Virus record (IMG/VR): IMGVR_UViG_3300027336_000040
Coordinates: 1 to 55,831 of that record
Strand: one strand, 5' to 3'
Source: a virus
DNA: 55,831 nt
The notes beneath the pieces were generated by a model. The model did no database searches, had not been told where the DNA came from, and worked only from the letters and a program-made list of their open reading frames with translations. The translations under genes and the position numbers were made by a program. Positions 1 to 55,831 of the stretch are shown one piece after another; the first letter of the stretch is position 1, and each line of letters begins with the position of its first letter.

Positions 1-1401
1 TCACCACGTCTTCCGTTTGTGGTCCAGGCTACACCGACGACCATCAACGGCGTAAGCGTGCCTGCTGGCGTCTACATCGACACCGCATTTATTCGTGACG
101 GCACGATCACGACGGCGAAGATCGGCAATGCCGCCATCGACAACGCCAAGATCGCCATCGGCCTCGATGCCACCAAGATCACGACCGGCTTCTTGGACGC
201 GGACCGGATTGAGTCGGAGAGCATCACCGCAGACAAGATCGACGCCAGAAACCTGACCATCAAGGACTCTCTGGGTAACGTCATTCTTTCCTCCGGGACG
301 CCACTCAGCTCTGCTTACATTGCCGCCGGTCAAGGCAAGAACCTCTTGTTCAATGGCTCCTTTAAGGATAGCGCAATAGGCTCCTACCTTGGCGCCAACA
401 CAACAGGTGGCCCGGTCATCCTTGGCCGAAATCTCAGCCCCGACTACACGCTGGCCGGAGAGGGCACGGCCTACATGTTCAGAGCCGGTGCATTGGCGGC
501 GGGAACCCAGTTTCAGGTCGCATTCAATGGCGGAATCTCCAACATTCCCGTGCTGCCGGGTCAGCGCGTTGAGGGCTACGCCCTGCTGAATACTCACCGA
601 TGCACCGGAGAGGTCTTGATCGCTTTCTACAAAGCCGACGGGACTCTTTTGGGATCGAACGCTGGCAACTCCGTCTCCTACCAGAGCACTGTCCAGTCGC
701 TTTCCAACCTAAGGATGTCTCTCGTCTTTGGGGTAGCGCCGCCGCTCGCGGCATCTTGCATCCTGATTATTCGGGCCACAGCAACAGGCGCAAACGACCC
801 GTACTTGTTCTTCTCTCGATGCTTCCTTGGGATTGCGGGCGCAGCGCAAACCGAGGCCTCCCCCTGGAGTGACGGTGGTGGCATCAAGCAGATCACGCCG
901 ATAAATGCGTCGACGTTCATTGCAGAAGCCTCCATTGGCAATGCTCAAATCGACGAACTGAGCGCAAACAAGATCACCTCGGGCTACATAAACGCATCCC
1001 GGATCAACACCGACACAATCACTGCGGGAATGATTGTGTCAAGGTCGGCTACTTCGTTTGAGATGATCATTAGGTACACGCCGAATGGCGTTTGGTCCTA
1101 CGTCGATTTCTACATGGACCACGTCGGAATTGCCTCAGTCATCCTTGCTGCCGCTTGGAATGCCACCGGAAACGCAAACACCTACACGTTCAATATCGGG
1201 CTGACAGATGGCAGTGCGACTTCGCCTCCCTACCAGCAGCCAGCCACCGCGACGCTAAACCAGCTCATACCAAATCCGCCGGTGCTGATGATTTCAAGGT
1301 ATCTGAGTGCAGGCTGGAATCGAGCTTGGGTCTTTGCCCAGATTTCAATCGCGACATCAGATCACTACGCGCAGTTTGCAATCTTCAAGAGCTACAGATG
1401 A
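1..1401 (+). CDS. Tail-tip (J-like) protein, C-terminal fragment
   Basis: Open from the first base in frame 1 (467 codons to the stop), so the start lies outside the window. The segment begins with the FVVQATPTTINGVSVPAG type of sequence, followed by imperfect repeats around TTAKIGNAAIDNAKI, repeated near residues 310-340. This is the usual C-terminal architecture of phage tail-tip/host-specificity proteins with DUF1983-type regions. The C-terminal ~120 residues are beta-rich and may contact the receptor. It is almost certainly the missing end of the gene that starts at 53623 and runs off the right edge. It sits at the virion tip and is followed at once by a fibre-assembly chaperone (ATGA overlap). 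Confidence 0.85.
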   Translation, partial: SPRLPFVVQATPTTINGVSVPAGVYIDTAFIRDGTITTAKIGNAAIDNAKIAIGLDATKITTGFLDADRIESESITADKIDARNLTIKDSLGNVILSSGTPLSSAYIAAGQGKNLLFNGSFKDSAIGSYLGANTTGGPVILGRNLSPDYTLAGEGTAYMFRAGALAAGTQFQVAFNGGISNIPVLPGQRVEGYALLNTHRCTGEVLIAFYKADGTLLGSNAGNSVSYQSTVQSLSNLRMSLVFGVAPPLAASCILIIRATATGANDPYLFFSRCFLGIAGAAQTEASPWSDGGGIKQITPINASTFIAEASIGNAQIDELSANKITSGYINASRINTDTITAGMIVSRSATSFEMIIRYTPNGVWSYVDFYMDHVGIASVILAAAWNATGNANTYTFNIGLTDGSATSPPYQQPATATLNQLIPNPPVLMISRYLSAGWNRAWVFAQISIATSDHYAQFAIFKSYR

Positions 1402-1784
1402 GCACGATCTACTACTTTGATGATGACGGCGTCTGCATTCTTTTGGCAGAAACGAGTGATGTCACCACGGCAGAGGACAGGGCGACCCGAATGGGCGCGG
1501 CGTCGTACCTGTGGAGTGACCAGAGCATTCACATCAGCAAGGCAAGAAACATTAACGGAGAGCTGGTGGAGGTTGATCCGGTCGTCAGCGCCGATGTCGC
1601 ATGGGCTCGCGTCCGCGAGAAGCGAAACATAGCTCTACTGTCTTGCGACTGGACCTTACTGCCGGATTCTCCGCTGAGCGAAGAGTCGAGGACAGAGTGG
1701 ATCGCCTACAGACAAGCCCTGCGTGACATCACCTTGCAGACCGACCCTTTCACTCTGGTCTGGCCAGCGCCACCCACCACCTAG
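1398..1784 (+). CDS. Tail fibre assembly chaperone-like protein
   Basis: 128 residues; the ATG overlaps the preceding tail-tip stop by four bases (ATGA), giving translational coupling. The C-terminal half carries the signature seen in Phage_tail_APC proteins: a helix with AWARVREKRN, then LLSCDWTLLPDSPL and WIAYRQALRDI, ending in a proline-rich WPAPP tail. This family assists folding or assembly of tail fibre or tip proteins. The N-terminal half (YYFDDDGVCILLAE) is a short beta segment usual in such proteins. Position directly after the tip protein fits that role. Family assignment is from pattern recognition only. Confidence 0.75.
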   Translation: MSTIYYFDDDGVCILLAETSDVTTAEDRATRMGAASYLWSDQSIHISKARNINGELVEVDPVVSADVAWARVREKRNIALLSCDWTLLPDSPLSEESRTEWIAYRQALRDITLQTDPFTLVWPAPPTT

Positions 1785-1820
1785 AATTAACGCAACTTAG
1801 GCGGCAAGCCACACATCACC

Positions 1821-2228
1821 TTGAACTCAAAGCTTACCCAGGACCCTGACCGCGTCTTCGAGCTGGTGAGTCGGTACACACCGATCTCCCGAATCGAAGG
1901 CATGAAGGGTATTGGTCTCGAGGTGGGTGAAGAGCTGGTCGCCGGAGTCATCTACGGTGAGTACAACACCGTAAACGTGTGGATGCACGTTGCCATTGCG
2001 CCAGGGCGCCAGGCTTCGATGGAGTTTGTGCAAGAAGTGTTCAAGTACCCGTTCATTGATCTTGGGTGCAAACGCGTCAGCGCCAGCGTCGAGGCCCGAA
2101 ACGCCGCATCTCGTCGGCTTTGCGAGCATCTTGGTTTCCGTGAGGAGGTATGCCTGAAGGAGGCTGCTTCCGATGGCGGGGACATTGTTTTATACGTGAT
2201 GTGGAAAGAGGGATGTCGCTATGTCTAG
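1821..2228 (+). CDS. GNAT-family N-acetyltransferase
   Basis: 135 residues with a TTG start; no ATG or GTG lies upstream in frame, and the first ATG (1902) would remove the first beta strand. The C-terminal half shows typical GNAT features: KRVSASVEARNAASRRLCEHLGF, matching the N-x-x-S/A-x-x-L-x-E-x-x-GF helix-strand region that follows the acetyl-CoA binding segment. The middle VNVWMHVAIAPGRQ fits the beta-4/loop. Substrate is unknown. Similar acetyltransferases sit among tail/ejection genes of other phages and may modify host or virion proteins. It overlaps the next gene by 8 nt. Confidence 0.7.
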   Translation: MNSKLTQDPDRVFELVSRYTPISRIEGMKGIGLEVGEELVAGVIYGEYNTVNVWMHVAIAPGRQASMEFVQEVFKYPFIDLGCKRVSASVEARNAASRRLCEHLGFREEVCLKEAASDGGDIVLYVMWKEGCRYV

Positions 2229-3351
2229 GTGGCACACAACTGAATTCGACCTCCTCCCGGAACAGGCGTTCCAGCCGCGAGGGTGGAAGGGCAACATGAC
2301 CTTGGAGGGCGGCGGCAAGGCGCCCGCGCCCGACCCAGCGATTGGTCAGGCTGCCAGGATGCAGGCTCAATTGGCCAATGAGTCGTTCAACTTCTACAAG
2401 ACGACCTACGAGAACGACCTCAAGCCAATGATGCTGAAGGACCTCGCTTTGCGCGAGGAGCTTCAGACTCGCGGTCTCGGGATCATGGATCGCCAGCAGG
2501 CCATCGCCGACGAGCAGTGGGCCCTGTACAAGGATACGTACAAGCCGGTTGAGGAGAAGGCTGCTCAAGAGGCGATGAGTTACGACTCAGCCGAGAACGT
2601 CAATCGCCGCATGGGGATTGCCTCGGCCAACGTCAACCAGCAGTTCTCGAACGCTCAGCAGCAGAACGCTCGCACACTGGCCAGATATGGGGTTAACCCT
2701 AACTCCTCGGCATTCGCTAGGGAGAACGCTAGGCTCATGTCCGACCAGGCGCTGGCCGCTGCTGGCGCTCAGACAGGAGCAGCCTTCGACACCCAGGACC
2801 GCGCTATTGCTTTGCGTGCTGGCGTTGCTGATCGTGGTCGCGGCGTTACCGGCACGGTTGGCAACTTCCTGAACAGCGGCTCGGCTACCGGCGTGAATAC
2901 CGGTAACACCTCGAGCCAGGGCGTGAGCACGTTCCAGCAGGGCACCAACACGATGGGCCAGGGTTTCACGACTTCAATGCAGGGCTACAACAACCAGGCC
3001 AACATCCTCAACCAAGACTTCCAGAACCGCCTTGCCTCGTACAACGCCAACCAGGCTGGCAGGAACGCCCTTCTGGGCGCAGTCGGCAGCATCGGCGGAA
3101 TGATGCTCGGCGCTGGACCCACCACGCTGGCTGGAAGGATGGGGGGCGCAGTCGCCAACAAATTCGGATTCGCCGATGGCGGCAAGGTCGAAGGGCCTGG
3201 CGGTCCTCGTGACGACAAGGTGCCAGCCATGCTGTCCGACGGCGAGTTCGTTCTGAACGAAGGCGCGGTCAAGCACTTCGGCTTGGCGAGGTTGAGCAAG
3301 ATGAACGAGGTCGGGCTGAAGAATCAGCAGGACCGTGGACTGCGAGGTTAA
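2221..3351 (+). CDS. Internal virion / DNA-ejection protein (376 aa)
   Basis: ATG preceded by GAGGG and overlapping the GNAT stop. The protein is Gln/Asn/Ala-rich and mostly helical in its first 280 residues (YKTTYENDLKPMM, SANVNQQFSNAQQQNARTLARYG), with a short glycine-rich hydrophobic stretch (ALLGAVGSIGGMMLGAG) near residue 280. The C-terminus carries ADGGKVEGPGGPRDDKVPAMLSDGE-type sequence, a recurrent motif in phage virion-associated proteins. Together with the next two genes it forms a likely ejection-protein set that accompanies DNA into the cell, as in podoviruses. Function is inferred from order and composition. Confidence 0.65.
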   Translation: MSRWHTTEFDLLPEQAFQPRGWKGNMTLEGGGKAPAPDPAIGQAARMQAQLANESFNFYKTTYENDLKPMMLKDLALREELQTRGLGIMDRQQAIADEQWALYKDTYKPVEEKAAQEAMSYDSAENVNRRMGIASANVNQQFSNAQQQNARTLARYGVNPNSSAFARENARLMSDQALAAAGAQTGAAFDTQDRAIALRAGVADRGRGVTGTVGNFLNSGSATGVNTGNTSSQGVSTFQQGTNTMGQGFTTSMQGYNNQANILNQDFQNRLASYNANQAGRNALLGAVGSIGGMMLGAGPTTLAGRMGGAVANKFGFADGGKVEGPGGPRDDKVPAMLSDGEFVLNEGAVKHFGLARLSKMNEVGLKNQQDRGLRG

Positions 3352-3353
3352 TC

Positions 3354-4499
3354 ATGTCAGTTGCAGCAGGTTTGGGAGCCCTTGGTGAGGGCTTTGTCCG
3401 TGGGATCAAGATCGGCTCCGATCTGACCGATGCTGAAAAGCGTCGCGGTCTGCAAGACATGCAGATGAAGCGCGAGCAGCAGGTTCTTGATCGCGACAAG
3501 CAGATGACGGATCTGAACGCGCAGATCGCCAAGGAGTACACCGAGTACCGCGATGGCTCTGGCGCATACGCTCCAGGCGAAGGGCTGACCTACAACCGCA
3601 TGGACCCGAAGGTCGCCGAGATTCACTACTCCCGTATCGAGCCCCTGCTTCAGCAGCAGGCAGCTCTGTCGGGCAAGAGCCCCGCCATGGTGACCAAGGA
3701 GCTCAACGACCTGCGTCGTGAGGGTTTCGCAGAGAACGTGTTCCGCGCCTCCCAGTTGCTCGAGATGGGCAACCCCGCTGGAGCGGAGATTCTCAAGCCT
3801 CTCTACAACAAGCTCTTTCCTGACGGCGTCACCGTCGGCGAGACCCGCTACGACAAGGCCACGGACACGTTCACCATTCAGACGGTCAGTGATGGCGTTG
3901 CGTCAGAGTCCCAGATGCCTCGCGGCAAGCTGGTCGAGATGCTGCACTACGGCGCTCTGAACCCAGCCGACGCCGTGAAGTACCGCATGCGCGAGAAAGA
4001 GAAGGCGGAGGACCGCGCCTTCGAGGGTGGCCAGCGTGACAAGGATCGCGGCCTCAAGGTCGAGGAAGGCGACAAGGATCGCGGTCTCAGACGCGATCTC
4101 AATGAGTCCGACAACAAGGCAGCAGATCGCCGCGCAGGAATCAGTGCTGACGCCACGGTCAGGGCGGCGCAGATCGGTCGAGAGGGCCGCGTCAACGCTA
4201 GTGCCAACGCACGCGACGACAAGGATTACGACGACTTCCAGACCCAGATCAACGATGCCCTGGGCTGGAACAAGAGCAACCCCCTGGTCACCCCTGATCA
4301 GCTTCAGAAGCGCAACAGGGATGCCGCTGCCATGACCAACATCTGGAACACAACCAGAGACGTCGGCGGCAAGAAGCTGTCTGCGTACGAGGTGGCTCAA
4401 GTTGTTCGCGGTATCGAAGGGAAGACCGCCAAGTTCGCCGAGAAAGACGGTTTCACGATTGTCGATGTCGGCGGCATTCGCGCCGTTCTCCCCAAGTAA
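3354..4499 (+). CDS. Internal virion protein, charged helical (381 aa)
   Basis: Begins two bases after the preceding stop. A glycine-rich N-terminus (LGALGEGFVRGIKIGSDL) is followed by long charged, predicted helical segments. A centre very rich in K/D/R has the repeated KDRGL motif (residues ~220-245: GGQRDKDRGLKVEEGDKDRGLRRD). The C-terminus resembles a small globular domain (EKDGFTIVDVGGIRAVLP). It lies between two putative ejection proteins, so it probably belongs to the internal core delivered into the host. No enzymatic motif was seen. Confidence 0.6.
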   Translation: MSVAAGLGALGEGFVRGIKIGSDLTDAEKRRGLQDMQMKREQQVLDRDKQMTDLNAQIAKEYTEYRDGSGAYAPGEGLTYNRMDPKVAEIHYSRIEPLLQQQAALSGKSPAMVTKELNDLRREGFAENVFRASQLLEMGNPAGAEILKPLYNKLFPDGVTVGETRYDKATDTFTIQTVSDGVASESQMPRGKLVEMLHYGALNPADAVKYRMREKEKAEDRAFEGGQRDKDRGLKVEEGDKDRGLRRDLNESDNKAADRRAGISADATVRAAQIGREGRVNASANARDDKDYDDFQTQINDALGWNKSNPLVTPDQLQKRNRDAAAMTNIWNTTRDVGGKKLSAYEVAQVVRGIEGKTAKFAEKDGFTIVDVGGIRAVLPK

Positions 4500-4523
4500 G
4501 AGGTTTGCTGTATAGGAAGTGCC

Positions 4524-7500
4524 ATGTCGAGTCCCCTGATTAACCTGAGCGACGATTCAATTTTCAACTCCTCGTCCTCGGGACGTGGGGCTCGACGCGG
4601 CATTCAAACTCCGCAAGATCCTGCCACCAAGCCCAGGGTCAATCTTTCTGACGACAGCCTGTTCTACAAGGGCAAGGAAGAGGCAAGCCAAGACACGCTG
4701 TCCGATCGCTACCGTGCCATGTACGGCTACGACAAGCAGGAAGAGCCCGTACAGCCCAAGCGCGGCATCACCAATGTCCTCTCTGATCTGGGCACCGCCG
4801 TCTTTGAAGGCGCTAAGAACACAGGTCGGGCAATTGGCGCGACGAGCAACACCATCACTGGCGACCTTGCTGACGTCGAGGGCTACTCCGCCGCTCAGCG
4901 TGCTGCCGCACCCAACAGCCCACAAGCCAAGCGTGATCTGCTCGATGAGATCGAGCGCCGCAAGCAGGCTGACCCTGACCCGAGCGTCGTCTCGGCCGTC
5001 AGAAACGTCGGCTCCGCCATGCTGGACAACCCAGAGGGCGCAGCCCAGTTCGTCGCTGAGCAGGCCCCCAACACAGTGGTCTCTCTTGGTGCTGGCGTTG
5101 CTGGCGCGAAGGCTGGCGCTTTGGCTGCGCCGTTCTTGGGTCCGCTCGCCCCGGCTGGGCCTGTGGTCGGTTTCCTTGGCGGCATGTTCCTTGGCAACTT
5201 CGCGCTGGAGACCGGCAACAAGGCAATGGAGAAGGCGCGAGACGGCTTCACCGAAGCTGACCGCTCCGAAGCCCTGCAAGAAGGCGCAGTCAAAGGCGGC
5301 GTGATCACCGCAGTTGATGCCGTCACTCTTGGTGCTGGCGGCAAGCTGGCCAAGACGCTGGGCAAGCCCGCCATTGAGGCTGGCGCACGCGCTGAAGCAA
5401 GAGTGCTGGCTGACGCTGGCGTCGACATGGCAAGCCGCGCATCCATCGAGAAGGCCCTGGCCGACCCGGCCATTCGCGTTGCAGCAAAGGCTGCTGGCCA
5501 GAGCGCAGCAAAGGCCGCATCAACAACTGGATCAAAGGCTGCGGCAGCGGGAACAGGCCTGGCCCTGGAAACGGTTGGCGAAGGCGCTGGCGAGTACCTG
5601 GGCGAGCTGGCTGCAACAGGCAAGGCTGACGTCTATGACGCTGTGCTCGAGGCGGCGGCAGGCTTGACTCAGAGCGCGCCAGAGACGGCGTACAACCTGC
5701 GCAATGCCGCAGGCAACGACCTGGATGTCAAAGGCATTCAACGCTCCGGCGTGCAGGCAACTCCGCCCGAGTCTCGCGGCATCACGCCACCTGGCCAGGA
5801 TCAGGGTAAACCCTTAGACCAAGAGGTCGACGAGCGCATCTCTTCTGAGGAGCGCCCACCCATGAGCTGGATGGAGGTCAACGAGACCCTCCAGTCCGAG
5901 CCTGCGTTGATGGCCCTCCTCCTCCAGGACGCCACGACACCCGAGCAGCGCGAGATGGTTGAGCGAGCTATTGCTCGTTCCGAGGTGGGTGACCAGGTGC
6001 AGCAGGCTTTGGCCGACCCGGAGCTGCTGGAGCGCACACGCATCGGCCTCAACAGCGATGTGGGTCAATCGTTCATCGGCGATCTTCAGGCCTCGCTGCC
6101 GATGTACGCCAATGAGATGCCTCCGTCCGGCATGTTCAAGGTTCCCTCGCCTGATCTCCAGCGCCAGCAGCAGCTCGATGAGATGACCGCCAGCCCTGAG
6201 TATCAGGAGCAGCTCGCGGAGGAGGCTGAGCGCGTTCGCGTTGAGCGTGAAGCCAGCCAGATGCAGGTCCGTAAGCCCGTTGCGGCCGACGCTCCCCAGG
6301 ATGCGCAGAGCGCTGAGAGCGGTGTAGACGTGGCCAGCATGACCACGCCTGACGGCACGGTCGTCCCGCTTGACGATGGCAACCGCTCTGGCTACGAGGC
6401 CTACTTTGCCGGTCGAGGCGCAGAGATCAACGGCCTGACCAACCCTGCTGTGCGTCAGTCTGCGATGCAGAACGTCATGCAGGAGATGACCAAGGTAGGG
6501 TTTACCCCAGAAGAGTCCCGCGAAATCCTGAATCGGGAAGAGCCGTCGGCTCCGGTCACTGGCCGCGAGGGCACGTTTGAGAACCTGTCTCAGACCATGT
6601 CCCGCGAGTTCGGCGAACCCATCGAGAACTTCCGGCAGACCAAGGCTCCGAAGTACTTCACTCGCATCGGCAGCCTGTTCGGCGTCAACATCGTCGCCTA
6701 CAACTACACGGGCAAGAACCCCGCCGTCCGCAAGAAGGCTGGCCGCTACATCGCTGGCACCAACGGCAAGGGCACGGTTCTGCTCAACCTCACAACCGCT
6801 GACAGCGCGGCGCTCTTCGTGCTTGGCCATGAGGTCTATCACGACCTCGAGCGGCGCTTCCCGCAGCAGGCGCAGCAGCTCGCCCTGGAGATCAAGTCCT
6901 ACCTGAGCAGCTCGGCGCAGCAACGCTACAAGCAGTTCTACGAGGGCAAGAACCAGGCGCAGAAGACCGACAGCGAGATTGCTGCCGACGTCATGGGCAC
7001 GATGTTCACGGACCGCAAGTTCTGGGAGCAGCTCGGCCAGCGCAACCCTTCCCTGCTCGATCGCGTGCTGAGCGTGCTCAGCACCATCATCGACAGCTTC
7101 CGCGCCAACGCAGACAGCAGCCGCCAGCAGATCGGCAAGGAGATCGCGCAGTTCGAGAAGGTGCGCGACATGATGGCCGAGTTCGCCAGCCAGGGCGTCG
7201 AGCAGACCGCTCAGGCCCGTGGCCGCGCACAGCCTGCCGCAGCTCCAGCCCAGGTCTCCGACATGGACGAGATGCCAGGCAAGGCCGAGGACGACGTCAA
7301 GGCTCTGGATCGTGTGATGAAGCTGCTCAAGGACGGCAACCTGCCTGCCGCAGCTCGCACGTTCAAAGAGGCTGGTCTGTACGCCAAAGGCTTCGGCTCC
7401 TTCACCGAAATCCAGCGCATGGCCACGCAGCCCGCTCAGAGCGCTCCGGTGGCTGAGCCTGCACCCACCAAAGAGCCAGCCGTTAAGACGCTTGATGGCA

Positions 7501-10500
7501 AGCGAGTTGATGAGCGCAGGCGCTTCGGCGACTTCGTGAACCGCGACGGCCAGGTCGTGCGCAACCCGAACGCAGTCCAGGTGGCACGCACTGACGAGAC
7601 CCCGGTCACCGATGACCAGGAGGGCATGTCGTTCGTTTCGGCCCCAAGCCAACCCAAGAAGAAGCCTGCTCCCGCGCCGGTAGAGGCACGCTCCGAGCCT
7701 CGTGAGCAGATGCGTCTGCCGTTCGGCCCCCGCCCCAACACCGACACTCCGGCGATGACCCGTCTGCGTAACCGCCTGGACGGCATCATCAAGAACGCCA
7801 GCAGCATCAAGTTCTTCCAGGACACCATCGTTGGCCTGGAGCAGCAGATCGCTGACATCGAGTCCAGGATCAAGTCCCTGGATCGCATCGAGGTGGACGG
7901 CAAGGTCTTCCGCGCCAGAAACGAGGAAGACGAGATGCCCGGCCTGTGGGGCATCTACGACATGAATGCCTACGATCGGTTCGCCGACGGCTTCATCGCT
8001 GACAAGCCCACCACAAAGCAGGAGCTGCTGGCTGCACGCCGCGCCCTGTCCGAGGAGCTGACCAAGGTGCGCGAGACCTCAATCGCCGCCAAGGCTGCGC
8101 TGTTCCGCCGCTCGATCAGCCGCATGGCTGACCAGATGATGAACGCCACGCGCTCGGCCATCAACGGCGGCATGCCCGAGGCTGACGCACGCAAGGTCTT
8201 CAACGACTACTATCAGGCGCTCTCGTTCCGAGAGACCAAGGCGCAGGACCTGGCTGAGGCCATGCCTGACCTGCCTGCCGCCGACGCTCAGTCCGACATG
8301 TTCGACGGCCTGCGTGTGGCGATGGGCTTCGTGGCTGACTTCCGCAACAAGCAGTCCACCGCCAGCGAGCTCAACGGCTACCTCGAGCAAGGCCTGCGTG
8401 ACGGCGACTTCAGCTACCAGGATGTGGTCGATGCCTTCCGCTCCTTCAAGCTGGACATTCCTCGCGGCGTCATGGACGTCAGCAGTCAGCTCGCCATTCG
8501 CAAGACGCTGGATGCTCACCTCAAGGAAGCTGGTCACTCGACCGCATCCCGTATGGAGTGGCTGGTCAGCATGGACAAAGTGCTGTCCGTCAAACCTGGG
8601 GCAAGGAGCGACTTCACCGCCGAAGAGCTGGCGCTGCATGACAACGTGTTCGCCAAGCGTGGTGAGCTGCGTTCCCGTCGCGCCGTCACAGAGCAGACCG
8701 TCGCCGCCAACGATCCTGATGACGCTTTCCCGAACCTGCTGTTCAACAACTACACGCTGGCCGAGGCGACCAACGACAAGACGCTGAACAAGTGGCTTCA
8801 GGGCAATGCCCGTGAGGCCTGGTTCCAGGACGTGGCGTTCGCCCTGCGCAGCCGCCCTGACCTGGCTGGCCAGGTGCTCAACAGCCTGGGTGATGACCGC
8901 GCACCTTTCGATGCTTGGGTGCAGCAGAAGAAGGACGCCATCGCCAAAGAGGCGACGATCCTAGCCAAGGCCCCGGCCTTCGCCGAGCTGCGCAACATGG
9001 ACTATGCGCAGACGATCCTGACCTCTCAGCCCGTCACGGCAAGCGACATCAATGCTGGCGCAGAAGATACCCGCCCAGATGATCTGGAGCGGCTCTACGC
9101 CACGGTCGCCAACTCCGAGCTCAACGACCTTCCATCCGTGCTTGATGCCGTCGCCAAGGTGCGCTCAATGCTCATGGCCGGAATCGACATGGAGACCGGC
9201 GAGATCTTCCAGAGCCAGTCGGCTGCCGAAGCTGCTGCCGCCGAATACATCGACAGCGTCTACATGAACGCCATGATGGTCGAGCCGCCGCGCTCAAACA
9301 TCGGCGCTCGATTCGAGGGTGACATCGGGTTTGGCATGACTGTCGAGCAGGCTGGCGAGCGCGACATCGGTCTGCCTCAGCAAACCTTCGACACAGACGA
9401 ATCCCTGAGCGACCTGATCTCCGCTGGTCTGGTGTCTGAAACCGACGTCGAGGGCCTGCTCGGTGAGCAGCAAGCCACCGACGAGGAGGCTGACGTCGAG
9501 GCCGAGAACGCTGGCGAGCAGACTGACATCGCCGCAGAGCGCGCTGATCGCAGCCCCCGTCCAGTGAACGTCCCGACCTCACTGGTCGGCACTGACCAGT
9601 ACCGCTTCCGCAAGGGCTTCTTCAACGGCAACTTGGTACCGGCCGTGGTGTCCGAGCACCTGAACAAGATCGCCTCCCGCTGGGCTGGCGCTCCCAACAT
9701 GGTGATCGTGCCCAACGTGCAGAGCCTGCCCGAAGAGCTGCGCGAGAAGGTCATGGCCAAGCTTGGCAGCAACATGTTCGCCAAGGGCCTGTACTACAAC
9801 GGCGACGTCTACGTCTTCACCGACCACGCCGAATCCCTGGCTGATGCCGAGTTCACCCTGTTCCATGAGGTGCAGGGTCACTTCGGTATGCGTGCCTTCC
9901 TCGGCGCTGACTTCGATGCGTACCTGGACCGCCTGTACAAGACCAACCCAGACATCCGTCGTGCTGCCGATCAGCGCATGGCCGAAGACCCGATGGGTCC
10001 GCTCGAGGCCGTGGACGAGGTCCTGTCCGACATGCAGGTCGATGGCGGCAACCAGGGGATGTTCCAAGCCTACGTCGGCAAGGTGATCGCTGGCCTGCGC
10101 AAGATCGGCATGGAGCGCGTGGCCAACTGGATCGCCAGCCAGGGCAACTTCGAGGTGGCCTACCTGCTGCGCGGCGCAAAGGATGCTGTCCGCCGTGGTG
10201 ACCGTCCGTCCATCGGCGCACCTGATGACATGCGTCTGGCAGCAACACGCACCCCATACGAGCTGTTCTCCGCCAAGGACGGCAAGACCGTTGCGTACGC
10301 CCGCTACAACCCAGTGCTCGACCGTTGGTCGATCTTCACCGCCAACGGCCAGGACATTCGCAAAGGGTTCAACACCGCCATCGAAGCTGACTTCGAGAAG
10401 GTGGTCACGACCATGCGCAAGATGGGCCGCGTTGAGCGCCGTCTGCGTTCCGGTGTGTACGTGGACAACAAGATCCCGTCCGACCTGGCCAAGATTCCAG

Positions 10501-13268
10501 ACTTCCGCATCCTCTCTGAAGACATCAACTTCACCAGCGTCGAAGGCCTGAAGACTCTTGGTGCGTTGATCAAGCGCAACGGCGGCATCTTCTTCCAGAA
10601 CGAGTACATCCCCGTGTTTGAGGTGGTCAACCACCTGGAGCGCGAGGGCAGAATCTCTGAAGCGTTTGACGTGCGCGGCGACCTCGAGGGCCTGTACGAG
10701 CGCCGCACTGGAGCCAAGCTCGAGAAGTACCGCAAGCAGTACGAGAAGCCGCTGATGAAGCTGGTTGAGCAGCTCGGCAAAGAGGGTGGCAACACGACTC
10801 TGGCCGAGGCGTTCCCAAGCCTTGCGGCATCGTTCAAGGACAGCCGCCTGGGCAACCTCAACGTGATCGACGCCTACCTCGGCGCACGCCACGCAGCAGA
10901 GCGGAACAAGCAGATCGCCAAGATCAACCCGAATCAGCCTGATGGCGGCTCGGGCATCTTCACGGCTGATGCCGATCTGATCCTGAACACGCTGTCGCGC
11001 CAGTCGTATGGCAACACCCTGTCTGAGATGACGCACATCCTGCAAGAGATCTCGCAACTCAAGCTCTCTGAGATGTACGACTCGGGCATGATCGGCCGCG
11101 ACGAGCTCAAGGCCCGCAGCCAGTACAAGTACTACGTCAACTTGTCCGGCATCAACGAGAACATCGACCAGTTCGACAACCCGGTGATCCTGGCTGGCGG
11201 TCCCAAGTTCGGCACCCGCAAGGACCGCCGCGCAATGGGCCGTGGCGACGCAGCTTCCGACATCTTGATCCGCACCCTCCAGTCATTCGAGGCATCGGTC
11301 ATCCACGCCGAGAAGAACAAGGTCAAGCAGAAGGTGCTGGCCATGCTCGAGATCAACTACGACCCTGACTTCGTGGTGATCAACAAGCAGGCAACCGTGC
11401 GCAAGCTCGATGAGAACGGTCAGGTCACCGAAGCGACAGATGACCGCTACATCCAGAACCGCGACGTGATGGTCGTCCATGTGAAGGGCAAGCCCATCAC
11501 GATGGAGTTCAAGCAGAAAGGCCCTGGCACTTTCGGAGAGGCCATCAACGGGATGATCTGGCCACCGGAGGCGACCAACTGGTTCCAGCGATTCTCTGGC
11601 CGAGCCAACCAGCTCATGGGTCAGATGCTGACCACTTGGAACCCGGCCTGGACAGCAGTCAACTACATCCGCGACTTGCAGAGTCTGTACTTCAACGCCG
11701 TCACCGAGGGTCGCATCACCCGTGAGATGGCCAAGGAGATGGTCAAGCTGCAACCGCAGGCCATCAAGGCGGCTTTCCACGTTGCCACCGATGGCAAGCG
11801 CGGCCACTCGGCCAGCCAGGACATGCTCGATGCCTACATCGAGATGCGTGACTCCGGCGGCGCAACCAGCTTCCTGAACCTGCGCGGCCTGGAGAACCAG
11901 GTGCAGGAGCTCGAGAAGCTGATGAACCCTGCCAAGAAGGGTTCGGCCAAAGACGTTCTCCTGAAGGCGGCTGACCTGATCGAGTCCATCAACATTCCGA
12001 TGGAAATGGCTCCGCGTATCGCCGCCTTCAAGGTCATGCGCGACAACGGTTACAGCGCCGAAGAGGCAGCACGGTTCGCTGGCGACATCACTGTGAACTT
12101 CAATATGCGCGGCAGCTCGAAGTTCATGCGCAACATGTTCCTGTTCTTCAACCCTGCCGTGCAGGGTACGAACAAGATGTACCGCCTGGCCAAGGAGAAC
12201 CCGAAGACCATGACCAAGATCGCTCTTGGCATGGCGGCAGCAGGCTTCATCACCAACATCATCGCCCGCGCTCTTGGCGGTGAGGATGATGACGGCATCG
12301 ACAAGCTCGACAAGGTGCCAGTGTTCAAGCGTGCAACCTCGATCGTGATCTGGCCTGACATGCCTGGCGCAGCGATCCCGATCCCGTACGGCTGGAACGC
12401 CTTCTACGCTGCCGGTCACTTCATGGCCGACACCCTCTGGGCTGGCTCGCAGTCTGCGTCCACCACCGCCAAGCGGATTGTTGGCGCTGCCTTCGAGTCG
12501 TTCTCGCCCTTGGGTGGCGCAATGTTGGATGCGTCGTCTACCGGCGTCGGCGCTCTCAAGACGGTGACACCGACGGTGCTCTCGCCGCTGGTGGATCTGA
12601 TCCTCAACGAGAACCGCTTCGGCGCACCCATCTCCAAGGAGGCGTCCATGTTCGGCGGCGGCAAGCGTGCCGACTCGCACATGAACTTCGACTCAGCGAG
12701 CCCGATCTCGACTGCCGCATTCCGTGGCTTGAACAAGCTGACCGGCGGCGACAAGGTCAACGCTGGCGTGATCGACATCAACTCCGGCGCGTTCGACTAC
12801 CTGGTCAGCGGCTACTTGCCAGGCCTTGCTGCGGAGACCTACAAATTCGCCTCGTGGACGGTGCGCAAGGCTCAGGGCTACGACACCAAGGACGCCGCTC
12901 TGCCGATCATCGACCGCCTGACCGCCAAGATTCCCGAGGGCTACAACTTCGGGATGCTGCGCAGGGCTGAGACGTTCATCAAGACCAAGGTGGACGACTA
13001 CGAGGTCAACCCCGGCAACCGTGAAGCGATCCTCAAGGAGTACCCGAACCTGGGCGCTGCCAAGTCGATCATCGGCGCGGTGGACTATCAGGTCGGCCAG
13101 CTCCGTCAGGCGCGCAATCAGCTCGAAGCGGCCGATATGCCTGAAGAGAAGAAGGTGGAGATGTACAACCTGAGCCGCCAGCGCGAGAAGGAGATCGTGG
13201 CCAAGGCTGTGCAGCTCGTTCTTCAGACCAATCCGCAGATGCGCAAGGTCCTGCTGGCCAACGATTGA
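4524..13268 (+). CDS. Giant polyvalent ejection protein (2,914 aa)
   Basis: AGGAAG Shine-Dalgarno 6 nt before the ATG. Residues ~186-228 form a Gly/Ala-rich hydrophobic segment that could insert in a membrane. A zincin-like HEVYH motif lies at 769-773 with a possible third ligand in DSEIAADVMG (E818). A second H-E-x-x-G-H motif (H1781-H1786, FHEVQGHFGMR) follows a region typical of phage polyvalent proteins. From ~2365 (TTWNPAWTAVNYIRDLQ) to ~2620 it resembles the LPD38 domain, including a hydrophobic segment at ~2563-2585. Polyvalent proteins are known to be injected with DNA and to act on host targets; specific activities here are unknown. Placement after two internal virion genes supports an ejected protein. 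Neither peptidase activity nor processing can be shown from sequence. Confidence 0.8.
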   Translation: MSSPLINLSDDSIFNSSSSGRGARRGIQTPQDPATKPRVNLSDDSLFYKGKEEASQDTLSDRYRAMYGYDKQEEPVQPKRGITNVLSDLGTAVFEGAKNTGRAIGATSNTITGDLADVEGYSAAQRAAAPNSPQAKRDLLDEIERRKQADPDPSVVSAVRNVGSAMLDNPEGAAQFVAEQAPNTVVSLGAGVAGAKAGALAAPFLGPLAPAGPVVGFLGGMFLGNFALETGNKAMEKARDGFTEADRSEALQEGAVKGGVITAVDAVTLGAGGKLAKTLGKPAIEAGARAEARVLADAGVDMASRASIEKALADPAIRVAAKAAGQSAAKAASTTGSKAAAAGTGLALETVGEGAGEYLGELAATGKADVYDAVLEAAAGLTQSAPETAYNLRNAAGNDLDVKGIQRSGVQATPPESRGITPPGQDQGKPLDQEVDERISSEERPPMSWMEVNETLQSEPALMALLLQDATTPEQREMVERAIARSEVGDQVQQALADPELLERTRIGLNSDVGQSFIGDLQASLPMYANEMPPSGMFKVPSPDLQRQQQLDEMTASPEYQEQLAEEAERVRVEREASQMQVRKPVAADAPQDAQSAESGVDVASMTTPDGTVVPLDDGNRSGYEAYFAGRGAEINGLTNPAVRQSAMQNVMQEMTKVGFTPEESREILNREEPSAPVTGREGTFENLSQTMSREFGEPIENFRQTKAPKYFTRIGSLFGVNIVAYNYTGKNPAVRKKAGRYIAGTNGKGTVLLNLTTADSAALFVLGHEVYHDLERRFPQQAQQLALEIKSYLSSSAQQRYKQFYEGKNQAQKTDSEIAADVMGTMFTDRKFWEQLGQRNPSLLDRVLSVLSTIIDSFRANADSSRQQIGKEIAQFEKVRDMMAEFASQGVEQTAQARGRAQPAAAPAQVSDMDEMPGKAEDDVKALDRVMKLLKDGNLPAAARTFKEAGLYAKGFGSFTEIQRMATQPAQSAPVAEPAPTKEPAVKTLDGKRVDERRRFGDFVNRDGQVVRNPNAVQVARTDETPVTDDQEGMSFVSAPSQPKKKPAPAPVEARSEPREQMRLPFGPRPNTDTPAMTRLRNRLDGIIKNASSIKFFQDTIVGLEQQIADIESRIKSLDRIEVDGKVFRARNEEDEMPGLWGIYDMNAYDRFADGFIADKPTTKQELLAARRALSEELTKVRETSIAAKAALFRRSISRMADQMMNATRSAINGGMPEADARKVFNDYYQALSFRETKAQDLAEAMPDLPAADAQSDMFDGLRVAMGFVADFRNKQSTASELNGYLEQGLRDGDFSYQDVVDAFRSFKLDIPRGVMDVSSQLAIRKTLDAHLKEAGHSTASRMEWLVSMDKVLSVKPGARSDFTAEELALHDNVFAKRGELRSRRAVTEQTVAANDPDDAFPNLLFNNYTLAEATNDKTLNKWLQGNAREAWFQDVAFALRSRPDLAGQVLNSLGDDRAPFDAWVQQKKDAIAKEATILAKAPAFAELRNMDYAQTILTSQPVTASDINAGAEDTRPDDLERLYATVANSELNDLPSVLDAVAKVRSMLMAGIDMETGEIFQSQSAAEAAAAEYIDSVYMNAMMVEPPRSNIGARFEGDIGFGMTVEQAGERDIGLPQQTFDTDESLSDLISAGLVSETDVEGLLGEQQATDEEADVEAENAGEQTDIAAERADRSPRPVNVPTSLVGTDQYRFRKGFFNGNLVPAVVSEHLNKIASRWAGAPNMVIVPNVQSLPEELREKVMAKLGSNMFAKGLYYNGDVYVFTDHAESLADAEFTLFHEVQGHFGMRAFLGADFDAYLDRLYKTNPDIRRAADQRMAEDPMGPLEAVDEVLSDMQVDGGNQGMFQAYVGKVIAGLRKIGMERVANWIASQGNFEVAYLLRGAKDAVRRGDRPSIGAPDDMRLAATRTPYELFSAKDGKTVAYARYNPVLDRWSIFTANGQDIRKGFNTAIEADFEKVVTTMRKMGRVERRLRSGVYVDNKIPSDLAKIPDFRILSEDINFTSVEGLKTLGALIKRNGGIFFQNEYIPVFEVVNHLEREGRISEAFDVRGDLEGLYERRTGAKLEKYRKQYEKPLMKLVEQLGKEGGNTTLAEAFPSLAASFKDSRLGNLNVIDAYLGARHAAERNKQIAKINPNQPDGGSGIFTADADLILNTLSRQSYGNTLSEMTHILQEISQLKLSEMYDSGMIGRDELKARSQYKYYVNLSGINENIDQFDNPVILAGGPKFGTRKDRRAMGRGDAASDILIRTLQSFEASVIHAEKNKVKQKVLAMLEINYDPDFVVINKQATVRKLDENGQVTEATDDRYIQNRDVMVVHVKGKPITMEFKQKGPGTFGEAINGMIWPPEATNWFQRFSGRANQLMGQMLTTWNPAWTAVNYIRDLQSLYFNAVTEGRITREMAKEMVKLQPQAIKAAFHVATDGKRGHSASQDMLDAYIEMRDSGGATSFLNLRGLENQVQELEKLMNPAKKGSAKDVLLKAADLIESINIPMEMAPRIAAFKVMRDNGYSAEEAARFAGDITVNFNMRGSSKFMRNMFLFFNPAVQGTNKMYRLAKENPKTMTKIALGMAAAGFITNIIARALGGEDDDGIDKLDKVPVFKRATSIVIWPDMPGAAIPIPYGWNAFYAAGHFMADTLWAGSQSASTTAKRIVGAAFESFSPLGGAMLDASSTGVGALKTVTPTVLSPLVDLILNENRFGAPISKEASMFGGGKRADSHMNFDSASPISTAAFRGLNKLTGGDKVNAGVIDINSGAFDYLVSGYLPGLAAETYKFASWTVRKAQGYDTKDAALPIIDRLTAKIPEGYNFGMLRRAETFIKTKVDDYEVNPGNREAILKEYPNLGAAKSIIGAVDYQVGQLRQARNQLEAADMPEEKKVEMYNLSRQREKEIVAKAVQLVLQTNPQMRKVLLAND

Positions 13269-13280
13269 TGGAGTGACGAC

Positions 13281-13661
13281 ATGGCATACACCAAGCCTGC
13301 GCTGCGAGAGCGCCTGAAGGACAAGATCATGGCCGGAGGCAAGGGTGGCGACCCTGGCGAATGGTCAGCCCGCAAGGCGCAGCTCCTGGCTGCCGAGTAC
13401 GAGAAGTCCGGGGGTGGCTACAAGGGCGGCAAGACCGGCTCCCAGCAGTCCCTGACCAAGTGGACCGGCGAGAAGTGGCGCACCAGCGACGGCAAGCCCA
13501 GCGAGGGCAAGAAGCGCTACCTGCCAGACGCCGCATGGAAGTCGCTCAGCTCGTCCGAGAAGGCGGCGACCAACCGGGCCAAGGCCGAGGGCAACGCGAA
13601 GGGCAGGCAGTTCGTCAAGCAGCCTGAAGGCGTGGCCAAGAAGGCTGCCAAGCACCGCTGA
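13281..13661 (+). CDS. DUF5872-family protein
   Basis: 126 residues, basic, rich in Lys, Gly and Ser. Features recalled for DUF5872 are visible: ALRERLKDKIMAG, GEWSARKAQLLAAEYEKSGGGYKG, a WTGEKWRTSDGK segment and LPDAAWKSLSSSEKAATNRAK. The family occurs in phages and some giant viruses; its role is unknown, but the basic composition suits nucleic-acid contact or packaging inside the virion. It is the last gene of the late operon before attP, 12 nt after the giant ejection gene. Confidence 0.75.
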   Translation: MAYTKPALRERLKDKIMAGGKGGDPGEWSARKAQLLAAEYEKSGGGYKGGKTGSQQSLTKWTGEKWRTSDGKPSEGKKRYLPDAAWKSLSSSEKAATNRAKAEGNAKGRQFVKQPEGVAKKAAKHR

Positions 13662-13789
13662 CTGTGTCATTTTCAGACAGTTGCAGTGCGTATCTGGGCG
13701 TACAAGGAGAGCGGCCTTCGTACGGTAGGTTGTTGATTCCACTACACCCGGCTACACACTGCTACCTGCCTGCACACCCCCGAGACCGG

Positions 13790-13834
13790 CTGTTAATCCG
13801 CAGGTCCCTGGTTCGAGCCCAGGTCGGGGAGCCA
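13790..13834 (+). other. attP: attP core: 3' half of host tRNA-Asn(GTT)
   Basis: These 45 bases read from the anticodon loop (CTGTTAA) through variable loop, a perfect T-arm (CCTGG/CCAGG) and acceptor strand TCGGGGA to an encoded GCCA end. No D-arm or 5' acceptor strand is present upstream, so this is only the 3' half of a tRNA-Asn. Such a fragment beside a tyrosine integrase gene is the classic attP identity segment: integration would restore the host tRNA gene. The exact crossover length is inferred from tRNA structure and needs the host attB. Confidence 0.85.
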
Positions 13835-13872
13835 AGAAAACGCGGGTCTTGTTGAGAGTGCCCGCTAACCCG

Positions 13873-13909
13873 AGAAGGCCACTGTGCTGAAAACGTACAG
13901 TGGCCTTTT
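13873..13909. terminator. Bidirectional terminator between attP and int
   Basis: An 11-bp perfect inverted repeat (AAGGCCACTGT / ACAGTGGCCTT) encloses a 10-nt loop, followed by TTTTC on the + strand and a short T run on the - strand. It lies between the convergent late operon and the integrase gene, where a two-way terminator is expected. Confidence 0.8.
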
Positions 13910-13914
13910 CCCTT

Positions 13915-15006
13915 TCACGCCACCGCCTCGAGGAAGGGTTTGGCCAACCCCATTCCAAGATTCGGCTGCGCGGCACCCGCAACCAGCATCTGCTCGATCA
14001 CGAACGCATGCTGCGCCAGGTGCGACACGTTCAGATGGGCGTACCGCTGCACCATCTCCACCGACTTCCACCCACCCAGCTCCTGCAACCGATCCAGGCT
14101 CACCCCGGACTGACGCAGCCACGACGCCCAGGTGTGCCGCAGGTCATGCCAGCGCAAATCCTCGAGCTTCGCTTCGGTGAGCGCCTTCTTCCACATTCCA
14201 GGCGGGATGTCGCTGATCAAGCCACCATCGGGCCGAGGAAAGACGAGCTCGCGGTGCTTGCCCATCTGCCCCTTCACCACCGCCTGCGCGGTCGGTGACA
14301 GCGGGATGGCGAACGGCAGGCCGTTCTTCATCACTTGCTGCGGGAACGTCGCCACCGTGAGACCGCCCTGCACCGAGAGGTTGCCCCAGCGCAGACCGAA
14401 CACGTTGGCGCGGCGCAGACCCGTGGTCACCGCAAACCTCGACGCCGAACCGTAAGGCTCGGGCAAGGCTGCGGCCAGCCGCTCGTACTCGGGAGGGGTC
14501 AAGAACCTCATGCGCCAGTCGCCCTCTTCCAGCAGGACAAACTTCGGTGACTGAGGAATCCAGAGCCACTCCCTTGCCGCCGCCAACATCACCGAGCGCA
14601 AGAACGCAATGTGCCGGTTGACGGTGGCAGGCTGGACCACGCCGTCGCCCCGCAGCTTGGGGCGCCCTACCTCCTCGTCCCGGATGTCGGCGACCACATC
14701 GGGCGTCACCTCGTCCAGGTACTTCACGCCAGCCTCGGCGAACTCGCGCAACCAGAACGCGTGATACCGCTCGTCGTCCCGGATGCTGCGCTTGTGCGCG
14801 TGCTCGGCCAGCCACTTCTTTGCCGCCTCCTCCCAGGTGCGGCGCACTGCCTTCTTCAAGACTCGCTCACTCCAGGCCTCGTGCTTCAGCCTGTCGTGCA
14901 GCTCCTGGGCGGCTTGCTCATCCTCGGTCCTGCATGAGTTGCGGTACAGCTTCCCGCGCACAGAGAACGAGTACCACCACACTTTCCCACGGCGATGAAT
15001 CGACAT
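13915..15006 (-). CDS. int: Tyrosine recombinase integrase
   Basis: 363 residues from the ATG at 15006, chosen over an upstream in-frame ATG (15039) because GGAG stands 5 nt before it. The N-terminal arm-binding region (RRGKVWWYSFSVRGK) is followed by a SAM-like core-binding domain (~55-150) and the catalytic domain. Active-site residues are visible: R198 in TGLRRANV, a hairpin lysine near K227, H287-x-x-R290 in WHDLRH, W313 in LGGWKS and the nucleophile Y322 in QRYAHL. It catalyses integration and excision at the adjacent tRNA-Asn attP. It is the last gene of the leftward operon and may also have its own promoter. Confidence 0.95.
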   Translation of the reverse strand: MSIHRRGKVWWYSFSVRGKLYRNSCRTEDEQAAQELHDRLKHEAWSERVLKKAVRRTWEEAAKKWLAEHAHKRSIRDDERYHAFWLREFAEAGVKYLDEVTPDVVADIRDEEVGRPKLRGDGVVQPATVNRHIAFLRSVMLAAAREWLWIPQSPKFVLLEEGDWRMRFLTPPEYERLAAALPEPYGSASRFAVTTGLRRANVFGLRWGNLSVQGGLTVATFPQQVMKNGLPFAIPLSPTAQAVVKGQMGKHRELVFPRPDGGLISDIPPGMWKKALTEAKLEDLRWHDLRHTWASWLRQSGVSLDRLQELGGWKSVEMVQRYAHLNVSHLAQHAFVIEQMLVAGAAQPNLGMGLAKPFLEAVA

Positions 15007-15216
15007 GACTTCTCCGATCCGCCGAAGGCCGCGTTGCAAGAATACAACGGCCTGCGGATTCCTGTAAAGCTGTGTGTTGCTGTGGGTGGCTTGGCGAGAA
15101 AAAGGTGGGGGTACTCACGTCCTGCCGGTCGACTGGAGGGGTGGCCACTTAGCTCCTAGTTACGACGGAGCTCCCTCACTTGACCGGTGCTAGCGTCGGA
15201 CGCTTTCCCCCCGTAG
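15007..15216. other. Intergenic leader upstream of int
   Basis: 210 bases with no convincing gene. Contains the putative int promoter and an inverted repeat AGCTCC...GGAGCT around 15150-15172 that could form a small hairpin. No tRNA or further att-like repeats were recognised. Confidence 0.4.
15039..15068 (-). promoter_or_regulatory. Putative integrase promoter
   Basis: On the - strand TTTACA (15068-15063) and TATTCT (15044-15039) are separated by 18 bp, a fair sigma-70 pair 33 nt before the int start. Prediction only. Confidence 0.45.
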
Positions 15217-15501
15217 TCAGCACAGCCCGGCTTCGTGCCGACGCTGCTGGAGCAGGTAGCCCTCGAGCTCCCACACCTTCTCGAGCGCATTATCCCAGGC
15301 CACCTTCTCGCCAACGGTCTTGTTGAACTCGAGCGGGTCGATGCAGGCGCTGGTGCCCACGACCGTGAACCCGTTCTTGAGCGTGAGCTGGCAGACCGTG
15401 GTGGTCGTATCGCCCAGTCGCCAGTAGTCGGTGCGCAGCACGGCCTCGAGGATGTTGCCCATCGACAGCTTGTTGGGTAGTTTCTCCTGATGATCTTTCA
15501 T
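15217..15501 (-). CDS. N4 gp49 / Sf6 gp66 family protein
   Basis: 94 residues. The pattern GFTVVGTSACIDPLEFNKTVGEKVAWDNALEKVWELEGYLL closely follows the Gp49/Sf6 gp66 family (first strand TVVGTSACVDP, helix with A-x-x-NA-x-x-x-W-x-LEGYLL). The family is common in early regions of podo- and siphoviruses; its molecular role is not established. Located between int and a series of tiny early genes, probably co-transcribed from the promoter region near 19300. Confidence 0.8.
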   Translation of the reverse strand: MKDHQEKLPNKLSMGNILEAVLRTDYWRLGDTTTTVCQLTLKNGFTVVGTSACIDPLEFNKTVGEKVAWDNALEKVWELEGYLLQQRRHEAGLC

Positions 15502-15511
15502 GTGTTTCCTT

Positions 15512-15709
15512 TCACTTGATCGAATCGAACGCGGACATCAACTGCGTGACGGTCGCGCCGGGTTTCTTGAGTAGCTTCGAGGCGTGGTCGCGCTGACGCA
15601 TCCAGTCTCTTGTTGCTTGAACGGAGCCGTTCTGAACGCGAAGCGGCACCTTGTTGATCTGCTCTTCCAGCTTGCGGCGAAAGAGCTCGCGTTGTGTCTT
15701 GTCGTCCAT
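15512..15709 (-). CDS. Small charged helical protein (65 aa)
   Basis: Start at MDDKTQ (15709); a longer frame exists upstream but overlaps the next gene entirely. Basic, predicted helical (ELFRRKLEEQINKVPLRV, ATRDWMRQRDHASKLLKK). The start lies immediately after the stop of the 46-residue membrane protein, suggesting coupled translation. Not recognised. Confidence 0.55.
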   Translation of the reverse strand: MDDKTQRELFRRKLEEQINKVPLRVQNGSVQATRDWMRQRDHASKLLKKPGATVTQLMSAFDSIK

Positions 15710-15710
15710 G

Positions 15711-15851
15711 TCAGCACCCGAATCCAATACAGAAGAGTTCCTTGGCGGTACGGGCCATGAGCCCCAGGAACACAAAGAACATCACCCACATGGCGACCAC
15801 CAGGAAGATCGTCGTCAGCCACTCGAACGGTGTGTGGAAACTGCGCTTCAT
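15711..15851 (-). CDS. 46-residue single-pass membrane protein
   Basis: ATG at 15851 overlaps the upstream stop (ATGA), and its own stop is one base from the next ATG. The sequence has a charged N-terminus and one strongly hydrophobic helix (TIFLVVAMWVMFFVFLGLMA, residues ~14-33), ending in a Cys-containing tail. Short membrane peptides of this kind are frequent in early phage operons. Function unknown; the gene call rests on overlap signals and hydrophobicity. Confidence 0.6.
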   Translation of the reverse strand: MKRSFHTPFEWLTTIFLVVAMWVMFFVFLGLMARTAKELFCIGFGC

Positions 15852-16087
15852 CACACCATCCTTTCCAGGTCATAGAGCTTGCGCCGTCCTCCCACCACAG
15901 CCTCTGAGAACTTGGCGGATTCACGCGCAGCGTTATCACCGATCTGTGTGCGCCACTGCTGGTAGAGCGTCATGCGCCGGGTGGGCGAGGACATCGAGGA
16001 CGCCTCACGCACCCGTGCAATCAGACGCAGGCGCGACTCACGCAGCTCCTGCGCCCAGCGCTGCTCCTGCTCCATCGAGAAGCTCAT
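15851..16087 (-). CDS. Small Arg/Glu-rich helical protein (78 aa)
   Basis: Start codon overlaps the upstream gene's stop by four bases. The protein is almost all predicted helix with heptad-like charge (EQEQRWAQELRESRLRLIARVRE, YQQWRTQIGDNAARESAKFSEAVV). Not recognised; it is part of the tightly coupled leftward early operon. Confidence 0.6.
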   Translation of the reverse strand: MSFSMEQEQRWAQELRESRLRLIARVREASSMSSPTRRMTLYQQWRTQIGDNAARESAKFSEAVVGGRRKLYDLERMV

Positions 16088-16536
16088 ACGAACCCCGTCA
16101 GGTTGGGAGCACTCCAGCCCTCGGGCTTGCCGATCTTCCCGCCGGGAAGGATCACGGGCTTGCCGTCGACCAGCTTGGCGTCGTTGCTTGCCAGCACTGC
16201 CTCGTCTGCGCCTTCCTTGTCGAAGTCAGCCAGGTAGGCGATGCCGTTGCCGGTCACCTCACGGTCGCACAGAGCGTCGAGTGCTTCGATACGCCTGTCG
16301 GCCGGGATGCGAGCCATGATCACACCCTTCTTGAGCAGGGTGCCGATGCGCTCCAGGTCCTCGGAGAGGGCCTCGAGCTGCTCCTGATCAAACTCTGAGT
16401 CGAGCTCGACGTTGGTCAGGAACTCGGCGTACTCCTCCATGTCGCAGCCGATCTGAACCGACAGGTTCGCCACCGTCTGGCCCTTGCCGCAGGCTTGCAG
16501 CCACACGGCCGTGCGCTGGAAGTTCGAGTGCGGCAT
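16084..16536 (-). CDS. MazG/PRA-PH-like early protein (150 aa)
   Basis: Residues 5-50 (AVWLQACGKGQTVANLSVQIGCDMEEYAEFLTNV) resemble the start of phage phosphoribosyl-ATP pyrophosphohydrolase/MazG-like proteins, where an E-x-x-E helix binds magnesium; here the helix is DMEEYAEF. The rest (EALDALCDREVTGNGIAYLADFDKEGADEAVLASNDAKLVDGKPVILPGGKIGKP) matches a recurrent phage version of this fold. It may hydrolyse a nucleotide triphosphate or be an inactive relative. Four-base overlaps at both ends show operon membership. Confidence 0.55.
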   Translation of the reverse strand: MPHSNFQRTAVWLQACGKGQTVANLSVQIGCDMEEYAEFLTNVELDSEFDQEQLEALSEDLERIGTLLKKGVIMARIPADRRIEALDALCDREVTGNGIAYLADFDKEGADEAVLASNDAKLVDGKPVILPGGKIGKPEGWSAPNLTGFV

Positions 16537-16736
16537 CAGTCCGTGCCCCCGACCTCGGTGGAGGCAGCGCCAGCGCCCTGCTCCTGCGCCTGCTGGACAG
16601 CGAGCTGCTGCTCAGCCTGGTTCTTGACCTTGAACCAGGTGTCTGCGACCTGCTCGAAGGGCAGCTTGGCCAGCGCTTGCAGGATGCTCTGAGTCTCGTT
16701 GACGGACAGGGAGAGGTTGATTTGGTTGGTGCTCAT
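16536..16736 (-). CDS. Small protein (66 aa), unknown
   Basis: Start at MSTNQINLSL (16736), which overlaps the upstream stop by ATGA; a longer reading frame upstream is not needed. One conserved-looking helix (VNETQSILQALAKLPFEQVADTWFKVKNQAEQQ) resembles small phage proteins described only as hypothetical. Tail is Gln/Ala/Gly-rich. No function assigned. Confidence 0.55.
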   Translation of the reverse strand: MSTNQINLSLSVNETQSILQALAKLPFEQVADTWFKVKNQAEQQLAVQQAQEQGAGAASTEVGGTD

Positions 16737-17086
16737 TGCGTTTCTTTCTTCAGTTTCCAAAGGGTCTTGGGCGACCCGTGACAGGTCGCGCTCTTCTGCT
16801 TGCTGTAGCCGGCCGCAACGATGTGGCCATCGCGTGCCACCTTCTTTGCGACGTAGCCCCATGCTCGGTTGTCAGGCGGCGCATCGAATCCGAGCTTGCC
16901 TGCCCATACCCTGACGTCCTCAGTCATGAAGCCGTCCGGGTGTTGAATGGCGTAGAGGATGAACAGTTCCTCGGCGTAGTGCGTCCAGTCCATCGACTCG
17001 CTGTCAGCGTGCGATGCGGCGACCATCATCCCGGCGTCAGCGCCGAGCTCAGCCAGCCTCTCGTTCAGTACGGGGTATGCGTTCAT
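16733..17086 (-). CDS. Winged-helix-like early protein (117 aa)
   Basis: Central part HYAEELFILYAIQHPDGFMTEDVRVWAGKLGFDAPPDNRAWGYVAKKVARDGHI has the helix-helix-wing order of a small winged-helix domain, ending in GYSKQKSATCHGSPKTLWKL. Similar proteins occur in many phages of beta- and gammaproteobacteria, unnamed. It could bind DNA, for example in replication or recombination control. Overlaps neighbours by 4 nt on both sides. Confidence 0.6.
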   Translation of the reverse strand: MNAYPVLNERLAELGADAGMMVAASHADSESMDWTHYAEELFILYAIQHPDGFMTEDVRVWAGKLGFDAPPDNRAWGYVAKKVARDGHIVAAGYSKQKSATCHGSPKTLWKLKKETQ

Positions 17087-17397
17087 GCCTTGCCCCTCTC
17101 GAACAAAACGGACATGCCGCAGTAGACGATCGAGCCAAGGACCTCGAGCTCAAAAGCATCGCCATTGCGCGTGGATGCCGCCTCTTCCAGCTTCTTTGCC
17201 GCCTGGCCAGTCAGGAACCCACGGCCATGCAGCTTCGAGTAGTGAACCCAGGGCTGATCAAGGAACGGCGTGACGTTGCCGCCATGACGCTCACCCTTGC
17301 CGTACATCGCCTGCTGAATCGCCGCGACGAACACCGGGAACAGCGGGTGGTTCTGCACGTCCAGCGGGACGGGTACTGAATCAGGCCGCTGCTGCAT
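17083..17397 (-). CDS. Early protein of unknown function (104 aa)
   Basis: Start taken at MQQRPDSV (17397); an upstream in-frame ATG would overlap the HTH gene heavily. Region MYGKGERHGGNVTPFLDQPWVHYSKLHGRGFLTGQAAKKLEEAAS followed by a helix ending SIVYCGMSVLFE is a recurrent phage arrangement, distantly like the helical DUF5664-type domains. No catalytic motif is clear. Part of the leftward operon. Confidence 0.55.
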   Translation of the reverse strand: MQQRPDSVPVPLDVQNHPLFPVFVAAIQQAMYGKGERHGGNVTPFLDQPWVHYSKLHGRGFLTGQAAKKLEEAASTRNGDAFELEVLGSIVYCGMSVLFERGKA

Positions 17398-17557
17398 CTG
17401 GCGCTCCGTACTGACTGCGCAAGAACTCGTCGAGGTCTTCCTTGCGAAAGCGCCACTGACGACCGACCTTGCCGGATGGGATACGCCTGTCACGCGCCAG
17501 CTTGCGCAGCGAGAACACGCTCAGACCGAGGTACTCGGCAGCTTCAAAAATCGACAT
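17381..17557 (-). CDS. xis-like: Excisionase-like helix-turn-helix protein
   Basis: 58 residues from ATG 17557 (an ATG also lies at 17560). The sequence is a compact MerR-type HTH_17/excisionase fold: MSIFEAAEYLGLSVFSLRKLARD, then RRIPSGKVGRQWRFRKEDLDEFL. Such proteins act as recombination directionality factors or as AlpA-like regulators. In an operon ending with int, a role in excision is the simplest reading. It overlaps the upstream exonuclease gene by 14 nt. Confidence 0.75.
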   Translation of the reverse strand: MSIFEAAEYLGLSVFSLRKLARDRRIPSGKVGRQWRFRKEDLDEFLRSQYGAPDAAAA

Positions 17558-18407
17558 CATTTGTTGTTTCCTCTTGTGGTTGACTGGCTTTGATCTGCTG
17601 CCACTGCGAACAGAAGGGCGCGACCTCGCAGTACTCCTCGCACCTGCGGTTACGTCCGGGACGCTCTTGCACGTAATGACCGGGCGGGATATCGCCCAGC
17701 TCAGACAGGATCGGGACAACGCGTTTTGCGCGCTTGCCACCCTCTTTCATGAGGGCATAGGTAGTCCCGCTGTACCAGCGCTCCTCCGGGGAGCACTCGA
17801 TCTCTTCACCAGAGTCACTGCGCTGGTGGAAAGAAACCCTCTCTCTCACGTAACTCTCACAGTCTCCCAACGGCCAAGCTGGCACGTCAATGACTTGTAT
17901 TGCCTGCTTTGGGTAATCGTCGCGCCGTTGCGACTCTGCGCGTTTCCAATCCCGGAAAATGGCAACGACTTGCAGGCGGTCGACCTGATAGCCGTTCTTG
18001 TGAGCAAGCCAACGCAGCACGTTGAGCTGACGAGTCCACGACTCGTCGCCTAAGTACTTGTACGTAGAGCAGACCTTCCAGTCTTGCAGCGTCCTGTCGG
18101 CCAGGTGCATGCGGTCGAACTGACCGCTCACCTTCCAGCCATCGACCTCGGCGTACAGGCGCTCCTCAACAAGGGCGCTTGTCTCAGCCCTCTCGAGGAC
18201 TGTGTGGACGGCCTGACCCATCACGGACCAGACGCGCTCTGACACGTCCTCGACCACGCTCTCCTTGTGCGCCCTGTAAAGGGTGCGACGACGTGGCGAA
18301 TCAATCAGCTTGGTCGCGGAAATATCGCCGCCGCCCTGATACGGGTCGTTCAGGACGGCCGCGACGAACGCGTCAGGCAAGCCGTGTACGTTGGTGTAGA
18401 GGGACAT
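17544..18407 (-). CDS. PD-(D/E)XK exonuclease (Cas4/RecB-like)
   Basis: 287 residues. Nuclease-fold elements appear in order: VMGQAVHTVLE (62-72), SGQFDRM with catalytic Asp98, LQDWK with Asp109 and Lys111, then the RecB-like Q127-containing helix (TRQLNVLRWLAHKNGY). A C-terminal cysteine cluster (RRCEEYCEVAPFC) resembles part of the iron-sulphur ligand set of Cas4/AddB-type nucleases. It lies beside an ERF annealing protein and an SSB-like protein, so it probably resects dsDNA ends for phage recombination, like lambda Exo. Confidence 0.8.
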   Translation of the reverse strand: MSLYTNVHGLPDAFVAAVLNDPYQGGGDISATKLIDSPRRRTLYRAHKESVVEDVSERVWSVMGQAVHTVLERAETSALVEERLYAEVDGWKVSGQFDRMHLADRTLQDWKVCSTYKYLGDESWTRQLNVLRWLAHKNGYQVDRLQVVAIFRDWKRAESQRRDDYPKQAIQVIDVPAWPLGDCESYVRERVSFHQRSDSGEEIECSPEERWYSGTTYALMKEGGKRAKRVVPILSELGDIPPGHYVQERPGRNRRCEEYCEVAPFCSQWQQIKASQPQEETTNDVDF

Positions 18408-18414
18408 CGCGGCC

Positions 18415-18684
18415 TCAGAAAGGAATGTCCTGGTCCTGACGTGCAGGAGCTGCGCGATAGCCGCCGTTGCCGCCGTCGTTCTTTGTGTACTTGGGGTCGG
18501 GCAGCTTCAGGACGCCGGACTCGAAGGGCGTGCCGTTCTTGCTGACCTTGCTCCAGATGGCAACGTCGTACTTAGTCCCATCAGGGAAGGTGACGGTGCC
18601 GGTCTTGGTCGGGGCCTTGGCGCTGGTGGCTCGTGTGTTCTCGAAGAGAACGATCTCGATCTGGTTGTTGTACGTAGCGGACAT
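18415..18684 (-). CDS. SSB-like protein with DIPF tail
   Basis: 89 residues. The body is beta-rich (NQIEIVLFENTRATSAKAPTKTG, GTKYDVAIWSKVSKNGTPFESGVLKLP), resembling small OB-like or DUF736-type phage proteins. It ends in a Gly/Ala linker and QDQDIPF. A DIPF end is the established SSB tail motif that recruits SSB partner proteins. Context between ERF and an exonuclease supports an ssDNA-binding role in recombination or replication. The fold assignment is inference; the tail is seen directly. Confidence 0.65.
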   Translation of the reverse strand: MSATYNNQIEIVLFENTRATSAKAPTKTGTVTFPDGTKYDVAIWSKVSKNGTPFESGVLKLPDPKYTKNDGGNGGYRAAPARQDQDIPF

Positions 18685-18687
18685 GAA

Positions 18688-19290
18688 TTACTCCTGAGTT
18701 GCGGTTGCTTCTTTGGCTTGCAGACGAGCGACGACTTCTTGCACCTTGGTTGCGGGAAGGTCGCTCAACGAATTGATCTTGTAGGCGGCGCAGATGGCGG
18801 TCGTGTCGACGCCTTTGGCTGCTGCCAGCTTCGAGATCGTGTCCACGTCCAAAGCTGAGGCCTTGGCCGGGGTGGGTGCTGCGGGTGCAGCGGTCGGGGC
18901 GCGACGCACGGGTGGTGCAGCAGTCGCTGCGTTGCCGTCGTCGTCCTCGGGGGCGATGCCGCATGCAGCCATAAGGCTGTAGCGACGCGCATAGGTGAGC
19001 GCCGAGCCGTACCCCTGGGCGTCGTGCTTAGACGAAGGGACGTGCAGCTTTCCGGCGCTGAAGGTCTCGCCGCTTTCGTGGATGAACGTGGTCTCCACGA
19101 TCACGCCGTTGTCGCACTCATGGGTCTGCTGGATCAGGGCCAGGCCGTTGTCGTTGAGCGCGTCGATGACGGCCTCAACACATGTGGCGAGGTCCGCATA
19201 GCGGCTCTTGAAGTGCGGGTTGGCGCTCTGTTTGAGGGCTGGACCGAACGCTTTTTGCGCACGAACCAACGCCGAGGCGATTTCTTTCAT
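18688..19290 (-). CDS. erf: ERF-family ssDNA annealing protein
   Basis: 200 residues. The N-terminal domain (IASALVRAQKAFGPALKQSANPHFKSRYADLATCVEAV, then GSALTYARRYSLMAACGIAPEDDDGN) carries the ERF signature. An Ala/Pro-rich linker (~120-145) leads to a C-terminal helical domain. ERF proteins (P22 Erf) anneal complementary ssDNA and can circularise phage genomes. GGAG precedes the start. First gene of the leftward operon, upstream of the SSB-like and exonuclease genes. Confidence 0.9.
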   Translation of the reverse strand: MKEIASALVRAQKAFGPALKQSANPHFKSRYADLATCVEAVIDALNDNGLALIQQTHECDNGVIVETTFIHESGETFSAGKLHVPSSKHDAQGYGSALTYARRYSLMAACGIAPEDDDGNAATAAPPVRRAPTAAPAAPTPAKASALDVDTISKLAAAKGVDTTAICAAYKINSLSDLPATKVQEVVARLQAKEATATQE

Positions 19291-19395
19291 GGGTTCTCCG
19301 TGAGACTGGTTGAAAATTGGCGATAGCCAAATTGAATTGGACAGTCGCCGCGTTTTGTGGGTTGTAGTGTAGCTGTAAATGCAACGCTGTTGCTT

Positions 19396-19410
19396 TAGGG
19401 TATACCCCTA
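19396..19410. promoter_or_regulatory. Candidate operator TAGGGTATACCCCTA
   Basis: Near-perfect palindrome centred on TATA in the divergent control region; one-base asymmetry between the GGG and CCCC arms. Suited to a dimeric repressor. Confidence 0.4.
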
Positions 19411-19484
19411 TGGCAAAGTAAATTTCGTCGCAGATAATTCAACCCACTGATTCGTCTACGTTTTTTTGAGCGCCGAGGTGTTTG

Positions 19485-19500
19485 CTTAGATTGTTCTAAG
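19485..19500. promoter_or_regulatory. Candidate operator CTTAGA-N4-TCTAAG
   Basis: Perfect 6-bp inverted repeat with a 4-bp spacer, ~118 bp before the primase-helicase start. Typical spacing for an HTH dimer site; the protein is unknown. Confidence 0.4.
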
Positions 19501-19617
19501 TCACGCAGCGAAGCGTAACAAATAGGTCGGCGGTACGCAGACAAGCGGCGAAGCACACACAGCTCTATAGCTGCTCGCTATCGCTACATACAGCAACGCT
19601 TTTACTCACGGAGAACA

Positions 19618-21324
19618 ATGAAAACTTTTCAGGATTTCGGAATTGACCTGAAGGGTCGGACTGGCGAGGAGGTCAAGACGACCTGCCCGCAGTGCTCGCA
19701 CACCCGAAAGAAGCAGAGCTACCCCTGCTTGAACGTCAACACGCTCAAGGGCATCTGGCACTGCCATCACTGCGGCTGGTCCGGTGGTCTGGGCAGCGGC
19801 GTCATCAACCGCTCTGCCCCACCCTCACGTCGCGTCTACCCCAAGCCCGAGTTCCGTCCGGCCAGCCTGAGCGAGAAGGCTCACGAGTGGTTCACCAAGC
19901 GCGGCGTCACCACTGAGGTGCTGGTCCGCAACCGCGTGAGCATGGAGCGGGTCTGGATGCCTCAGATCGAGGACGAGGTCACGGCGATTGCCTTCCCCTA
20001 CTACAAGGGCGGCGAGGTCGTGAACATCAAGTACCGGGACGCGCAGAAGAACTTCCGCCAGGTCGCTGGCGCAGAGAAGATCCTCTACAAGTACGACGAC
20101 ATCTCGACCCAGCAGACCATCATCTGCGAGGGTGAGATGGACGCCCTGTCCCTCGAGGTCGCGGGGTTCCAGCACTGCATCAGCGTGCCTGATGGGGCGC
20201 CCGAGGTAAGGGCCACCAACTTCGACAAGAAGTTCGAGTTCCTTGACGACGAGCGACTCGACGCCGTCAAGCAATGGGTGCTCGCAGTTGACTCTGACGA
20301 GCCTGGTCGCAAGCTCGAGGACGAGCTCTCTCGCCGCCTGGGCAGGGAGAAGTGCCTTCGGGTGATCTGGCCCGAAGACTGCAAAGACGCCAACGAGGTG
20401 CTGGTCAAGCACGGCGCTCAACGTCTGCGCGAGTGCATCGAGGATGCCAAGCCCTTCCCTGTCGAAGGCGTGTTCTCGATCGACGACATTGCTGACGACA
20501 TCGACCAGATGCTCGAGTTCGGCATGGTCCAGGGCGAGCCGACCGGATGGGAGTCGGTCAACGGCCTGTACAAACCAGCGCCTGGTCAGTGGACCCTGGT
20601 CACAGGCATCCCCTCGATGGGCAAGTCCGAGTGGCTGGACGCGATGGCGGTGAACATCGCAGAGAACGCTGGCTGGACCTTCGGCATCTGCTCACCTGAG
20701 AACCAGCCGATCTCGTGGCACGCCGCAAAGCTGATCGAGAAGCGCATGGGCTCTCGCCTCGTGGCTGGTCAGGTGGATCGCGTGAGGTTCGCCGACGCCA
20801 AGGAGTGGATGAACCAGCACTTCCACTTCATCATGCCCGAGGAGCCAAGCCTTGATTCCGTGCTGGCTAAGGCTAAGGTCCTGATCCGCAGGCAGGGCAT
20901 GAAGGGTCTGATCATCGACCCGTACAACGAGCTCGATCACACCAAGCGCAAGGACGGGGTGAGTGAGACCGAGTACGTCTCGCTGTTCCTCACGCAGATG
21001 CGCAAGTTCGCCCGTGACAACCAGATCCACATCTGGCTGGTGGCGCACCCCTCGAAGCTGATGAAGGATAAGGACGGCACGTACCCCGTGCCCGATGGCT
21101 ACGCCGTCTCAGGCTCGGCGCACTTCTACAACAAGGCCGACAACATCATTGCCGTCCACCGGGACACCAGCAACCCGCGTGCGGCCACCGAGGTCCACGT
21201 CCAGAAGGTTCGTAGCCGCTGGCTTGGCAAGCGCGGCACAGCGTACCTGCAATGGCAGTCGCACTCCGGCCGCTTCACTGAGTTCAACGGGGCGTACTCC
21301 CCACCAACAGGGGGTGACGCATGA
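19618..21324 (+). CDS. Primase-helicase, T7 gp4-like
   Basis: 568 residues. The N-terminal zinc-binding module has C23-PQ-C26 and C49-HH-C52. A TOPRIM domain follows with CEGEMDAL (E171) and VLAVDSDEPG. The C-terminal RecA-like helicase has Walker A GIPSMGKS (330-337), Walker B-like LIIDPYNEL and a late motif IWLVAHPSK. It would unwind DNA and prime lagging-strand synthesis as a hexamer. It heads the rightward operon, preceded by CTCACGGAGAAC. No DNA polymerase gene was found, so it probably works with the host replisome. Confidence 0.93.
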   Translation: MKTFQDFGIDLKGRTGEEVKTTCPQCSHTRKKQSYPCLNVNTLKGIWHCHHCGWSGGLGSGVINRSAPPSRRVYPKPEFRPASLSEKAHEWFTKRGVTTEVLVRNRVSMERVWMPQIEDEVTAIAFPYYKGGEVVNIKYRDAQKNFRQVAGAEKILYKYDDISTQQTIICEGEMDALSLEVAGFQHCISVPDGAPEVRATNFDKKFEFLDDERLDAVKQWVLAVDSDEPGRKLEDELSRRLGREKCLRVIWPEDCKDANEVLVKHGAQRLRECIEDAKPFPVEGVFSIDDIADDIDQMLEFGMVQGEPTGWESVNGLYKPAPGQWTLVTGIPSMGKSEWLDAMAVNIAENAGWTFGICSPENQPISWHAAKLIEKRMGSRLVAGQVDRVRFADAKEWMNQHFHFIMPEEPSLDSVLAKAKVLIRRQGMKGLIIDPYNELDHTKRKDGVSETEYVSLFLTQMRKFARDNQIHIWLVAHPSKLMKDKDGTYPVPDGYAVSGSAHFYNKADNIIAVHRDTSNPRAATEVHVQKVRSRWLGKRGTAYLQWQSHSGRFTEFNGAYSPPTGGDA

Positions 21325-21566
21325 CACTCGAAGAGCTGCGCAGCATTCCGCTGCAATACACGTTTGGCTACAGCGCCGACACCCACGCCGTACGTCAGTA
21401 CATGAGCAAGGACAAGCTGATCTGCAAGCAGGTCAGCACACCTCGCAACAAGAAGACCGGGATGTGGGGCAACGGCAAAGTGACCTACATGCTCGTGCCC
21501 ACCAAGCAGGAGTTCGAGACAGTCGAGGAGCTGCTCGAGGCCATCAATGCTCGGGAGGCCTCATGA
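21321..21566 (+). CDS. Small early protein (81 aa), unknown
   Basis: ATGA overlap with the primase-helicase stop. Mixed alpha/beta: LEELRSIPLQYTFGYSADTHAVRQYMSKDK, a Lys-rich centre, then KVTYMLVPTKQEFETVEELLEAI. No motif recognised; possibly binds nucleic acid given its basic centre. Translation is coupled to the helicase gene. Confidence 0.6.
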   Translation: MTLEELRSIPLQYTFGYSADTHAVRQYMSKDKLICKQVSTPRNKKTGMWGNGKVTYMLVPTKQEFETVEELLEAINAREAS

Positions 21567-21793
21567 CCCGCGAAGACATCATCCGCATGGCGCGGGCTTC
21601 AGGCTGGTCAGACAAGGACATCGACAGCCTGATGTACATCGTCGAGACAGCCGCCGCAGCAGAGCGTGAGGCGTGTGCAAAGGTGTGTGAAGGGCTTACA
21701 CCTGAGTGGCCAGACCAGCTAGGCATCGCCCAGGCTGAGCGGACGACCATGCTTGACTGCGCCGCAGCCATCCGAGCAAGGGGGCGAGCATGA
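21563..21793 (+). CDS. Small early protein (76 aa), unknown
   Basis: Start at 21563 with GGGAGG just upstream and ATGA overlap with the preceding stop; a longer out-of-place ORF upstream was rejected. Begins MTREDIIRMARASGWSDKDIDSLMYIVETAAAAEREACAKVCEGL, a pattern common in phage proteins in which a helix with EREACAK(V)CE follows. Such proteins are widespread but uncharacterised. Confidence 0.65.
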   Translation: MTREDIIRMARASGWSDKDIDSLMYIVETAAAAEREACAKVCEGLTPEWPDQLGIAQAERTTMLDCAAAIRARGRA

Positions 21794-22083
21794 CTTATCG
21801 CAACCGCAAGCTTCTTGACCTGGCTAAGGACCAGCGATGCGTGATGTGTGGCGCTGATGACGGCACGGTCGTGGCGGCGCACAGCAATCTTGGCGAGCAC
21901 GGCAAGGGCTTTGCGCAGAAGGCGCATGACGGCATGGCCGCATGGCTCTGCTATCGGTGTCACGCCGAGTACGACCAGGGCAACAAGATGAACAAGGTGG
22001 ACAAGCGTGACTACATCCTCACGGCTATCTGCAAGACGTACCAAGAGATGTGGATCAAAGGACTTATCGGGGTGAACAAATGA
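21790..22083 (+). CDS. HNH-like nuclease, YbcO/DUF1364 type
   Basis: 97 residues. Metal-site residues are arranged as in YbcO-like recombination nucleases: C17-VM-C20, H31 in VVAAHSN, then C54-YR-C57-H58 in AWLCYRCHAEYDQG. Known relatives in lambdoid phages sit in nin-type regions and have HNH folds. It may cut recombination intermediates. Overlaps the previous gene by 4 nt. Confidence 0.75.
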   Translation: MTYRNRKLLDLAKDQRCVMCGADDGTVVAAHSNLGEHGKGFAQKAHDGMAAWLCYRCHAEYDQGNKMNKVDKRDYILTAICKTYQEMWIKGLIGVNK

Positions 22084-22457
22084 CAGAAGAGTTTTTCAAG
22101 AGCACTCAAGCGATTCGTGAAGAGTCGATCGGAATGATCAAGACACTGCGCGCAGTGCGTGGCGAGAACTACGCACGGCTGGTTCACTCGATCATCCTTG
22201 CCGATCAGATCGAGAACGTCACCAACATCTTTGTCGAGAGCACCACGCCTGAGACGAGAGAGCTGGCGCAGGGCATCTCCAAAGCGCAGATGAGCATGGT
22301 TGCGCAGATCATGACCTACTACACCCGCTGCACTCAGTTCAGCAAGGAGCAGATCGCAGAGGCGATTGCGGACGCCGATCGGATTCAGCGCAGCACGTAC
22401 GACCTGATCTCCAAAGCCGACGATCTGAGCAAGGCGGGAAAGGTGATGGGCGAATGA
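22080..22457 (+). CDS. Early helical protein (125 aa), unknown
   Basis: Start at MTEEFFKSTQ (22080), ATGA-overlapping the nuclease stop; the longer frame from 22050 was rejected. Nearly all-helical (AIREESIGMIKTLRAVRGENYARLVHSIILADQIENVTNIF; SKAQMSMVAQIMTYYTRC). No known family recognised. Confidence 0.6.
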   Translation: MTEEFFKSTQAIREESIGMIKTLRAVRGENYARLVHSIILADQIENVTNIFVESTTPETRELAQGISKAQMSMVAQIMTYYTRCTQFSKEQIAEAIADADRIQRSTYDLISKADDLSKAGKVMGE

Positions 22458-22666
22458 TCGAGAACGACATCACCATGCCTGGCATGCGAGACATCAGTGG
22501 CTACTCAGCTAACTGCTCGCGTTGCGAAGAGCGCAGGCCAATCGACGACGGCGTACAGATCAGCCGAAGCAAATGGGTATGCGGCAAGTGCTGGCGTCTG
22601 AAGGCAACCCGCCCTACTGGCGCGATGGCCGCGCTTTCTGCCGAGGGAAGGCGAGGCAAGTCATGA
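22454..22666 (+). CDS. Small zinc-ribbon-like protein (70 aa)
   Basis: Two CxxC pairs are visible: NCSRCEERRP and WVCGKCWRLK, spaced about 20 residues, giving a likely treble-clef or ribbon zinc site. The tail is Ala/Arg-rich. Four-base overlaps with both neighbours. Function unknown; could bind nucleic acid. Confidence 0.6.
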   Translation: MIENDITMPGMRDISGYSANCSRCEERRPIDDGVQISRSKWVCGKCWRLKATRPTGAMAALSAEGRRGKS

Positions 22667-23082
22667 GCATCGGCAAAGTCGTACGTAACGCAGGGTCGCA
22701 TCGCATCCTGTACGCGCTGTCCTTCGGCGAGAAGAGCAGCAAGGAACTCAAGCTAGTCGTCGGCGCGATCAACAGCATCAGCCGATTCGATGGCGAGTAC
22801 ATGTCCCGCCTCGTGGCCAGTGGCTACGTGCGCAGCGTTCAAAGCGCATGGGCAATCACCAAGTCAGGCAAGGCAAAGCTCGAAGAGCTCGGCCCTGTCT
22901 CTGGCTTCAATCCTGAATCAAAGAGTCTCAAGAACACCAAGATGCTGCTCCCTAACTACGTCCCCGAGCGGGACAACAAACAGCGCCCATTGCGCCCAGG
23001 ATCGCAGGACTTCCTTGCGTACCCGAGCCGCATCGGCAACTGGCACTACTACCGTGATGGCCGCATAGAAAGGATCGAATGA
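22663..23082 (+). CDS. Winged-helix-like protein (139 aa)
   Basis: Start at MSIGKVVRNAG (22663) overlapping the previous stop. Residues ~10-65 (SHRILYALSFGEKSSKELKLVVGAINSISRFDGEYMSRLVASGYVRSVQSAWAITKSGKAKLEEL) follow a MarR-like order: helix, helix, recognition helix with 'MSRLVASGYV', wing, then TKSGKAKLEEL. The C-terminal half is Asn/Pro-rich with YPSRIGNWHYYRDGRIE. It may be a DNA-binding regulator, one of few repressor candidates here. Confidence 0.6.
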   Translation: MSIGKVVRNAGSHRILYALSFGEKSSKELKLVVGAINSISRFDGEYMSRLVASGYVRSVQSAWAITKSGKAKLEELGPVSGFNPESKSLKNTKMLLPNYVPERDNKQRPLRPGSQDFLAYPSRIGNWHYYRDGRIERIE

Positions 23083-23417
23083 TGGACATCGAAGAAATGC
23101 TGGAGTTGTACCGCCAGCTTGCAGACAGGTACGCACCCGCCCGCGCTGCGCGTGGCCACCTCGAGGACTACAAGAAGTCCTGCCTGGCCATGCTCATGAA
23201 GGACGCCGAGCGCGAGAAGAAGATCACGACCACGTCCGGTCAAGAGCGTGAGGCCTATGCCCACCCCACGTACATCAAGCTGCTCGATGACCTCAAGCAG
23301 GCGGTGTATGAGGAGGAGAAGGTTCGCTACCACCTCAAGGCAGTCGAACTTCAGATCGAGTTGTACCGCACCAAGAGTGCGAACGAGCGTGCGGAGCGCC
23401 GCGCATACGGAGCCTGA
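23079..23417 (+). CDS. Coiled-coil early protein (112 aa)
   Basis: ATGA overlap. Mostly charged helices: DIEEMLELYRQLADRYAPARAARGHLEDYKKSCLAMLMKDAERE, then HPTYIKLLDDLKQAVYEEEKVRYHLKAVELQIELYR, likely coiled coil. Similar small helical proteins accompany ERF or RecT systems in other phages, but no family is certain. Unknown function. Confidence 0.6.
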   Translation: MMDIEEMLELYRQLADRYAPARAARGHLEDYKKSCLAMLMKDAEREKKITTTSGQEREAYAHPTYIKLLDDLKQAVYEEEKVRYHLKAVELQIELYRTKSANERAERRAYGA

Positions 23418-23419
23418 CC

Positions 23420-23656
23420 ATGAGCATCACATTGAAGTACACAGCAGTGGCTCCATTGGTCGAGGCCAACCTCAGGCAAGTCATCAAGGCCGACCTGCGC
23501 AAGCGCCTGAACGAGGTGGTGAATCAGGAGATCGACGCTGTCATCGAGGAGGCCTGCAACGACATCGTTGCCAGGGTCTATGAGGTGCGCGACATCGGAC
23601 TCGATGGCATCACTCTGCAAATCGCGATCAACGGCGTGAGGAAGGACGTGTCATGA
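23420..23656 (+). CDS. Small early protein (78 aa), unknown
   Basis: Two bases after the previous stop and ATGA-linked to the next gene. Helices with alternating charge (ANLRQVIKADLRKRLNEVVNQEIDAVIEEACNDIVARV) followed by a beta hairpin (LDGITLQIAINGVRK). Not recognised. Confidence 0.55.
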   Translation: MSITLKYTAVAPLVEANLRQVIKADLRKRLNEVVNQEIDAVIEEACNDIVARVYEVRDIGLDGITLQIAINGVRKDVS

Positions 23657-23958
23657 ACGAGCAGTGGAAGTTCTCGGCACAGCGGGAAATCTGGAGCGAT
23701 GCCATCTCGCTGCGCATTGGCGTCAAGCAAGACGATGGCGGCTTCTCTGTCGCCGAGCCACTGACCATGCGTGTCATCGAGTCTGGCCAGACGGTCTCGC
23801 CTTGTATGAGCATCCCGTTCGGTGCAGCGCAGTCTTTGATGGATGAGCTGTGGCAGGCGGGGTGCAGGCCATCGCAGTCGATCGGCACAGCAGGCCAGAT
23901 CGAATCAATGAAACATCACCTGGAAGACATGCGTCGACTGGTATTTGAAAGCAAGTAA
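23653..23958 (+). CDS. Small early protein (101 aa), unknown
   Basis: Beta-rich N-terminal half (WKFSAQREIWSDAISLRIGVKQDDGGFSVAEPLTMRVIE) and helical C-terminal half containing SLMDELWQAGCRPSQSIGTAGQIESMKHHLEDMRRLVF. The 'MDELW.aG.RP....gs.Gq..a...HL.DMR.l' pattern recurs in many phage proteins of unknown role. Overlaps both neighbours. Confidence 0.65.
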   Translation: MNEQWKFSAQREIWSDAISLRIGVKQDDGGFSVAEPLTMRVIESGQTVSPCMSIPFGAAQSLMDELWQAGCRPSQSIGTAGQIESMKHHLEDMRRLVFESK

Positions 23959-24359
23959 TGAAGTGGTTGGACCGAAGAATCTCTGCGCCTGGGCCACACC
24001 TGACCTTGTGCTTGAGTGACCGCGAATACAAGCAGGCGATGAAGCACATGAACTGTGAGCCGATCTCGCCTTGGATTAAGACCAGCCAGGCGGATGCAAC
24101 AGCGCACCACCTGGTCTCCGCCAAGGGATTGGCTTGCATCGTCTGTTTGAGTGGATGGGAAGAGCGAAACCCCATCGAGATAGCTGGCCTGCTGGTACAC
24201 GAGGCGGTTCACATCTGGCAGGAATACTGCGATTACTACGGCGAGTCATCACCCGGCCGAGAGCAAGAGGCGTACGCCATTCAGGCAGTGGCGCAAGAGT
24301 TGATGGCGGAGTTCTCGTCTCGACTCAGCAAGAGCAGCAAAGCAAAGAAGGGTAAGTAA
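23958..24359 (+). CDS. Zincin-like small protein (HEAVH)
   Basis: 133 residues. H81-E-A-V-H85 in LLVHEAVHIWQEYCDYYGES fits the HExxH metal motif, with Glu in REQEAYAIQ ~17-19 residues on as likely third ligand. Such proteins recur in phage early operons and are annotated only as putative metallopeptidases. It may be a protease or a non-catalytic metal protein. Basic tail (KSSKAKKGK). Confidence 0.65.
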   Translation: MKWLDRRISAPGPHLTLCLSDREYKQAMKHMNCEPISPWIKTSQADATAHHLVSAKGLACIVCLSGWEERNPIEIAGLLVHEAVHIWQEYCDYYGESSPGREQEAYAIQAVAQELMAEFSSRLSKSSKAKKGK

Positions 24360-24811
24360 TGGGAAAGATCAACAGCAGGGCGAAAGGCGCCCAGGCCGAA
24401 AGAAGCTTCATCAAGGAGTTGAGCGAGTTCCTGGGGGATGCGCTACTCGAGCCGATGAAGCGCAACCTGGAGCAGACCCGCAAGGGTGGTCACGACATCG
24501 TTGGGCTGGATGGCTTTGCCATCGAGATCAAACGGTACAAGGTAATCAAGGAGGGGGACATCGTCAGGTTTTGGGCGCAGGCCGTGGATCAAGCGAGGCG
24601 TGTCGACGCCGAGCCAGTGCTGGCGTACCGGGAAGACTTCTGCTCGTGGCGTGTGCGAATCCCGTGGGGATTCATGATGGAAGAGGACTGGGATGAGGAT
24701 GTGGACTTCACCATTGAGCTGTCGCTCAAGGCATTTGCCACCCTGGTGCGGGAGCGGCTTGTCCTCGCCGCTTTACAAAGCAACGCAACACCACATAAGA
24801 TCGCGGCATGA
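24359..24811 (+). CDS. PD-(D/E)XK endonuclease, resolvase-like
   Basis: 150 residues. The Hjc-like order is visible: KGAQAERSFIKEL with E14, GGHDIVGL with D46, and FAIEIKRYK with E56-x-K58. This fits a small PD-(D/E)XK fold, plausibly a Holliday-junction resolvase or structure-specific nuclease for recombination intermediates and packaging substrate. Last gene of the rightward replication operon, followed by a strong terminator. Confidence 0.75.
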   Translation: MGKINSRAKGAQAERSFIKELSEFLGDALLEPMKRNLEQTRKGGHDIVGLDGFAIEIKRYKVIKEGDIVRFWAQAVDQARRVDAEPVLAYREDFCSWRVRIPWGFMMEEDWDEDVDFTIELSLKAFATLVRERLVLAALQSNATPHKIAA

Positions 24812-24859
24812 AGCGTTGAGGCATGAGCCTCCACCCAAATGCGGTGAGCTGCAACATAG

Positions 24860-24888
24860 GCCCCTGGCATTGCGTCCAGGGGCTTTTC
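24860..24888 (+). terminator. Terminator of replication operon
   Basis: GCCCCTGG / CCAGGGGC 8-bp stem, 8-nt loop, then TTTTC. Lies 48 nt after the nuclease stop. Confidence 0.85.
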
Positions 24889-24898
24889 ATTTGGGCGG

Positions 24899-24926
24899 TC
24901 GTGTAAATATCGACTTGGCCCCCGAG
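24899..24926 (-). promoter_or_regulatory. Dispersed element copy A (TCGATATTTACAC)
   Basis: On the - strand, downstream of the leftward-operon terminator, GTCGATATTTACACGA matches the copies at 32112-32136 and 30171-30194. Here no - strand gene follows; transcription from it would run antisense into the replication operon. Confidence 0.4.
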
Positions 24927-24927
24927 G

Positions 24928-24959
24928 TTAAAAAAAAGAAATGGGGGCATAGCCCCCAC
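24928..24959 (-). terminator. Terminator of accessory operon
   Basis: On the - strand TGGGGGC-TAT-GCCCCCA forms a 7-bp stem with 3-nt loop, followed by TTTCTTTTTTTT. It ends the leftward accessory operon and faces the terminator at 24860-24888. Confidence 0.85.
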
Positions 24960-24962
24960 TCT

Positions 24963-25373
24963 TTACTGGAAGAAGTCCTTGATGCGCTGCCACAGGCTGC
25001 GCTTCGGACCACGAATCATGGTGATGGTTCCGGCCTCGACCGGGGTCGGCTCGGGCATCACTATCTTCGGCGGCTTGTCCTTGACGATCTTGATCACTGG
25101 CTTGGGCTGCTTTCTGGCCAGACCGGGCGTGTCCTTGTTCCGGTCTGGAGTCGTGCCAGCCTTAGCGTAGTCATCGTACCCAGGCCAGAGACCGGCGCTC
25201 ATGAGCACGTTGTAGATGGTCGAGGTTGGACGACGCATTGCATCGGCGATCTCTTGCACCTTGCCCTGGCCTGACGTCCAGAGCTGGATGATGGTCATGC
25301 GTTCTTGCGGCGATACCTTGCGGCGCGGCGAGGACTTGCGTTTTCTTGGCTTGGTTGGTTCTGTGGAGCTCAT
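24963..25373 (-). CDS. HTH protein with proline-rich tail (136 aa)
   Basis: Start at MSSTEPTKPRKRK (25373), overlapping the upstream stop by ATGA; a longer frame was rejected. A basic N-terminus precedes a homeodomain-like HTH: SPQERMTIIQLWTSGQGKVQEIADAMRRPTSTIYNVLMSAGLW. The rest is Lys/Pro-rich, ending in KRSLWQRIKDFFQ. It probably binds DNA and is a candidate regulator, or the antitoxin-side partner of the HicA-like gene, though this last idea is weak. Confidence 0.6.
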   Translation of the reverse strand: MSSTEPTKPRKRKSSPRRKVSPQERMTIIQLWTSGQGKVQEIADAMRRPTSTIYNVLMSAGLWPGYDDYAKAGTTPDRNKDTPGLARKQPKPVIKIVKDKPPKIVMPEPTPVEAGTITMIRGPKRSLWQRIKDFFQ

Positions 25374-25573
25374 AACTGAAAAGTCTTTCTGAGATACGAC
25401 ATCATGTTTTTCTTCCACCTCTGGTCGCTCGGCGACACCGGGAAGATGACTTTGTGAATCACGTCGTCCTTTCGGATGACGCACTTGATGTGTCCGCCTG
25501 ATTGATCGGTGGACTCGAGCCTGAGCCCGAGTCCCTTGATCAACCGCCGAACTTCTAGTTGATGGCGGTCCAC
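25370..25573 (-). CDS. HicA-like small RNA-binding-fold protein
   Basis: 67 residues from a GTG at 25573 with AAAGG/GGAAAGG just upstream. The order LEVRRLIKGLGLRLESTDQSGGHIKCVIRK...HKVIFPVSPSDQRWKKNMMSYLRKTF matches the dsRBD-like HicA fold: helix, strand, the G-G-H loop with the catalytic-type histidine, strands, helix. HicA proteins are mRNA interferases, normally paired with HicB; no HicB-like gene was seen. Phage relatives may be regulators. Both ends overlap neighbours. Confidence 0.55.
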   Translation of the reverse strand: MDRHQLEVRRLIKGLGLRLESTDQSGGHIKCVIRKDDVIHKVIFPVSPSDQRWKKNMMSYLRKTFQL

Positions 25574-25818
25574 TCCTTTCCTTTCCTGATTCCCACTTCC
25601 TCGGGTGGGTAGCCGTCCGGGTACTGGATGTATCCATTGCTGGTGATGGTTGTCTCTGGGTGAATCCTGAGAGACATCATCACGGGCGAGTGAGTGACGC
25701 GCTGGATGCGCTGACGTGCAACTTCGATGGAAGGCCCACGCGAGCGTGAGCCGTCCTTGCACACCAGCATGTACTCCAGCTCTACCTCATTGCGAGGTAT
25801 CGCCTTGATTGCTGGCAT
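25555..25818 (-). CDS. Unknown protein (87 aa)
   Basis: Beta-rich: ELEYMLVCKDGSRSRGPSIEVARQRIQRV, then MMSLRIHPETTITSNGYIQYPDGYPPEEV. Overlaps the HicA-like gene by 19 nt and the upstream gene by 32 nt. No family recognised. Confidence 0.5.
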   Translation of the reverse strand: MPAIKAIPRNEVELEYMLVCKDGSRSRGPSIEVARQRIQRVTHSPVMMSLRIHPETTITSNGYIQYPDGYPPEEVGIRKGKEWTAIN

Positions 25819-25981
25819 CGTTGACTGTTTGAATGAGGGTTGTGAGTTCGGTGTGTATCGTGTTTGGGATGAGGTCGATCTCCTTCATGTCTGAGATGGC
25901 TACCTGAATCTGGAGAAGGCGGAACGTGTCTGTCGACGCGTCCGTGATCTCCAGCTTGACGTGCTCTTTCCAATCGTCCAT
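25787..25981 (-). CDS. Small helical protein (64 aa)
   Basis: Start at MDDWKEHVKLEI (25981). Predicted helices: MDDWKEHVKLEITDASTDTFRLLQIQVAISDMKEIDLIP and TIHTELTTLIQTVNDA. The 32-nt overlap with the next gene makes one of the two calls less sure. Not recognised. Confidence 0.45.
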   Translation of the reverse strand: MDDWKEHVKLEITDASTDTFRLLQIQVAISDMKEIDLIPNTIHTELTTLIQTVNDASNQGDTSQ

Positions 25982-25994
25982 CTGCCTCCCGTGC

Positions 25995-26984
25995 TTAGTT
26001 GATGAGGCTGGGGGCGATGGAGTCGGAAGCGAACAAGTCGGCGATCCACTCGGCTGCGGTCTCGGGGAAGTCCTCGACCAGGTCCTCGACGTCATCGACG
26101 TCGTCGTACCAGTACGACAGCAGAGCTGCCGCCTTGTGCGGTGCGTCGAACACCCACTGCTCGACACCCTCTACGCCGCGACGCGACCATTGGTTGTGTG
26201 CTGCGCGAACGTACGGGCTGATCTGTGATGCGGTGAACGTCTGCTTCGGCAGGCCCCTGTGCGAGGACTTGGTGTCCTTGCTATCCGGGATGTACGAACC
26301 CTTGGCCTCGGTCGTGCCGGTGCGCCAGGTGCTGTAGTAGTCCTCGTAGTCGTCGTCCTGGAAGCGGCTGCGGTATCCGCCGTAGCCTGAGTACATGTTG
26401 GTGTAGCCGCCGCCTTGCGTGCCGGTGAACTTGTGGTACGACCAGGCGTAGGTGTTGGACAGCCAGGCGTTCTGGTAGTTGACGCCAGCTTGCGCGTTGA
26501 TCACCACGACGGCTCCGTCTGCACGCACCAGTGCGAACTTGTTGCTGCGGCCGATGAGCTCGCCCACGAACTTCTGCCAGTCGACGTCGGTCAGCAGCTC
26601 GGGGTTGCCGATGAGCGCCGGACGGATGAAGTTCTGGATGAAGTGCCAGGTGTCGGACTTGGCTTTGTCTGCGGCGTTGCCGGTGGACAGGATGCCGTTG
26701 TGCGCCAGCCAGACGTCGTCCGTCACCTTGTAGGGATGGCAGTTGTCGAAGTCGATGTCGCCGTGCGTCTGCATGCGTGCGTGCCACACGCAGTTCTTGC
26801 CTTCGGCGTGCTTGCGGTAGAAGTCGACGAACTCCTGCGCGTTGGCGGGCAGGCACTTGAAGATGTGCATCTTGTCGCCGTCGGCATACATGACGCCCAG
26901 GCCGTCCTGGTTCTTGTTGTAGACGTCGGCGAGAAACTCATCGCTGAATGTGGATTGGGTGGTTTGTTGTACGAGAAGACACAT
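25995..26984 (-). CDS. Class II glutamine amidotransferase
   Basis: 329 residues. The start MCLLV leaves Cys2 as the N-terminal nucleophile after Met removal, the hallmark of Ntn-type GATase II. Further matches: VWHARMQTHGDI (67-77) and LAHNGIL (93-99), the substrate-binding and oxyanion-hole segments. The enzyme would release ammonia from glutamine. The C-terminal ~180 residues (Gly/Tyr-rich, then VEDLVEDFPETAAEWIADLF) are not typical and may bind its partner. It sits 28 nt after the amidoligase stop, strongly implying a joint reaction. Confidence 0.85.
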   Translation of the reverse strand: MCLLVQQTTQSTFSDEFLADVYNKNQDGLGVMYADGDKMHIFKCLPANAQEFVDFYRKHAEGKNCVWHARMQTHGDIDFDNCHPYKVTDDVWLAHNGILSTGNAADKAKSDTWHFIQNFIRPALIGNPELLTDVDWQKFVGELIGRSNKFALVRADGAVVVINAQAGVNYQNAWLSNTYAWSYHKFTGTQGGGYTNMYSGYGGYRSRFQDDDYEDYYSTWRTGTTEAKGSYIPDSKDTKSSHRGLPKQTFTASQISPYVRAAHNQWSRRGVEGVEQWVFDAPHKAAALLSYWYDDVDDVEDLVEDFPETAAEWIADLFASDSIAPSLIN

Positions 26985-27012
26985 GTTGATATTTCCTTGG
27001 TTGAATGTTTGA

Positions 27013-28350
27013 TCAGGCGGTTTCGAGACGGTTCTCGAGATACGGGACGAGCATGTCGGTGTCGCCGGACTCGTCGGAGCGGATGAACTCGAGAAACTTG
27101 TCGGCCTTGAGTTCGCGGATCGACGTGGTTGAGCGACCGCAGAACTCGACGAGAGCGTTCGAGAACTGGATCGCAGCCATGACCGATTCGTACTTGAGGC
27201 TGCCCTTGAAGATGCGGAACTCGATGGTCTTGCGCGGCGTGATGTTCACTGCCTCGTACCGGTCATCGGACTGTGCTGATCGGCCGATCTTCTTGCTCTT
27301 GATGCGGCAATAGCCCTCGGCGTACCGACGTGCGACAGCGCGGACCAGGTCCTCGTTGTCCGGGTCGTTGATGAACGACACGATCTTGGCGATCTGCAAC
27401 TTGGACAACCCATCCTTGCTGACGTGAACGTGCAGTCCGCATGTCGTGGTGTTGTGCGAGCGCAGGCTGCGGACGGCGTTCTTGTCCTTGAGCCAGGCCC
27501 AAAGATCACGGTGCTTGTCCAGGCCCATCGGCTGGCTGATGATCTCGAAGCCGTTGCTCAGAGAGCCGTCGTTCTCGAAGAACACCTTGGCTCCGAACTG
27601 CTCGTCGTTGATCAGCTTGTGTAGCGCCAGAGCCTTCTCGCCACGCTCGTTATCCCGCACCTCCACCTCGAGCTCGACGCCGAGGTAGCGCTTCTTCATC
27701 TTGGTCCAGTCGCTGATCTGCGGACGCTGCGATCCCTTGCTGCTGTGGTAGTTGCCGATGACACGAGCTGACGGGCTGTAGTCGACGTGGTGGTACTCGT
27801 CGTCGTCGTCGTCGAACTGGAAGTCGTCGTCGTCCTCGTGGATCACGCAGCGGTTGCCGTATTGGTCGAGCGCGTCGCGTGAGCTGTCCGAGTAGACGTA
27901 CATGTCGTAGTAATCGGACCAGCGGTAGCTGTCGTCGATGCAGCTGCGGCAGATCTGCGCGTCCTCGTTGTTGTAGTAGGACCGCACCTCACGCACCAGC
28001 TCCCACTCACCGCAGTCATCGCAGCGGGTGATGATGTCCCTGTCTTTCAGGAGGTCGATGCAATCGTCTGAGTCGTCGGCGCTGTCGTACCGGCTGATCC
28101 AGTCGCTGAAGTCGCCGACTTCCCAGGCGGAGTAGCGATCAAGCCAGAGCTTGAGGTGCAGCATCATGCAGCCCTCTTCCTCCCCCATGATGGTGAGAAC
28201 AATGGACTTGATGCCGACGAACTTGCAGATGTCGAAGAGCTGGTCGACGTCACCTCCTTCGAGTGCTCGCTTGGCAACTTGATGTGCGAACTTTGACTTG
28301 GCCGTGTAGGTTTGTGTGGCCAGGCGTTCAAGGTATGGATAGTTCTTCAT
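27013..28350 (-). CDS. Amidoligase-like enzyme with zinc ribbon
   Basis: 445 residues from ATG 28350; GGAAGG precedes it. Residues 110-137 carry a CDDC...CRSC zinc ribbon; a very acidic stretch (171-185) follows. From ~220 the GS-like amidoligase fold (Pfam Amidoligase_2 type) is seen: GVELEVE (224-230), ENDGSL (259-264), GFEIISQP (267-274), CGLHVHVS (304-311), RYEAVNI (364-370) and TIEFRIFKG (375-383). These strands supply Glu/His ligands for ATP-Mg. Relatives paired with GATase II have been predicted by comparative genomics to amidate or ligate peptides or cell-wall components. The substrate is unknown. A terminator stands 22 nt before the start. Confidence 0.85.
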   Translation of the reverse strand: MKNYPYLERLATQTYTAKSKFAHQVAKRALEGGDVDQLFDICKFVGIKSIVLTIMGEEEGCMMLHLKLWLDRYSAWEVGDFSDWISRYDSADDSDDCIDLLKDRDIITRCDDCGEWELVREVRSYYNNEDAQICRSCIDDSYRWSDYYDMYVYSDSSRDALDQYGNRCVIHEDDDDFQFDDDDDEYHHVDYSPSARVIGNYHSSKGSQRPQISDWTKMKKRYLGVELEVEVRDNERGEKALALHKLINDEQFGAKVFFENDGSLSNGFEIISQPMGLDKHRDLWAWLKDKNAVRSLRSHNTTTCGLHVHVSKDGLSKLQIAKIVSFINDPDNEDLVRAVARRYAEGYCRIKSKKIGRSAQSDDRYEAVNITPRKTIEFRIFKGSLKYESVMAAIQFSNALVEFCGRSTTSIRELKADKFLEFIRSDESGDTDMLVPYLENRLETA

Positions 28351-28370
28351 AAACCTTCCGTGTTTGGACA

Positions 28371-28395
28371 ATAAAAAACCCGCCGATTGGCGGGT
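28371..28395 (-). terminator. Terminator/attenuator just before amidoligase
   Basis: On the - strand CCCGCC-AATC-GGCGGG is followed by TTTTTTATT. The T run ends ~22 nt before the amidoligase ATG, leaving little room for a promoter between. Confidence 0.85.
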
Positions 28396-28438
28396 CACGA
28401 AATGTGCAAACAGTTCTACATACAAACAGCAAGAGGGG

Positions 28439-28463
28439 CTTCCCTCCTCCAACAGGAGGGAAG
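28439..28463. repeat. Dispersed hairpin, copy 3
   Basis: CTTCCCTCCT-CCAAC-AGGAGGGAAG, followed by ACA. 10-bp perfect stem and 5-nt loop, same design as 32694-32718 and 33165-33189. Lies between a gene stop and the terminator before the amidoligase. Confidence 0.7.
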
Positions 28464-28476
28464 ACACTCAGTTGAT

Positions 28477-28953
28477 TCAAGCAGGCACTGGAATCCTCCG
28501 GGCCTTCTTCATCCTGATCTGACTCCACACGTAGTCGAGTGCCGACTCAAGTTGATTGATCGTGCAGATGTCGAGCTGGGCGTCGTGAATTTCCATCGTC
28601 TGGTTGATTGCTGTCAGCTCAGGTCCTGACAGAACAAACTTGCCAACCTTGGACGAGCGCACGCCGACGCTGTACAGAGCGTCTTGGCCCGCCTTGATCT
28701 CGCTTCTGTAGTCCTCGCCCAGGCCTTTGATGGCTAGCGCTTCGGTGACGTTGAACGCATTGATGATGGCGTCCATGTCGTCCTTGTTGGCCTCGCCCTT
28801 GCGCAGAGAGTCAATGGCGATGTGGTTTCTGATCCTGGTGCGGGTGATGATTGATCCGTTCTCGACGTCGGCAGCCTTCTGCATTCCCGACTTGATCCAG
28901 CTCATGTTGTCCAGGCGCACGCCTTTTGGTTTGTACTTACTGCGTTTGCGCAC
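28477..28953 (-). CDS. Unknown conserved-looking protein (158 aa)
   Basis: Start placed at GTG 28953 (another GTG at 28956) with GGAG 7 nt upstream; the first ATG is at MSWIKSG further in. Basic N-terminus (RKRSKYKPKG), then helices: GMQKAADVENGSIITRTRIRNHIAIDSLRKGEANKDDMDAIINAFNVTEAL and a C-terminal helix ending YVWSQIRMKKARRIP. No motif recognised. Upstream neighbour of the amidoligase-amidotransferase pair in the same orientation. Confidence 0.65.
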   Translation of the reverse strand: MRKRSKYKPKGVRLDNMSWIKSGMQKAADVENGSIITRTRIRNHIAIDSLRKGEANKDDMDAIINAFNVTEALAIKGLGEDYRSEIKAGQDALYSVGVRSSKVGKFVLSGPELTAINQTMEIHDAQLDICTINQLESALDYVWSQIRMKKARRIPVPA

Positions 28954-29104
28954 CACGGTTCTCCAGCACAATTTTCTCCAGCTTCTCCACTGCAACGCAC
29001 AGGTCCTCATGCAGGTAGTCGGGCAGCGGTGTCTTGGTGCTGAATGCCCACGACTCCAGCGCGGACAGCAGCTTGATCAGTTTGATCGCGTCTTCTTTGC
29101 TCAT
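28937..29104 (-). CDS. Small acidic helical protein (55 aa)
   Basis: Start at MSKEDAIKLI (29104), ATGA-overlapping the 25-residue peptide gene; GGAGAAG upstream. Two helices (DAIKLIKLLSALESWAF; HEDLCVAVEKLEKIVLE). Unknown. Confidence 0.55.
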   Translation of the reverse strand: MSKEDAIKLIKLLSALESWAFSTKTPLPDYLHEDLCVAVEKLEKIVLENRGAQTQ

Positions 29105-29178
29105 TTGTTTCTTCTCCAGAAAGCCCACACGTAGACAAGCGTGTGAGCGGTGCCGATGAGGTACATCCACCAAGTCAT
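29101..29178 (-). CDS. 25-residue membrane peptide
   Basis: ATG at 29178 with a strong GAGGAG 7 nt upstream. It overlaps the upstream stop and the downstream start, both by ATGA. One hydrophobic helix (WWMYLIGTAHTLVYVWAFW) and a basic end (RRNK). Very short, but the signals are as good as for its neighbours. Confidence 0.55.
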   Translation of the reverse strand: MTWWMYLIGTAHTLVYVWAFWRRNK

Positions 29179-29342
29179 AAGCAACTCCTCAACGTCATCA
29201 GGCCAAGCATCAGGACAATGAATCCCAACAGAGCCCACACCAATTGCCCGTCAGCAGGGGTTGGCTTTTCTTCCTCCAGTTGCTTTCGCACCGGGCATTC
29301 CCTGCCTTGTCGGCAGTTGCCGTATTCGTCACAGCAGTTCAT
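29175..29342 (-). CDS. Cys-rich small membrane protein (55 aa)
   Basis: Start at MNCCDEYGNCRQGRECPVR (29342). This N-terminal pattern, with four or five cysteines, recurs in many phage and prophage small proteins, followed by a C-terminal transmembrane helix (LVWALLGFIVLMLGLMTL). Possibly a metal-binding membrane protein. ATGA overlaps on both sides. Confidence 0.65.
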   Translation of the reverse strand: MNCCDEYGNCRQGRECPVRKQLEEEKPTPADGQLVWALLGFIVLMLGLMTLRSCL

Positions 29343-29431
29343 TTGATGATCCTCATAAACGCGCCGCACCGAGAGCACTTGTAAAGTGGCTGACCCTCCA
29401 CGGGTTCCCAGCGGTGTTGGCATTGACTCAT
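29339..29431 (-). CDS. 30-residue zinc-ribbon peptide
   Basis: Start at MSQCQHRW (29431). C4-x-H6 and C20-SR-C23 (YKCSRCGAF) make a minimal zinc site. ATGA overlaps at both ends support translation. Function unknown. Confidence 0.45.
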   Translation of the reverse strand: MSQCQHRWEPVEGQPLYKCSRCGAFMRIIK

Positions 29432-29820
29432 GGTGTTACTCCGAAAAGCGCGGACGTCAGCGCGTCGCGTCTTGGTTTTTTGTTTGCGTGATACGCCGCT
29501 CTGCGTCTTGCCTTGATGTCTTCCCATTCACCCGACGCACGAGCGTTGCGCCTGTACCTTCGAGTGCGGCCGATGTCGTTTAGCAGCTTGGGAATCTTTG
29601 GCTTGAAGCCAGCTGGCGCAGGTCCAGGGTGGAAGACAGAAACCATCGGTCCACCGTTTGGATGCACTTCCTTGTGGTGAAGATGAATCTCGTCTGCGGT
29701 ACGCAGGTCTGTGAACCATCGAGAGACAGTGGCCAGACTGAGACCTGTCCTGGCCCTGACATCAGCGTTGCTGCCTGGCAGTGCGGCCAGGACGATCGCC
29801 CTGTACGCACGCTTGCTCAC
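29428..29820 (-). CDS. HTH-like DNA-binding protein (130 aa)
   Basis: GTG start at 29820 overlapping the upstream stop (GTGA). Residues ~5-50 form a winged HTH: RAIVLAALPGSNADVRARTGLSLATVSRWFTDLRTADEIHLHHKE, with 'ATVSRWFTDL' as recognition helix. The tail is very basic (RTRRYRRNARASGEWEDIKARRRAAYHANKKPRRD). A candidate transcription regulator of the accessory region. Confidence 0.65.
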   Translation of the reverse strand: MSKRAYRAIVLAALPGSNADVRARTGLSLATVSRWFTDLRTADEIHLHHKEVHPNGGPMVSVFHPGPAPAGFKPKIPKLLNDIGRTRRYRRNARASGEWEDIKARRRAAYHANKKPRRDALTSALFGVTP

Positions 29821-29999
29821 TTGCCGTCCTCCCGGTCGATCGGGATGTATTGGCAGTTCTCGTCGAGCGAGTTGACGCACTCATGCTGCGGCGTGCGCTC
29901 ACCCCAGGTCTGATCTGGGTGCTTGGCCCAGCGCTGGCATCGCTTGCAGTTCTGATCAGGCAGCGATGCGTGGCATCTGGCGTAGTCATAAGGAAGCAT
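29817..29999 (-). CDS. Small Cys-containing protein (60 aa)
   Basis: Start at MLPYDYARC (29999) with AAAGGGG upstream; the longer frame was rejected because another gene covers it. Cysteines at 9, 18, 21, 41 and 49 suggest metal binding. Unknown role. Confidence 0.5.
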   Translation of the reverse strand: MLPYDYARCHASLPDQNCKRCQRWAKHPDQTWGERTPQHECVNSLDENCQYIPIDREDGK

Positions 30000-30156
30000 T
30001 GCCTGTTCCCCTTTCGATTGGTTTGGCGAGCAACCACCTGTCACCGAGCAAGCGAATCTGACGCACCCATTGACGCTGGTATGAGCGGTTGTGATTCGCC
30101 GGGATGTGAGGGTTGTTGAATAGTTGGCGCACATGGCGCAAAGCGTTTGTCTTCAT
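29986..30156 (-). CDS. Small basic protein (56 aa)
   Basis: ATG at 30156 follows dispersed element copy C by ~14 nt. Arg/His/Asn-rich: NALRHVRQLFNNPHIPANHNRSYQRQWVRQIRLLGDRWLLAKPI. First gene after the terminator at 30201-30226; overlaps the next gene by 14 nt. Unknown. Confidence 0.5.
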   Translation of the reverse strand: MKTNALRHVRQLFNNPHIPANHNRSYQRQWVRQIRLLGDRWLLAKPIERGTGNASL

Positions 30157-30170
30157 TCGATTATCTCTTG

Positions 30171-30194
30171 CGTAAATATTGAAATGGGAGTGCT
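30171..30194 (-). promoter_or_regulatory. Dispersed element copy C (CAATATTTACGC)
   Basis: On the - strand ACTCCCATTTCAATATTTAC, located between a terminator and the start of the 56-residue gene. Matches copies at 24899-24926 and 32112-32136. Confidence 0.5.
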
Positions 30195-30200
30195 TCGCTT

Positions 30201-30226
30201 AAATGAAAACGCCCCCGAAGGGGCGC
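30201..30226 (-). terminator. Terminator inside accessory operon
   Basis: On the - strand CGCCCC-TTC-GGGGGCG then TTTTCATTT. Ends the segment from 32105; followed at once by element copy C. Confidence 0.8.
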
Positions 30227-30245
30227 TGTCATGGATTGTGTATGG

Positions 30246-30395
30246 TCATGTGAACCATAAGTAGACGCCGTGGATGATGCCGATCGGGAAGAAGATCGCC
30301 CCGGCCAACAGCAGCAGCCATGAGGCTGTGCTGAAGCAGAAGAAGATGTGCGTGAACCAGGCGCAGATCGCCGAGATGCCGATGACCCAGCCCAT
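30246..30395 (-). CDS. 49-residue hydrophobic membrane protein
   Basis: ATG at 30395 overlaps the end of the upstream gene region (stop at 30398-30400 lies 2 nt before). Two hydrophobic helices (VIGISAICAWFTHIFFCF and WLLLLAGAIFFPIGIIHGVYLWF). The 'FFPIGIIHG' end recurs in small phage membrane proteins. Function unknown. Confidence 0.55.
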   Translation of the reverse strand: MGWVIGISAICAWFTHIFFCFSTASWLLLLAGAIFFPIGIIHGVYLWFT

Positions 30396-30397
30396 GA

Positions 30398-30802
30398 TCA
30401 CCACCAAGAGTCGTACACGACTGCCTTGCCTTCGGCGATGGCTGCTCGTGCTTTGGTAACGAAGTCCCGGACCTCTTGGGTGGACTCTGGAGTCATCTCA
30501 TCCTCGTCACCCCAGAAGAATCCAGACCTGGGCTTCAGGTTTCCCGCCTCATCCCATAGTCTGTCCAGGTCGGCTGGCATGAGCCTGAGCGTGGTGCAGT
30601 TGAACGACTCAGAGCCGCCGCCCTTCTTGTAGTACAGGTCGGCCATCCACTGGTGCAGGTTGTTGAACTTGCGCCAGTAGGCGAAGTCTGTGTCGACGCC
30701 TTCTCTTGCCTTGCCATCCTCGAATACCTGGTCGTTAAGATCGACCTGCTTGTCACCGAGCCGATTGGCTGGGATCGTGTAAGCGTACATATCAAGACCC
30801 AT
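30398..30802 (-). CDS. Conserved phage protein (134 aa), unknown
   Basis: Start at MGLDMYAYTIPAN (30802). MGLDMYA... with YWRKFNNLHQWMADLYYKKGGGSESFNCTTLRLMPADLDRLW and a C-terminal FVTKARAAIAEGKAVVYDSWW is a widespread phage/bacterial family, sometimes mislabelled phosphoglycerate kinase. The aromatic-rich core suggests a small-molecule or protein-binding fold; no activity is known to me. Confidence 0.7.
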   Translation of the reverse strand: MGLDMYAYTIPANRLGDKQVDLNDQVFEDGKAREGVDTDFAYWRKFNNLHQWMADLYYKKGGGSESFNCTTLRLMPADLDRLWDEAGNLKPRSGFFWGDEDEMTPESTQEVRDFVTKARAAIAEGKAVVYDSWW

Positions 30803-31040
30803 GTGTTTCTCCTCGTTGTTCAATGTGGCGTTGTGCAGCCTTTAGCTTGAAGCCCAGGCTGCGATTCTCTTTGGTGAGCTGCTTGACCTCTTCCTCCAGG
30901 GAGATCAGACGCAGTCGCATGTACTCGAGCTGCATGGCCTGAGCGTGGATCGTCTCAGTCTTCATGCGCTCGGTAGTCTTGGCCGCTTTCTCGGCCGCTG
31001 TTGCTGGCGCTGGGGCCAGGCCTCTGGCGAGCTCGTTCAT
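30792..31040 (-). CDS. Coiled-coil protein (82 aa)
   Basis: Start at MNELARGLAP (31040), ATGA with the upstream gene. After an Ala/Pro-rich start, a long heptad helix (AQAMQLEYMRLRLISLEEEVKQLTKENRSLGFKLKAAQRHIE) is a clear coiled coil. Probably oligomerises. Unknown function. Confidence 0.55.
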   Translation of the reverse strand: MNELARGLAPAPATAAEKAAKTTERMKTETIHAQAMQLEYMRLRLISLEEEVKQLTKENRSLGFKLKAAQRHIEQRGETHGS

Positions 31041-31255
31041 CCGCCCACCTCGCAGACGCCGCACCAGAACCAGGTGTTGTGGTTGCGTTCGGTGATCATC
31101 TGGTTGGCATCGGCGCCGCAGTCGCTGCACGGCGGATGGGTTCGGCCCTTGTACTCAGGGCTGGTTGACCTGGTAACCGGCGTGCTGATCAACGGTCGGC
31201 CAAACATGTTGCTGGGCGTCGGCGTTCCCAGCCTAAAGTCCAGTCGGACGAGCAT
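31037..31255 (-). CDS. Zinc-ribbon protein (72 aa)
   Basis: Start at MLVRLDFRLG (31255). C-terminal CSDCGADANQMITERNHNTWFWCGVC is a zinc ribbon with two CxxC pairs. N-terminal half is beta-like (GRPLISTPVTRSTSPEYKGR). Unknown function. Confidence 0.55.
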   Translation of the reverse strand: MLVRLDFRLGTPTPSNMFGRPLISTPVTRSTSPEYKGRTHPPCSDCGADANQMITERNHNTWFWCGVCEVGG

Positions 31256-31496
31256 TCGGTCCCTCCAGTAGTTCGATTGCTTCGTTGAGGAATTGGCGAG
31301 CAGCCTCGATGTCCTCGCCTTCATACGGCGTGAACTCGGCGTTGGCCAGGAAGTCGCCGAGCAGGAACTCGGCTTGACGAATCTTGTCGAGCGCCTTCTC
31401 GCACGCGGCGGTTAGGTCAGTCGTGCGCTGCATGAAGTACAGGAACGGCTTGTCCTGTTCGGCGGTCAGCTCGTAGAGCTTCTTCATTCGACCCAT
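31233..31496 (-). CDS. Helical protein (87 aa), unknown
   Basis: Start at MGRMKKLYEL (31496) with AAAGGA 8 nt upstream. Acidic helices (TTDLTAACEKALDKIRQAEFLLGDFL; GEDIEAARQFLNEAIELLE). Overlaps the upstream gene by 80 nt, an unusually long overlap. Confidence 0.5.
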   Translation of the reverse strand: MGRMKKLYELTAEQDKPFLYFMQRTTDLTAACEKALDKIRQAEFLLGDFLANAEFTPYEGEDIEAARQFLNEAIELLEGPNARPTGL

Positions 31497-31734
31497 TGGT
31501 TTTTCCTTTCTGCTTCTCCATGTACTTGGCCAAGGCCTTTCTCCCCTTGTCGGTGAGCCTGTCCTTGGCGATGAGGTTGGTTGATGTTTTGACTGTCTTG
31601 CCTGCGCTGAGCAGTCCGCGCCGACGCAGAGACCAGTAGGTGTTCCAAGACCCCGGCTTGTCGTTGTACATCTTGAATCCCCACCCATCGGCGAACATCT
31701 TGAGCATGAAGGCCTGCTGTGGGGACAGGCTCAT
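31417..31734 (-). CDS. Winged-helix-like protein (106 aa)
   Basis: Start at MSLSPQQAFMLKMF (31734). The first ~70 residues (AFMLKMFADGWGFKMYNDKPGSWNTYWSLRRRGLLSAGKTVKTSTNLIAKDRLTDKGRKAL) fit a wHTH with 'YWSLRRRGLL' as recognition helix and 'LTDKGRKAL' after the wing. The C-terminus overlaps the next gene by 80 nt and is low-complexity, so the true functional end may be near residue 80. Confidence 0.5.
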   Translation of the reverse strand: MSLSPQQAFMLKMFADGWGFKMYNDKPGSWNTYWSLRRRGLLSAGKTVKTSTNLIAKDRLTDKGRKALAKYMEKQKGKTNGSNEEALRADRRTGQAVPVLHAAHD

Positions 31735-31736
31735 GG

Positions 31737-32105
31737 TCAATACTCCGAGGTCAGCATCAAGACGTCTCCCTGAAGGAAGAAGCGCCAGTTGCCTGTCGGG
31801 CAGTCGGTTGCGCTGATGACCTTGGCCCACAGCTCGGAGTCATCGCCGTCAGTCACGACAATGTCGGCTGACTGGTTGGTGTGGACGCCCAGCTCGATGA
31901 CCAGGAAACTGCGGAAGTGCGCCAGGCTGCGCAGCTCGGTGCCGATGATGTCGAGGAACCAGTAGGCTCCGCCGCCTGCGTTCTCGGCGAAGTACTTCAC
32001 GCCGTCGGTGTATTTGAGCCAGCGGTACAGCGGGTTGTAGTGGTACTTCTCAGTGCCGATGAACTGTTCGAGCTCTTGCTGAAGGGTGATGGTGTCGGTT
32101 GTCAT
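31737..32105 (-). CDS. DUF6876-family protein
   Basis: 122 residues from ATG 32105, GAGG 7 nt upstream. Pattern: LQQELEQFIGTEKYHYNPLYRWLKYTDGVKYFAENAGGGAYWFLDIIGTELRSL, then a beta sheet ending LWAKVISATDCPTGNWRFFLQGDVLMLTSEY. This matches the DUF6876 family found in phages and plasmids; role unknown. It is the first gene after terminator 32146-32178 and element copy B. Confidence 0.7.
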   Translation of the reverse strand: MTTDTITLQQELEQFIGTEKYHYNPLYRWLKYTDGVKYFAENAGGGAYWFLDIIGTELRSLAHFRSFLVIELGVHTNQSADIVVTDGDDSELWAKVISATDCPTGNWRFFLQGDVLMLTSEY

Positions 32106-32111
32106 GTCAGC

Positions 32112-32136
32112 CTCGTGTAAATATCGAATTGGGAGT
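32112..32136 (-). promoter_or_regulatory. Dispersed element copy B (TTCGATATTTACAC)
   Basis: On the - strand ACTCCCAATTCGATATTTAC, directly after a terminator and ~16 nt before the DUF6876 start. Same sequence family as 24899-24926 and 30171-30194; promoter-like AT core without a -35 consensus. Confidence 0.5.
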
Positions 32137-32145
32137 AGCTCCCGA

Positions 32146-32178
32146 GAAAAGAAAAGGGGGTGACCGTAGCCACCCCCT
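32146..32178 (-). terminator. Terminator after leading accessory gene
   Basis: On the - strand GGGGGTGG-CTACGGT-CACCCCC (8-bp-class stem) followed by TTTTCTTTTC. Confidence 0.75.
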
Positions 32179-32194
32179 GTTCCGGTCAACCTGC

Positions 32195-32638
32195 TCAGTA
32201 CGGAGCTGGTTCTGCGTGCGCTGCGGGCTGCATGCCCACCACACGGCGCTCGACCGGCATCTGCTTGGCCAGTCGTTCCAGGCACGTTGCCATCAGCATC
32301 TTCACTGCGGCGTCGACGTCGTCCTGAGACTTGCTGTCGTCCAGCATGGCTCGCTGGATGGCTTGAACCTGCTCGAGGATCTTGACCTGGGTCATCGCCT
32401 CTCGAATGCCAGCGCCGGGCAATTCCTTGCCGCACCAGCCCAGGCCAACGCCGAGCATGTACGCAGCACCGAGAACCTTCTCGGGAGCGGGAGCGGTCTC
32501 CTGCTTGGCGATCTCAGCGGCGATCAACGAGCTCGCTTCCTCACGGGTAGCCGGAGCAACCATGTTGCGGCGAGCAAACCACTCCACTTGCTTGGGAGTG
32601 GGACCGTTGGCGTTCAGGGATTTGGTGGTGAAAAACAT
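32195..32638 (-). CDS. Unknown protein (147 aa)
   Basis: GGACACTCTC precedes the ATG. N-terminal MFFTTKSLNANGPTPKQVEWFARRNM and helical body (KVLGAAYMLGVGLGWCGKELPGAGIREAMTQVKILEQVQAIQRAMLDD...) with an Ala/Pro-rich tail. No recognised domain. A dispersed hairpin lies in its leader and a terminator after its stop, so it is probably a separate transcription unit. Confidence 0.6.
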   Translation of the reverse strand: MFFTTKSLNANGPTPKQVEWFARRNMVAPATREEASSLIAAEIAKQETAPAPEKVLGAAYMLGVGLGWCGKELPGAGIREAMTQVKILEQVQAIQRAMLDDSKSQDDVDAAVKMLMATCLERLAKQMPVERRVVGMQPAAHAEPAPY

Positions 32639-32693
32639 GAGAGTGTCCTTTCAAGACAAACAAGGGTTAATTAAACAAACACAAGAGAAAGCT

Positions 32694-32718
32694 GGCTGGC
32701 TCTCTCCAAAGGAGAGCC
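32694..32718. repeat. Dispersed hairpin, copy 2
   Basis: CTGGCTCTCT-CCAAA-GGAGAGCCAG (10-bp stem with one T-G pair), followed by ACA. In the leader of the 147-aa gene. Confidence 0.7.
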
Positions 32719-32732
32719 AGACAGATTTAGGC

Positions 32733-32906
32733 TCAGCGGGAGACGTCATCCATCCTGGCGACAGCCCAGCAAGCGATGGCCAAGCACAGGAAGATGGGAA
32801 GGCAGAACAGCTCAAACCTCAGGTCATAGGTCTTGACTACCAGTAGACCGAGATACATGGCTGGAACGGTTAATACGGTGAAGAGGGTTGCGATGGTTGC
32901 GTACAT
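32733..32906 (-). CDS. 57-residue membrane protein
   Basis: ATG at 32906 with CTGGAG upstream. Two hydrophobic helices (TIATLFTVLTVPAMYLGLLVV; LFCLPIFLCLAIACWAVA) and an RMDDVSR end. Overlap-free, directly after the 45-residue gene. Unknown. Confidence 0.55.
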   Translation of the reverse strand: MYATIATLFTVLTVPAMYLGLLVVKTYDLRFELFCLPIFLCLAIACWAVARMDDVSR

Positions 32907-32909
32907 TTA

Positions 32910-33047
32910 TTAACTCCAGGAGGTTGTGAAGGGGTTGTAACCAGCTTTGAGGAGCTGATTGAAGCTGATGAGAGGCATGGGTTTGAGACCTCGGCTACGG
33001 CAATAGGAAACGTAGTCGAGATAGGTTTTTGCAATGGGGGGTTTCAT
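32910..33047 (-). CDS. 45-residue protein, unknown
   Basis: ATG at 33047; ends with TAA four nt before the next start. IAKTYLDYVSYCRSRGLKPMPLISFNQLLKAGYNPF resembles short phage proteins with a 'Y..YC...G..P....F..LL..GY.P' pattern. Likely first gene of the leftward accessory operon. Unknown function. Confidence 0.5.
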   Translation of the reverse strand: MKPPIAKTYLDYVSYCRSRGLKPMPLISFNQLLKAGYNPFTTSWS

Positions 33048-33549
33048 GGCGATTTGCTTTCTAAATCAAGGGGTTGGGGTTATTGGTAGGAGGAATGTCA
33101 TAGATCAACCCACACGGGAGCTGGATTCCATACATTTTCATCACCAATAACCCAAGGAAGGTGGCTACCTTTCTCCCAAAGAAAGGTAGACAACAGACGA
33201 TTAAGTACACAGACAGTAGATAACCCATTGATTCACATAGGGTTACTACTGATTACCGGTCTGTACAGGCCGGAAGGTGGTGGAGGGAGGGGGCCTATGG
33301 CCAGCCGGAGCGGAGTACGGGGGGTATGAGGACTCCAGCACGTATAGGATCACTCGTGCGAGACCCGCCTTTCACAACCCCAAGCCCTAATCCCAGCCGA
33401 AGGCATAGCCAGGACGCTTATTTCAGGCCTTGGCTGCGTTTTCTTGGGGTGGGTGGTACCTACCCCCCAGTGGACCCAGGAAAACGACCCTGGGGGGCCT
33501 AAAGGAACCCCGGTCAGAATCCTTTTTGGAACATCAACCGGAGAAACCC
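33048..33549. promoter_or_regulatory. Intergenic control region upstream of accessory operon
   Basis: About 500 bases without a convincing gene; a 24-26 codon - strand ORF near 33060-33143 is possible but weak. It holds a long inverted repeat GGGTTATTGGT (33075-33085) / ACCAATAACCC (33144-33154), hairpin copy 1 (33165-33189), and a near-palindrome CCGGTCTGTACAGGCCGG (33256-33273). It probably carries the promoter(s) of the leftward operon. Confidence 0.5.
33165..33189. repeat. Dispersed hairpin, copy 1
   Basis: CTACCTTTCT-CCCAA-AGAAAGGTAG, a perfect 10-bp stem with 5-nt loop, followed by ACA; same design as copies 2 and 3. Confidence 0.7.
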
Positions 33550-33822
33550 ATGCTCAAAGCCCCTGAAGTGCAGGCTTTCCTGCGTCAATTCGACCCATTG
33601 CGGGAAGTGAACGTCGAGGAGACGACTCAGTTCGTCTATGCACCCTGGTTCGTGAAGGTTCACGGGACCGTTCTGGTCTACGGTGAGCCTCATGCGTTCG
33701 AGACCGAGCTCGATCTGCGTGAGTTCGGCGGTCAGGAAGACCTGATGAAGCTGGCCAAGCAGCTGCTGTACGCCTTTGCTGGCGCAGCCGAGCACGTCAA
33801 GCGTGGTCAAGCTGTGATGTGA
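33550..33822 (+). CDS. Unknown protein (90 aa)
   Basis: Start at MLKAPEVQAF (33550) with GGAG upstream; a longer frame from 33430 crosses low-complexity sequence and was rejected. Alpha/beta: LRQFDPLREVNVEETTQFVYAPWFVKVHGTVLVYGEPHAFETELDLREFGGQEDLMKLAKQLLYAFAGAAEHV. An isolated + strand gene between two regulatory segments; could be a regulator, but no motif is seen. Confidence 0.55.
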   Translation: MLKAPEVQAFLRQFDPLREVNVEETTQFVYAPWFVKVHGTVLVYGEPHAFETELDLREFGGQEDLMKLAKQLLYAFAGAAEHVKRGQAVM

Positions 33823-33827
33823 GCGGT

Positions 33828-33984
33828 GGATACCGGTATCCAGCCATAGGTAACCAGATTAAGGTGGTTACTACCGGTATCCTTATACCGCTATGCGGAT
33901 AACCAATGATTAGAAAACCAGAATGCTTACGCATTCTTTTAGTTATTTTCTAAGGGATACCGGTATATAAGGATACCGGTATCC
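33828..33984. repeat. Cluster of GGATACCGGTATCC palindromes
   Basis: Perfect 14-bp palindromes at 33828-33841 and 33971-33984, a 12-base partial copy at 33955-33966 and an 11-base partial copy TACCGGTATCC at 33872-33882, all within ~160 bp. Also between them: GGTAACCA...TGGTTACTACC (33850-33874). No gene here. Suggests binding sites of a dimeric protein or an origin/partition-like element. Confidence 0.75.
33920..33940 (+). terminator. Possible terminator in palindrome cluster
   Basis: AGAATGC-TTAC-GCATTCT followed by TTT; 7-bp stem, ~100 bp after the 90-aa gene. Confidence 0.5.
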
Positions 33985-34308
33985 TATGTATATCTTAATA
34001 CAGCAAAGACTGTGCCAGTTCTCGAAGTTTGATCTTGATTTGCGCTTTGCGCGGTGGATCAAACCCCAGTCAAACTGAGGTCTCGCCATGAGAAAACCCC
34101 AGCGGTTGGTGGGGACGTAACCTCCGCAGCGTGGGCCGGGAGTTTCTCCGTGGAGTCTTCCTTTCCTCCCTGGTGACCACGCCGACTGACCCCCGTAAGG
34201 GGTCCCATATATAGGGTTTACCCTGGTTTATCGCCACGGGCTAAACCCCCTAAGGTCTGTATATAATTGCCGCCATGCAACTCGCTTCCCTTCCACGACC
34301 GACTTTCT
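33985..34308. other. Gene-free stretch before tRNA array
   Basis: No gene seen. GACCCC...GGGGTC (around 34189-34204) could be a hairpin. TATAAT at 34262-34267 with a TG two bases upstream may be the -10 box of the tRNA promoter; no good -35 was found. Confidence 0.4.
34262..34267 (+). promoter_or_regulatory. Putative -10 box for tRNA array
   Basis: Perfect TATAAT, 42 nt before the first tRNA; -35 unclear. Confidence 0.4.
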
Positions 34309-34386
34309 CTGGGTGTAATGTCAGCCCGGTAGACGGCCGCCCTTGGAAGGCGGAGGCCGCAGGTTCAAATCCTGCCACCCAGACCA
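34309..34386 (+). tRNA. tRNA-Pro(TGG)
   Basis: Acceptor CTGGGTG/CACCCAG, anticodon stem CCGCC/GGCGG with loop CTTGGAA (anticodon TGG), T-arm GCAGG-TTCAAAT-CCTGC, discriminator A and encoded CCA. The D-arm (TGTC...GACG) appears one base longer than usual. Confidence 0.85.
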
Positions 34387-34438
34387 ATTCAAACTCTTGG
34401 CGTAATACGACACCCTCGTCGTATTGAACCCCCTGCCT

Positions 34439-34525
34439 GGGGGTGCGGCGCAGATGGTGAGGCGCGGCGGACTGTAAACCCGTTGACCAAGAGTCGAGAA
34501 GGTTCAAATCCTTCCACCCCCACCA
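34439..34525 (+). tRNA. tRNA-Tyr(GTA)
   Basis: Acceptor GGGGGTG/CACCCCC, loop CTGTAAA (anticodon GTA), long variable arm as in bacterial tRNA-Tyr, T-arm GAAGG-TTCAAAT-CCTTC, A and CCA encoded. The anticodon stem has an A-C mismatch next to the loop. Confidence 0.85.
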
Positions 34526-34545
34526 CCATCAACCCCCGACGATTT

Positions 34546-34620
34546 TCCGAGGTAGCACAGCGGTAGTGCAGTTGGCTGTTAACCAATTGGTCGCTGGTTC
34601 GATCCCAGCCCTCGGAGCCA
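34546..34620 (+). tRNA. tRNA-Asn(GTT)
   Basis: Acceptor TCCGAGG/CCTCGGA, loop CTGTTAA (anticodon GTT), encoded GCCA end. It differs in sequence from the tRNA-Asn fragment at attP. Confidence 0.9.
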
Positions 34621-34625
34621 GACGT

Positions 34626-34699
34626 ATCTCGCTCGTCCAATGGCAGGACGTCGGTCTCCAAAACCGAAGATGGGGGTTCGAGTCCCTCGCGGGGTGCCA
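34626..34699 (+). tRNA. tRNA-Trp(CCA)
   Basis: Acceptor ATCTCGC/GCGGGGT with two T-G pairs, D-arm GTCC/GGAC, anticodon stem TCGGT/ACCGA with loop CTCCAAA (CCA), T-arm present, G and CCA encoded. Confidence 0.85.
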
Positions 34700-34700
34700 A

Positions 34701-34776
34701 GCCCTTGTAGCTCAGTTGGCAGAGCAGCCGCCTTGTAAGCGGAAGGTCGTGGGTTCAATTCCTACCAGGGGCACCA
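34701..34776 (+). tRNA. tRNA-Thr(TGT)
   Basis: Acceptor GCCCTTG/CAGGGGC, D-arm GCTC/GAGC, loop CTTGTAA (TGT), T-arm GTGGG-TTCAATT-CCTAC, A and CCA encoded. One base after tRNA-Trp. Confidence 0.9.
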
Positions 34777-34781
34777 GACGC

Positions 34782-34867
34782 GGAGCCTGGCGTGCAGGGC
34801 ACAAACGGGGTTTGAACCCCCGGCCACTTGGCGACAGGTGAGGGTTCGATTCCTTCAGGCTCCGCCA
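34782..34867 (+). tRNA. tRNA-Ser(TGA), atypical D-arm
   Basis: Acceptor GGAGCCT/AGGCTCC, anticodon stem CGGGG/CCCCG with loop TTTGAAC (TGA), long variable arm (CACTT...AGGTG), T-arm GAGGG-TTCGATT-CCTTC, G and CCA encoded. The D-arm GTGC-AGG-GCAC lacks the usual GG loop, so function could be impaired. Confidence 0.75.
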
Positions 34868-34919
34868 AACCACCAGCCACAATTCCCGCAAAGCCACCAA
34901 CGAAAGCATAGAGGTTGAT

Positions 34920-35162
34920 ATGGCAGCGAGAATGCGCAAGACACATCAAGAGGATGTGCGAAAGAAAATCCAGGTCAGCCTGCTGATCAATCGACTCACC
35001 GATTGCGCCATGGGCAAGACCGACCTAAGCACGCAGCAGGTCCAGGCGATCAAGGTCCTCATGGACAAGAGCCTGCCCAACCTGTCCGACGTGAAGATCG
35101 AGACCGGCTCACAGGGCATCACGTTCAACCTGAACACAGGCGTCAAGCCTAAGGCTGAATGA
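34920..35162 (+). CDS. Putative small terminase subunit
   Basis: 80 residues with GAGG upstream, overlapping the large terminase start by ATGA. Helical N-terminus (RKTHQEDVRKKIQVSLLINRLTDCAMGKTDLSTQQVQAIKVLMDKSLPNLSDVKIETG) is a pattern seen in short phage small-terminase-like proteins. It would recognise the packaging site and help load TerL. Assignment rests on position and this pattern. Confidence 0.7.
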   Translation: MAARMRKTHQEDVRKKIQVSLLINRLTDCAMGKTDLSTQQVQAIKVLMDKSLPNLSDVKIETGSQGITFNLNTGVKPKAE

Positions 35163-36616
35163 GCGAGGCGGTAGCAAATGCAGAAGAGGCGGTCACCTAC
35201 TATCCGCCTGGCCCTGTCGCTTCCGAATTTCATCAGGACTCCAGCTTCGTTCGAGGTCTCATGGGGCCTGTTGGTAGCGGCAAGTCATCTGCCTGCTGCT
35301 CTGAAATCGTCATGCGTGCTCTTGCCCAGCGACCCTGGCTTGACGGTGTACGTCGGTCCAGATGGGCAGTCATACGAAACACGTACCCCGAACTGAAGTC
35401 CACGACCATCAAGACGTGGCAGACCTGGTTCCCGCAGAACGTGGCGCCCATCCGCTGGGACACGCCCATCACCAGCTTCATGCGCATCGACGACATCGGC
35501 GACGGCACTTCGATGGAGCTCGAGGTCATCTTCCTGGCGCTCGACTCCGAGCTCGACACCGGCAAGCTGCGATCCCTTGAGTTGAGCGGAGCCTGGATCA
35601 ACGAGGGCTCAGAGATTCCCAAGGCGGTCTTCGACATGTGTACCCAGCGTGTCGGCCGCTACCCCTCCAAACTCAAGGGCGGTCCCTCCTGGTGCGGCGT
35701 CATCATCGACACCAACCCGCCAGACGACGACCACTGGTACTACCAGATCGCCGAGGTCGATACACCCAAGGGCTGGCAGTTCTTCCGCCAACCAGGTGGC
35801 CTGTACTTCGATCACGGCGAAGAGGACTACAAGCCCAACCCCGACGCCGAGAACGTGGACAACCTGCCCAACGGGCACGGCTACTACCTCCAGCAGCTCG
35901 GCGGCAAACAAGACACCTGGATCAACGTCTTCCTGCTGGGCAACTACGGCACGACCTCAGACGGCAAGCCTGTCTTCCCCGAATGGAACGACCGGATTCA
36001 CGTCAGCGATAAAGAGCTCGAGCCGGTGCGTGGCCTGCCCATCATCTTGGGCTGGGACTTCGGGCTTACCCCGGCGTGCATCATCGCCCAGCAGATGCCC
36101 AACGGCAGGCTGCACATCCTCGAAGAGATCATCAGCGAGGACATGGGTATCCGGGAGTTCGCCTCAGACGTGGTGCGCCCGATCCTCACCAACCGCTACA
36201 ACGGCTTTGCCCGGTTCAGCGACGGCGACCCCGCTGGTGCGATCCGCGCCCAGACAGACACTCGCACTTGCTTCATGGAATTGAACGAGTGCGGCATACC
36301 CACCGAACCCGCCGATACCAACGACTGGATACCCCGGCGAGAATCGGTGGCGTACTTCCTCACGCGGATGATCGACGGAGGACCAGCTCTGCTGCTGGAC
36401 CCGAGATGCACGACTCTGCGCAAAGGATTCAATGGTCGCTACCGGTATGAGCGGATGAAGACATCCGGCTCGGCACGATACAGGGACCGCCCCGTGAAGG
36501 ATGCTTTCTCGCACCCTCACGACGCTCTTCAGTATTTGTGCATGCGGGTGCGCAACGGCCTTCGTCCCATCCGGGCACGCCAGGTCGTCAACGCATCCAA
36601 TAGGGGCTGGACATGA
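35159..36616 (+). CDS. terL: Large terminase subunit
   Basis: 485 residues. Walker A GPVGSGKS at 36-43; Walker B/Glu region SGAWINEGSEI; C-terminal RNase H-like nuclease with GWDFGLTP and DGDPAG, and a late acidic motif DAFSHPHDALQYL. It cuts concatemeric DNA and pumps it into the prohead via the portal encoded next. ATGA overlap with the portal gene. Confidence 0.95.
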   Translation: MSEAVANAEEAVTYYPPGPVASEFHQDSSFVRGLMGPVGSGKSSACCSEIVMRALAQRPWLDGVRRSRWAVIRNTYPELKSTTIKTWQTWFPQNVAPIRWDTPITSFMRIDDIGDGTSMELEVIFLALDSELDTGKLRSLELSGAWINEGSEIPKAVFDMCTQRVGRYPSKLKGGPSWCGVIIDTNPPDDDHWYYQIAEVDTPKGWQFFRQPGGLYFDHGEEDYKPNPDAENVDNLPNGHGYYLQQLGGKQDTWINVFLLGNYGTTSDGKPVFPEWNDRIHVSDKELEPVRGLPIILGWDFGLTPACIIAQQMPNGRLHILEEIISEDMGIREFASDVVRPILTNRYNGFARFSDGDPAGAIRAQTDTRTCFMELNECGIPTEPADTNDWIPRRESVAYFLTRMIDGGPALLLDPRCTTLRKGFNGRYRYERMKTSGSARYRDRPVKDAFSHPHDALQYLCMRVRNGLRPIRARQVVNASNRGWT

Positions 36617-38634
36617 AAATGGGACTTGCAATGGTGGCGGCTGAGCCACCCGTCGAAGTCGAGGTTCTCGTCGACGAGAAAAATCAACTGATCGACACGA
36701 TCGGCACCGAGCTTGCGGCGCACGTCAATGAGGCGTGGAGCCGAGCCAAGTTCGCCAAGACAGAGATCACCGAGCGTCTGCTTCAGTGCGAGCGTCAGCG
36801 TCGCGGCGTCTACGACCCGGACAAGGCGATGGACATCGCCAGGACCGGCGGCTCAGACATCTACATGCGCATCACCGACGTCAAGTCCAGGGCTGCTTCC
36901 AACTGGATCAACGACGTGATGATCAGCGGCGGGCGTCGCGCCTTCCAGCTCGATCCGGCCAAGGAGCCCGAGCTGCCGCCCGAGATCGCTGCTGGCGTCG
37001 TCGACCTGGTGCGCCTGGAGATGGAGGCGTTCGTGCAGGCCGGTGGCCAGGTTCACCCTGAAGCCTTCCGTGTTCGCATGGAGCAGGTCCAGGACGAGAT
37101 CATGGACAAGATGCGGGAGGAGGCAAAGCTCAAAGCCTTCCGCATGGAGAACAAGATCGAGGACCAGCTCAACCAGGGTCAATTCAACACAGCGTTCCGC
37201 GAGTTCGTGGACGACTTCGTGACCTACCCCACCGCGATCCTCAAGGGTCCGGTGATCCGCCGCAAGAAGGTGATGAAGTGGGGTCCTGGCTTCAAGCCGG
37301 TGATCATGACCGACTTCGTGCGCAAGGTTGAGCGCGTCTCCCCGCACGACGCCTTCCCCTCACCCAACTCAAGCACGATCCACGACGGCTACTTCATCGA
37401 GCGCCACCGCCTCACCCGCGCAGCACTCGACTCCATGAAGGGCACGCCTGGCTACAGCAACGACGACATCGACCAGGTGCTCGAGCGATTCGGCGACTCA
37501 GGCTTTCGCCAGTGGCTCATGGGCGACCAGGAGCGCGACCGCCTCGAGGGCAAGCCGCACGCCCGCCTGTACACCAAGGACGTGATCGAAGCCGTCGAGT
37601 ACTGGGGCAGCGTCAGCGGCAAGATGCTCATGGACTGGGGCTACAAGGGCAAGAAGCTCGAGCGGTACAAGGAGTACGAGGCCAACGTCTGGGTCATCGG
37701 CCCATTCGTGATCAAGGCCATCCTCAACCCCGATCCACTCGGCGCTCGCCCCTACGAGATCGCCCAGTGGGTTCCAATCCCTGGCAGCTTCTGGGGCACC
37801 GCACTGCCCGAGCAGATGCGCGACACGCAGACCCTGTGCAACGCCGCAGCCCGCAGCTTGGCGAACAACATGGGTATCGCTTCAGGCCCGCAGGCCGAGA
37901 TCAGTGTGGACCGTCTGCCCGACGGCGAGGACGTGACCTCGATGTACCCCTGGAAGATCTGGCAGACCACGTCTGACCGGACTGGTGGCGGTCAGCCAGC
38001 CGTCAGGTTCTTCCAGCCGAACATGAACGCTGAAGCCCTGATGAACGTGTACCAGTACTTCAGCCGTCAGGCCGATGAAGTCACCGGCATCCCGAACTAC
38101 GTCTACGGCAACACCTCTGGCGGCGGCGTCGGTCGCACGGCGTCTGGCCTGAGCATGTTGATGGACAACGCAGCCAAGGGCATCAAGGCGGCGATCGCCT
38201 CCATCGACAACGTGGTGTCCGCGTTGGTCGACAGGCTCTACGTCCACAACATGGTTTACGACTCGGACATGTCCTGCAAGGGTGACTTCAAAGTCATCGC
38301 CAAGGGTGCGATGGGCCTGGTTGCCAAGGAGCAGCTCCAGATTCGCCGCAACGAGTTCCTGCAAGCGACCGCCAACCCGGTCGACCTCCAGATCATCGGC
38401 CCGACTGGGCGTGCCTACCTCCTGCGCGAGGTTGCCAAGACGCTCCAGATGGACACCGACAAGCTCGTTCCCACGACCGAGCAGCTCGAGTTCCGCCAGG
38501 AGCAGCAGATGGCCGAGCAGATGATGCAGCAGGCTCAGGCCATGGGTGGCCAGGGCCAGGCGCCGCAAGCACCGGTCACACTTGACGCAGCCGGTAATCC
38601 CGCCGGGGGCGCAGAAGCCAACCTAATGCAATGA
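36613..38634 (+). CDS. Portal protein
   Basis: 673 residues, in the usual length range of podovirus portals. Seen: MDIARTGGSDIYMRITDVKSRAASNWINDVM, a helical hinge region, VPIPGSFWGTALPEQMRDTQ, and QADEVTGIPNYVYGNTSGGGVGRTASGLSMLMDNAAKGIK, the typical portal core segment. The C-terminus is Gln/Met-rich. Forms the dodecameric connector for DNA entry and tail attachment. Follows terminase and precedes scaffold and coat. Confidence 0.9.
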   Translation: MKMGLAMVAAEPPVEVEVLVDEKNQLIDTIGTELAAHVNEAWSRAKFAKTEITERLLQCERQRRGVYDPDKAMDIARTGGSDIYMRITDVKSRAASNWINDVMISGGRRAFQLDPAKEPELPPEIAAGVVDLVRLEMEAFVQAGGQVHPEAFRVRMEQVQDEIMDKMREEAKLKAFRMENKIEDQLNQGQFNTAFREFVDDFVTYPTAILKGPVIRRKKVMKWGPGFKPVIMTDFVRKVERVSPHDAFPSPNSSTIHDGYFIERHRLTRAALDSMKGTPGYSNDDIDQVLERFGDSGFRQWLMGDQERDRLEGKPHARLYTKDVIEAVEYWGSVSGKMLMDWGYKGKKLERYKEYEANVWVIGPFVIKAILNPDPLGARPYEIAQWVPIPGSFWGTALPEQMRDTQTLCNAAARSLANNMGIASGPQAEISVDRLPDGEDVTSMYPWKIWQTTSDRTGGGQPAVRFFQPNMNAEALMNVYQYFSRQADEVTGIPNYVYGNTSGGGVGRTASGLSMLMDNAAKGIKAAIASIDNVVSALVDRLYVHNMVYDSDMSCKGDFKVIAKGAMGLVAKEQLQIRRNEFLQATANPVDLQIIGPTGRAYLLREVAKTLQMDTDKLVPTTEQLEFRQEQQMAEQMMQQAQAMGGQGQAPQAPVTLDAAGNPAGGAEANLMQ

Positions 38635-38641
38635 GGTTCAC

Positions 38642-38806
38642 ATGAAGCAAGCCAAAGAGATGATGAGCAAGGTCGCCACCAAGAAGGTCAAAGAGCACGA
38701 GGCCAAGATGCACGGCAAGAAAGCCGCTCCGGTCAAGCTCAAGGACGGTGGCATGGTCAAGAAGTACAAAGACGGCGGCATGGTGCGTGGCGCCAAGAAG
38801 TGCTGA
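38642..38806 (+). CDS. Small Lys-rich head-region protein (54 aa)
   Basis: ATG at 38642, seven nt after the portal stop. Very basic, with two copies of KDGGMV (KLKDGGMVKKYKDGGMVRG). Such GGMV-repeat peptides accompany head genes in many podoviruses; role unknown, perhaps DNA or capsid binding. Confidence 0.65.
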   Translation: MKQAKEMMSKVATKKVKEHEAKMHGKKAAPVKLKDGGMVKKYKDGGMVRGAKKC

Positions 38807-38814
38807 GGCGAGCC

Positions 38815-38931
38815 ATGTCCAAGCACATCAAAGAACAAGGCCCTAAGCCCTGCCCCGCTCCCAACCTGCCGTGCGGCACGCTCGGTCCTGGGGTTCGTAG
38901 CCCTCAGGACTACGGTAAGAAAAAGTCCTAA
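38815..38931 (+). CDS. Small head-region protein (38 aa)
   Basis: ATG at 38815 shortly after the previous stop; ends TAATG, overlapping the next start. MSKHIKEQGPKPCPAPNLPCGTLGPG, Pro/Gly-rich with two Cys. Short peptides like this recur beside GGMV-repeat proteins. Unknown. Confidence 0.55.
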   Translation: MSKHIKEQGPKPCPAPNLPCGTLGPGVRSPQDYGKKKS

Positions 38932-39164
38932 TGCTGCTGAAACCACCAGCTAGAGTTGTCGCAGCGCTGTCCTCCTTGGAGGGCAACAACGATTTCGAGG
39001 AGATCTGCAAGTGGCTCGATGAGTCTCTTTCTGATCTCCGAAAGCAGAACGATCTCACCAGGGATGAAGTTCAGACCAGGTGGCATCAAGGGGCATCCCA
39101 AGTGCTCGATGAGCTTCTCGAGAAGAAGCGATCGGCCAGGGACACGCTCTACAAGATGAAGTAA
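38931..39164 (+). CDS. Helical head-region protein (77 aa)
   Basis: Coupled to the preceding gene by TAATG. Charged helices (LEGNNDFEEICKWLDESLSDLRKQNDLTRDEVQTRWHQGASQVLDELLEKKRSARD) suggest a short coiled coil. Possible head assembly role by position only. Confidence 0.6.
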   Translation: MLLKPPARVVAALSSLEGNNDFEEICKWLDESLSDLRKQNDLTRDEVQTRWHQGASQVLDELLEKKRSARDTLYKMK

Positions 39165-39289
39165 TTCGCCCCGTCGGGGCAAACCGCAGGACCTACGGCG
39201 GATAGCGTGGGCACCGAGAACACCGAATCGACCGTAAGGGAAAACCCTAAGTGGCTCCCAGCAGGAAGTGAAGGCTCAAGGAGTTTGAA

Positions 39290-40228
39290 TTGAACCTACC
39301 ACGCGCCGTCATTGAGGCGGAAAGAAAGGCAGAAGAAGCTCTTCAACGACTGCAACAGGCTCGCCAGCCGCAGCAGACACAACCAGAAGGTGTAACTCCT
39401 CCTGGTGACCCGACGCCTCCCAGCACGGAGTCTTCGGGCGGTATTTCGGCACCACCGGAAGCTCATGCTCCGGCACCCCAGAACACCCCTCCGGCCGAGG
39501 GAGATGACAAGTGGGAGGCCCGGTTCAAGACTCTGAGTGGCAAGTACAACGCCGAGGTCCCGCGACTGCATGCCGCGATCAAAGAGCGTGATGGCAAGTT
39601 GAATAGCCTGACCGAAGAAGTGGAGGCGTTGAAGGCGAAGCTGACTACTCCCCAAGAGAAGTTGGTCAAGCCTGAAGAGGTGAGCGAGTTCGGTGAACCA
39701 CTGGTCGACCTTATCCGCCGCGCAGCTCGTGAAGAGGTGCAGGTCAAGGACGGCGAGATATCAGAACTCCGCAGGAAGCTCGAGCAGTTGAGCGGTACCG
39801 CGACGGCAAACGTCGAGGTCAGCTTCTACGATCGTCTCGGCATGGCAGTCCCCGACTGGCGTGTCATCAACGACGACCCCGAGTTCCACACCTGGCTAGG
39901 TGAAGTCGATGACCTCACCGGCATGCAACGCCAAGACATTCTGTCGCAGGCTGAGGAGAAGCGCGATGCAGATCGTGTTGCCAGATTCTTCAGTGCGTTC
40001 AAGAGGGTTCAGCAAGATAAGTCGGCAGCAAGCTCGACTTCGTTGGAGTCCCAGGTAGCCCCCGAGGCTACTCGCACGCCAGAAGCGCCGAAAGGCAAGA
40101 AGCTCTGGGCTCGTGCCGAGATCGCCGCGTTCTACGCAGCTGATCGCCGTGGGCAGTACACCGAAGAACAAGCTGCTGCCATTGATGCAGAAATCCAGGC
40201 TGCGATCCGCGAACAACGAGTGCGGTAA
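39290..40228 (+). CDS. Scaffolding protein
   Basis: TTG start at 39290 with AAGGAG 8 nt upstream. 312 residues: an N-terminal helix, a Pro/Ser-rich disordered region (~25-75), a coiled coil (LHAAIKERDGKLNSLTEEVEALKAKL), and a helical C-terminus with basic end as expected for coat binding. No fold-specific motif, but length, composition and place right before the coat gene fit a scaffold. Confidence 0.75.
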   Translation: MNLPRAVIEAERKAEEALQRLQQARQPQQTQPEGVTPPGDPTPPSTESSGGISAPPEAHAPAPQNTPPAEGDDKWEARFKTLSGKYNAEVPRLHAAIKERDGKLNSLTEEVEALKAKLTTPQEKLVKPEEVSEFGEPLVDLIRRAAREEVQVKDGEISELRRKLEQLSGTATANVEVSFYDRLGMAVPDWRVINDDPEFHTWLGEVDDLTGMQRQDILSQAEEKRDADRVARFFSAFKRVQQDKSAASSTSLESQVAPEATRTPEAPKGKKLWARAEIAAFYAADRRGQYTEEQAAAIDAEIQAAIREQRVR

Positions 40229-40255
40229 GCGGCCACCAAGTTTTAAGGTGACATC

Positions 40256-41239
40256 ATGTCTCTCGCAGTAAACGGTAACTACTACGGCGCCGGTAGCGGC
40301 ACTGACGCATACGCTGGTGCCAATGGCTTCATCCCCGAAGTCTGGTCCGGCAAGCTCCAGGTCAAGTTCTACAAGAGCACCGTCCTGGGCGAAATCACCA
40401 ACAACGATTGGGAAGGCGAAATCAAGGGCCAAGGCGACAAGGTCTTCATCCGCACCATCCCAACGATCAACATCAGCAACTACCAGAAGGGTATGAACCT
40501 GACTTCCCAGGTTCCTAACAGCACTCCTCTGGAGCTGAGCATCGACAAGGGCAAGTACTTCCAGGTCGTCCTGGACGACGTGGACGAAGTCCAGGCCGAC
40601 ATCAAGCTGATGGACATCTTCACCAACGACGCAAGTCAGCAGATGAAGATCGCCATCGACGGCGACGTTCTGGGCTCTGTGTACGCAGACGCCGCTGCCG
40701 CCAACAAGGGCGCCACCGCTGGCGCGATCTCTGGCGACATCAACTTGGGTGCCGCTGGCGCTCCTCGCGCCCTGACCAAGGCCAACATCCTGGACATGAT
40801 CCTGGACATGGGCCAGGTCCTGGACGAGCAGAACACGCCTGAAGACGGTCGCTGGATGGTGATCCCCGCCTGGATGGCTTCGATGATCAAGAACTCTGAT
40901 CTGAAGCAAGCCTACCTGACCGGTGACTCCGTCACGCCTCTGCGTAACGGCAAGATCGGCATGATCGACCGCTTCACCGTCTACATCAGCAACAACCTGT
41001 CCAAGGTCACCGACCTGGGTAGCGATGGTGCTTCTGGCGGCACTGGCGGCGCTGCTGACAAGTCGGCCTGGAACATCATGGCCGGTACCCGCGATGCCAT
41101 CTCGTTCGCTTCGCAGATCACCAACGTGGAAACCCTGCGCTCGCAGTCCACGTTCGGCAACATCATGCGCGGCCTGAACGTGTACGGCTACAAGGTGACC
41201 AAGCCTGAAGCCTTGGTCCACGGCTACGTGTCCAAGTAA
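40256..41239 (+). CDS. Major capsid protein
   Basis: 327 residues with AAGGTG upstream. Begins LAVNGNYYGAGSGTDAYAGANGFIPEVWSGKLQVKFYKSTVLGEITNNDWEGEIKGQGDKVFIRTIPT, then beta-rich segments and NNLSKVTDL...AWNIMAGTRDAISFASQITNVE. It matches the HK97-fold coat style of podoviruses (P22 coat-like). Forms the icosahedral shell. A strong terminator follows, which should set coat above downstream levels. Confidence 0.88.
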   Translation: MSLAVNGNYYGAGSGTDAYAGANGFIPEVWSGKLQVKFYKSTVLGEITNNDWEGEIKGQGDKVFIRTIPTINISNYQKGMNLTSQVPNSTPLELSIDKGKYFQVVLDDVDEVQADIKLMDIFTNDASQQMKIAIDGDVLGSVYADAAAANKGATAGAISGDINLGAAGAPRALTKANILDMILDMGQVLDEQNTPEDGRWMVIPAWMASMIKNSDLKQAYLTGDSVTPLRNGKIGMIDRFTVYISNNLSKVTDLGSDGASGGTGGAADKSAWNIMAGTRDAISFASQITNVETLRSQSTFGNIMRGLNVYGYKVTKPEALVHGYVSK

Positions 41240-41254
41240 TCCACGTTAACCCGT

Positions 41255-41288
41255 GAGGGGGAGGGGGTAACTCCCCTCCCCTTTTTTA
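41255..41288 (+). terminator. Terminator after capsid gene
   Basis: AGGGGAGGGGG-TAA-CTCCCCTCCCC then TTTTTTATTTTTT. Very strong stem with little loop; downstream late genes must be reached by readthrough or a further promoter. Confidence 0.85.
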
Positions 41289-41300
41289 TTTTTTGGCGCC

Positions 41301-41555
41301 ATGAAAAAACTTCTCAAGCAAAAGACAACCGGCCACATCTACGTGTGGACGGAAAACCTGGCCTCCCGTGACGACATGGAGGTCTACGACCCCACCCCAG
41401 TCCAGGCTTCCGAGCTAGAAAACACCAGTGAGAATCCTGTCAACACCAGCGCGGATGAGCCGGAAACAGACCTCGAGGTCGCCAAGGCAGTGTTTCGCAG
41501 ACAGGTCACCAAGCTGGGACGTAAGCCCAGCTCACGAACATCAGGTGCTCCATGA
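41301..41555 (+). CDS. Unknown head-region protein (84 aa)
   Basis: Starts 13 nt after the terminator T-run, ends overlapping the next start (ATGA). MKKLLKQKTTGHIYVWTENLASRDDMEVYDP is followed by an acidic Ser/Thr-rich linker and a basic end (FRRQVTKLGRKPSS). Similar small proteins follow coat genes in podoviruses; function unknown. Confidence 0.65.
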   Translation: MKKLLKQKTTGHIYVWTENLASRDDMEVYDPTPVQASELENTSENPVNTSADEPETDLEVAKAVFRRQVTKLGRKPSSRTSGAP

Positions 41556-42241
41556 TCGTCTCCGACATCCTTGGCCGCGTACGACCGGTACTCAACGACA
41601 GTGATGCAGCCGCATATCGCTGGTCGAACTCTGACCTGATCAGCTACATCAACGATGCCTGCCGCATGGTCCTGATCAAGCGGCCTGACGCCAACACCAT
41701 CCTATCCCCCTTGACCTTGGTGGCTGGCGCGCTCCAAACGATTCCTGACTCCGCCTACCGCCTGATCGACATCGTCTGCAACCTCGGCGTGGACGACGCC
41801 CAGGGCCGTGCTGTCACCCTGGTGGACAACACCGTCCTCGATGCCTTCAGCCCCAACTGGCGAGCTGGAGCCAAGTCATCCACGATCAAGCACTACATCT
41901 TCGATCCAAGAACCGCACGGCGATTCGAGGTCTACCCGCCCGCCAACACTGGCGCAAGGATCCAGGCAAAGGTCTCTGCCGTCATTGGCAACGTGTCCCA
42001 GACCAGCGACACGATCGGCCTGCGTGATGAGTACATGGAGCACCTGGTCGTGTTCGTGCTCTACAAGTCCTACGCTCGAGACACGGAGTTCGCAGGCAAC
42101 GCAGAGCTCGCAGCCAGTTACCTGGCGCTCTTCAACGGAATGCTCGGCGACAAGACCATGGCGGACAACGCGTTCGCTCCGGCGATGAACCGGCCTGGCG
42201 ACCAGCCTAGCGCACCGGCCCAGCAGATTGGAGGCGTCTGA
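41552..42241 (+). CDS. Head-tail adaptor, DUF6682-like
   Basis: 229 residues. RVRPVLNDSDAAAYRWSNSDLISYINDACRMVLIKRPDANT matches the start of DUF6682-type adaptor proteins, followed by PDSAYRLIDIVCNLG, HYIFDPRTARRFEVYPPANTG and LRDEYMEHLVVFVLYKSYARDTEF. It probably attaches to the portal and forms the head-tail joint. Ends at the next gene's start. Confidence 0.75.
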   Translation: MIVSDILGRVRPVLNDSDAAAYRWSNSDLISYINDACRMVLIKRPDANTILSPLTLVAGALQTIPDSAYRLIDIVCNLGVDDAQGRAVTLVDNTVLDAFSPNWRAGAKSSTIKHYIFDPRTARRFEVYPPANTGARIQAKVSAVIGNVSQTSDTIGLRDEYMEHLVVFVLYKSYARDTEFAGNAELAASYLALFNGMLGDKTMADNAFAPAMNRPGDQPSAPAQQIGGV

Positions 42242-42891
42242 TGGCGTCCTATGAAGACTTCTTCCCGTACGTCATGCCAGAGGTGATCGGCGCTCCTGAG
42301 CCGCTGGTCGTCCAGGCGATTCGCAATACCTGCATCGAGTTCTGCGAGAAGAGCTTAATCCTCACCCGCGATCACGATCCGGTGACGATCAGTCAGAACA
42401 TCGTCGACTACGACCTCGAGCCACCGACTGGTTACCTGGTCGTCAAGGTGCAGAAGGCGTGGCTCGACAACCGCGAGATCACCCCGCTGGCTCCTGACTT
42501 CGTGAACGACCCCGCCGTCTACAACCGGCTCTTCAGTTCATACCAGGCTCGCGGCAGCACGCCCACGGCGTACCTCCAGAAGGACGCTCGCACGATCTCT
42601 GTGTGGCCCCTGCCAGATCGACAGTACCGCAATGGTCTGACGATGCGCATTGCGCTCAAGCCCACCAGGGCCTCGACCACTATCGAGGACGAGGTCTTCG
42701 AGGACTACGCCGAGGCTATTGGTCAGGGCGCTGCGTATCGCCTTCAGGTGAGCGTTGGCAAGGCGTACACGAACCCAGATATGGCTGTGATCAACAAGGG
42801 CTTTTTCGACCAGGCGATCAACGTCGCCAGGCAGCGAGCCTCTCGTGGCCATGTGCGCTCGAGCCTGAGCGTGAAGATGAGGAAGATCTGA
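42241..42891 (+). CDS. Head-tail joining protein (216 aa)
   Basis: Begins SYEDFFPYVMPEVIGAPEPLVVQAIRNTCIEFCEKSLILTRDHDPVTI, a pattern common in podovirus/prophage head-completion or nozzle-associated proteins: 'R..C.EFCE' helix, then 'YDLEPPTGYLVVKVQKAWLD'. Its C-terminal helix EDYAEAIGQGAAYRLQVSVGKAYTNPDM resembles that of the preceding adaptor. Function inferred from order. Confidence 0.65.
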   Translation: MASYEDFFPYVMPEVIGAPEPLVVQAIRNTCIEFCEKSLILTRDHDPVTISQNIVDYDLEPPTGYLVVKVQKAWLDNREITPLAPDFVNDPAVYNRLFSSYQARGSTPTAYLQKDARTISVWPLPDRQYRNGLTMRIALKPTRASTTIEDEVFEDYAEAIGQGAAYRLQVSVGKAYTNPDMAVINKGFFDQAINVARQRASRGHVRSSLSVKMRKI

Positions 42892-43223
42892 TGGCCAAAA
42901 TCAATCTCGTGCAGGGCGACAACCTGCCGTACATCAAGCTGACATTGACCGACCCGTCGACCGGCGCGGCGATCAACTTGTCTGATTCAGAGATTGTTGT
43001 TCGCGTGCGCTTTCGCGCATCGGGCAGCAGCACAGTCCTGTCAACGATCACCTGTGAAAAGGTGAGCGGTGGCACTGGCGGTCAGGTCCGATTCAACTTC
43101 GGCCCAGGCGTACTCGACGTTGAGCCAGGCCCCTACGAGGGCGAAGTCGAGGTGGATTTCGATGGTCAGCTTCAGACCGTCTATGAGGTCCTCAAGTTCA
43201 ACGTCCGTTCCCAGTTTGCATAA
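42891..43223 (+). CDS. Baseplate-like beta-sandwich protein (110 aa)
   Basis: Start at 42891 (TGATG overlap with the previous gene). NLVQGDNLPYIKLTLTDPSTGAAINLSDSEIVVRVRFRASGS resembles the BppU N-terminal domain, an Ig-like sandwich with 'DN.P.I.L.L.D...G..i.LS' start. Likely a structural joiner of tail fibres or baseplate. Confidence 0.65.
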   Translation: MAKINLVQGDNLPYIKLTLTDPSTGAAINLSDSEIVVRVRFRASGSSTVLSTITCEKVSGGTGGQVRFNFGPGVLDVEPGPYEGEVEVDFDGQLQTVYEVLKFNVRSQFA

Positions 43224-43233
43224 GGAGTAAACC

Positions 43234-43668
43234 ATGTCCGCAATGTCCGACTTTCTCGAAAACAAGATCATCGACCAGCTCTTCCGTGGCCAGGCCGCGC
43301 CCACGACCACCACCCTGCACGTCGGTCTGTTGACCGCAGCGCCCTCTGATTCCGGTGGTGGCACCGAGGTCACTGGTGGCTCTTACGCCCGTGTGGCCGT
43401 GACATCGTCGCTGGCCAACTGGGCTGGCACTCAGTCGGCCGGTAGCACCGTTGCCTCGACCGGTTCCGGTGGTCAGACCAGCAACAACGCTGCCATCACG
43501 TTCCCTACGCCCTCCGCTAACTGGGGCGCGGTGACTCACTTTGGCATCTACGACGCCGCGAGCGCAGGCAACCTGCTGTTCTGGGGTGCGCTCACCATCT
43601 CCAAGACGATCAACCAGGCTGACACGGTGACGTTCCCCGCTGCGTCCCTGTCGATCACCTTCGCTTAA
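43234..43668 (+). CDS. Tail structural protein (144 aa)
   Basis: Gly/Thr/Ser-rich beta protein: FLENKIIDQLFRGQAAPTTTTLHVGLLTAAPSDS...VTGGSYARVAVTSSLANWAG, FPTPSANWGAVTHFGIYDAASAGNLLFWGALTISKTI. This family is widespread in podo- and siphoviruses and is annotated as tail or virion structural protein. Probably part of the tail or fibre base. Confidence 0.7.
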   Translation: MSAMSDFLENKIIDQLFRGQAAPTTTTLHVGLLTAAPSDSGGGTEVTGGSYARVAVTSSLANWAGTQSAGSTVASTGSGGQTSNNAAITFPTPSANWGAVTHFGIYDAASAGNLLFWGALTISKTINQADTVTFPAASLSITFA

Positions 43669-43683
43669 TCGCTTGGGTCTGCG

Positions 43684-45486
43684 ATGTTGCTGAATGCGTC
43701 ACAGCTTAACCAGCTCGTCCTGAACGGGCGGTCTGGGACGCTTCAGCAGCTCGCAGGGGCAATCACCGCCACCGCAGCGACTTCTGCCGCCATCTCGAAG
43801 ACAGCCCGCGCTGCGGGAGTAATCACAGGCGCTGCAAGCCCGGTCGCATCGGCATCTCTCACCAAGAGACTTGCCGTCGCCGGGAACGCTTCTGTCGGCA
43901 CCGTGGCCAACTTCATTGTTGGCTACAAGATCGCTTCGAGCCAAACAGTCGCAGCAACCGTTGCCGCGAACGTGTCTCTGGGCTTCAAGCTGGGATCTGC
44001 CCCGACTGTCACAGCTTCTGTGGCTGGCGCGGCCGCAAAGACCTCCTGGCAGTCTGCCGCCATCTCTGCGTCGGCGAGCGTGTCTGGCGCGGTCGGCAAA
44101 ACCGCGAATCTTGCTGCGTCCATGTCCGTGGCAGCGGCAGCTTCTGCGGCAGTCAGCAAGACCTCCCGCCAATCCGGTTCGGCCTCCGTTTCCGCAGCGG
44201 TGTCGGGTGCAGTCTCGAAGACCAGCACGCAGTCCGCCGGAGCGTCTGTCGTCGCGATAGCGTCTGGAGTCTTCAGAGTCAACTATGTTGTTGCCGCCGC
44301 AGCCTCTGTCGTAGCAACGCCTTCCGTCGCGCTCAGCAAGACCAGTAGGCAGTCTGGATCAGCCTCGACGAGCGGTGTCACTGTCGGCTCCGCCGGTCTG
44401 TCGAAGGTGCTTGCATTTGTCGGCAGCACAACAGCCACAACCACTGCTAGCTCGAATGTCTCCAAGGTGTCTGCCGCTGCCGCGAGCGCCACCGCATCGA
44501 CCTCCGGTCTGGCGAGCCTGATTAACCCGCTTGCTGCACTTGGCGTGAACGCTGTTGCGCAAACAGCGGGTTCGGCTCTGATCGTCAAGAACATCGCCTT
44601 TGCCGGGAACGCAGTCGCCTCGACATCGTCTTCCGCTGCCGTCACCAAGCTGATGGCGGTTAACGCCGACGCAGTCGCCTCAACATCCAGCGCGGCTGAC
44701 ATCGAGAAGTCGATTGCCGCTGGCGGCTCTGCGACTGTGACTCCAGTCGTGCAGGCTGCTGTCTCGAAGAACATGAGCTTTGCTGGCTCCGCAACGATGA
44801 CCGTTGCCTCTGCGCCAGCAAGCATTACTAAGTCTCTGGGCATTACAGCCCAAGCAGTCGCCTCCACCGCATCCGCCGCCAGAGTTATCAAGTCAATGTC
44901 GATTGCTGCGTTGGCGACAGCGCAGACCTCTGGCGTGGCCTCGGTAACCAAGAGTGTTGCCTTCGTTGGCTCAACCGGCGCAACCACATCTGCGCTGCTC
45001 GGAATTCAAAAGCAGATTGCGGCGTCTGTCATCTGCTCAGTGTCTATTCCGGCCGCTGCTGTAGCGGTGTCCAAGAACATTTCTGGCGCGGGGGATAAGG
45101 TCTCGACCCTTGTTGGGCAGCTTGCCGTCACGGTCAGCATGTCCGGGATGTCGGGGTCGTTTGCTCTCAGTAGCACGACGCTTCACATCACCAAGAACGC
45201 CGACGGCTACTCGCTGGCTACGGTGGTCACGCAGGGGAATCTGCGCCGCCTCTACATCTACAACGGTGTGACGGCAGTTGCTTTTGTCCAAGGCCTGTCT
45301 GCTTCCGCAGTCGCTGAACGGATCGACGTGCAGGCCGAAGTGCAGCAGCTCTTGGCGGCTCCTATCGCCGGACTCATTGGCCTGAGCGCCGAAGCTGTGG
45401 GCGACTTCTCGCTGTCCTCCGAGGCCAGCGGCCAGATCAGCGTTGTTGCTGAGCTGGAAACGATTGAGATGAAACGGGTAGCGTAA
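43684..45486 (+). CDS. Ala/Ser-rich repeat tail protein (600 aa)
   Basis: Residues ~20-470 are a low-complexity chain of ~25-residue repeats of the type 'SKTsxxSGSASVSAAVSGAV', with a near-regular K-T/S step and alternating small residues, suiting a long beta fibre. The last ~110 residues are distinct (TTLHITKNADGYSLATVVTQGNLRRLYIYNGVTAVAF, then an acidic end) and may be a head or attachment domain. It sits before the S74 fibre gene. Likely tail fibre or tail shaft component; homology could not be tested. Confidence 0.65.
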   Translation: MLLNASQLNQLVLNGRSGTLQQLAGAITATAATSAAISKTARAAGVITGAASPVASASLTKRLAVAGNASVGTVANFIVGYKIASSQTVAATVAANVSLGFKLGSAPTVTASVAGAAAKTSWQSAAISASASVSGAVGKTANLAASMSVAAAASAAVSKTSRQSGSASVSAAVSGAVSKTSTQSAGASVVAIASGVFRVNYVVAAAASVVATPSVALSKTSRQSGSASTSGVTVGSAGLSKVLAFVGSTTATTTASSNVSKVSAAAASATASTSGLASLINPLAALGVNAVAQTAGSALIVKNIAFAGNAVASTSSSAAVTKLMAVNADAVASTSSAADIEKSIAAGGSATVTPVVQAAVSKNMSFAGSATMTVASAPASITKSLGITAQAVASTASAARVIKSMSIAALATAQTSGVASVTKSVAFVGSTGATTSALLGIQKQIAASVICSVSIPAAAVAVSKNISGAGDKVSTLVGQLAVTVSMSGMSGSFALSSTTLHITKNADGYSLATVVTQGNLRRLYIYNGVTAVAFVQGLSASAVAERIDVQAEVQQLLAAPIAGLIGLSAEAVGDFSLSSEASGQISVVAELETIEMKRVA

Positions 45487-46466
45487 TGCCAGTCTTGTAC
45501 GCAAACAATGCAGCCTCGAGGCTCTCCGCCTCGATCACGAACACCGCCACCAGCTTTTCGGTGACCTCGGGCACTGGCGCATTGTTCCCGGCCATCTCTG
45601 GCGGCGACGTGTTCTACGCCACGCTAATGGACTCGGCTGGCAACCTCGAGGTCGTGCGGGTCACCGCTCGAGCCACCGACACATTCACCGTCGTTCGTGG
45701 GCAAGACGGCACCACGGGTCGCGCATTCTCCGTAAACGACATCGTTGAGATTCGGATCACGAGGGCGATGCTTAATGACCTGAAGGCCGAGCGACTTGCG
45801 CTGACTGGCGGCACGCTGACCGGCACATTAAACGGGGTCACCAGCGGCAGCACCACCACCGCAGCTTTTAATGCGGCAACCACAGGAGGTGGTTTTTCCG
45901 CGATGTGGGGCCGCTACGCGCCATTCAGAGCAACGGTAAACCATACGGGAAGTTCGTACGGGCCGGGGTTCTCGATGTACTACGAGTACACAGGCGGATA
46001 CGCAGGTCAGTACAGCCTCGGGCATTTAACTACCAGTGCCGCGAATCCGGGCAACTTCTGCATTCACCACATCAACAGCGCTGGGGCGTCCTTGGCCCTT
46101 TGGCAGTTTGATGGGGCGAACGGAAACTTTATTGCCCAAGGCAACGTCACCGCGTACTCGGATGAACGCCTGAAGAAAGATTGGGCCGCGCTGCCCGCTG
46201 ATTTTGTCGAGCGCCTAGCCGCCGTCAAGAGCGGCATCTACATTCGCGTCGACACCAACGAGCGCCAGGCAGGCGCGTCAGCCCAGGACTGGCAGAAGCT
46301 TCTTCCTGAAGTCGTCATGACTGGATCTGATTCCGACAAAACCCTGTCGCTGGCTTACGGTAATGCGGCCCTGGTTTCTGCAATCGAGCTGGCCAAAAAC
46401 AATCTTGAGCTTCGTGCGCGCATCGAGCGTCTTGAGCTGCTGATTGAGAAGTTGCTGGAGAAATAA
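45486..46466 (+). CDS. Tail fibre with peptidase S74 chaperone
   Basis: 326 residues; the start overlaps the previous stop region. N-terminal half is beta-rich with RLALTGGTLTGTLNG, a usual fibre-neck motif. From ~225 an intramolecular chaperone of the S74 family appears: YSDERLKKDW, with the Ser225/Lys230 dyad five residues apart, then helices to a coiled end (ARIERLELLIEKLLEK). The chaperone trimerises the fibre and then cuts itself off. Probable receptor-binding fibre. Confidence 0.88.
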   Translation: MPVLYANNAASRLSASITNTATSFSVTSGTGALFPAISGGDVFYATLMDSAGNLEVVRVTARATDTFTVVRGQDGTTGRAFSVNDIVEIRITRAMLNDLKAERLALTGGTLTGTLNGVTSGSTTTAAFNAATTGGGFSAMWGRYAPFRATVNHTGSSYGPGFSMYYEYTGGYAGQYSLGHLTTSAANPGNFCIHHINSAGASLALWQFDGANGNFIAQGNVTAYSDERLKKDWAALPADFVERLAAVKSGIYIRVDTNERQAGASAQDWQKLLPEVVMTGSDSDKTLSLAYGNAALVSAIELAKNNLELRARIERLELLIEKLLEK

Positions 46467-46883
46467 GTGCCAGCTCTTCAGTCATCCGGCGCGATCTCAC
46501 TTAACAACATAAAAACCCTGTTTGGTGGGGTAGCCAGCCCGTCGCTTGGGGACTATTACCGCAACAGCTCTTACATTCGAAGTTACTCCCAGAACTCAAC
46601 TCATTGGCTGTCTACAGACAGCGGCTATTTTGAGTTGTACTGGGGCGGGGCGAACATTGTTCCTCAATCGTCCGGCTGGTCACCGACCATGACCTCATAC
46701 ACAACGGGCGGTTACACGTATTTCAAGGGTGATGTTGCTGCTAACGATAGTGGATACGGCGGCTCAGGTTATGTGTGGAACTACGTGTATCGCGTTTTGA
46801 CAACCCTGGTTTCAGCCAACGGAGTCATACCCACCAGCGGCCCCATTTCAATGCGCAACTTCTACGGAGCAGAAAAACCATGA
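46467..46883 (+). CDS. Fibre-cassette protein (138 aa)
   Basis: GTG start one base after the S74 fibre stop. Motifs SLNNIKTLFGGV...LGDYYRNS and C-terminal ISMRNFYGAEK are recurrent in phage virion proteins accompanying fibres; the middle is Gly/Tyr/Ser-rich beta (YGGSGYVWNYVYRVLTTLV). May be an adhesin or a fibre tip protein. Confidence 0.65.
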   Translation: MPALQSSGAISLNNIKTLFGGVASPSLGDYYRNSSYIRSYSQNSTHWLSTDSGYFELYWGGANIVPQSSGWSPTMTSYTTGGYTYFKGDVAANDSGYGGSGYVWNYVYRVLTTLVSANGVIPTSGPISMRNFYGAEKP

Positions 46884-47242
46884 ATGGAATCGAGCACAAG
46901 TTTTACATTGAGCGCCTTTACGTGCGTCAGTACGAGGGCACGCCCAATTCGATTGCTCGAGTGCATTGGGTGTGCGTGCTCAAGCGCAACGGCGCCAAGG
47001 TGTTTGCGCGGGGTCAAACTGACCTGGCTGCCCCGAACCCATCGACATTCATCAACATTGCTGAGCTAGAGGCTCAACAGGTTTTGGATTGGGTTGCAGC
47101 TCATGAAGGCGGTCAGCCTTGGGTCGATGGTCTGGTTGCAGTCCACGAACAAGCAATGCAGCAAGCCGAACAGAACCTGCTGTTTGAGGCTTGGCACATG
47201 CCTTTGATCAACCCTGTTCGTTTTGACCCCAAAGATGTTTGA
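46880..47242 (+). CDS. Fibre-cassette protein (120 aa), unknown
   Basis: Start at MNGIEHKFYIERLYVRQYEGTPNSIARVHWVCVLKRNG (46880), ATGA overlap. Alpha/beta with a helix AELEAQQVLDWVAAHEGGQPWVDGLVAVHEQAM. Resembles small proteins placed with fibre genes; may assist assembly. Confidence 0.6.
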   Translation: MNGIEHKFYIERLYVRQYEGTPNSIARVHWVCVLKRNGAKVFARGQTDLAAPNPSTFINIAELEAQQVLDWVAAHEGGQPWVDGLVAVHEQAMQQAEQNLLFEAWHMPLINPVRFDPKDV

Positions 47243-47822
47243 GTACGCCAAGCCAATAATTGATCTGACCAGCATCCCGGAAACCTGGGATGACGTTCGG
47301 GAATTTGCTCATTGGTGGTGCGGCGTTGGCATGCCGTTTCTCCCGCCAGATGGAGCGGAGATTTTCCTGTCTGATGATGCAACCTCGATGTGCGTTTTCA
47401 GGAGAGGGAGATTTCAAGTTGAGCTGTATTTGATTCACCCGAATCCAAACTTGCAGGCTCACGAGCACCCTGGCGTTGAAGTCATCAAGATGCGGATCGA
47501 GGGAACGTACTCTCCACGGACAGGCCCATTTGAATCTTCACCTACTTGGGGAAGGTTGTCTGAAACCTTGCTGGACGGCCAGGCTCATGGGAGCACTGGG
47601 TCACAGTATTCTCGACAGCTTGGATTTCCTCTGGTTGCGTTCCAGCAATGGAAGCACAGAGAGCCCTGCACCGTTGCTGCCGCTTGGAAGGGGCCGACTG
47701 TTGGCCCCATGCAGGAGAACTTGATTCGGAGGTTCTATCCCAACGCCTTCATTGAGCGCGGGTACGCCGACATCACGAAGCCTTCCAACTACAGGCAGCT
47801 GGTCTTGGAGGGTAAGGCATGA
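47235..47822 (+). CDS. Cupin-like protein (195 aa)
   Basis: Start taken at ATG 47235 (an in-frame TTG exists at 47223). A cupin first motif is visible: VELYLIHPNPNLQAHEHPGVEVIKMRIEG (HEH..E with H-x-H). C-terminal part contains WKHREPCTVAAAWKGPTVG, possibly the second motif. Metal-binding beta-barrel likely; enzymatic role unknown. Paired with another cupin gene. Confidence 0.6.
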   Translation: MFEYAKPIIDLTSIPETWDDVREFAHWWCGVGMPFLPPDGAEIFLSDDATSMCVFRRGRFQVELYLIHPNPNLQAHEHPGVEVIKMRIEGTYSPRTGPFESSPTWGRLSETLLDGQAHGSTGSQYSRQLGFPLVAFQQWKHREPCTVAAAWKGPTVGPMQENLIRRFYPNAFIERGYADITKPSNYRQLVLEGKA

Positions 47823-48235
47823 GCGCCCCGGAGATTGCCATTGGCTGCGTGGCCAACCTGTTCAGCCGCATGATGGTGTTTGAGAAGGTTGGAGACATTG
47901 AGGTTGGGCACGTTCACCAGTTTGATCACTTGACGCTGCTGGCCAAAGGCAAGCTCAAGGTAACGGTCAGCGGCCAGGTCTCGCTCTTCGCGGCGCCGCA
48001 CATGATCTACATCCATAAAGATCATGTTCATGAGCTTGAAGCGCTTGAAGACGGAACGGTTGCCTACTGCATTCACGCACTCCGCACGGCTGATCAGTCA
48101 GAGATTCTTGACCCAGCAATGATCCCGAACGGAGTAAACCCCGTAAGAGTTGCCGGGGCTGTGCGCGGCGACACCCTAAGCAACCCAAGCTCGCCGGGCC
48201 GTCGTATTGCCATCACGAGCCACGGTCATTCATGA
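47819..48235 (+). CDS. Cupin-domain protein (138 aa)
   Basis: ATGA overlap with the previous gene. First cupin motif GHVHQFDHLTLLAKGKLKVTVSG and second MIYIHKDHVHELEALEDGTVAYCIHALR are both clear, with three histidines for metal. Cupins in fibre cassettes are known from various phages; roles are uncertain (sugar or cofactor binding or fibre chemistry). Confidence 0.78.
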   Translation: MSAPEIAIGCVANLFSRMMVFEKVGDIEVGHVHQFDHLTLLAKGKLKVTVSGQVSLFAAPHMIYIHKDHVHELEALEDGTVAYCIHALRTADQSEILDPAMIPNGVNPVRVAGAVRGDTLSNPSSPGRRIAITSHGHS

Positions 48236-48247
48236 CCGCCACCTAAA

Positions 48248-48559
48248 ATGTTTCCAAATGGGGTTGTCAATGCCAGCAACATTTCATTCCAGCAACCGGT
48301 CCCCCTGAACACACCAAGAGCATTACCTATGGACGAGATTGATGTATCACACCGAGAAATCTACGACCGGCTTTTAGCCGTTGAGCATAAGGTCGACAAG
48401 ATTGACAGAGCAACCGAGAACGTCGTTGCAGCGTTTGGTGCTGCTCAAGGCGCATTCACCGTGCTCGAGTGGCTAGGCAGGCTGGCAAAACCCATCCTAT
48501 GGGTTGGAGGCGCCATCACTGCCATTGGCATTACTTGGCAGAACTTCCGTGTGAAGTAA
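48248..48559 (+). CDS. Single-TM lysis-region protein (XhlA-like)
   Basis: 103 residues; start may instead be ATG 48329 (MDEIDVSHREI). The region DEIDVSHREIYDRLLAVEHKVDKIDRATENVVAAFGAAQGAFTVLEWLGRLAKPILWVGGAITAIGITW has a coiled coil followed by one transmembrane helix, as in XhlA/holin-associated proteins. First gene of the lysis cassette. Confidence 0.6.
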   Translation: MFPNGVVNASNISFQQPVPLNTPRALPMDEIDVSHREIYDRLLAVEHKVDKIDRATENVVAAFGAAQGAFTVLEWLGRLAKPILWVGGAITAIGITWQNFRVK

Positions 48560-48569
48560 GGAGCGCAGC

Positions 48570-49052
48570 ATGGAGCCGATCACGATGGCCCTTGCAGCTA
48601 TGGCCGCCGTACAAAAGACGGTGTCCATGATCAAGGAGGCGTCCAAGACTGCGGACGACGTACGAAGCCTCGGGCCTCTGCTGGGCAGATACTTCGAGCA
48701 AAAGCACGAAGTCACCAAAGCGCTGAAGGTCGCCAAAAAGAAGGGCGGCTCCAACATGGGGCAAGCCGTTCAGATCGAGCTCGACCTCAAGGCCCAGCGC
48801 GACTTTGAGGAGCAGGTCAAAGGACTGTTCTTCCCAAATAACATGGACGTGTGGAACTCCATCATGGTCCGCGTGGCCGAGATGGATAAGCAGGACAAGA
48901 TTGATGCGCAACTCGCTCGTGACCGGGCGCTTCGGGCTAAGCAGGAACAGGAAGAACTCTTCGAGATTTTGATTGTTGTCGGCGGCATCGTTGTCATCTT
49001 CGTTCTCGTGGGCTTCGGCGTCTACCTCGTGATGTATGGGATGAAACAATGA
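48570..49052 (+). CDS. Tail-anchored membrane protein (160 aa)
   Basis: Helical and charged until ~130, then a strong C-terminal TM helix (ILIVVGGIVVIFVLVGFGVYLVMYGM). Segments ITMALAAMAAVQKTVSMIKEASKTADDVRSLGPLLGRYFEQKHEV and MGQAVQIELDLKAQRDFEEQVKGLFF recur in phage lysis-region proteins of unknown role. Ends overlapping the next gene. Confidence 0.6.
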   Translation: MEPITMALAAMAAVQKTVSMIKEASKTADDVRSLGPLLGRYFEQKHEVTKALKVAKKKGGSNMGQAVQIELDLKAQRDFEEQVKGLFFPNNMDVWNSIMVRVAEMDKQDKIDAQLARDRALRAKQEQEELFEILIVVGGIVVIFVLVGFGVYLVMYGMKQ

Positions 49053-49273
49053 AGCTCGCCGCAATATTGATGATCTTGCTGTTAACAGGTTGTGAAGACA
49101 GGTACCGGTATTTCTGCCAGAACCCCGACAACTTCGCCAAGGCAGAGTGTCAGAAGCCGAAGTGTCTGTTCACGCAGATGTGTCCCGAGTACTTAGTCGC
49201 GCCAATTCTGGAGAAGCAAATCAATGCCGTTCAAAATACTCAACCCGCATCCGAAGCAGCACCTAACCGCTGA
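49049..49273 (+). CDS. Small lipoprotein (74 aa)
   Basis: MKLAAILMILLLTGC is a short signal with lipobox LLTGC (Cys15). Mature part has several cysteines (FCQNPDNFAKAECQKPKCLFTQMCPEYL). ATGA overlap upstream; overlaps the next gene by 50 nt. Likely a membrane-anchored periplasmic peptide, perhaps superinfection or lysis related. Confidence 0.7.
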   Translation: MKLAAILMILLLTGCEDRYRYFCQNPDNFAKAECQKPKCLFTQMCPEYLVAPILEKQINAVQNTQPASEAAPNR

Positions 49274-49730
49274 CGACATTGAAGTCCGAATCTGGGGCTT
49301 TGTTGTCATCACGGTGACCTTGATCCTCTGCTTCATCGTAGTCTCCATGCTGTACTCGGTGACGTTCGTCACCCAGCCGATTAAGTCGATGGCACCCATC
49401 GACCAGGCGTACACCAAGATGCTTAACGACATCGTCCTGCTCATCGTCGGCGGGATCGGTGGCGTCATGTCTAAGCGTGCCACTGGCGCAATCGCCAAGG
49501 CCATCGCGCCAACACCGACACCGCCAGCGCCAGCTCCGGCAGCGGGGGGTGAGCCCCCAAAGCCGCCAGCCCATCCGGTAACTCCTGACTGGAACTGGAT
49601 GGGCTACCAGAACCCCGAGCTCGACGAGTCCTGGGTGCCGCCTCCCCCGCCCGCCACACCGGCTAGCCATATCCCGCCGGAGGCTGAGGAGATTGCGCAG
49701 GAGCGCGCTGCTGCCAGGAGTGAGGCATGA
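49224..49730 (+). CDS. Two-TM membrane protein, holin candidate (168 aa)
   Basis: GGAG precedes the ATG inside the previous gene. TM1 ~24-47 (WGFVVITVTLILCFIVVSMLYSVTF), TM2 ~68-85 (DIVLLIVGGIGGVMSKRA), then a long Pro/Ala-rich cytoplasmic-looking tail. The position just before spanins and endolysin makes it the best holin candidate, although the proline tail is unusual. Confidence 0.6.
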   Translation: MPFKILNPHPKQHLTADDIEVRIWGFVVITVTLILCFIVVSMLYSVTFVTQPIKSMAPIDQAYTKMLNDIVLLIVGGIGGVMSKRATGAIAKAIAPTPTPPAPAPAAGGEPPKPPAHPVTPDWNWMGYQNPELDESWVPPPPPATPASHIPPEAEEIAQERAAARSEA

Positions 49731-50227
49731 GCATTCAAAGACTTGGCATCGCCGTCCTGATCACCCTCTTGGTGATCTTCGGCATCTACCGGTTCGGCTT
49801 CGATGAGGGCTGGACCAAACGCGACGTTGAGATGCAAGCCGAGATCGCCAGAAAGAATGAAGAGGCTCGGCAGACAGAACAGCGCCTAAGCGATCAGATC
49901 AACACCCACGCCACAAAACTTGAAGAGGTCAACCATGCTCTCGATCAAAAGTCTTCCGCCCTTGATCGCGCTATCCGTACTGGCCGGGTGCGCCTCCCCG
50001 CCCCCAGTTGCGTACAAGCCCCCGCAAGTCCCGCCCCTGCCGCCGTCAATCTCGAAACAGCCAGCCAATCTGACCGACAGGCTGACCCAGGTCCTGATGC
50101 CGAGCGAGCAACCCTCCTCGCCATCGCCCAAATCGTCGCCGACGGCGACCGGGCAATCAACCAGCTCAACGCGTGCATCGACGCCTACAACTCAGTAAGG
50201 GAGCAGCTCAATGGCAGTAACCACTGA
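49727..50227 (+). CDS. Rz-like i-spanin
   Basis: 166 residues: N-terminal TM helix (LGIAVLITLLVIFGIYRFGFD), then a periplasmic coiled coil (ARKNEEARQTEQRLSDQINTHATKLEEVNHALDQKSSALDRAIRTG), as in Rz. An Rz1-like lipoprotein gene lies inside it in the +1 frame (49935-50198). Together they would span the envelope and fuse membranes at lysis. ATGA overlap with the holin candidate. Confidence 0.85.
   Translation: MSIQRLGIAVLITLLVIFGIYRFGFDEGWTKRDVEMQAEIARKNEEARQTEQRLSDQINTHATKLEEVNHALDQKSSALDRAIRTGRVRLPAPSCVQAPASPAPAAVNLETASQSDRQADPGPDAERATLLAIAQIVADGDRAINQLNACIDAYNSVREQLNGSNH
49935..50198 (+). CDS. Rz1-like o-spanin, embedded in Rz
   Basis: ATG at 49935 (MLSIKSLPPLIALSVLAGC); lipobox LAGC with proline-rich mature part (ASPPPVAYKPPQVPPLPPS), typical of Rz1. 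Fully nested in the Rz gene in another frame. The region is later Ser/Thr/Pro-rich. The nesting and lipobox make this call reliable. Confidence 0.85.
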   Translation: MLSIKSLPPLIALSVLAGCASPPPVAYKPPQVPPLPPSISKQPANLTDRLTQVLMPSEQPSSPSPKSSPTATGQSTSSTRASTPTTQ

Positions 50228-50822
50228 ACAGCTCCAGAAGCTGAAGATCAATCCAGAGCTCGCCCAAGCCTTAAACGGCACCTTCGATAGGTGGGGTATC
50301 ACCACCATGCGCCAGCAAGCCGCTTTCATCGGCCAGTGCGGACACGAGTCTGGAAACTTCAAGGTGCTCGAGGAGAACCTGAACTACGCCGCCGACCGCC
50401 TGATGAAGATCTGGCCTAAGCGCTTTCCTTCGATCGAGCTGGCCCAGCCATACCACCGCAACCCGCGCAAGATTGCCAACAAGGTGTACGCCAACCGGAT
50501 GGGCAACCGAGATGAGGCGTCAGACGACGGCTGGCGCTTCCGAGGCTCCGGCTGGGTGCAGCTCACCGGCCACGACAACTTCTATCACTTCAGTAAAGCG
50601 ATGGGCGTGGACTTCGTGATGAAGCCTGACCTCGTGCGCACACCTGAGTACGCCGCACAGAGCGCCGGTTGGTTCTGGTCAACCAAGGGCTGCAACCAGA
50701 TCGCTGACTCCGGTGACTGGAAGGCCCTGACTAGGCGCATCAACGGCGGCGAGATCGGCCTGGCCGACCGGATCAAGCACACCCAGGAGGCGATGCAGGT
50801 TCTGTCAGCCTCCCACGGATAA
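50211..50822 (+). CDS. Endolysin, GH19-type
   Basis: 203 residues. GH19 features: MRQQAAFIGQCGHESGNF with the HES catalytic-type Glu, NLNYAADRLMKIWPKRFPS, DGWRFRGSGWVQLTGHDNF, AAQSAGWFWSTKGCNQIADSGDW and TRRINGGEIGLADR. It hydrolyses the peptidoglycan glycan strand. No signal peptide, so it needs the holin. Overlaps the Rz stop region. Confidence 0.92.
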   Translation: MAVTTEQLQKLKINPELAQALNGTFDRWGITTMRQQAAFIGQCGHESGNFKVLEENLNYAADRLMKIWPKRFPSIELAQPYHRNPRKIANKVYANRMGNRDEASDDGWRFRGSGWVQLTGHDNFYHFSKAMGVDFVMKPDLVRTPEYAAQSAGWFWSTKGCNQIADSGDWKALTRRINGGEIGLADRIKHTQEAMQVLSASHG

Positions 50823-50843
50823 TTCCGGTCAAGCGAGGACACC

Positions 50844-51155
50844 ATGAAAGCATCCAACGTCAAGCGTGAAGGCGGCAAGCTGGTCTACCGAGGCCACGAG
50901 TTCGACGGCTTCAACAAGCCCAAGAGCGCGCCTTCCGGGGCCAAGGAAAAGAAGATGGTCCTCGCCAAGAAGGGCGACGAGGTCAAGCTGGTTCGCTTCG
51001 GCCTGCGCGGCATGGAGGACTACACCCAGCACAAGGACGACGGTCGCCGTAAGAACTACCTGGCTCGATCTGGCGGCATCCGCAACAAGAGCGGCGAGCT
51101 GACCAAGAACGACCCGTTCAGCGCCAACTACTGGGCGCGGAAAGTTTTGTGGTGA
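50844..51155 (+). CDS. Basic conserved virion protein (103 aa)
   Basis: Lys/Arg-rich: KASNVKREGGKLVYRGHEFDGFNKPKSAPSGAKEKKMVLAKKGDEVKLVRFGLRGMEDYTQHKDDGRRKNYLARSGGIRNKSGELTKNDPFSANYWARKVLW. The 'GMEDYTQHKD..R..YL.R..GI..K.G..T..dPfSANYWA..VLW' pattern recurs in many podoviruses. Possibly DNA-associated virion protein. Function unproven. Confidence 0.7.
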   Translation: MKASNVKREGGKLVYRGHEFDGFNKPKSAPSGAKEKKMVLAKKGDEVKLVRFGLRGMEDYTQHKDDGRRKNYLARSGGIRNKSGELTKNDPFSANYWARKVLW

Positions 51156-51159
51156 GCTG

Positions 51160-52782
51160 ATGCCGACCGCAGTCATTAGCGCCTTCGACGGCCTTAATCC
51201 CTCAACCGACCCGGTCTTGCTCGACCAGGGTGCGGCCCAGACGGCAAACAACGTAAAGCTACTTAGCGGTGCGCTTGCGCCTCTCAACGGCACAACCGCT
51301 CTCAAGGCGCTGACCAAGTCAGCTCCCAAGACGATCTACCGGTACGGCAACTCCAGTGTCGAGACCGAGCACTGGCTCGAGTTCCTGAACCGCACAGACG
51401 TCATGCGCTCCCCTATCACCAACAACCAGTACGGGATGCTGTACTGGTCTGATGGCGTCCAGCCCAAGTACGCTCCAGGCGAACTAATCCTGTCCGGCAG
51501 CAGCTACCCAGGTGCCAGCTACAACCTGGGCATCCCTGCCCCCATTAGCAAGCCCACGGTTGGCGGCACCATCCCTAACGAGGCGGCAAAGTCCGTGACG
51601 CTCACGGCCGTCTACACCTACGTCTCGGCTTACGGCGAGGAGGGGCCGCCGTCGCCCGCCGCCAGCGTTGGAACGATTGACCCGAAGGATGACATCACCA
51701 TCTCTACGATGTCTGTCGCACCGAGCGGTCCGTACAACATCGTCACTAAGCGCATTTACCTCTCGTCGACCGTTGGCTCGAACGCTGAGTTCCAGTTCTG
51801 GAGGGAGGTCCCGGTGGCCACCGTCAGCCAGACCGGCGAATACGACCAGAGTCTGCTGGGTGAGCTGCTTCCGTCCACCGACTGGGTCGCCCCGCCCGCC
51901 GGTCTGCGAGGCCTAAAGATGATGGCCAACGGGATCGCGGTCGGCTTCGTGGAGAACACGGCGTACGCCTCCGAGCCGAACCTTCCTCACGCCTGGCCGC
52001 ACCAGTACACGTCCGACTATCCGATCGTCGGCGTCGGCACATTCGGTCAGTCTGCGGCGTTTCTGACCAACTCCTTCCCGTACATCCTGTCTGGCGTAGA
52101 CCCGGCAGCGATGAGCTTCGAGAAGCTATCCCTGCCACAGGCTTGCGTGTCTGTGGATTCGATCGTCGAGACTGGAAACGCGGTCTACTACGCATCACCG
52201 GACGGCCTAGTGGTCATCAGCTCCTCCGGCATCGACATCGTCACCAAGGGCTTGCTTACCCCTGATCAATGGCGCTCGTACAACCCATCGAGCATCAAGG
52301 CCGTCAGCCACGAGAACAGGTACTTCGCCACCTACCAGATGCTCGACGGAACGCGAGGCGTGCTGATCTTCGACTTCAGCGGCGCTGGGGCCAAGTTCAC
52401 CACCTCGAGCATTAACAGCGCTTCCGCCATCACGGCGATGCACTACGACTCCAGGGCAGACACCCTGTACCTGGCGCAAGGCACAAACATCGTCAGGTAC
52501 GACAGGGGCTCGGTGCTCAGTTACACCTGGCGATCTAAGGTCTTCCGCTTCGGCCACCCATTGAACCTGGGCTTCGGCCAGGTCGTTGCCTCGTCATACC
52601 CAGTGACAATGCGTGTGTACGCAGACGGCCAACTTAGGGTGACCAAGACCGTCACAGACAACAACCTCTTTCGCCTTCCCTCTGGCTTCAGGGCGACTGA
52701 CTGGGAGCTCGAGCTGGTTGGCAGCTCGAAGATCACGCAGACGATGCTCACCACATCGACCGCCGAAGCTAAAGTCAATTAA
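51160..52782 (+). CDS. Tail structural (nozzle-like) protein (540 aa)
   Basis: Beta-rich throughout. The start (AFDGLNPSTDPVLLDQGAAQTANNVKLLSGALAPLNG) matches the N-terminal pattern of podovirus tail-nozzle-like proteins. Repeated propeller-like strands include VYTYVSAYGEEGPPSPAA, FWREVPVA, YYASPDGLVVISSSG and HENRYFATYQMLDGTRGVLIFDF. Probably extends the tail channel. Name is by analogy. Confidence 0.7.
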   Translation: MPTAVISAFDGLNPSTDPVLLDQGAAQTANNVKLLSGALAPLNGTTALKALTKSAPKTIYRYGNSSVETEHWLEFLNRTDVMRSPITNNQYGMLYWSDGVQPKYAPGELILSGSSYPGASYNLGIPAPISKPTVGGTIPNEAAKSVTLTAVYTYVSAYGEEGPPSPAASVGTIDPKDDITISTMSVAPSGPYNIVTKRIYLSSTVGSNAEFQFWREVPVATVSQTGEYDQSLLGELLPSTDWVAPPAGLRGLKMMANGIAVGFVENTAYASEPNLPHAWPHQYTSDYPIVGVGTFGQSAAFLTNSFPYILSGVDPAAMSFEKLSLPQACVSVDSIVETGNAVYYASPDGLVVISSSGIDIVTKGLLTPDQWRSYNPSSIKAVSHENRYFATYQMLDGTRGVLIFDFSGAGAKFTTSSINSASAITAMHYDSRADTLYLAQGTNIVRYDRGSVLSYTWRSKVFRFGHPLNLGFGQVVASSYPVTMRVYADGQLRVTKTVTDNNLFRLPSGFRATDWELELVGSSKITQTMLTTSTAEAKVN

Positions 52783-52791
52783 GGAGCCATC

Positions 52792-53616
52792 ATGCCCAAG
52801 AGTATTCGCCGCGCCACCGTTACGCGCACCGTCACCTTTACCGCAACCATCGACGTTCCCGGCTACCCCGAGGAAACGGATGCCAACATCCTGACCCTGG
52901 CTGGCGGAGCGGCAGGCAACACTGGCACGCTGTCCATCTCTGAGCTGCTCTCGGGCTCGATTGCCGCCAACGGCGCGATCAGCCGTGGCAACTGGTCTGT
53001 CACCGGCACCAGCATCAACGTCGAGAGCTACATCTCTCGTCCGCAGAACACCGCTTTGGCTGTCGGCGCACGAGTCGCATCAGTCTCCCCTCCTGCCGGT
53101 TTCGCCGCAGCGGTCGGCAAGATGTTTGTGGTCACCGTTGCTGGCACTACAGCGAACTCGTCCACTGAGCCGAGCTGGAGCCTGACCGATGGAGCCACCA
53201 CCACCGACGGCACGGTCACCTTCCGCACGATCCCGAAGTTCCCCACGTTCGTGAACTTCGCCATCAACACCGCCTACACGGTTGGCCAGATCATCCGCCC
53301 GACGGCTACCTCGATGCGCGAGTACCTGGTCACTACCGCAGGAACCTCCGCCGCTTCGGCCCCCACCTGGACCAACGCCGATACGGCCGGTGCCACGCTG
53401 ACCAGCAACACTGCCACCCTGACCGCACTGGTAAACGTCAGCACCTACGCCCAGCTCACGACATTCGGTCTTGGCGACATCGTTAAGCCGAGCGCAGCTT
53501 CCGCCGAGGAATACCTGGTAACCGTAGCTGGCACGACCAACACGACCGCATCCTTGTCTGCCTCTGTTGGCAGCTCTGTGACCATCGGTACCGCCACCTT
53601 CAAGCGCATCGTGTAA
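52792..53616 (+). CDS. Tail beta-repeat protein (274 aa)
   Basis: Three related modules of the type 'GQIIRPTATSMREYLVTTAGTSAASAPTW' (residues ~100-140, 165-205 and 225-255), like short carbohydrate-binding or virion-decoration repeats, with Thr/Ala/Gly-rich strands between. Probably decorates the tail tip or binds sugars. RBS AAGGAG precedes the ATG. Confidence 0.65.
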   Translation: MPKSIRRATVTRTVTFTATIDVPGYPEETDANILTLAGGAAGNTGTLSISELLSGSIAANGAISRGNWSVTGTSINVESYISRPQNTALAVGARVASVSPPAGFAAAVGKMFVVTVAGTTANSSTEPSWSLTDGATTTDGTVTFRTIPKFPTFVNFAINTAYTVGQIIRPTATSMREYLVTTAGTSAASAPTWTNADTAGATLTSNTATLTALVNVSTYAQLTTFGLGDIVKPSAASAEEYLVTVAGTTNTTASLSASVGSSVTIGTATFKRIV

Positions 53617-53622
53617 TCGGTC

Positions 53623-55831
53623 ATGAGCGAGACACGCGTACCGGCCATCCCGGCGGTTACGTCGTCAAACCTGACCGACGTAGCAAAGGCAATCAAGCAG
53701 GTCCTGGACGTCCGAGAGGGCGTCGTTGGGGACCCGCTTGATGCCAACGTCACTTTTCGCGACCTGGCTGATGCTGGTCTGGCCGAGATTCCGCAGATCC
53801 GCACGGGTGTTCGTAGGGTTTCACCAATCGTTCCTGTTGGCGTAGGCCCGGATGGTTATGACCCGGCGGCAGATCGTATCCCTCCGCCAGCTCCAGAGAA
53901 CTTCACGGCGACCGGCGCGTTTGCCACAGTCCTTCTTCAGTGGGATGCGCCGCAGTACCGGAACCACTCGTACACCGAGATCTGGAGATCATCCAGCAAC
54001 CTGCTGAGCCAGGCTGTCCTGATCGGCACTTCAGCGACCAGGTTCTACACAGACAGCCTCGGGACATCAGCGACCGCCTATTACTGGGGTCGTCATGTGA
54101 GCCTGGCGAACGTGTCCGGGGCGTACAGCTCACTGCTTGGCACTGCCGCAACAACAGCCACTGACCCAGCCCTTGTGCTTGCGAGCCTCACGGGCCAAAT
54201 CACAGAAAGTCAGCTCTACAACGATCTCGCCCAGCGGATCGACCTGATTGACGGCCCCTCAACGCTTGCTGGTAGCGTCGCCGCCAGGCTTGCGTCTGAG
54301 GCTCAAGCTCGAGCCACCGCGATTCAGGCCGAGGCCGACGCACGCACCGAAGCCATCGACCTTGAGGCGCAGGCCAGAGCAGACGCGATTCTCGATGAGG
54401 CCAACTCAAGGACGTCCGCCATCAGCACGGCGACCGGCTCGCTTCAAACGCAGATCGACCTGCTCTCTGCGGCGAGTGCTGGCGACGTCGGCGAGCTTAT
54501 CGCTACCGTCAAGGCTGAAGAGACATCCAGGGTGACTGCCGATCAGGCTTTCGCCAGGACAAGCGAAGCGCTCTTTGCGATCAACGCAAGCAACGCCGCA
54601 GCAATCAAAACGGAATCAACTGCTCGATCTACCGCAGACTCGGCGCAAGCATCATCGTTGAGTGTGCTGTACGTGACGACTGGTGACGCCAAGGCCGCAG
54701 TGGTAGCCGAATCCAAAGTGCGAGCCGCTGGGGACACGTCGACCGCATCTCAGCTCTCCGGCCTCTCAGCCATCTCGTCAGCGAACTCCGCTGGCATCGC
54801 CCTCGAGCGGCAGGTAAGCGCCTCCCAGTCCTCCGCCATCGCCGACCAGGCATCGGCTCTAACTGCAATTGCTGGAGGCTCCAGGGCGGCATTGCAGGTT
54901 GAGCAGCAAGCCAGGTCAGATGCGGATGCTGCATCTGCATCGCAGGCCGTCTCCCTCGCTGCCGCCTTATCTGACAGCCGCTCCTCACTCCAGGTGGAGC
55001 AAAGCGTCCGGTCTACGGCAGACCTCTCCCTGTCGACCCAGGTGACAACGATTGCTGCCTCATCAGGCGGCAACACGGCAGGCCTGCAAGTTGAGCAGAT
55101 TGCCAGGGCCAGCCAGGACTCTTCGATTGCGTCGCAGGTTTCCAGCTTCTCGGCGATCTCTGGGGCCAACTCGGCCGCCATCTCGATTGAGCAGCTGGTC
55201 AGAATCGACCGCGATCTTTCGCTGGCATCCCAGGTGTCCGGCTTCACGTCCGTCCTGGGCTCCACCGTCTCTTCTTTGCAGGTCGAGCAGCAGACCAGGT
55301 CCAGCCAGGACAGCGCACTCTCTTCCCAGATCACTCGCGCCCTAGCCAAGACAGACGAGGGTGCCGCTGCCCTTCTTGCCGAGCAGGTTGCGCGAGTCAC
55401 CGCCGACCAGGCGACGGCCAGCTTCTCGAGCTCGCTGGCATCCACGTTCGGTAACTCGAACTCGGCGCTGGTGGTGGAGCAGCTCACTAGGGCAAGCGCA
55501 GACTCAGCTTCTGCTGGCCTGGTGTCGAACCTGAACACCGCCGTTGGTGCCAGCGGTTCTGCTATCAAAACCGAGGAGCTGGCCCGCTCGAGTGCCTCAA
55601 GCGCCCTCAGCTCACAGCTCCTCAACCTTTCGGCCGCAACCGGCGCAAACTCAGCCGCCATTCGTTCCGAGATTCAGGCCAGGACTGACCAGGATGTTTC
55701 CGTATCGTCTGTGCTTCAGACGATTCAGGCATCCGCCGCAGGCAATACAGCCGCAATCCAGCAGGAGATCACAACTCGCGCCACAGAGACCGGCAGCCTG
55801 TTCGCCAAGTACGGCGTAAAGGTTGATGTCG
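53623..55831 (+). CDS. Tail-tip (J-like) protein, N-terminal part
   Basis: 736 codons open to the right edge. N-terminal ~80 residues are followed by an Fn3-like domain (PPPAPENFTATGAFATVLLQWDAPQYRNHSYTEIWRSSSN). From ~210 come many ~30-residue coiled-coil repeats of the form 'ALQVEQxARSxADxAxASQVSxLSAxxGxNSAAI'. The window ends in LFAKYGVKVDV, which normally precedes the FVVQATPTT segment found at base 1. It forms the host-contact tip of the tail. Confidence 0.88.
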   Translation, partial: MSETRVPAIPAVTSSNLTDVAKAIKQVLDVREGVVGDPLDANVTFRDLADAGLAEIPQIRTGVRRVSPIVPVGVGPDGYDPAADRIPPPAPENFTATGAFATVLLQWDAPQYRNHSYTEIWRSSSNLLSQAVLIGTSATRFYTDSLGTSATAYYWGRHVSLANVSGAYSSLLGTAATTATDPALVLASLTGQITESQLYNDLAQRIDLIDGPSTLAGSVAARLASEAQARATAIQAEADARTEAIDLEAQARADAILDEANSRTSAISTATGSLQTQIDLLSAASAGDVGELIATVKAEETSRVTADQAFARTSEALFAINASNAAAIKTESTARSTADSAQASSLSVLYVTTGDAKAAVVAESKVRAAGDTSTASQLSGLSAISSANSAGIALERQVSASQSSAIADQASALTAIAGGSRAALQVEQQARSDADAASASQAVSLAAALSDSRSSLQVEQSVRSTADLSLSTQVTTIAASSGGNTAGLQVEQIARASQDSSIASQVSSFSAISGANSAAISIEQLVRIDRDLSLASQVSGFTSVLGSTVSSLQVEQQTRSSQDSALSSQITRALAKTDEGAAALLAEQVARVTADQATASFSSSLASTFGNSNSALVVEQLTRASADSASAGLVSNLNTAVGASGSAIKTEELARSSASSALSSQLLNLSAATGANSAAIRSEIQARTDQDVSVSSVLQTIQASAAGNTAAIQQEITTRATETGSLFAKYGVKVDV

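Follow-up and report, generated by a model that had tools for sequence, protein, structure and literature searches.

Assemblers are known to break contigs at within-population variation and at shared regions, and the viral contig break points described with COBRA are those of circular genomes that stay unclosed at repeats, in shared regions or where there is local variation (PMC10914622). A gene split by the ends of a metagenomic phage contig is a routine property of such assemblies, and the value of the case described here is practical. The sequence analysed is the entire IMG/VR virus record IMGVR_UViG_3300027336_000040 (55,831 bp, not a slice of a longer record; hereafter the window), which is classed as linear in IMG/VR. 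It differs from the COBRA-described breaks in that it lacks an end overlap and has a short stretch lost: when its two ends were compared for overlap or terminal repeats, we found no exact overlap and no good approximate one, as is expected if a short stretch is missing. Among cultured phages, the betaproteobacterial Burkholderia phage BcepC6B encodes a homologous large terminase subunit (TerL, 42%) in a genome of 42 kb, and no phage record matches the virion block of the window at the DNA level. Judged from its sequence and that of its relatives, the window almost certainly represents the near-complete genome of a temperate metagenomic phage with a circular map, cut by the assembler inside the tail-tip gene with a loss of about 218 bp.

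The features around the two contig ends are the following:

51160..52782, plus strand: internal virion protein, encoded 5' of the tail-tip gene (phrog_511, 3.5e-142)
53623..55831, plus strand: N-terminal part of the split tail-tip gene, with a tail-fibre region, then long tandem repeats, then the first ~26 Phage_Tail_Tip positions; an open ORF cut by the contig end
55753..55831, plus strand: Phage_Tail_Tip (PF09327) domain start, truncated at the junction; placed through the alignment to the relative G001
1..1401, plus strand: C-terminal part of the same gene, with the end of Phage_Tail_Tip (profile positions 80-107 of 139) and a distal region; stop at 1399-1401, matches to PF09327 and tail PHROGs
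1398..1784, plus strand: tail fibre assembly protein gene, directly 3' of the tail-tip gene (phrog_4912, 1.6e-19, to the C-terminal 70 aa of the frame 1092-1781)

The last ORF of the window (53623-55830, 736 aa) is open at its 3' end and terminates in ...TGSLFAKYGVKVDV followed by one spare base (g), and in frame 0 the first ORF (1-1401, 466 aa) is already open at base 1, where it begins with SPRLPFVVQATPT, the other two frames at the window start containing 18 and 9 stops. This agrees with the preliminary description, in which the last ORF ended with one leftover base and the first started mid-protein. Given the spare base at the 3' end and a frame 0 open from base 1, any join requires 3n+2 bases. 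The N-terminal piece matches PHROG tail fibre families, and its long tandem repeats have a spacing of 192 nt. Within the same block of virion genes we also observe a GNAT acetyltransferase gene (1821-2228) that is missing in six nearer relatives, while a distant relative, G021, carries a GNAT acetyltransferase at the same place, at 49% identity.

A homologous full-length protein, the search for which had been proposed as a check, was found intact in the contig G001 (IMGVR_UViG_3300017917_000687, 58,163 bp), whose TerL is 95% identical to that of the window. With the first 135 aa of the first ORF as query, 50 loci were returned, among them L002 on this contig, in which a 71% match to the C-terminal 120 aa of the last ORF is followed, after 219 nt of codons, by the start of the homologue of the first ORF. 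The tail-tip gene of G001 is one uninterrupted ORF (6477-10361 including the stop, 1,294 aa) that holds both pieces, which bears out the earlier claim that both window ends lie in one tail-tip gene. All 736 aa of the last ORF align to its residues 1-735 (63% identity, one gap of a single residue), and the alignment of the first ORF begins at residue 809, with 64% identity over its first 113 aa; past these ~113 aa, the distal part of the G001 protein is unrelated to that of the window. At the nucleotide level, window base 55831 corresponds to G001 position 8682 and window base 1 to position 8901, with 218 nt in between (8683-8900). As 218 is 3x72+2, this is in line with the earlier statement that direct joining shifts the frame and that 3n+2 bases are missing. 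On a circle of 58 kb, two unrelated ends would fall within 218 bp of each other and in the correct order in about 0.4% of cases.

The correspondence extends over the rest of the two contigs. We found 22 aligned blocks, running from window 1/G001 8901 to window 45814/G001 56085 and resuming with window 48316-55831/G001 1169-8682. G001 itself ends within a Gly-rich fibre gene (IEYLVVAGGGGG ... on one side of the break, MLTGTTTVTVGSYTVTVGGGG on the other), and the window is uninterrupted at the corresponding place; by their alignment, the two contigs are reciprocal circular permutations, each reading across the end region of the other. The module at 45815-48315 differs between these nearest relatives, with the Gly-rich fibre gene in G001 and several small genes in the window.

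The junction also falls inside a recognisable domain. In G001, positions 1-69 of the PF09327 profile were matched in the segment L053:8595-9062 (residues 4-68), and the match was transferred to the window via a gapless nucleotide alignment. The C-terminal piece scores 25.5 bits against PF09327, above the curated cut-off of 22, and a full-length relative 37 bits. The N-terminal piece alone has no Pfam match, with just ~26 domain residues left in it, and aligns residue for residue to G001 where the PF09327 domain begins. As read from these profile matches, the junction very probably splits one PF09327 domain, with the profile start, as placed through G001, before the gap and positions 80-107 after it. 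Compared with the family, the domain is very probably present on either side of the junction and its middle is absent from the window, and an extra insert of ~35 aa precedes PF.VQ in G001 and probably also in the window.

This insert bears on the length of the missing stretch. The part of G001 that is absent from the window comprises 73 codons, the last of which belong to an insert with the motif VWLDTS...KYY...W. The distance from K-x-D to PF.V varies among relatives, with a short class of 48-52 residues (and one of 58), a long class of 83-87, and two longer forms of 93 and 121. The window start, SPRLPFVV, resembles the long-insert class (TTSPRLPFIV, TTPQALPFIV) and not the short one (IIPFIV), which makes ~218 bp the best estimate of what would have been lost between base 55831 and base 1, as a length that is read from G001 and varies among relatives; about 110 bp would be lost if the short class applied. 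The ~100 missing bases guessed in the preliminary description, close to the ~110 that short-class relatives would give, are probably too few when set against the 218 of the nearest relative.

Further relatives support the circular map. G012 (59,590 bp) is marked as a closed assembly by an exact repeat of 99 bp at its ends, and its circular gene order is the same as that of the window; it breaks beside or inside the giant LPD38 gene, which in the window (4524-13268) encodes a protein of 2,914 aa with the LPD38 domain near its C-terminus. The contigs G008, G009, G010 and G011 have the same gene order, too, with breaks at other places, and in total six relatives are contiguous over the junction region of the window and broken elsewhere. 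Together, the reciprocal bridging with G001, the closed G012 and these four contigs uphold the earlier proposal that the genome is nearly complete and its map circular. A map of this kind would be given alike by a circular form, by a headful-permuted virion and by a virion with direct terminal repeats. Against this reading, exact 22-mers from both window ends were found in no other IMG/VR contig, and no exact bridging contig of the same strain was found there. An independent assembly from another metagenome (G304) matches window 18124-49996 at 99.997% over 31,873 bp; another metagenome also yielded a contig near-identical to part of the window (L075, 99.7% over 3,566 bp), and further records carry identical terminase genes.

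The packaging and integration functions lie far from the contig ends:

13790-13834, no strand assigned: attP-like intact 3' part of a tRNA-Asn(GTT) gene, recognised from its sequence
13915-15039, minus strand: tyrosine integrase, adjoining the attP-like site (PF00589, 2.3e-27)
34920..36616, plus strand: small and large terminase subunits (TerL phrog_2, 4.1e-28, 95% identical in G001; putative TerS by position)

Measured along the circle, ~21 kb separate the terminase genes from the contig ends, and the ORF preceding TerL, the putative TerS, is conserved in relatives. Just upstream of the terminase genes, six tRNA genes (Pro, Tyr, Asn, Trp, Thr, Ser) are clustered at 34309-34867. Phage genes flank the attP-like site and the integrase on either side, an arrangement that fits the free form and not a prophage cut from a chromosome, and no close prophage copies were found in bacterial genomes (best TerL 49%). 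With an integrase beside an attP that matches the 3' end of a host tRNA, the phage is, by its predicted gene content, temperate. The exact attP-like 45-mer occurs in at least 120 bacterial genome stretches, and most of those listed are from Betaproteobacteria; this distribution suggests a betaproteobacterial host group, and the host of the phage is probably a betaproteobacterium. Elsewhere in the genome, an amidoligase-like gene adjoins a class-II glutamine amidotransferase gene (25995-28467, minus strand), a pair that is kept in G001, G012, G008, G009 and G010.

Under our preferred reading, the assembler would have cut the circle in the middle of the Phage_Tail_Tip domain, ~218 bp would have dropped out at the cut, between the last and the first base of the window, and the break itself may have come from strain variation or low coverage in a variable module. 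At the corresponding site in G001, we found neither an intragenomic repeat of the missing stretch nor an unusually stable DNA hairpin (z -0.65).

An addition to this reading, which does not exclude it, is that the tail-tip gene is a variable or recombining module in which polymorphism between co-occurring strains creates a recurring, non-random break point across the gene family. We regard this as possible, on balance somewhat doubtful. In its favour, a 6,475-bp contig with ~70% DNA identity (L060) ends 4 nt past the homologue of the window's last base, and another locus (L155) begins about 40 nt past the homologue of its first base. Both ends of the more distant G021 (IMGVR_UViG_3300020048_000165, 57,054 bp, TerL 33%; segments L337-L339) fall in the same tail-tip domain and overlap imperfectly, over 83 bp with 4 differences (95% identity), as if from two alleles, and G021 probably represents a full circle that carries two alleles where its ends meet. 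The wide differences in insert length among relatives, and the tendency of assemblers to break at variation and shared regions (PMC10914622), point the same way. However, the junction region was itself the query that turned up G021 and L155, and the window was chosen for its break, which makes this a biased set; L060 was found via a neighbouring virion gene, the internal virion protein gene having served as anchor for finding relatives. Among the ten contigs of at least 45 kb that were selected by TerL instead, the tail-tip gene is detectable in seven and uncut in all seven, and none breaks in it. The terminase-selected set gives no sign of a break hotspot such as L060, G021 and L155 hint at. 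That recombination or allelic variation preferentially affects the Phage_Tail_Tip module in these phages, so that genomes repeatedly fall open at one and the same point of the gene in metagenome assemblies, appears unlikely to us.

Far less probable is that the ends belong to two different tail genes, paralogues or modules, and that the genome is incomplete by more than a few hundred bases. Tail modules are mosaic, and the part after the gap does occur with other upstream parts, and also in G002 (L003), where it is shared at 84% DNA identity over 152 bp; the genome of G002 is otherwise unrelated to the window, and it was dropped as a map reference. Against two separate genes, G001 has exactly both parts in one ORF, in the same genomic place and with collinear flanking genes. 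We give the least weight of all, next to none, to natural linear virion ends (a cos site or another defined terminus) that happen to fall in the tail-tip gene. In their favour, both ends map to a single point, and L060 stops no more than 4 nt from the homologous position. Against them, 21 kb separate the terminase genes from the site, the six relatives read through the region and have their breaks at other places, the gene is uncut in 7/7 of the TerL-selected contigs in which it was detected, and a sharp physical terminus would not cost the contig ~218 bp of coding sequence.

Returning to a circularly mapping genome opened by the assembler, the contig ends of the window almost certainly have no biological meaning as genome ends, with an assembly break as the likely cause, and they should not be taken for virion ends. 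Reciprocal bridging by a permuted relative is a check that is transferable to other linear viral contigs. For this phage, a record filed as linear becomes a near-complete genome, about 99.6% of ~56.05 kb if the estimate of 218 bp is right, and the two genes at its ends become parts of a single tail-tip protein, some 1,275 aa long.
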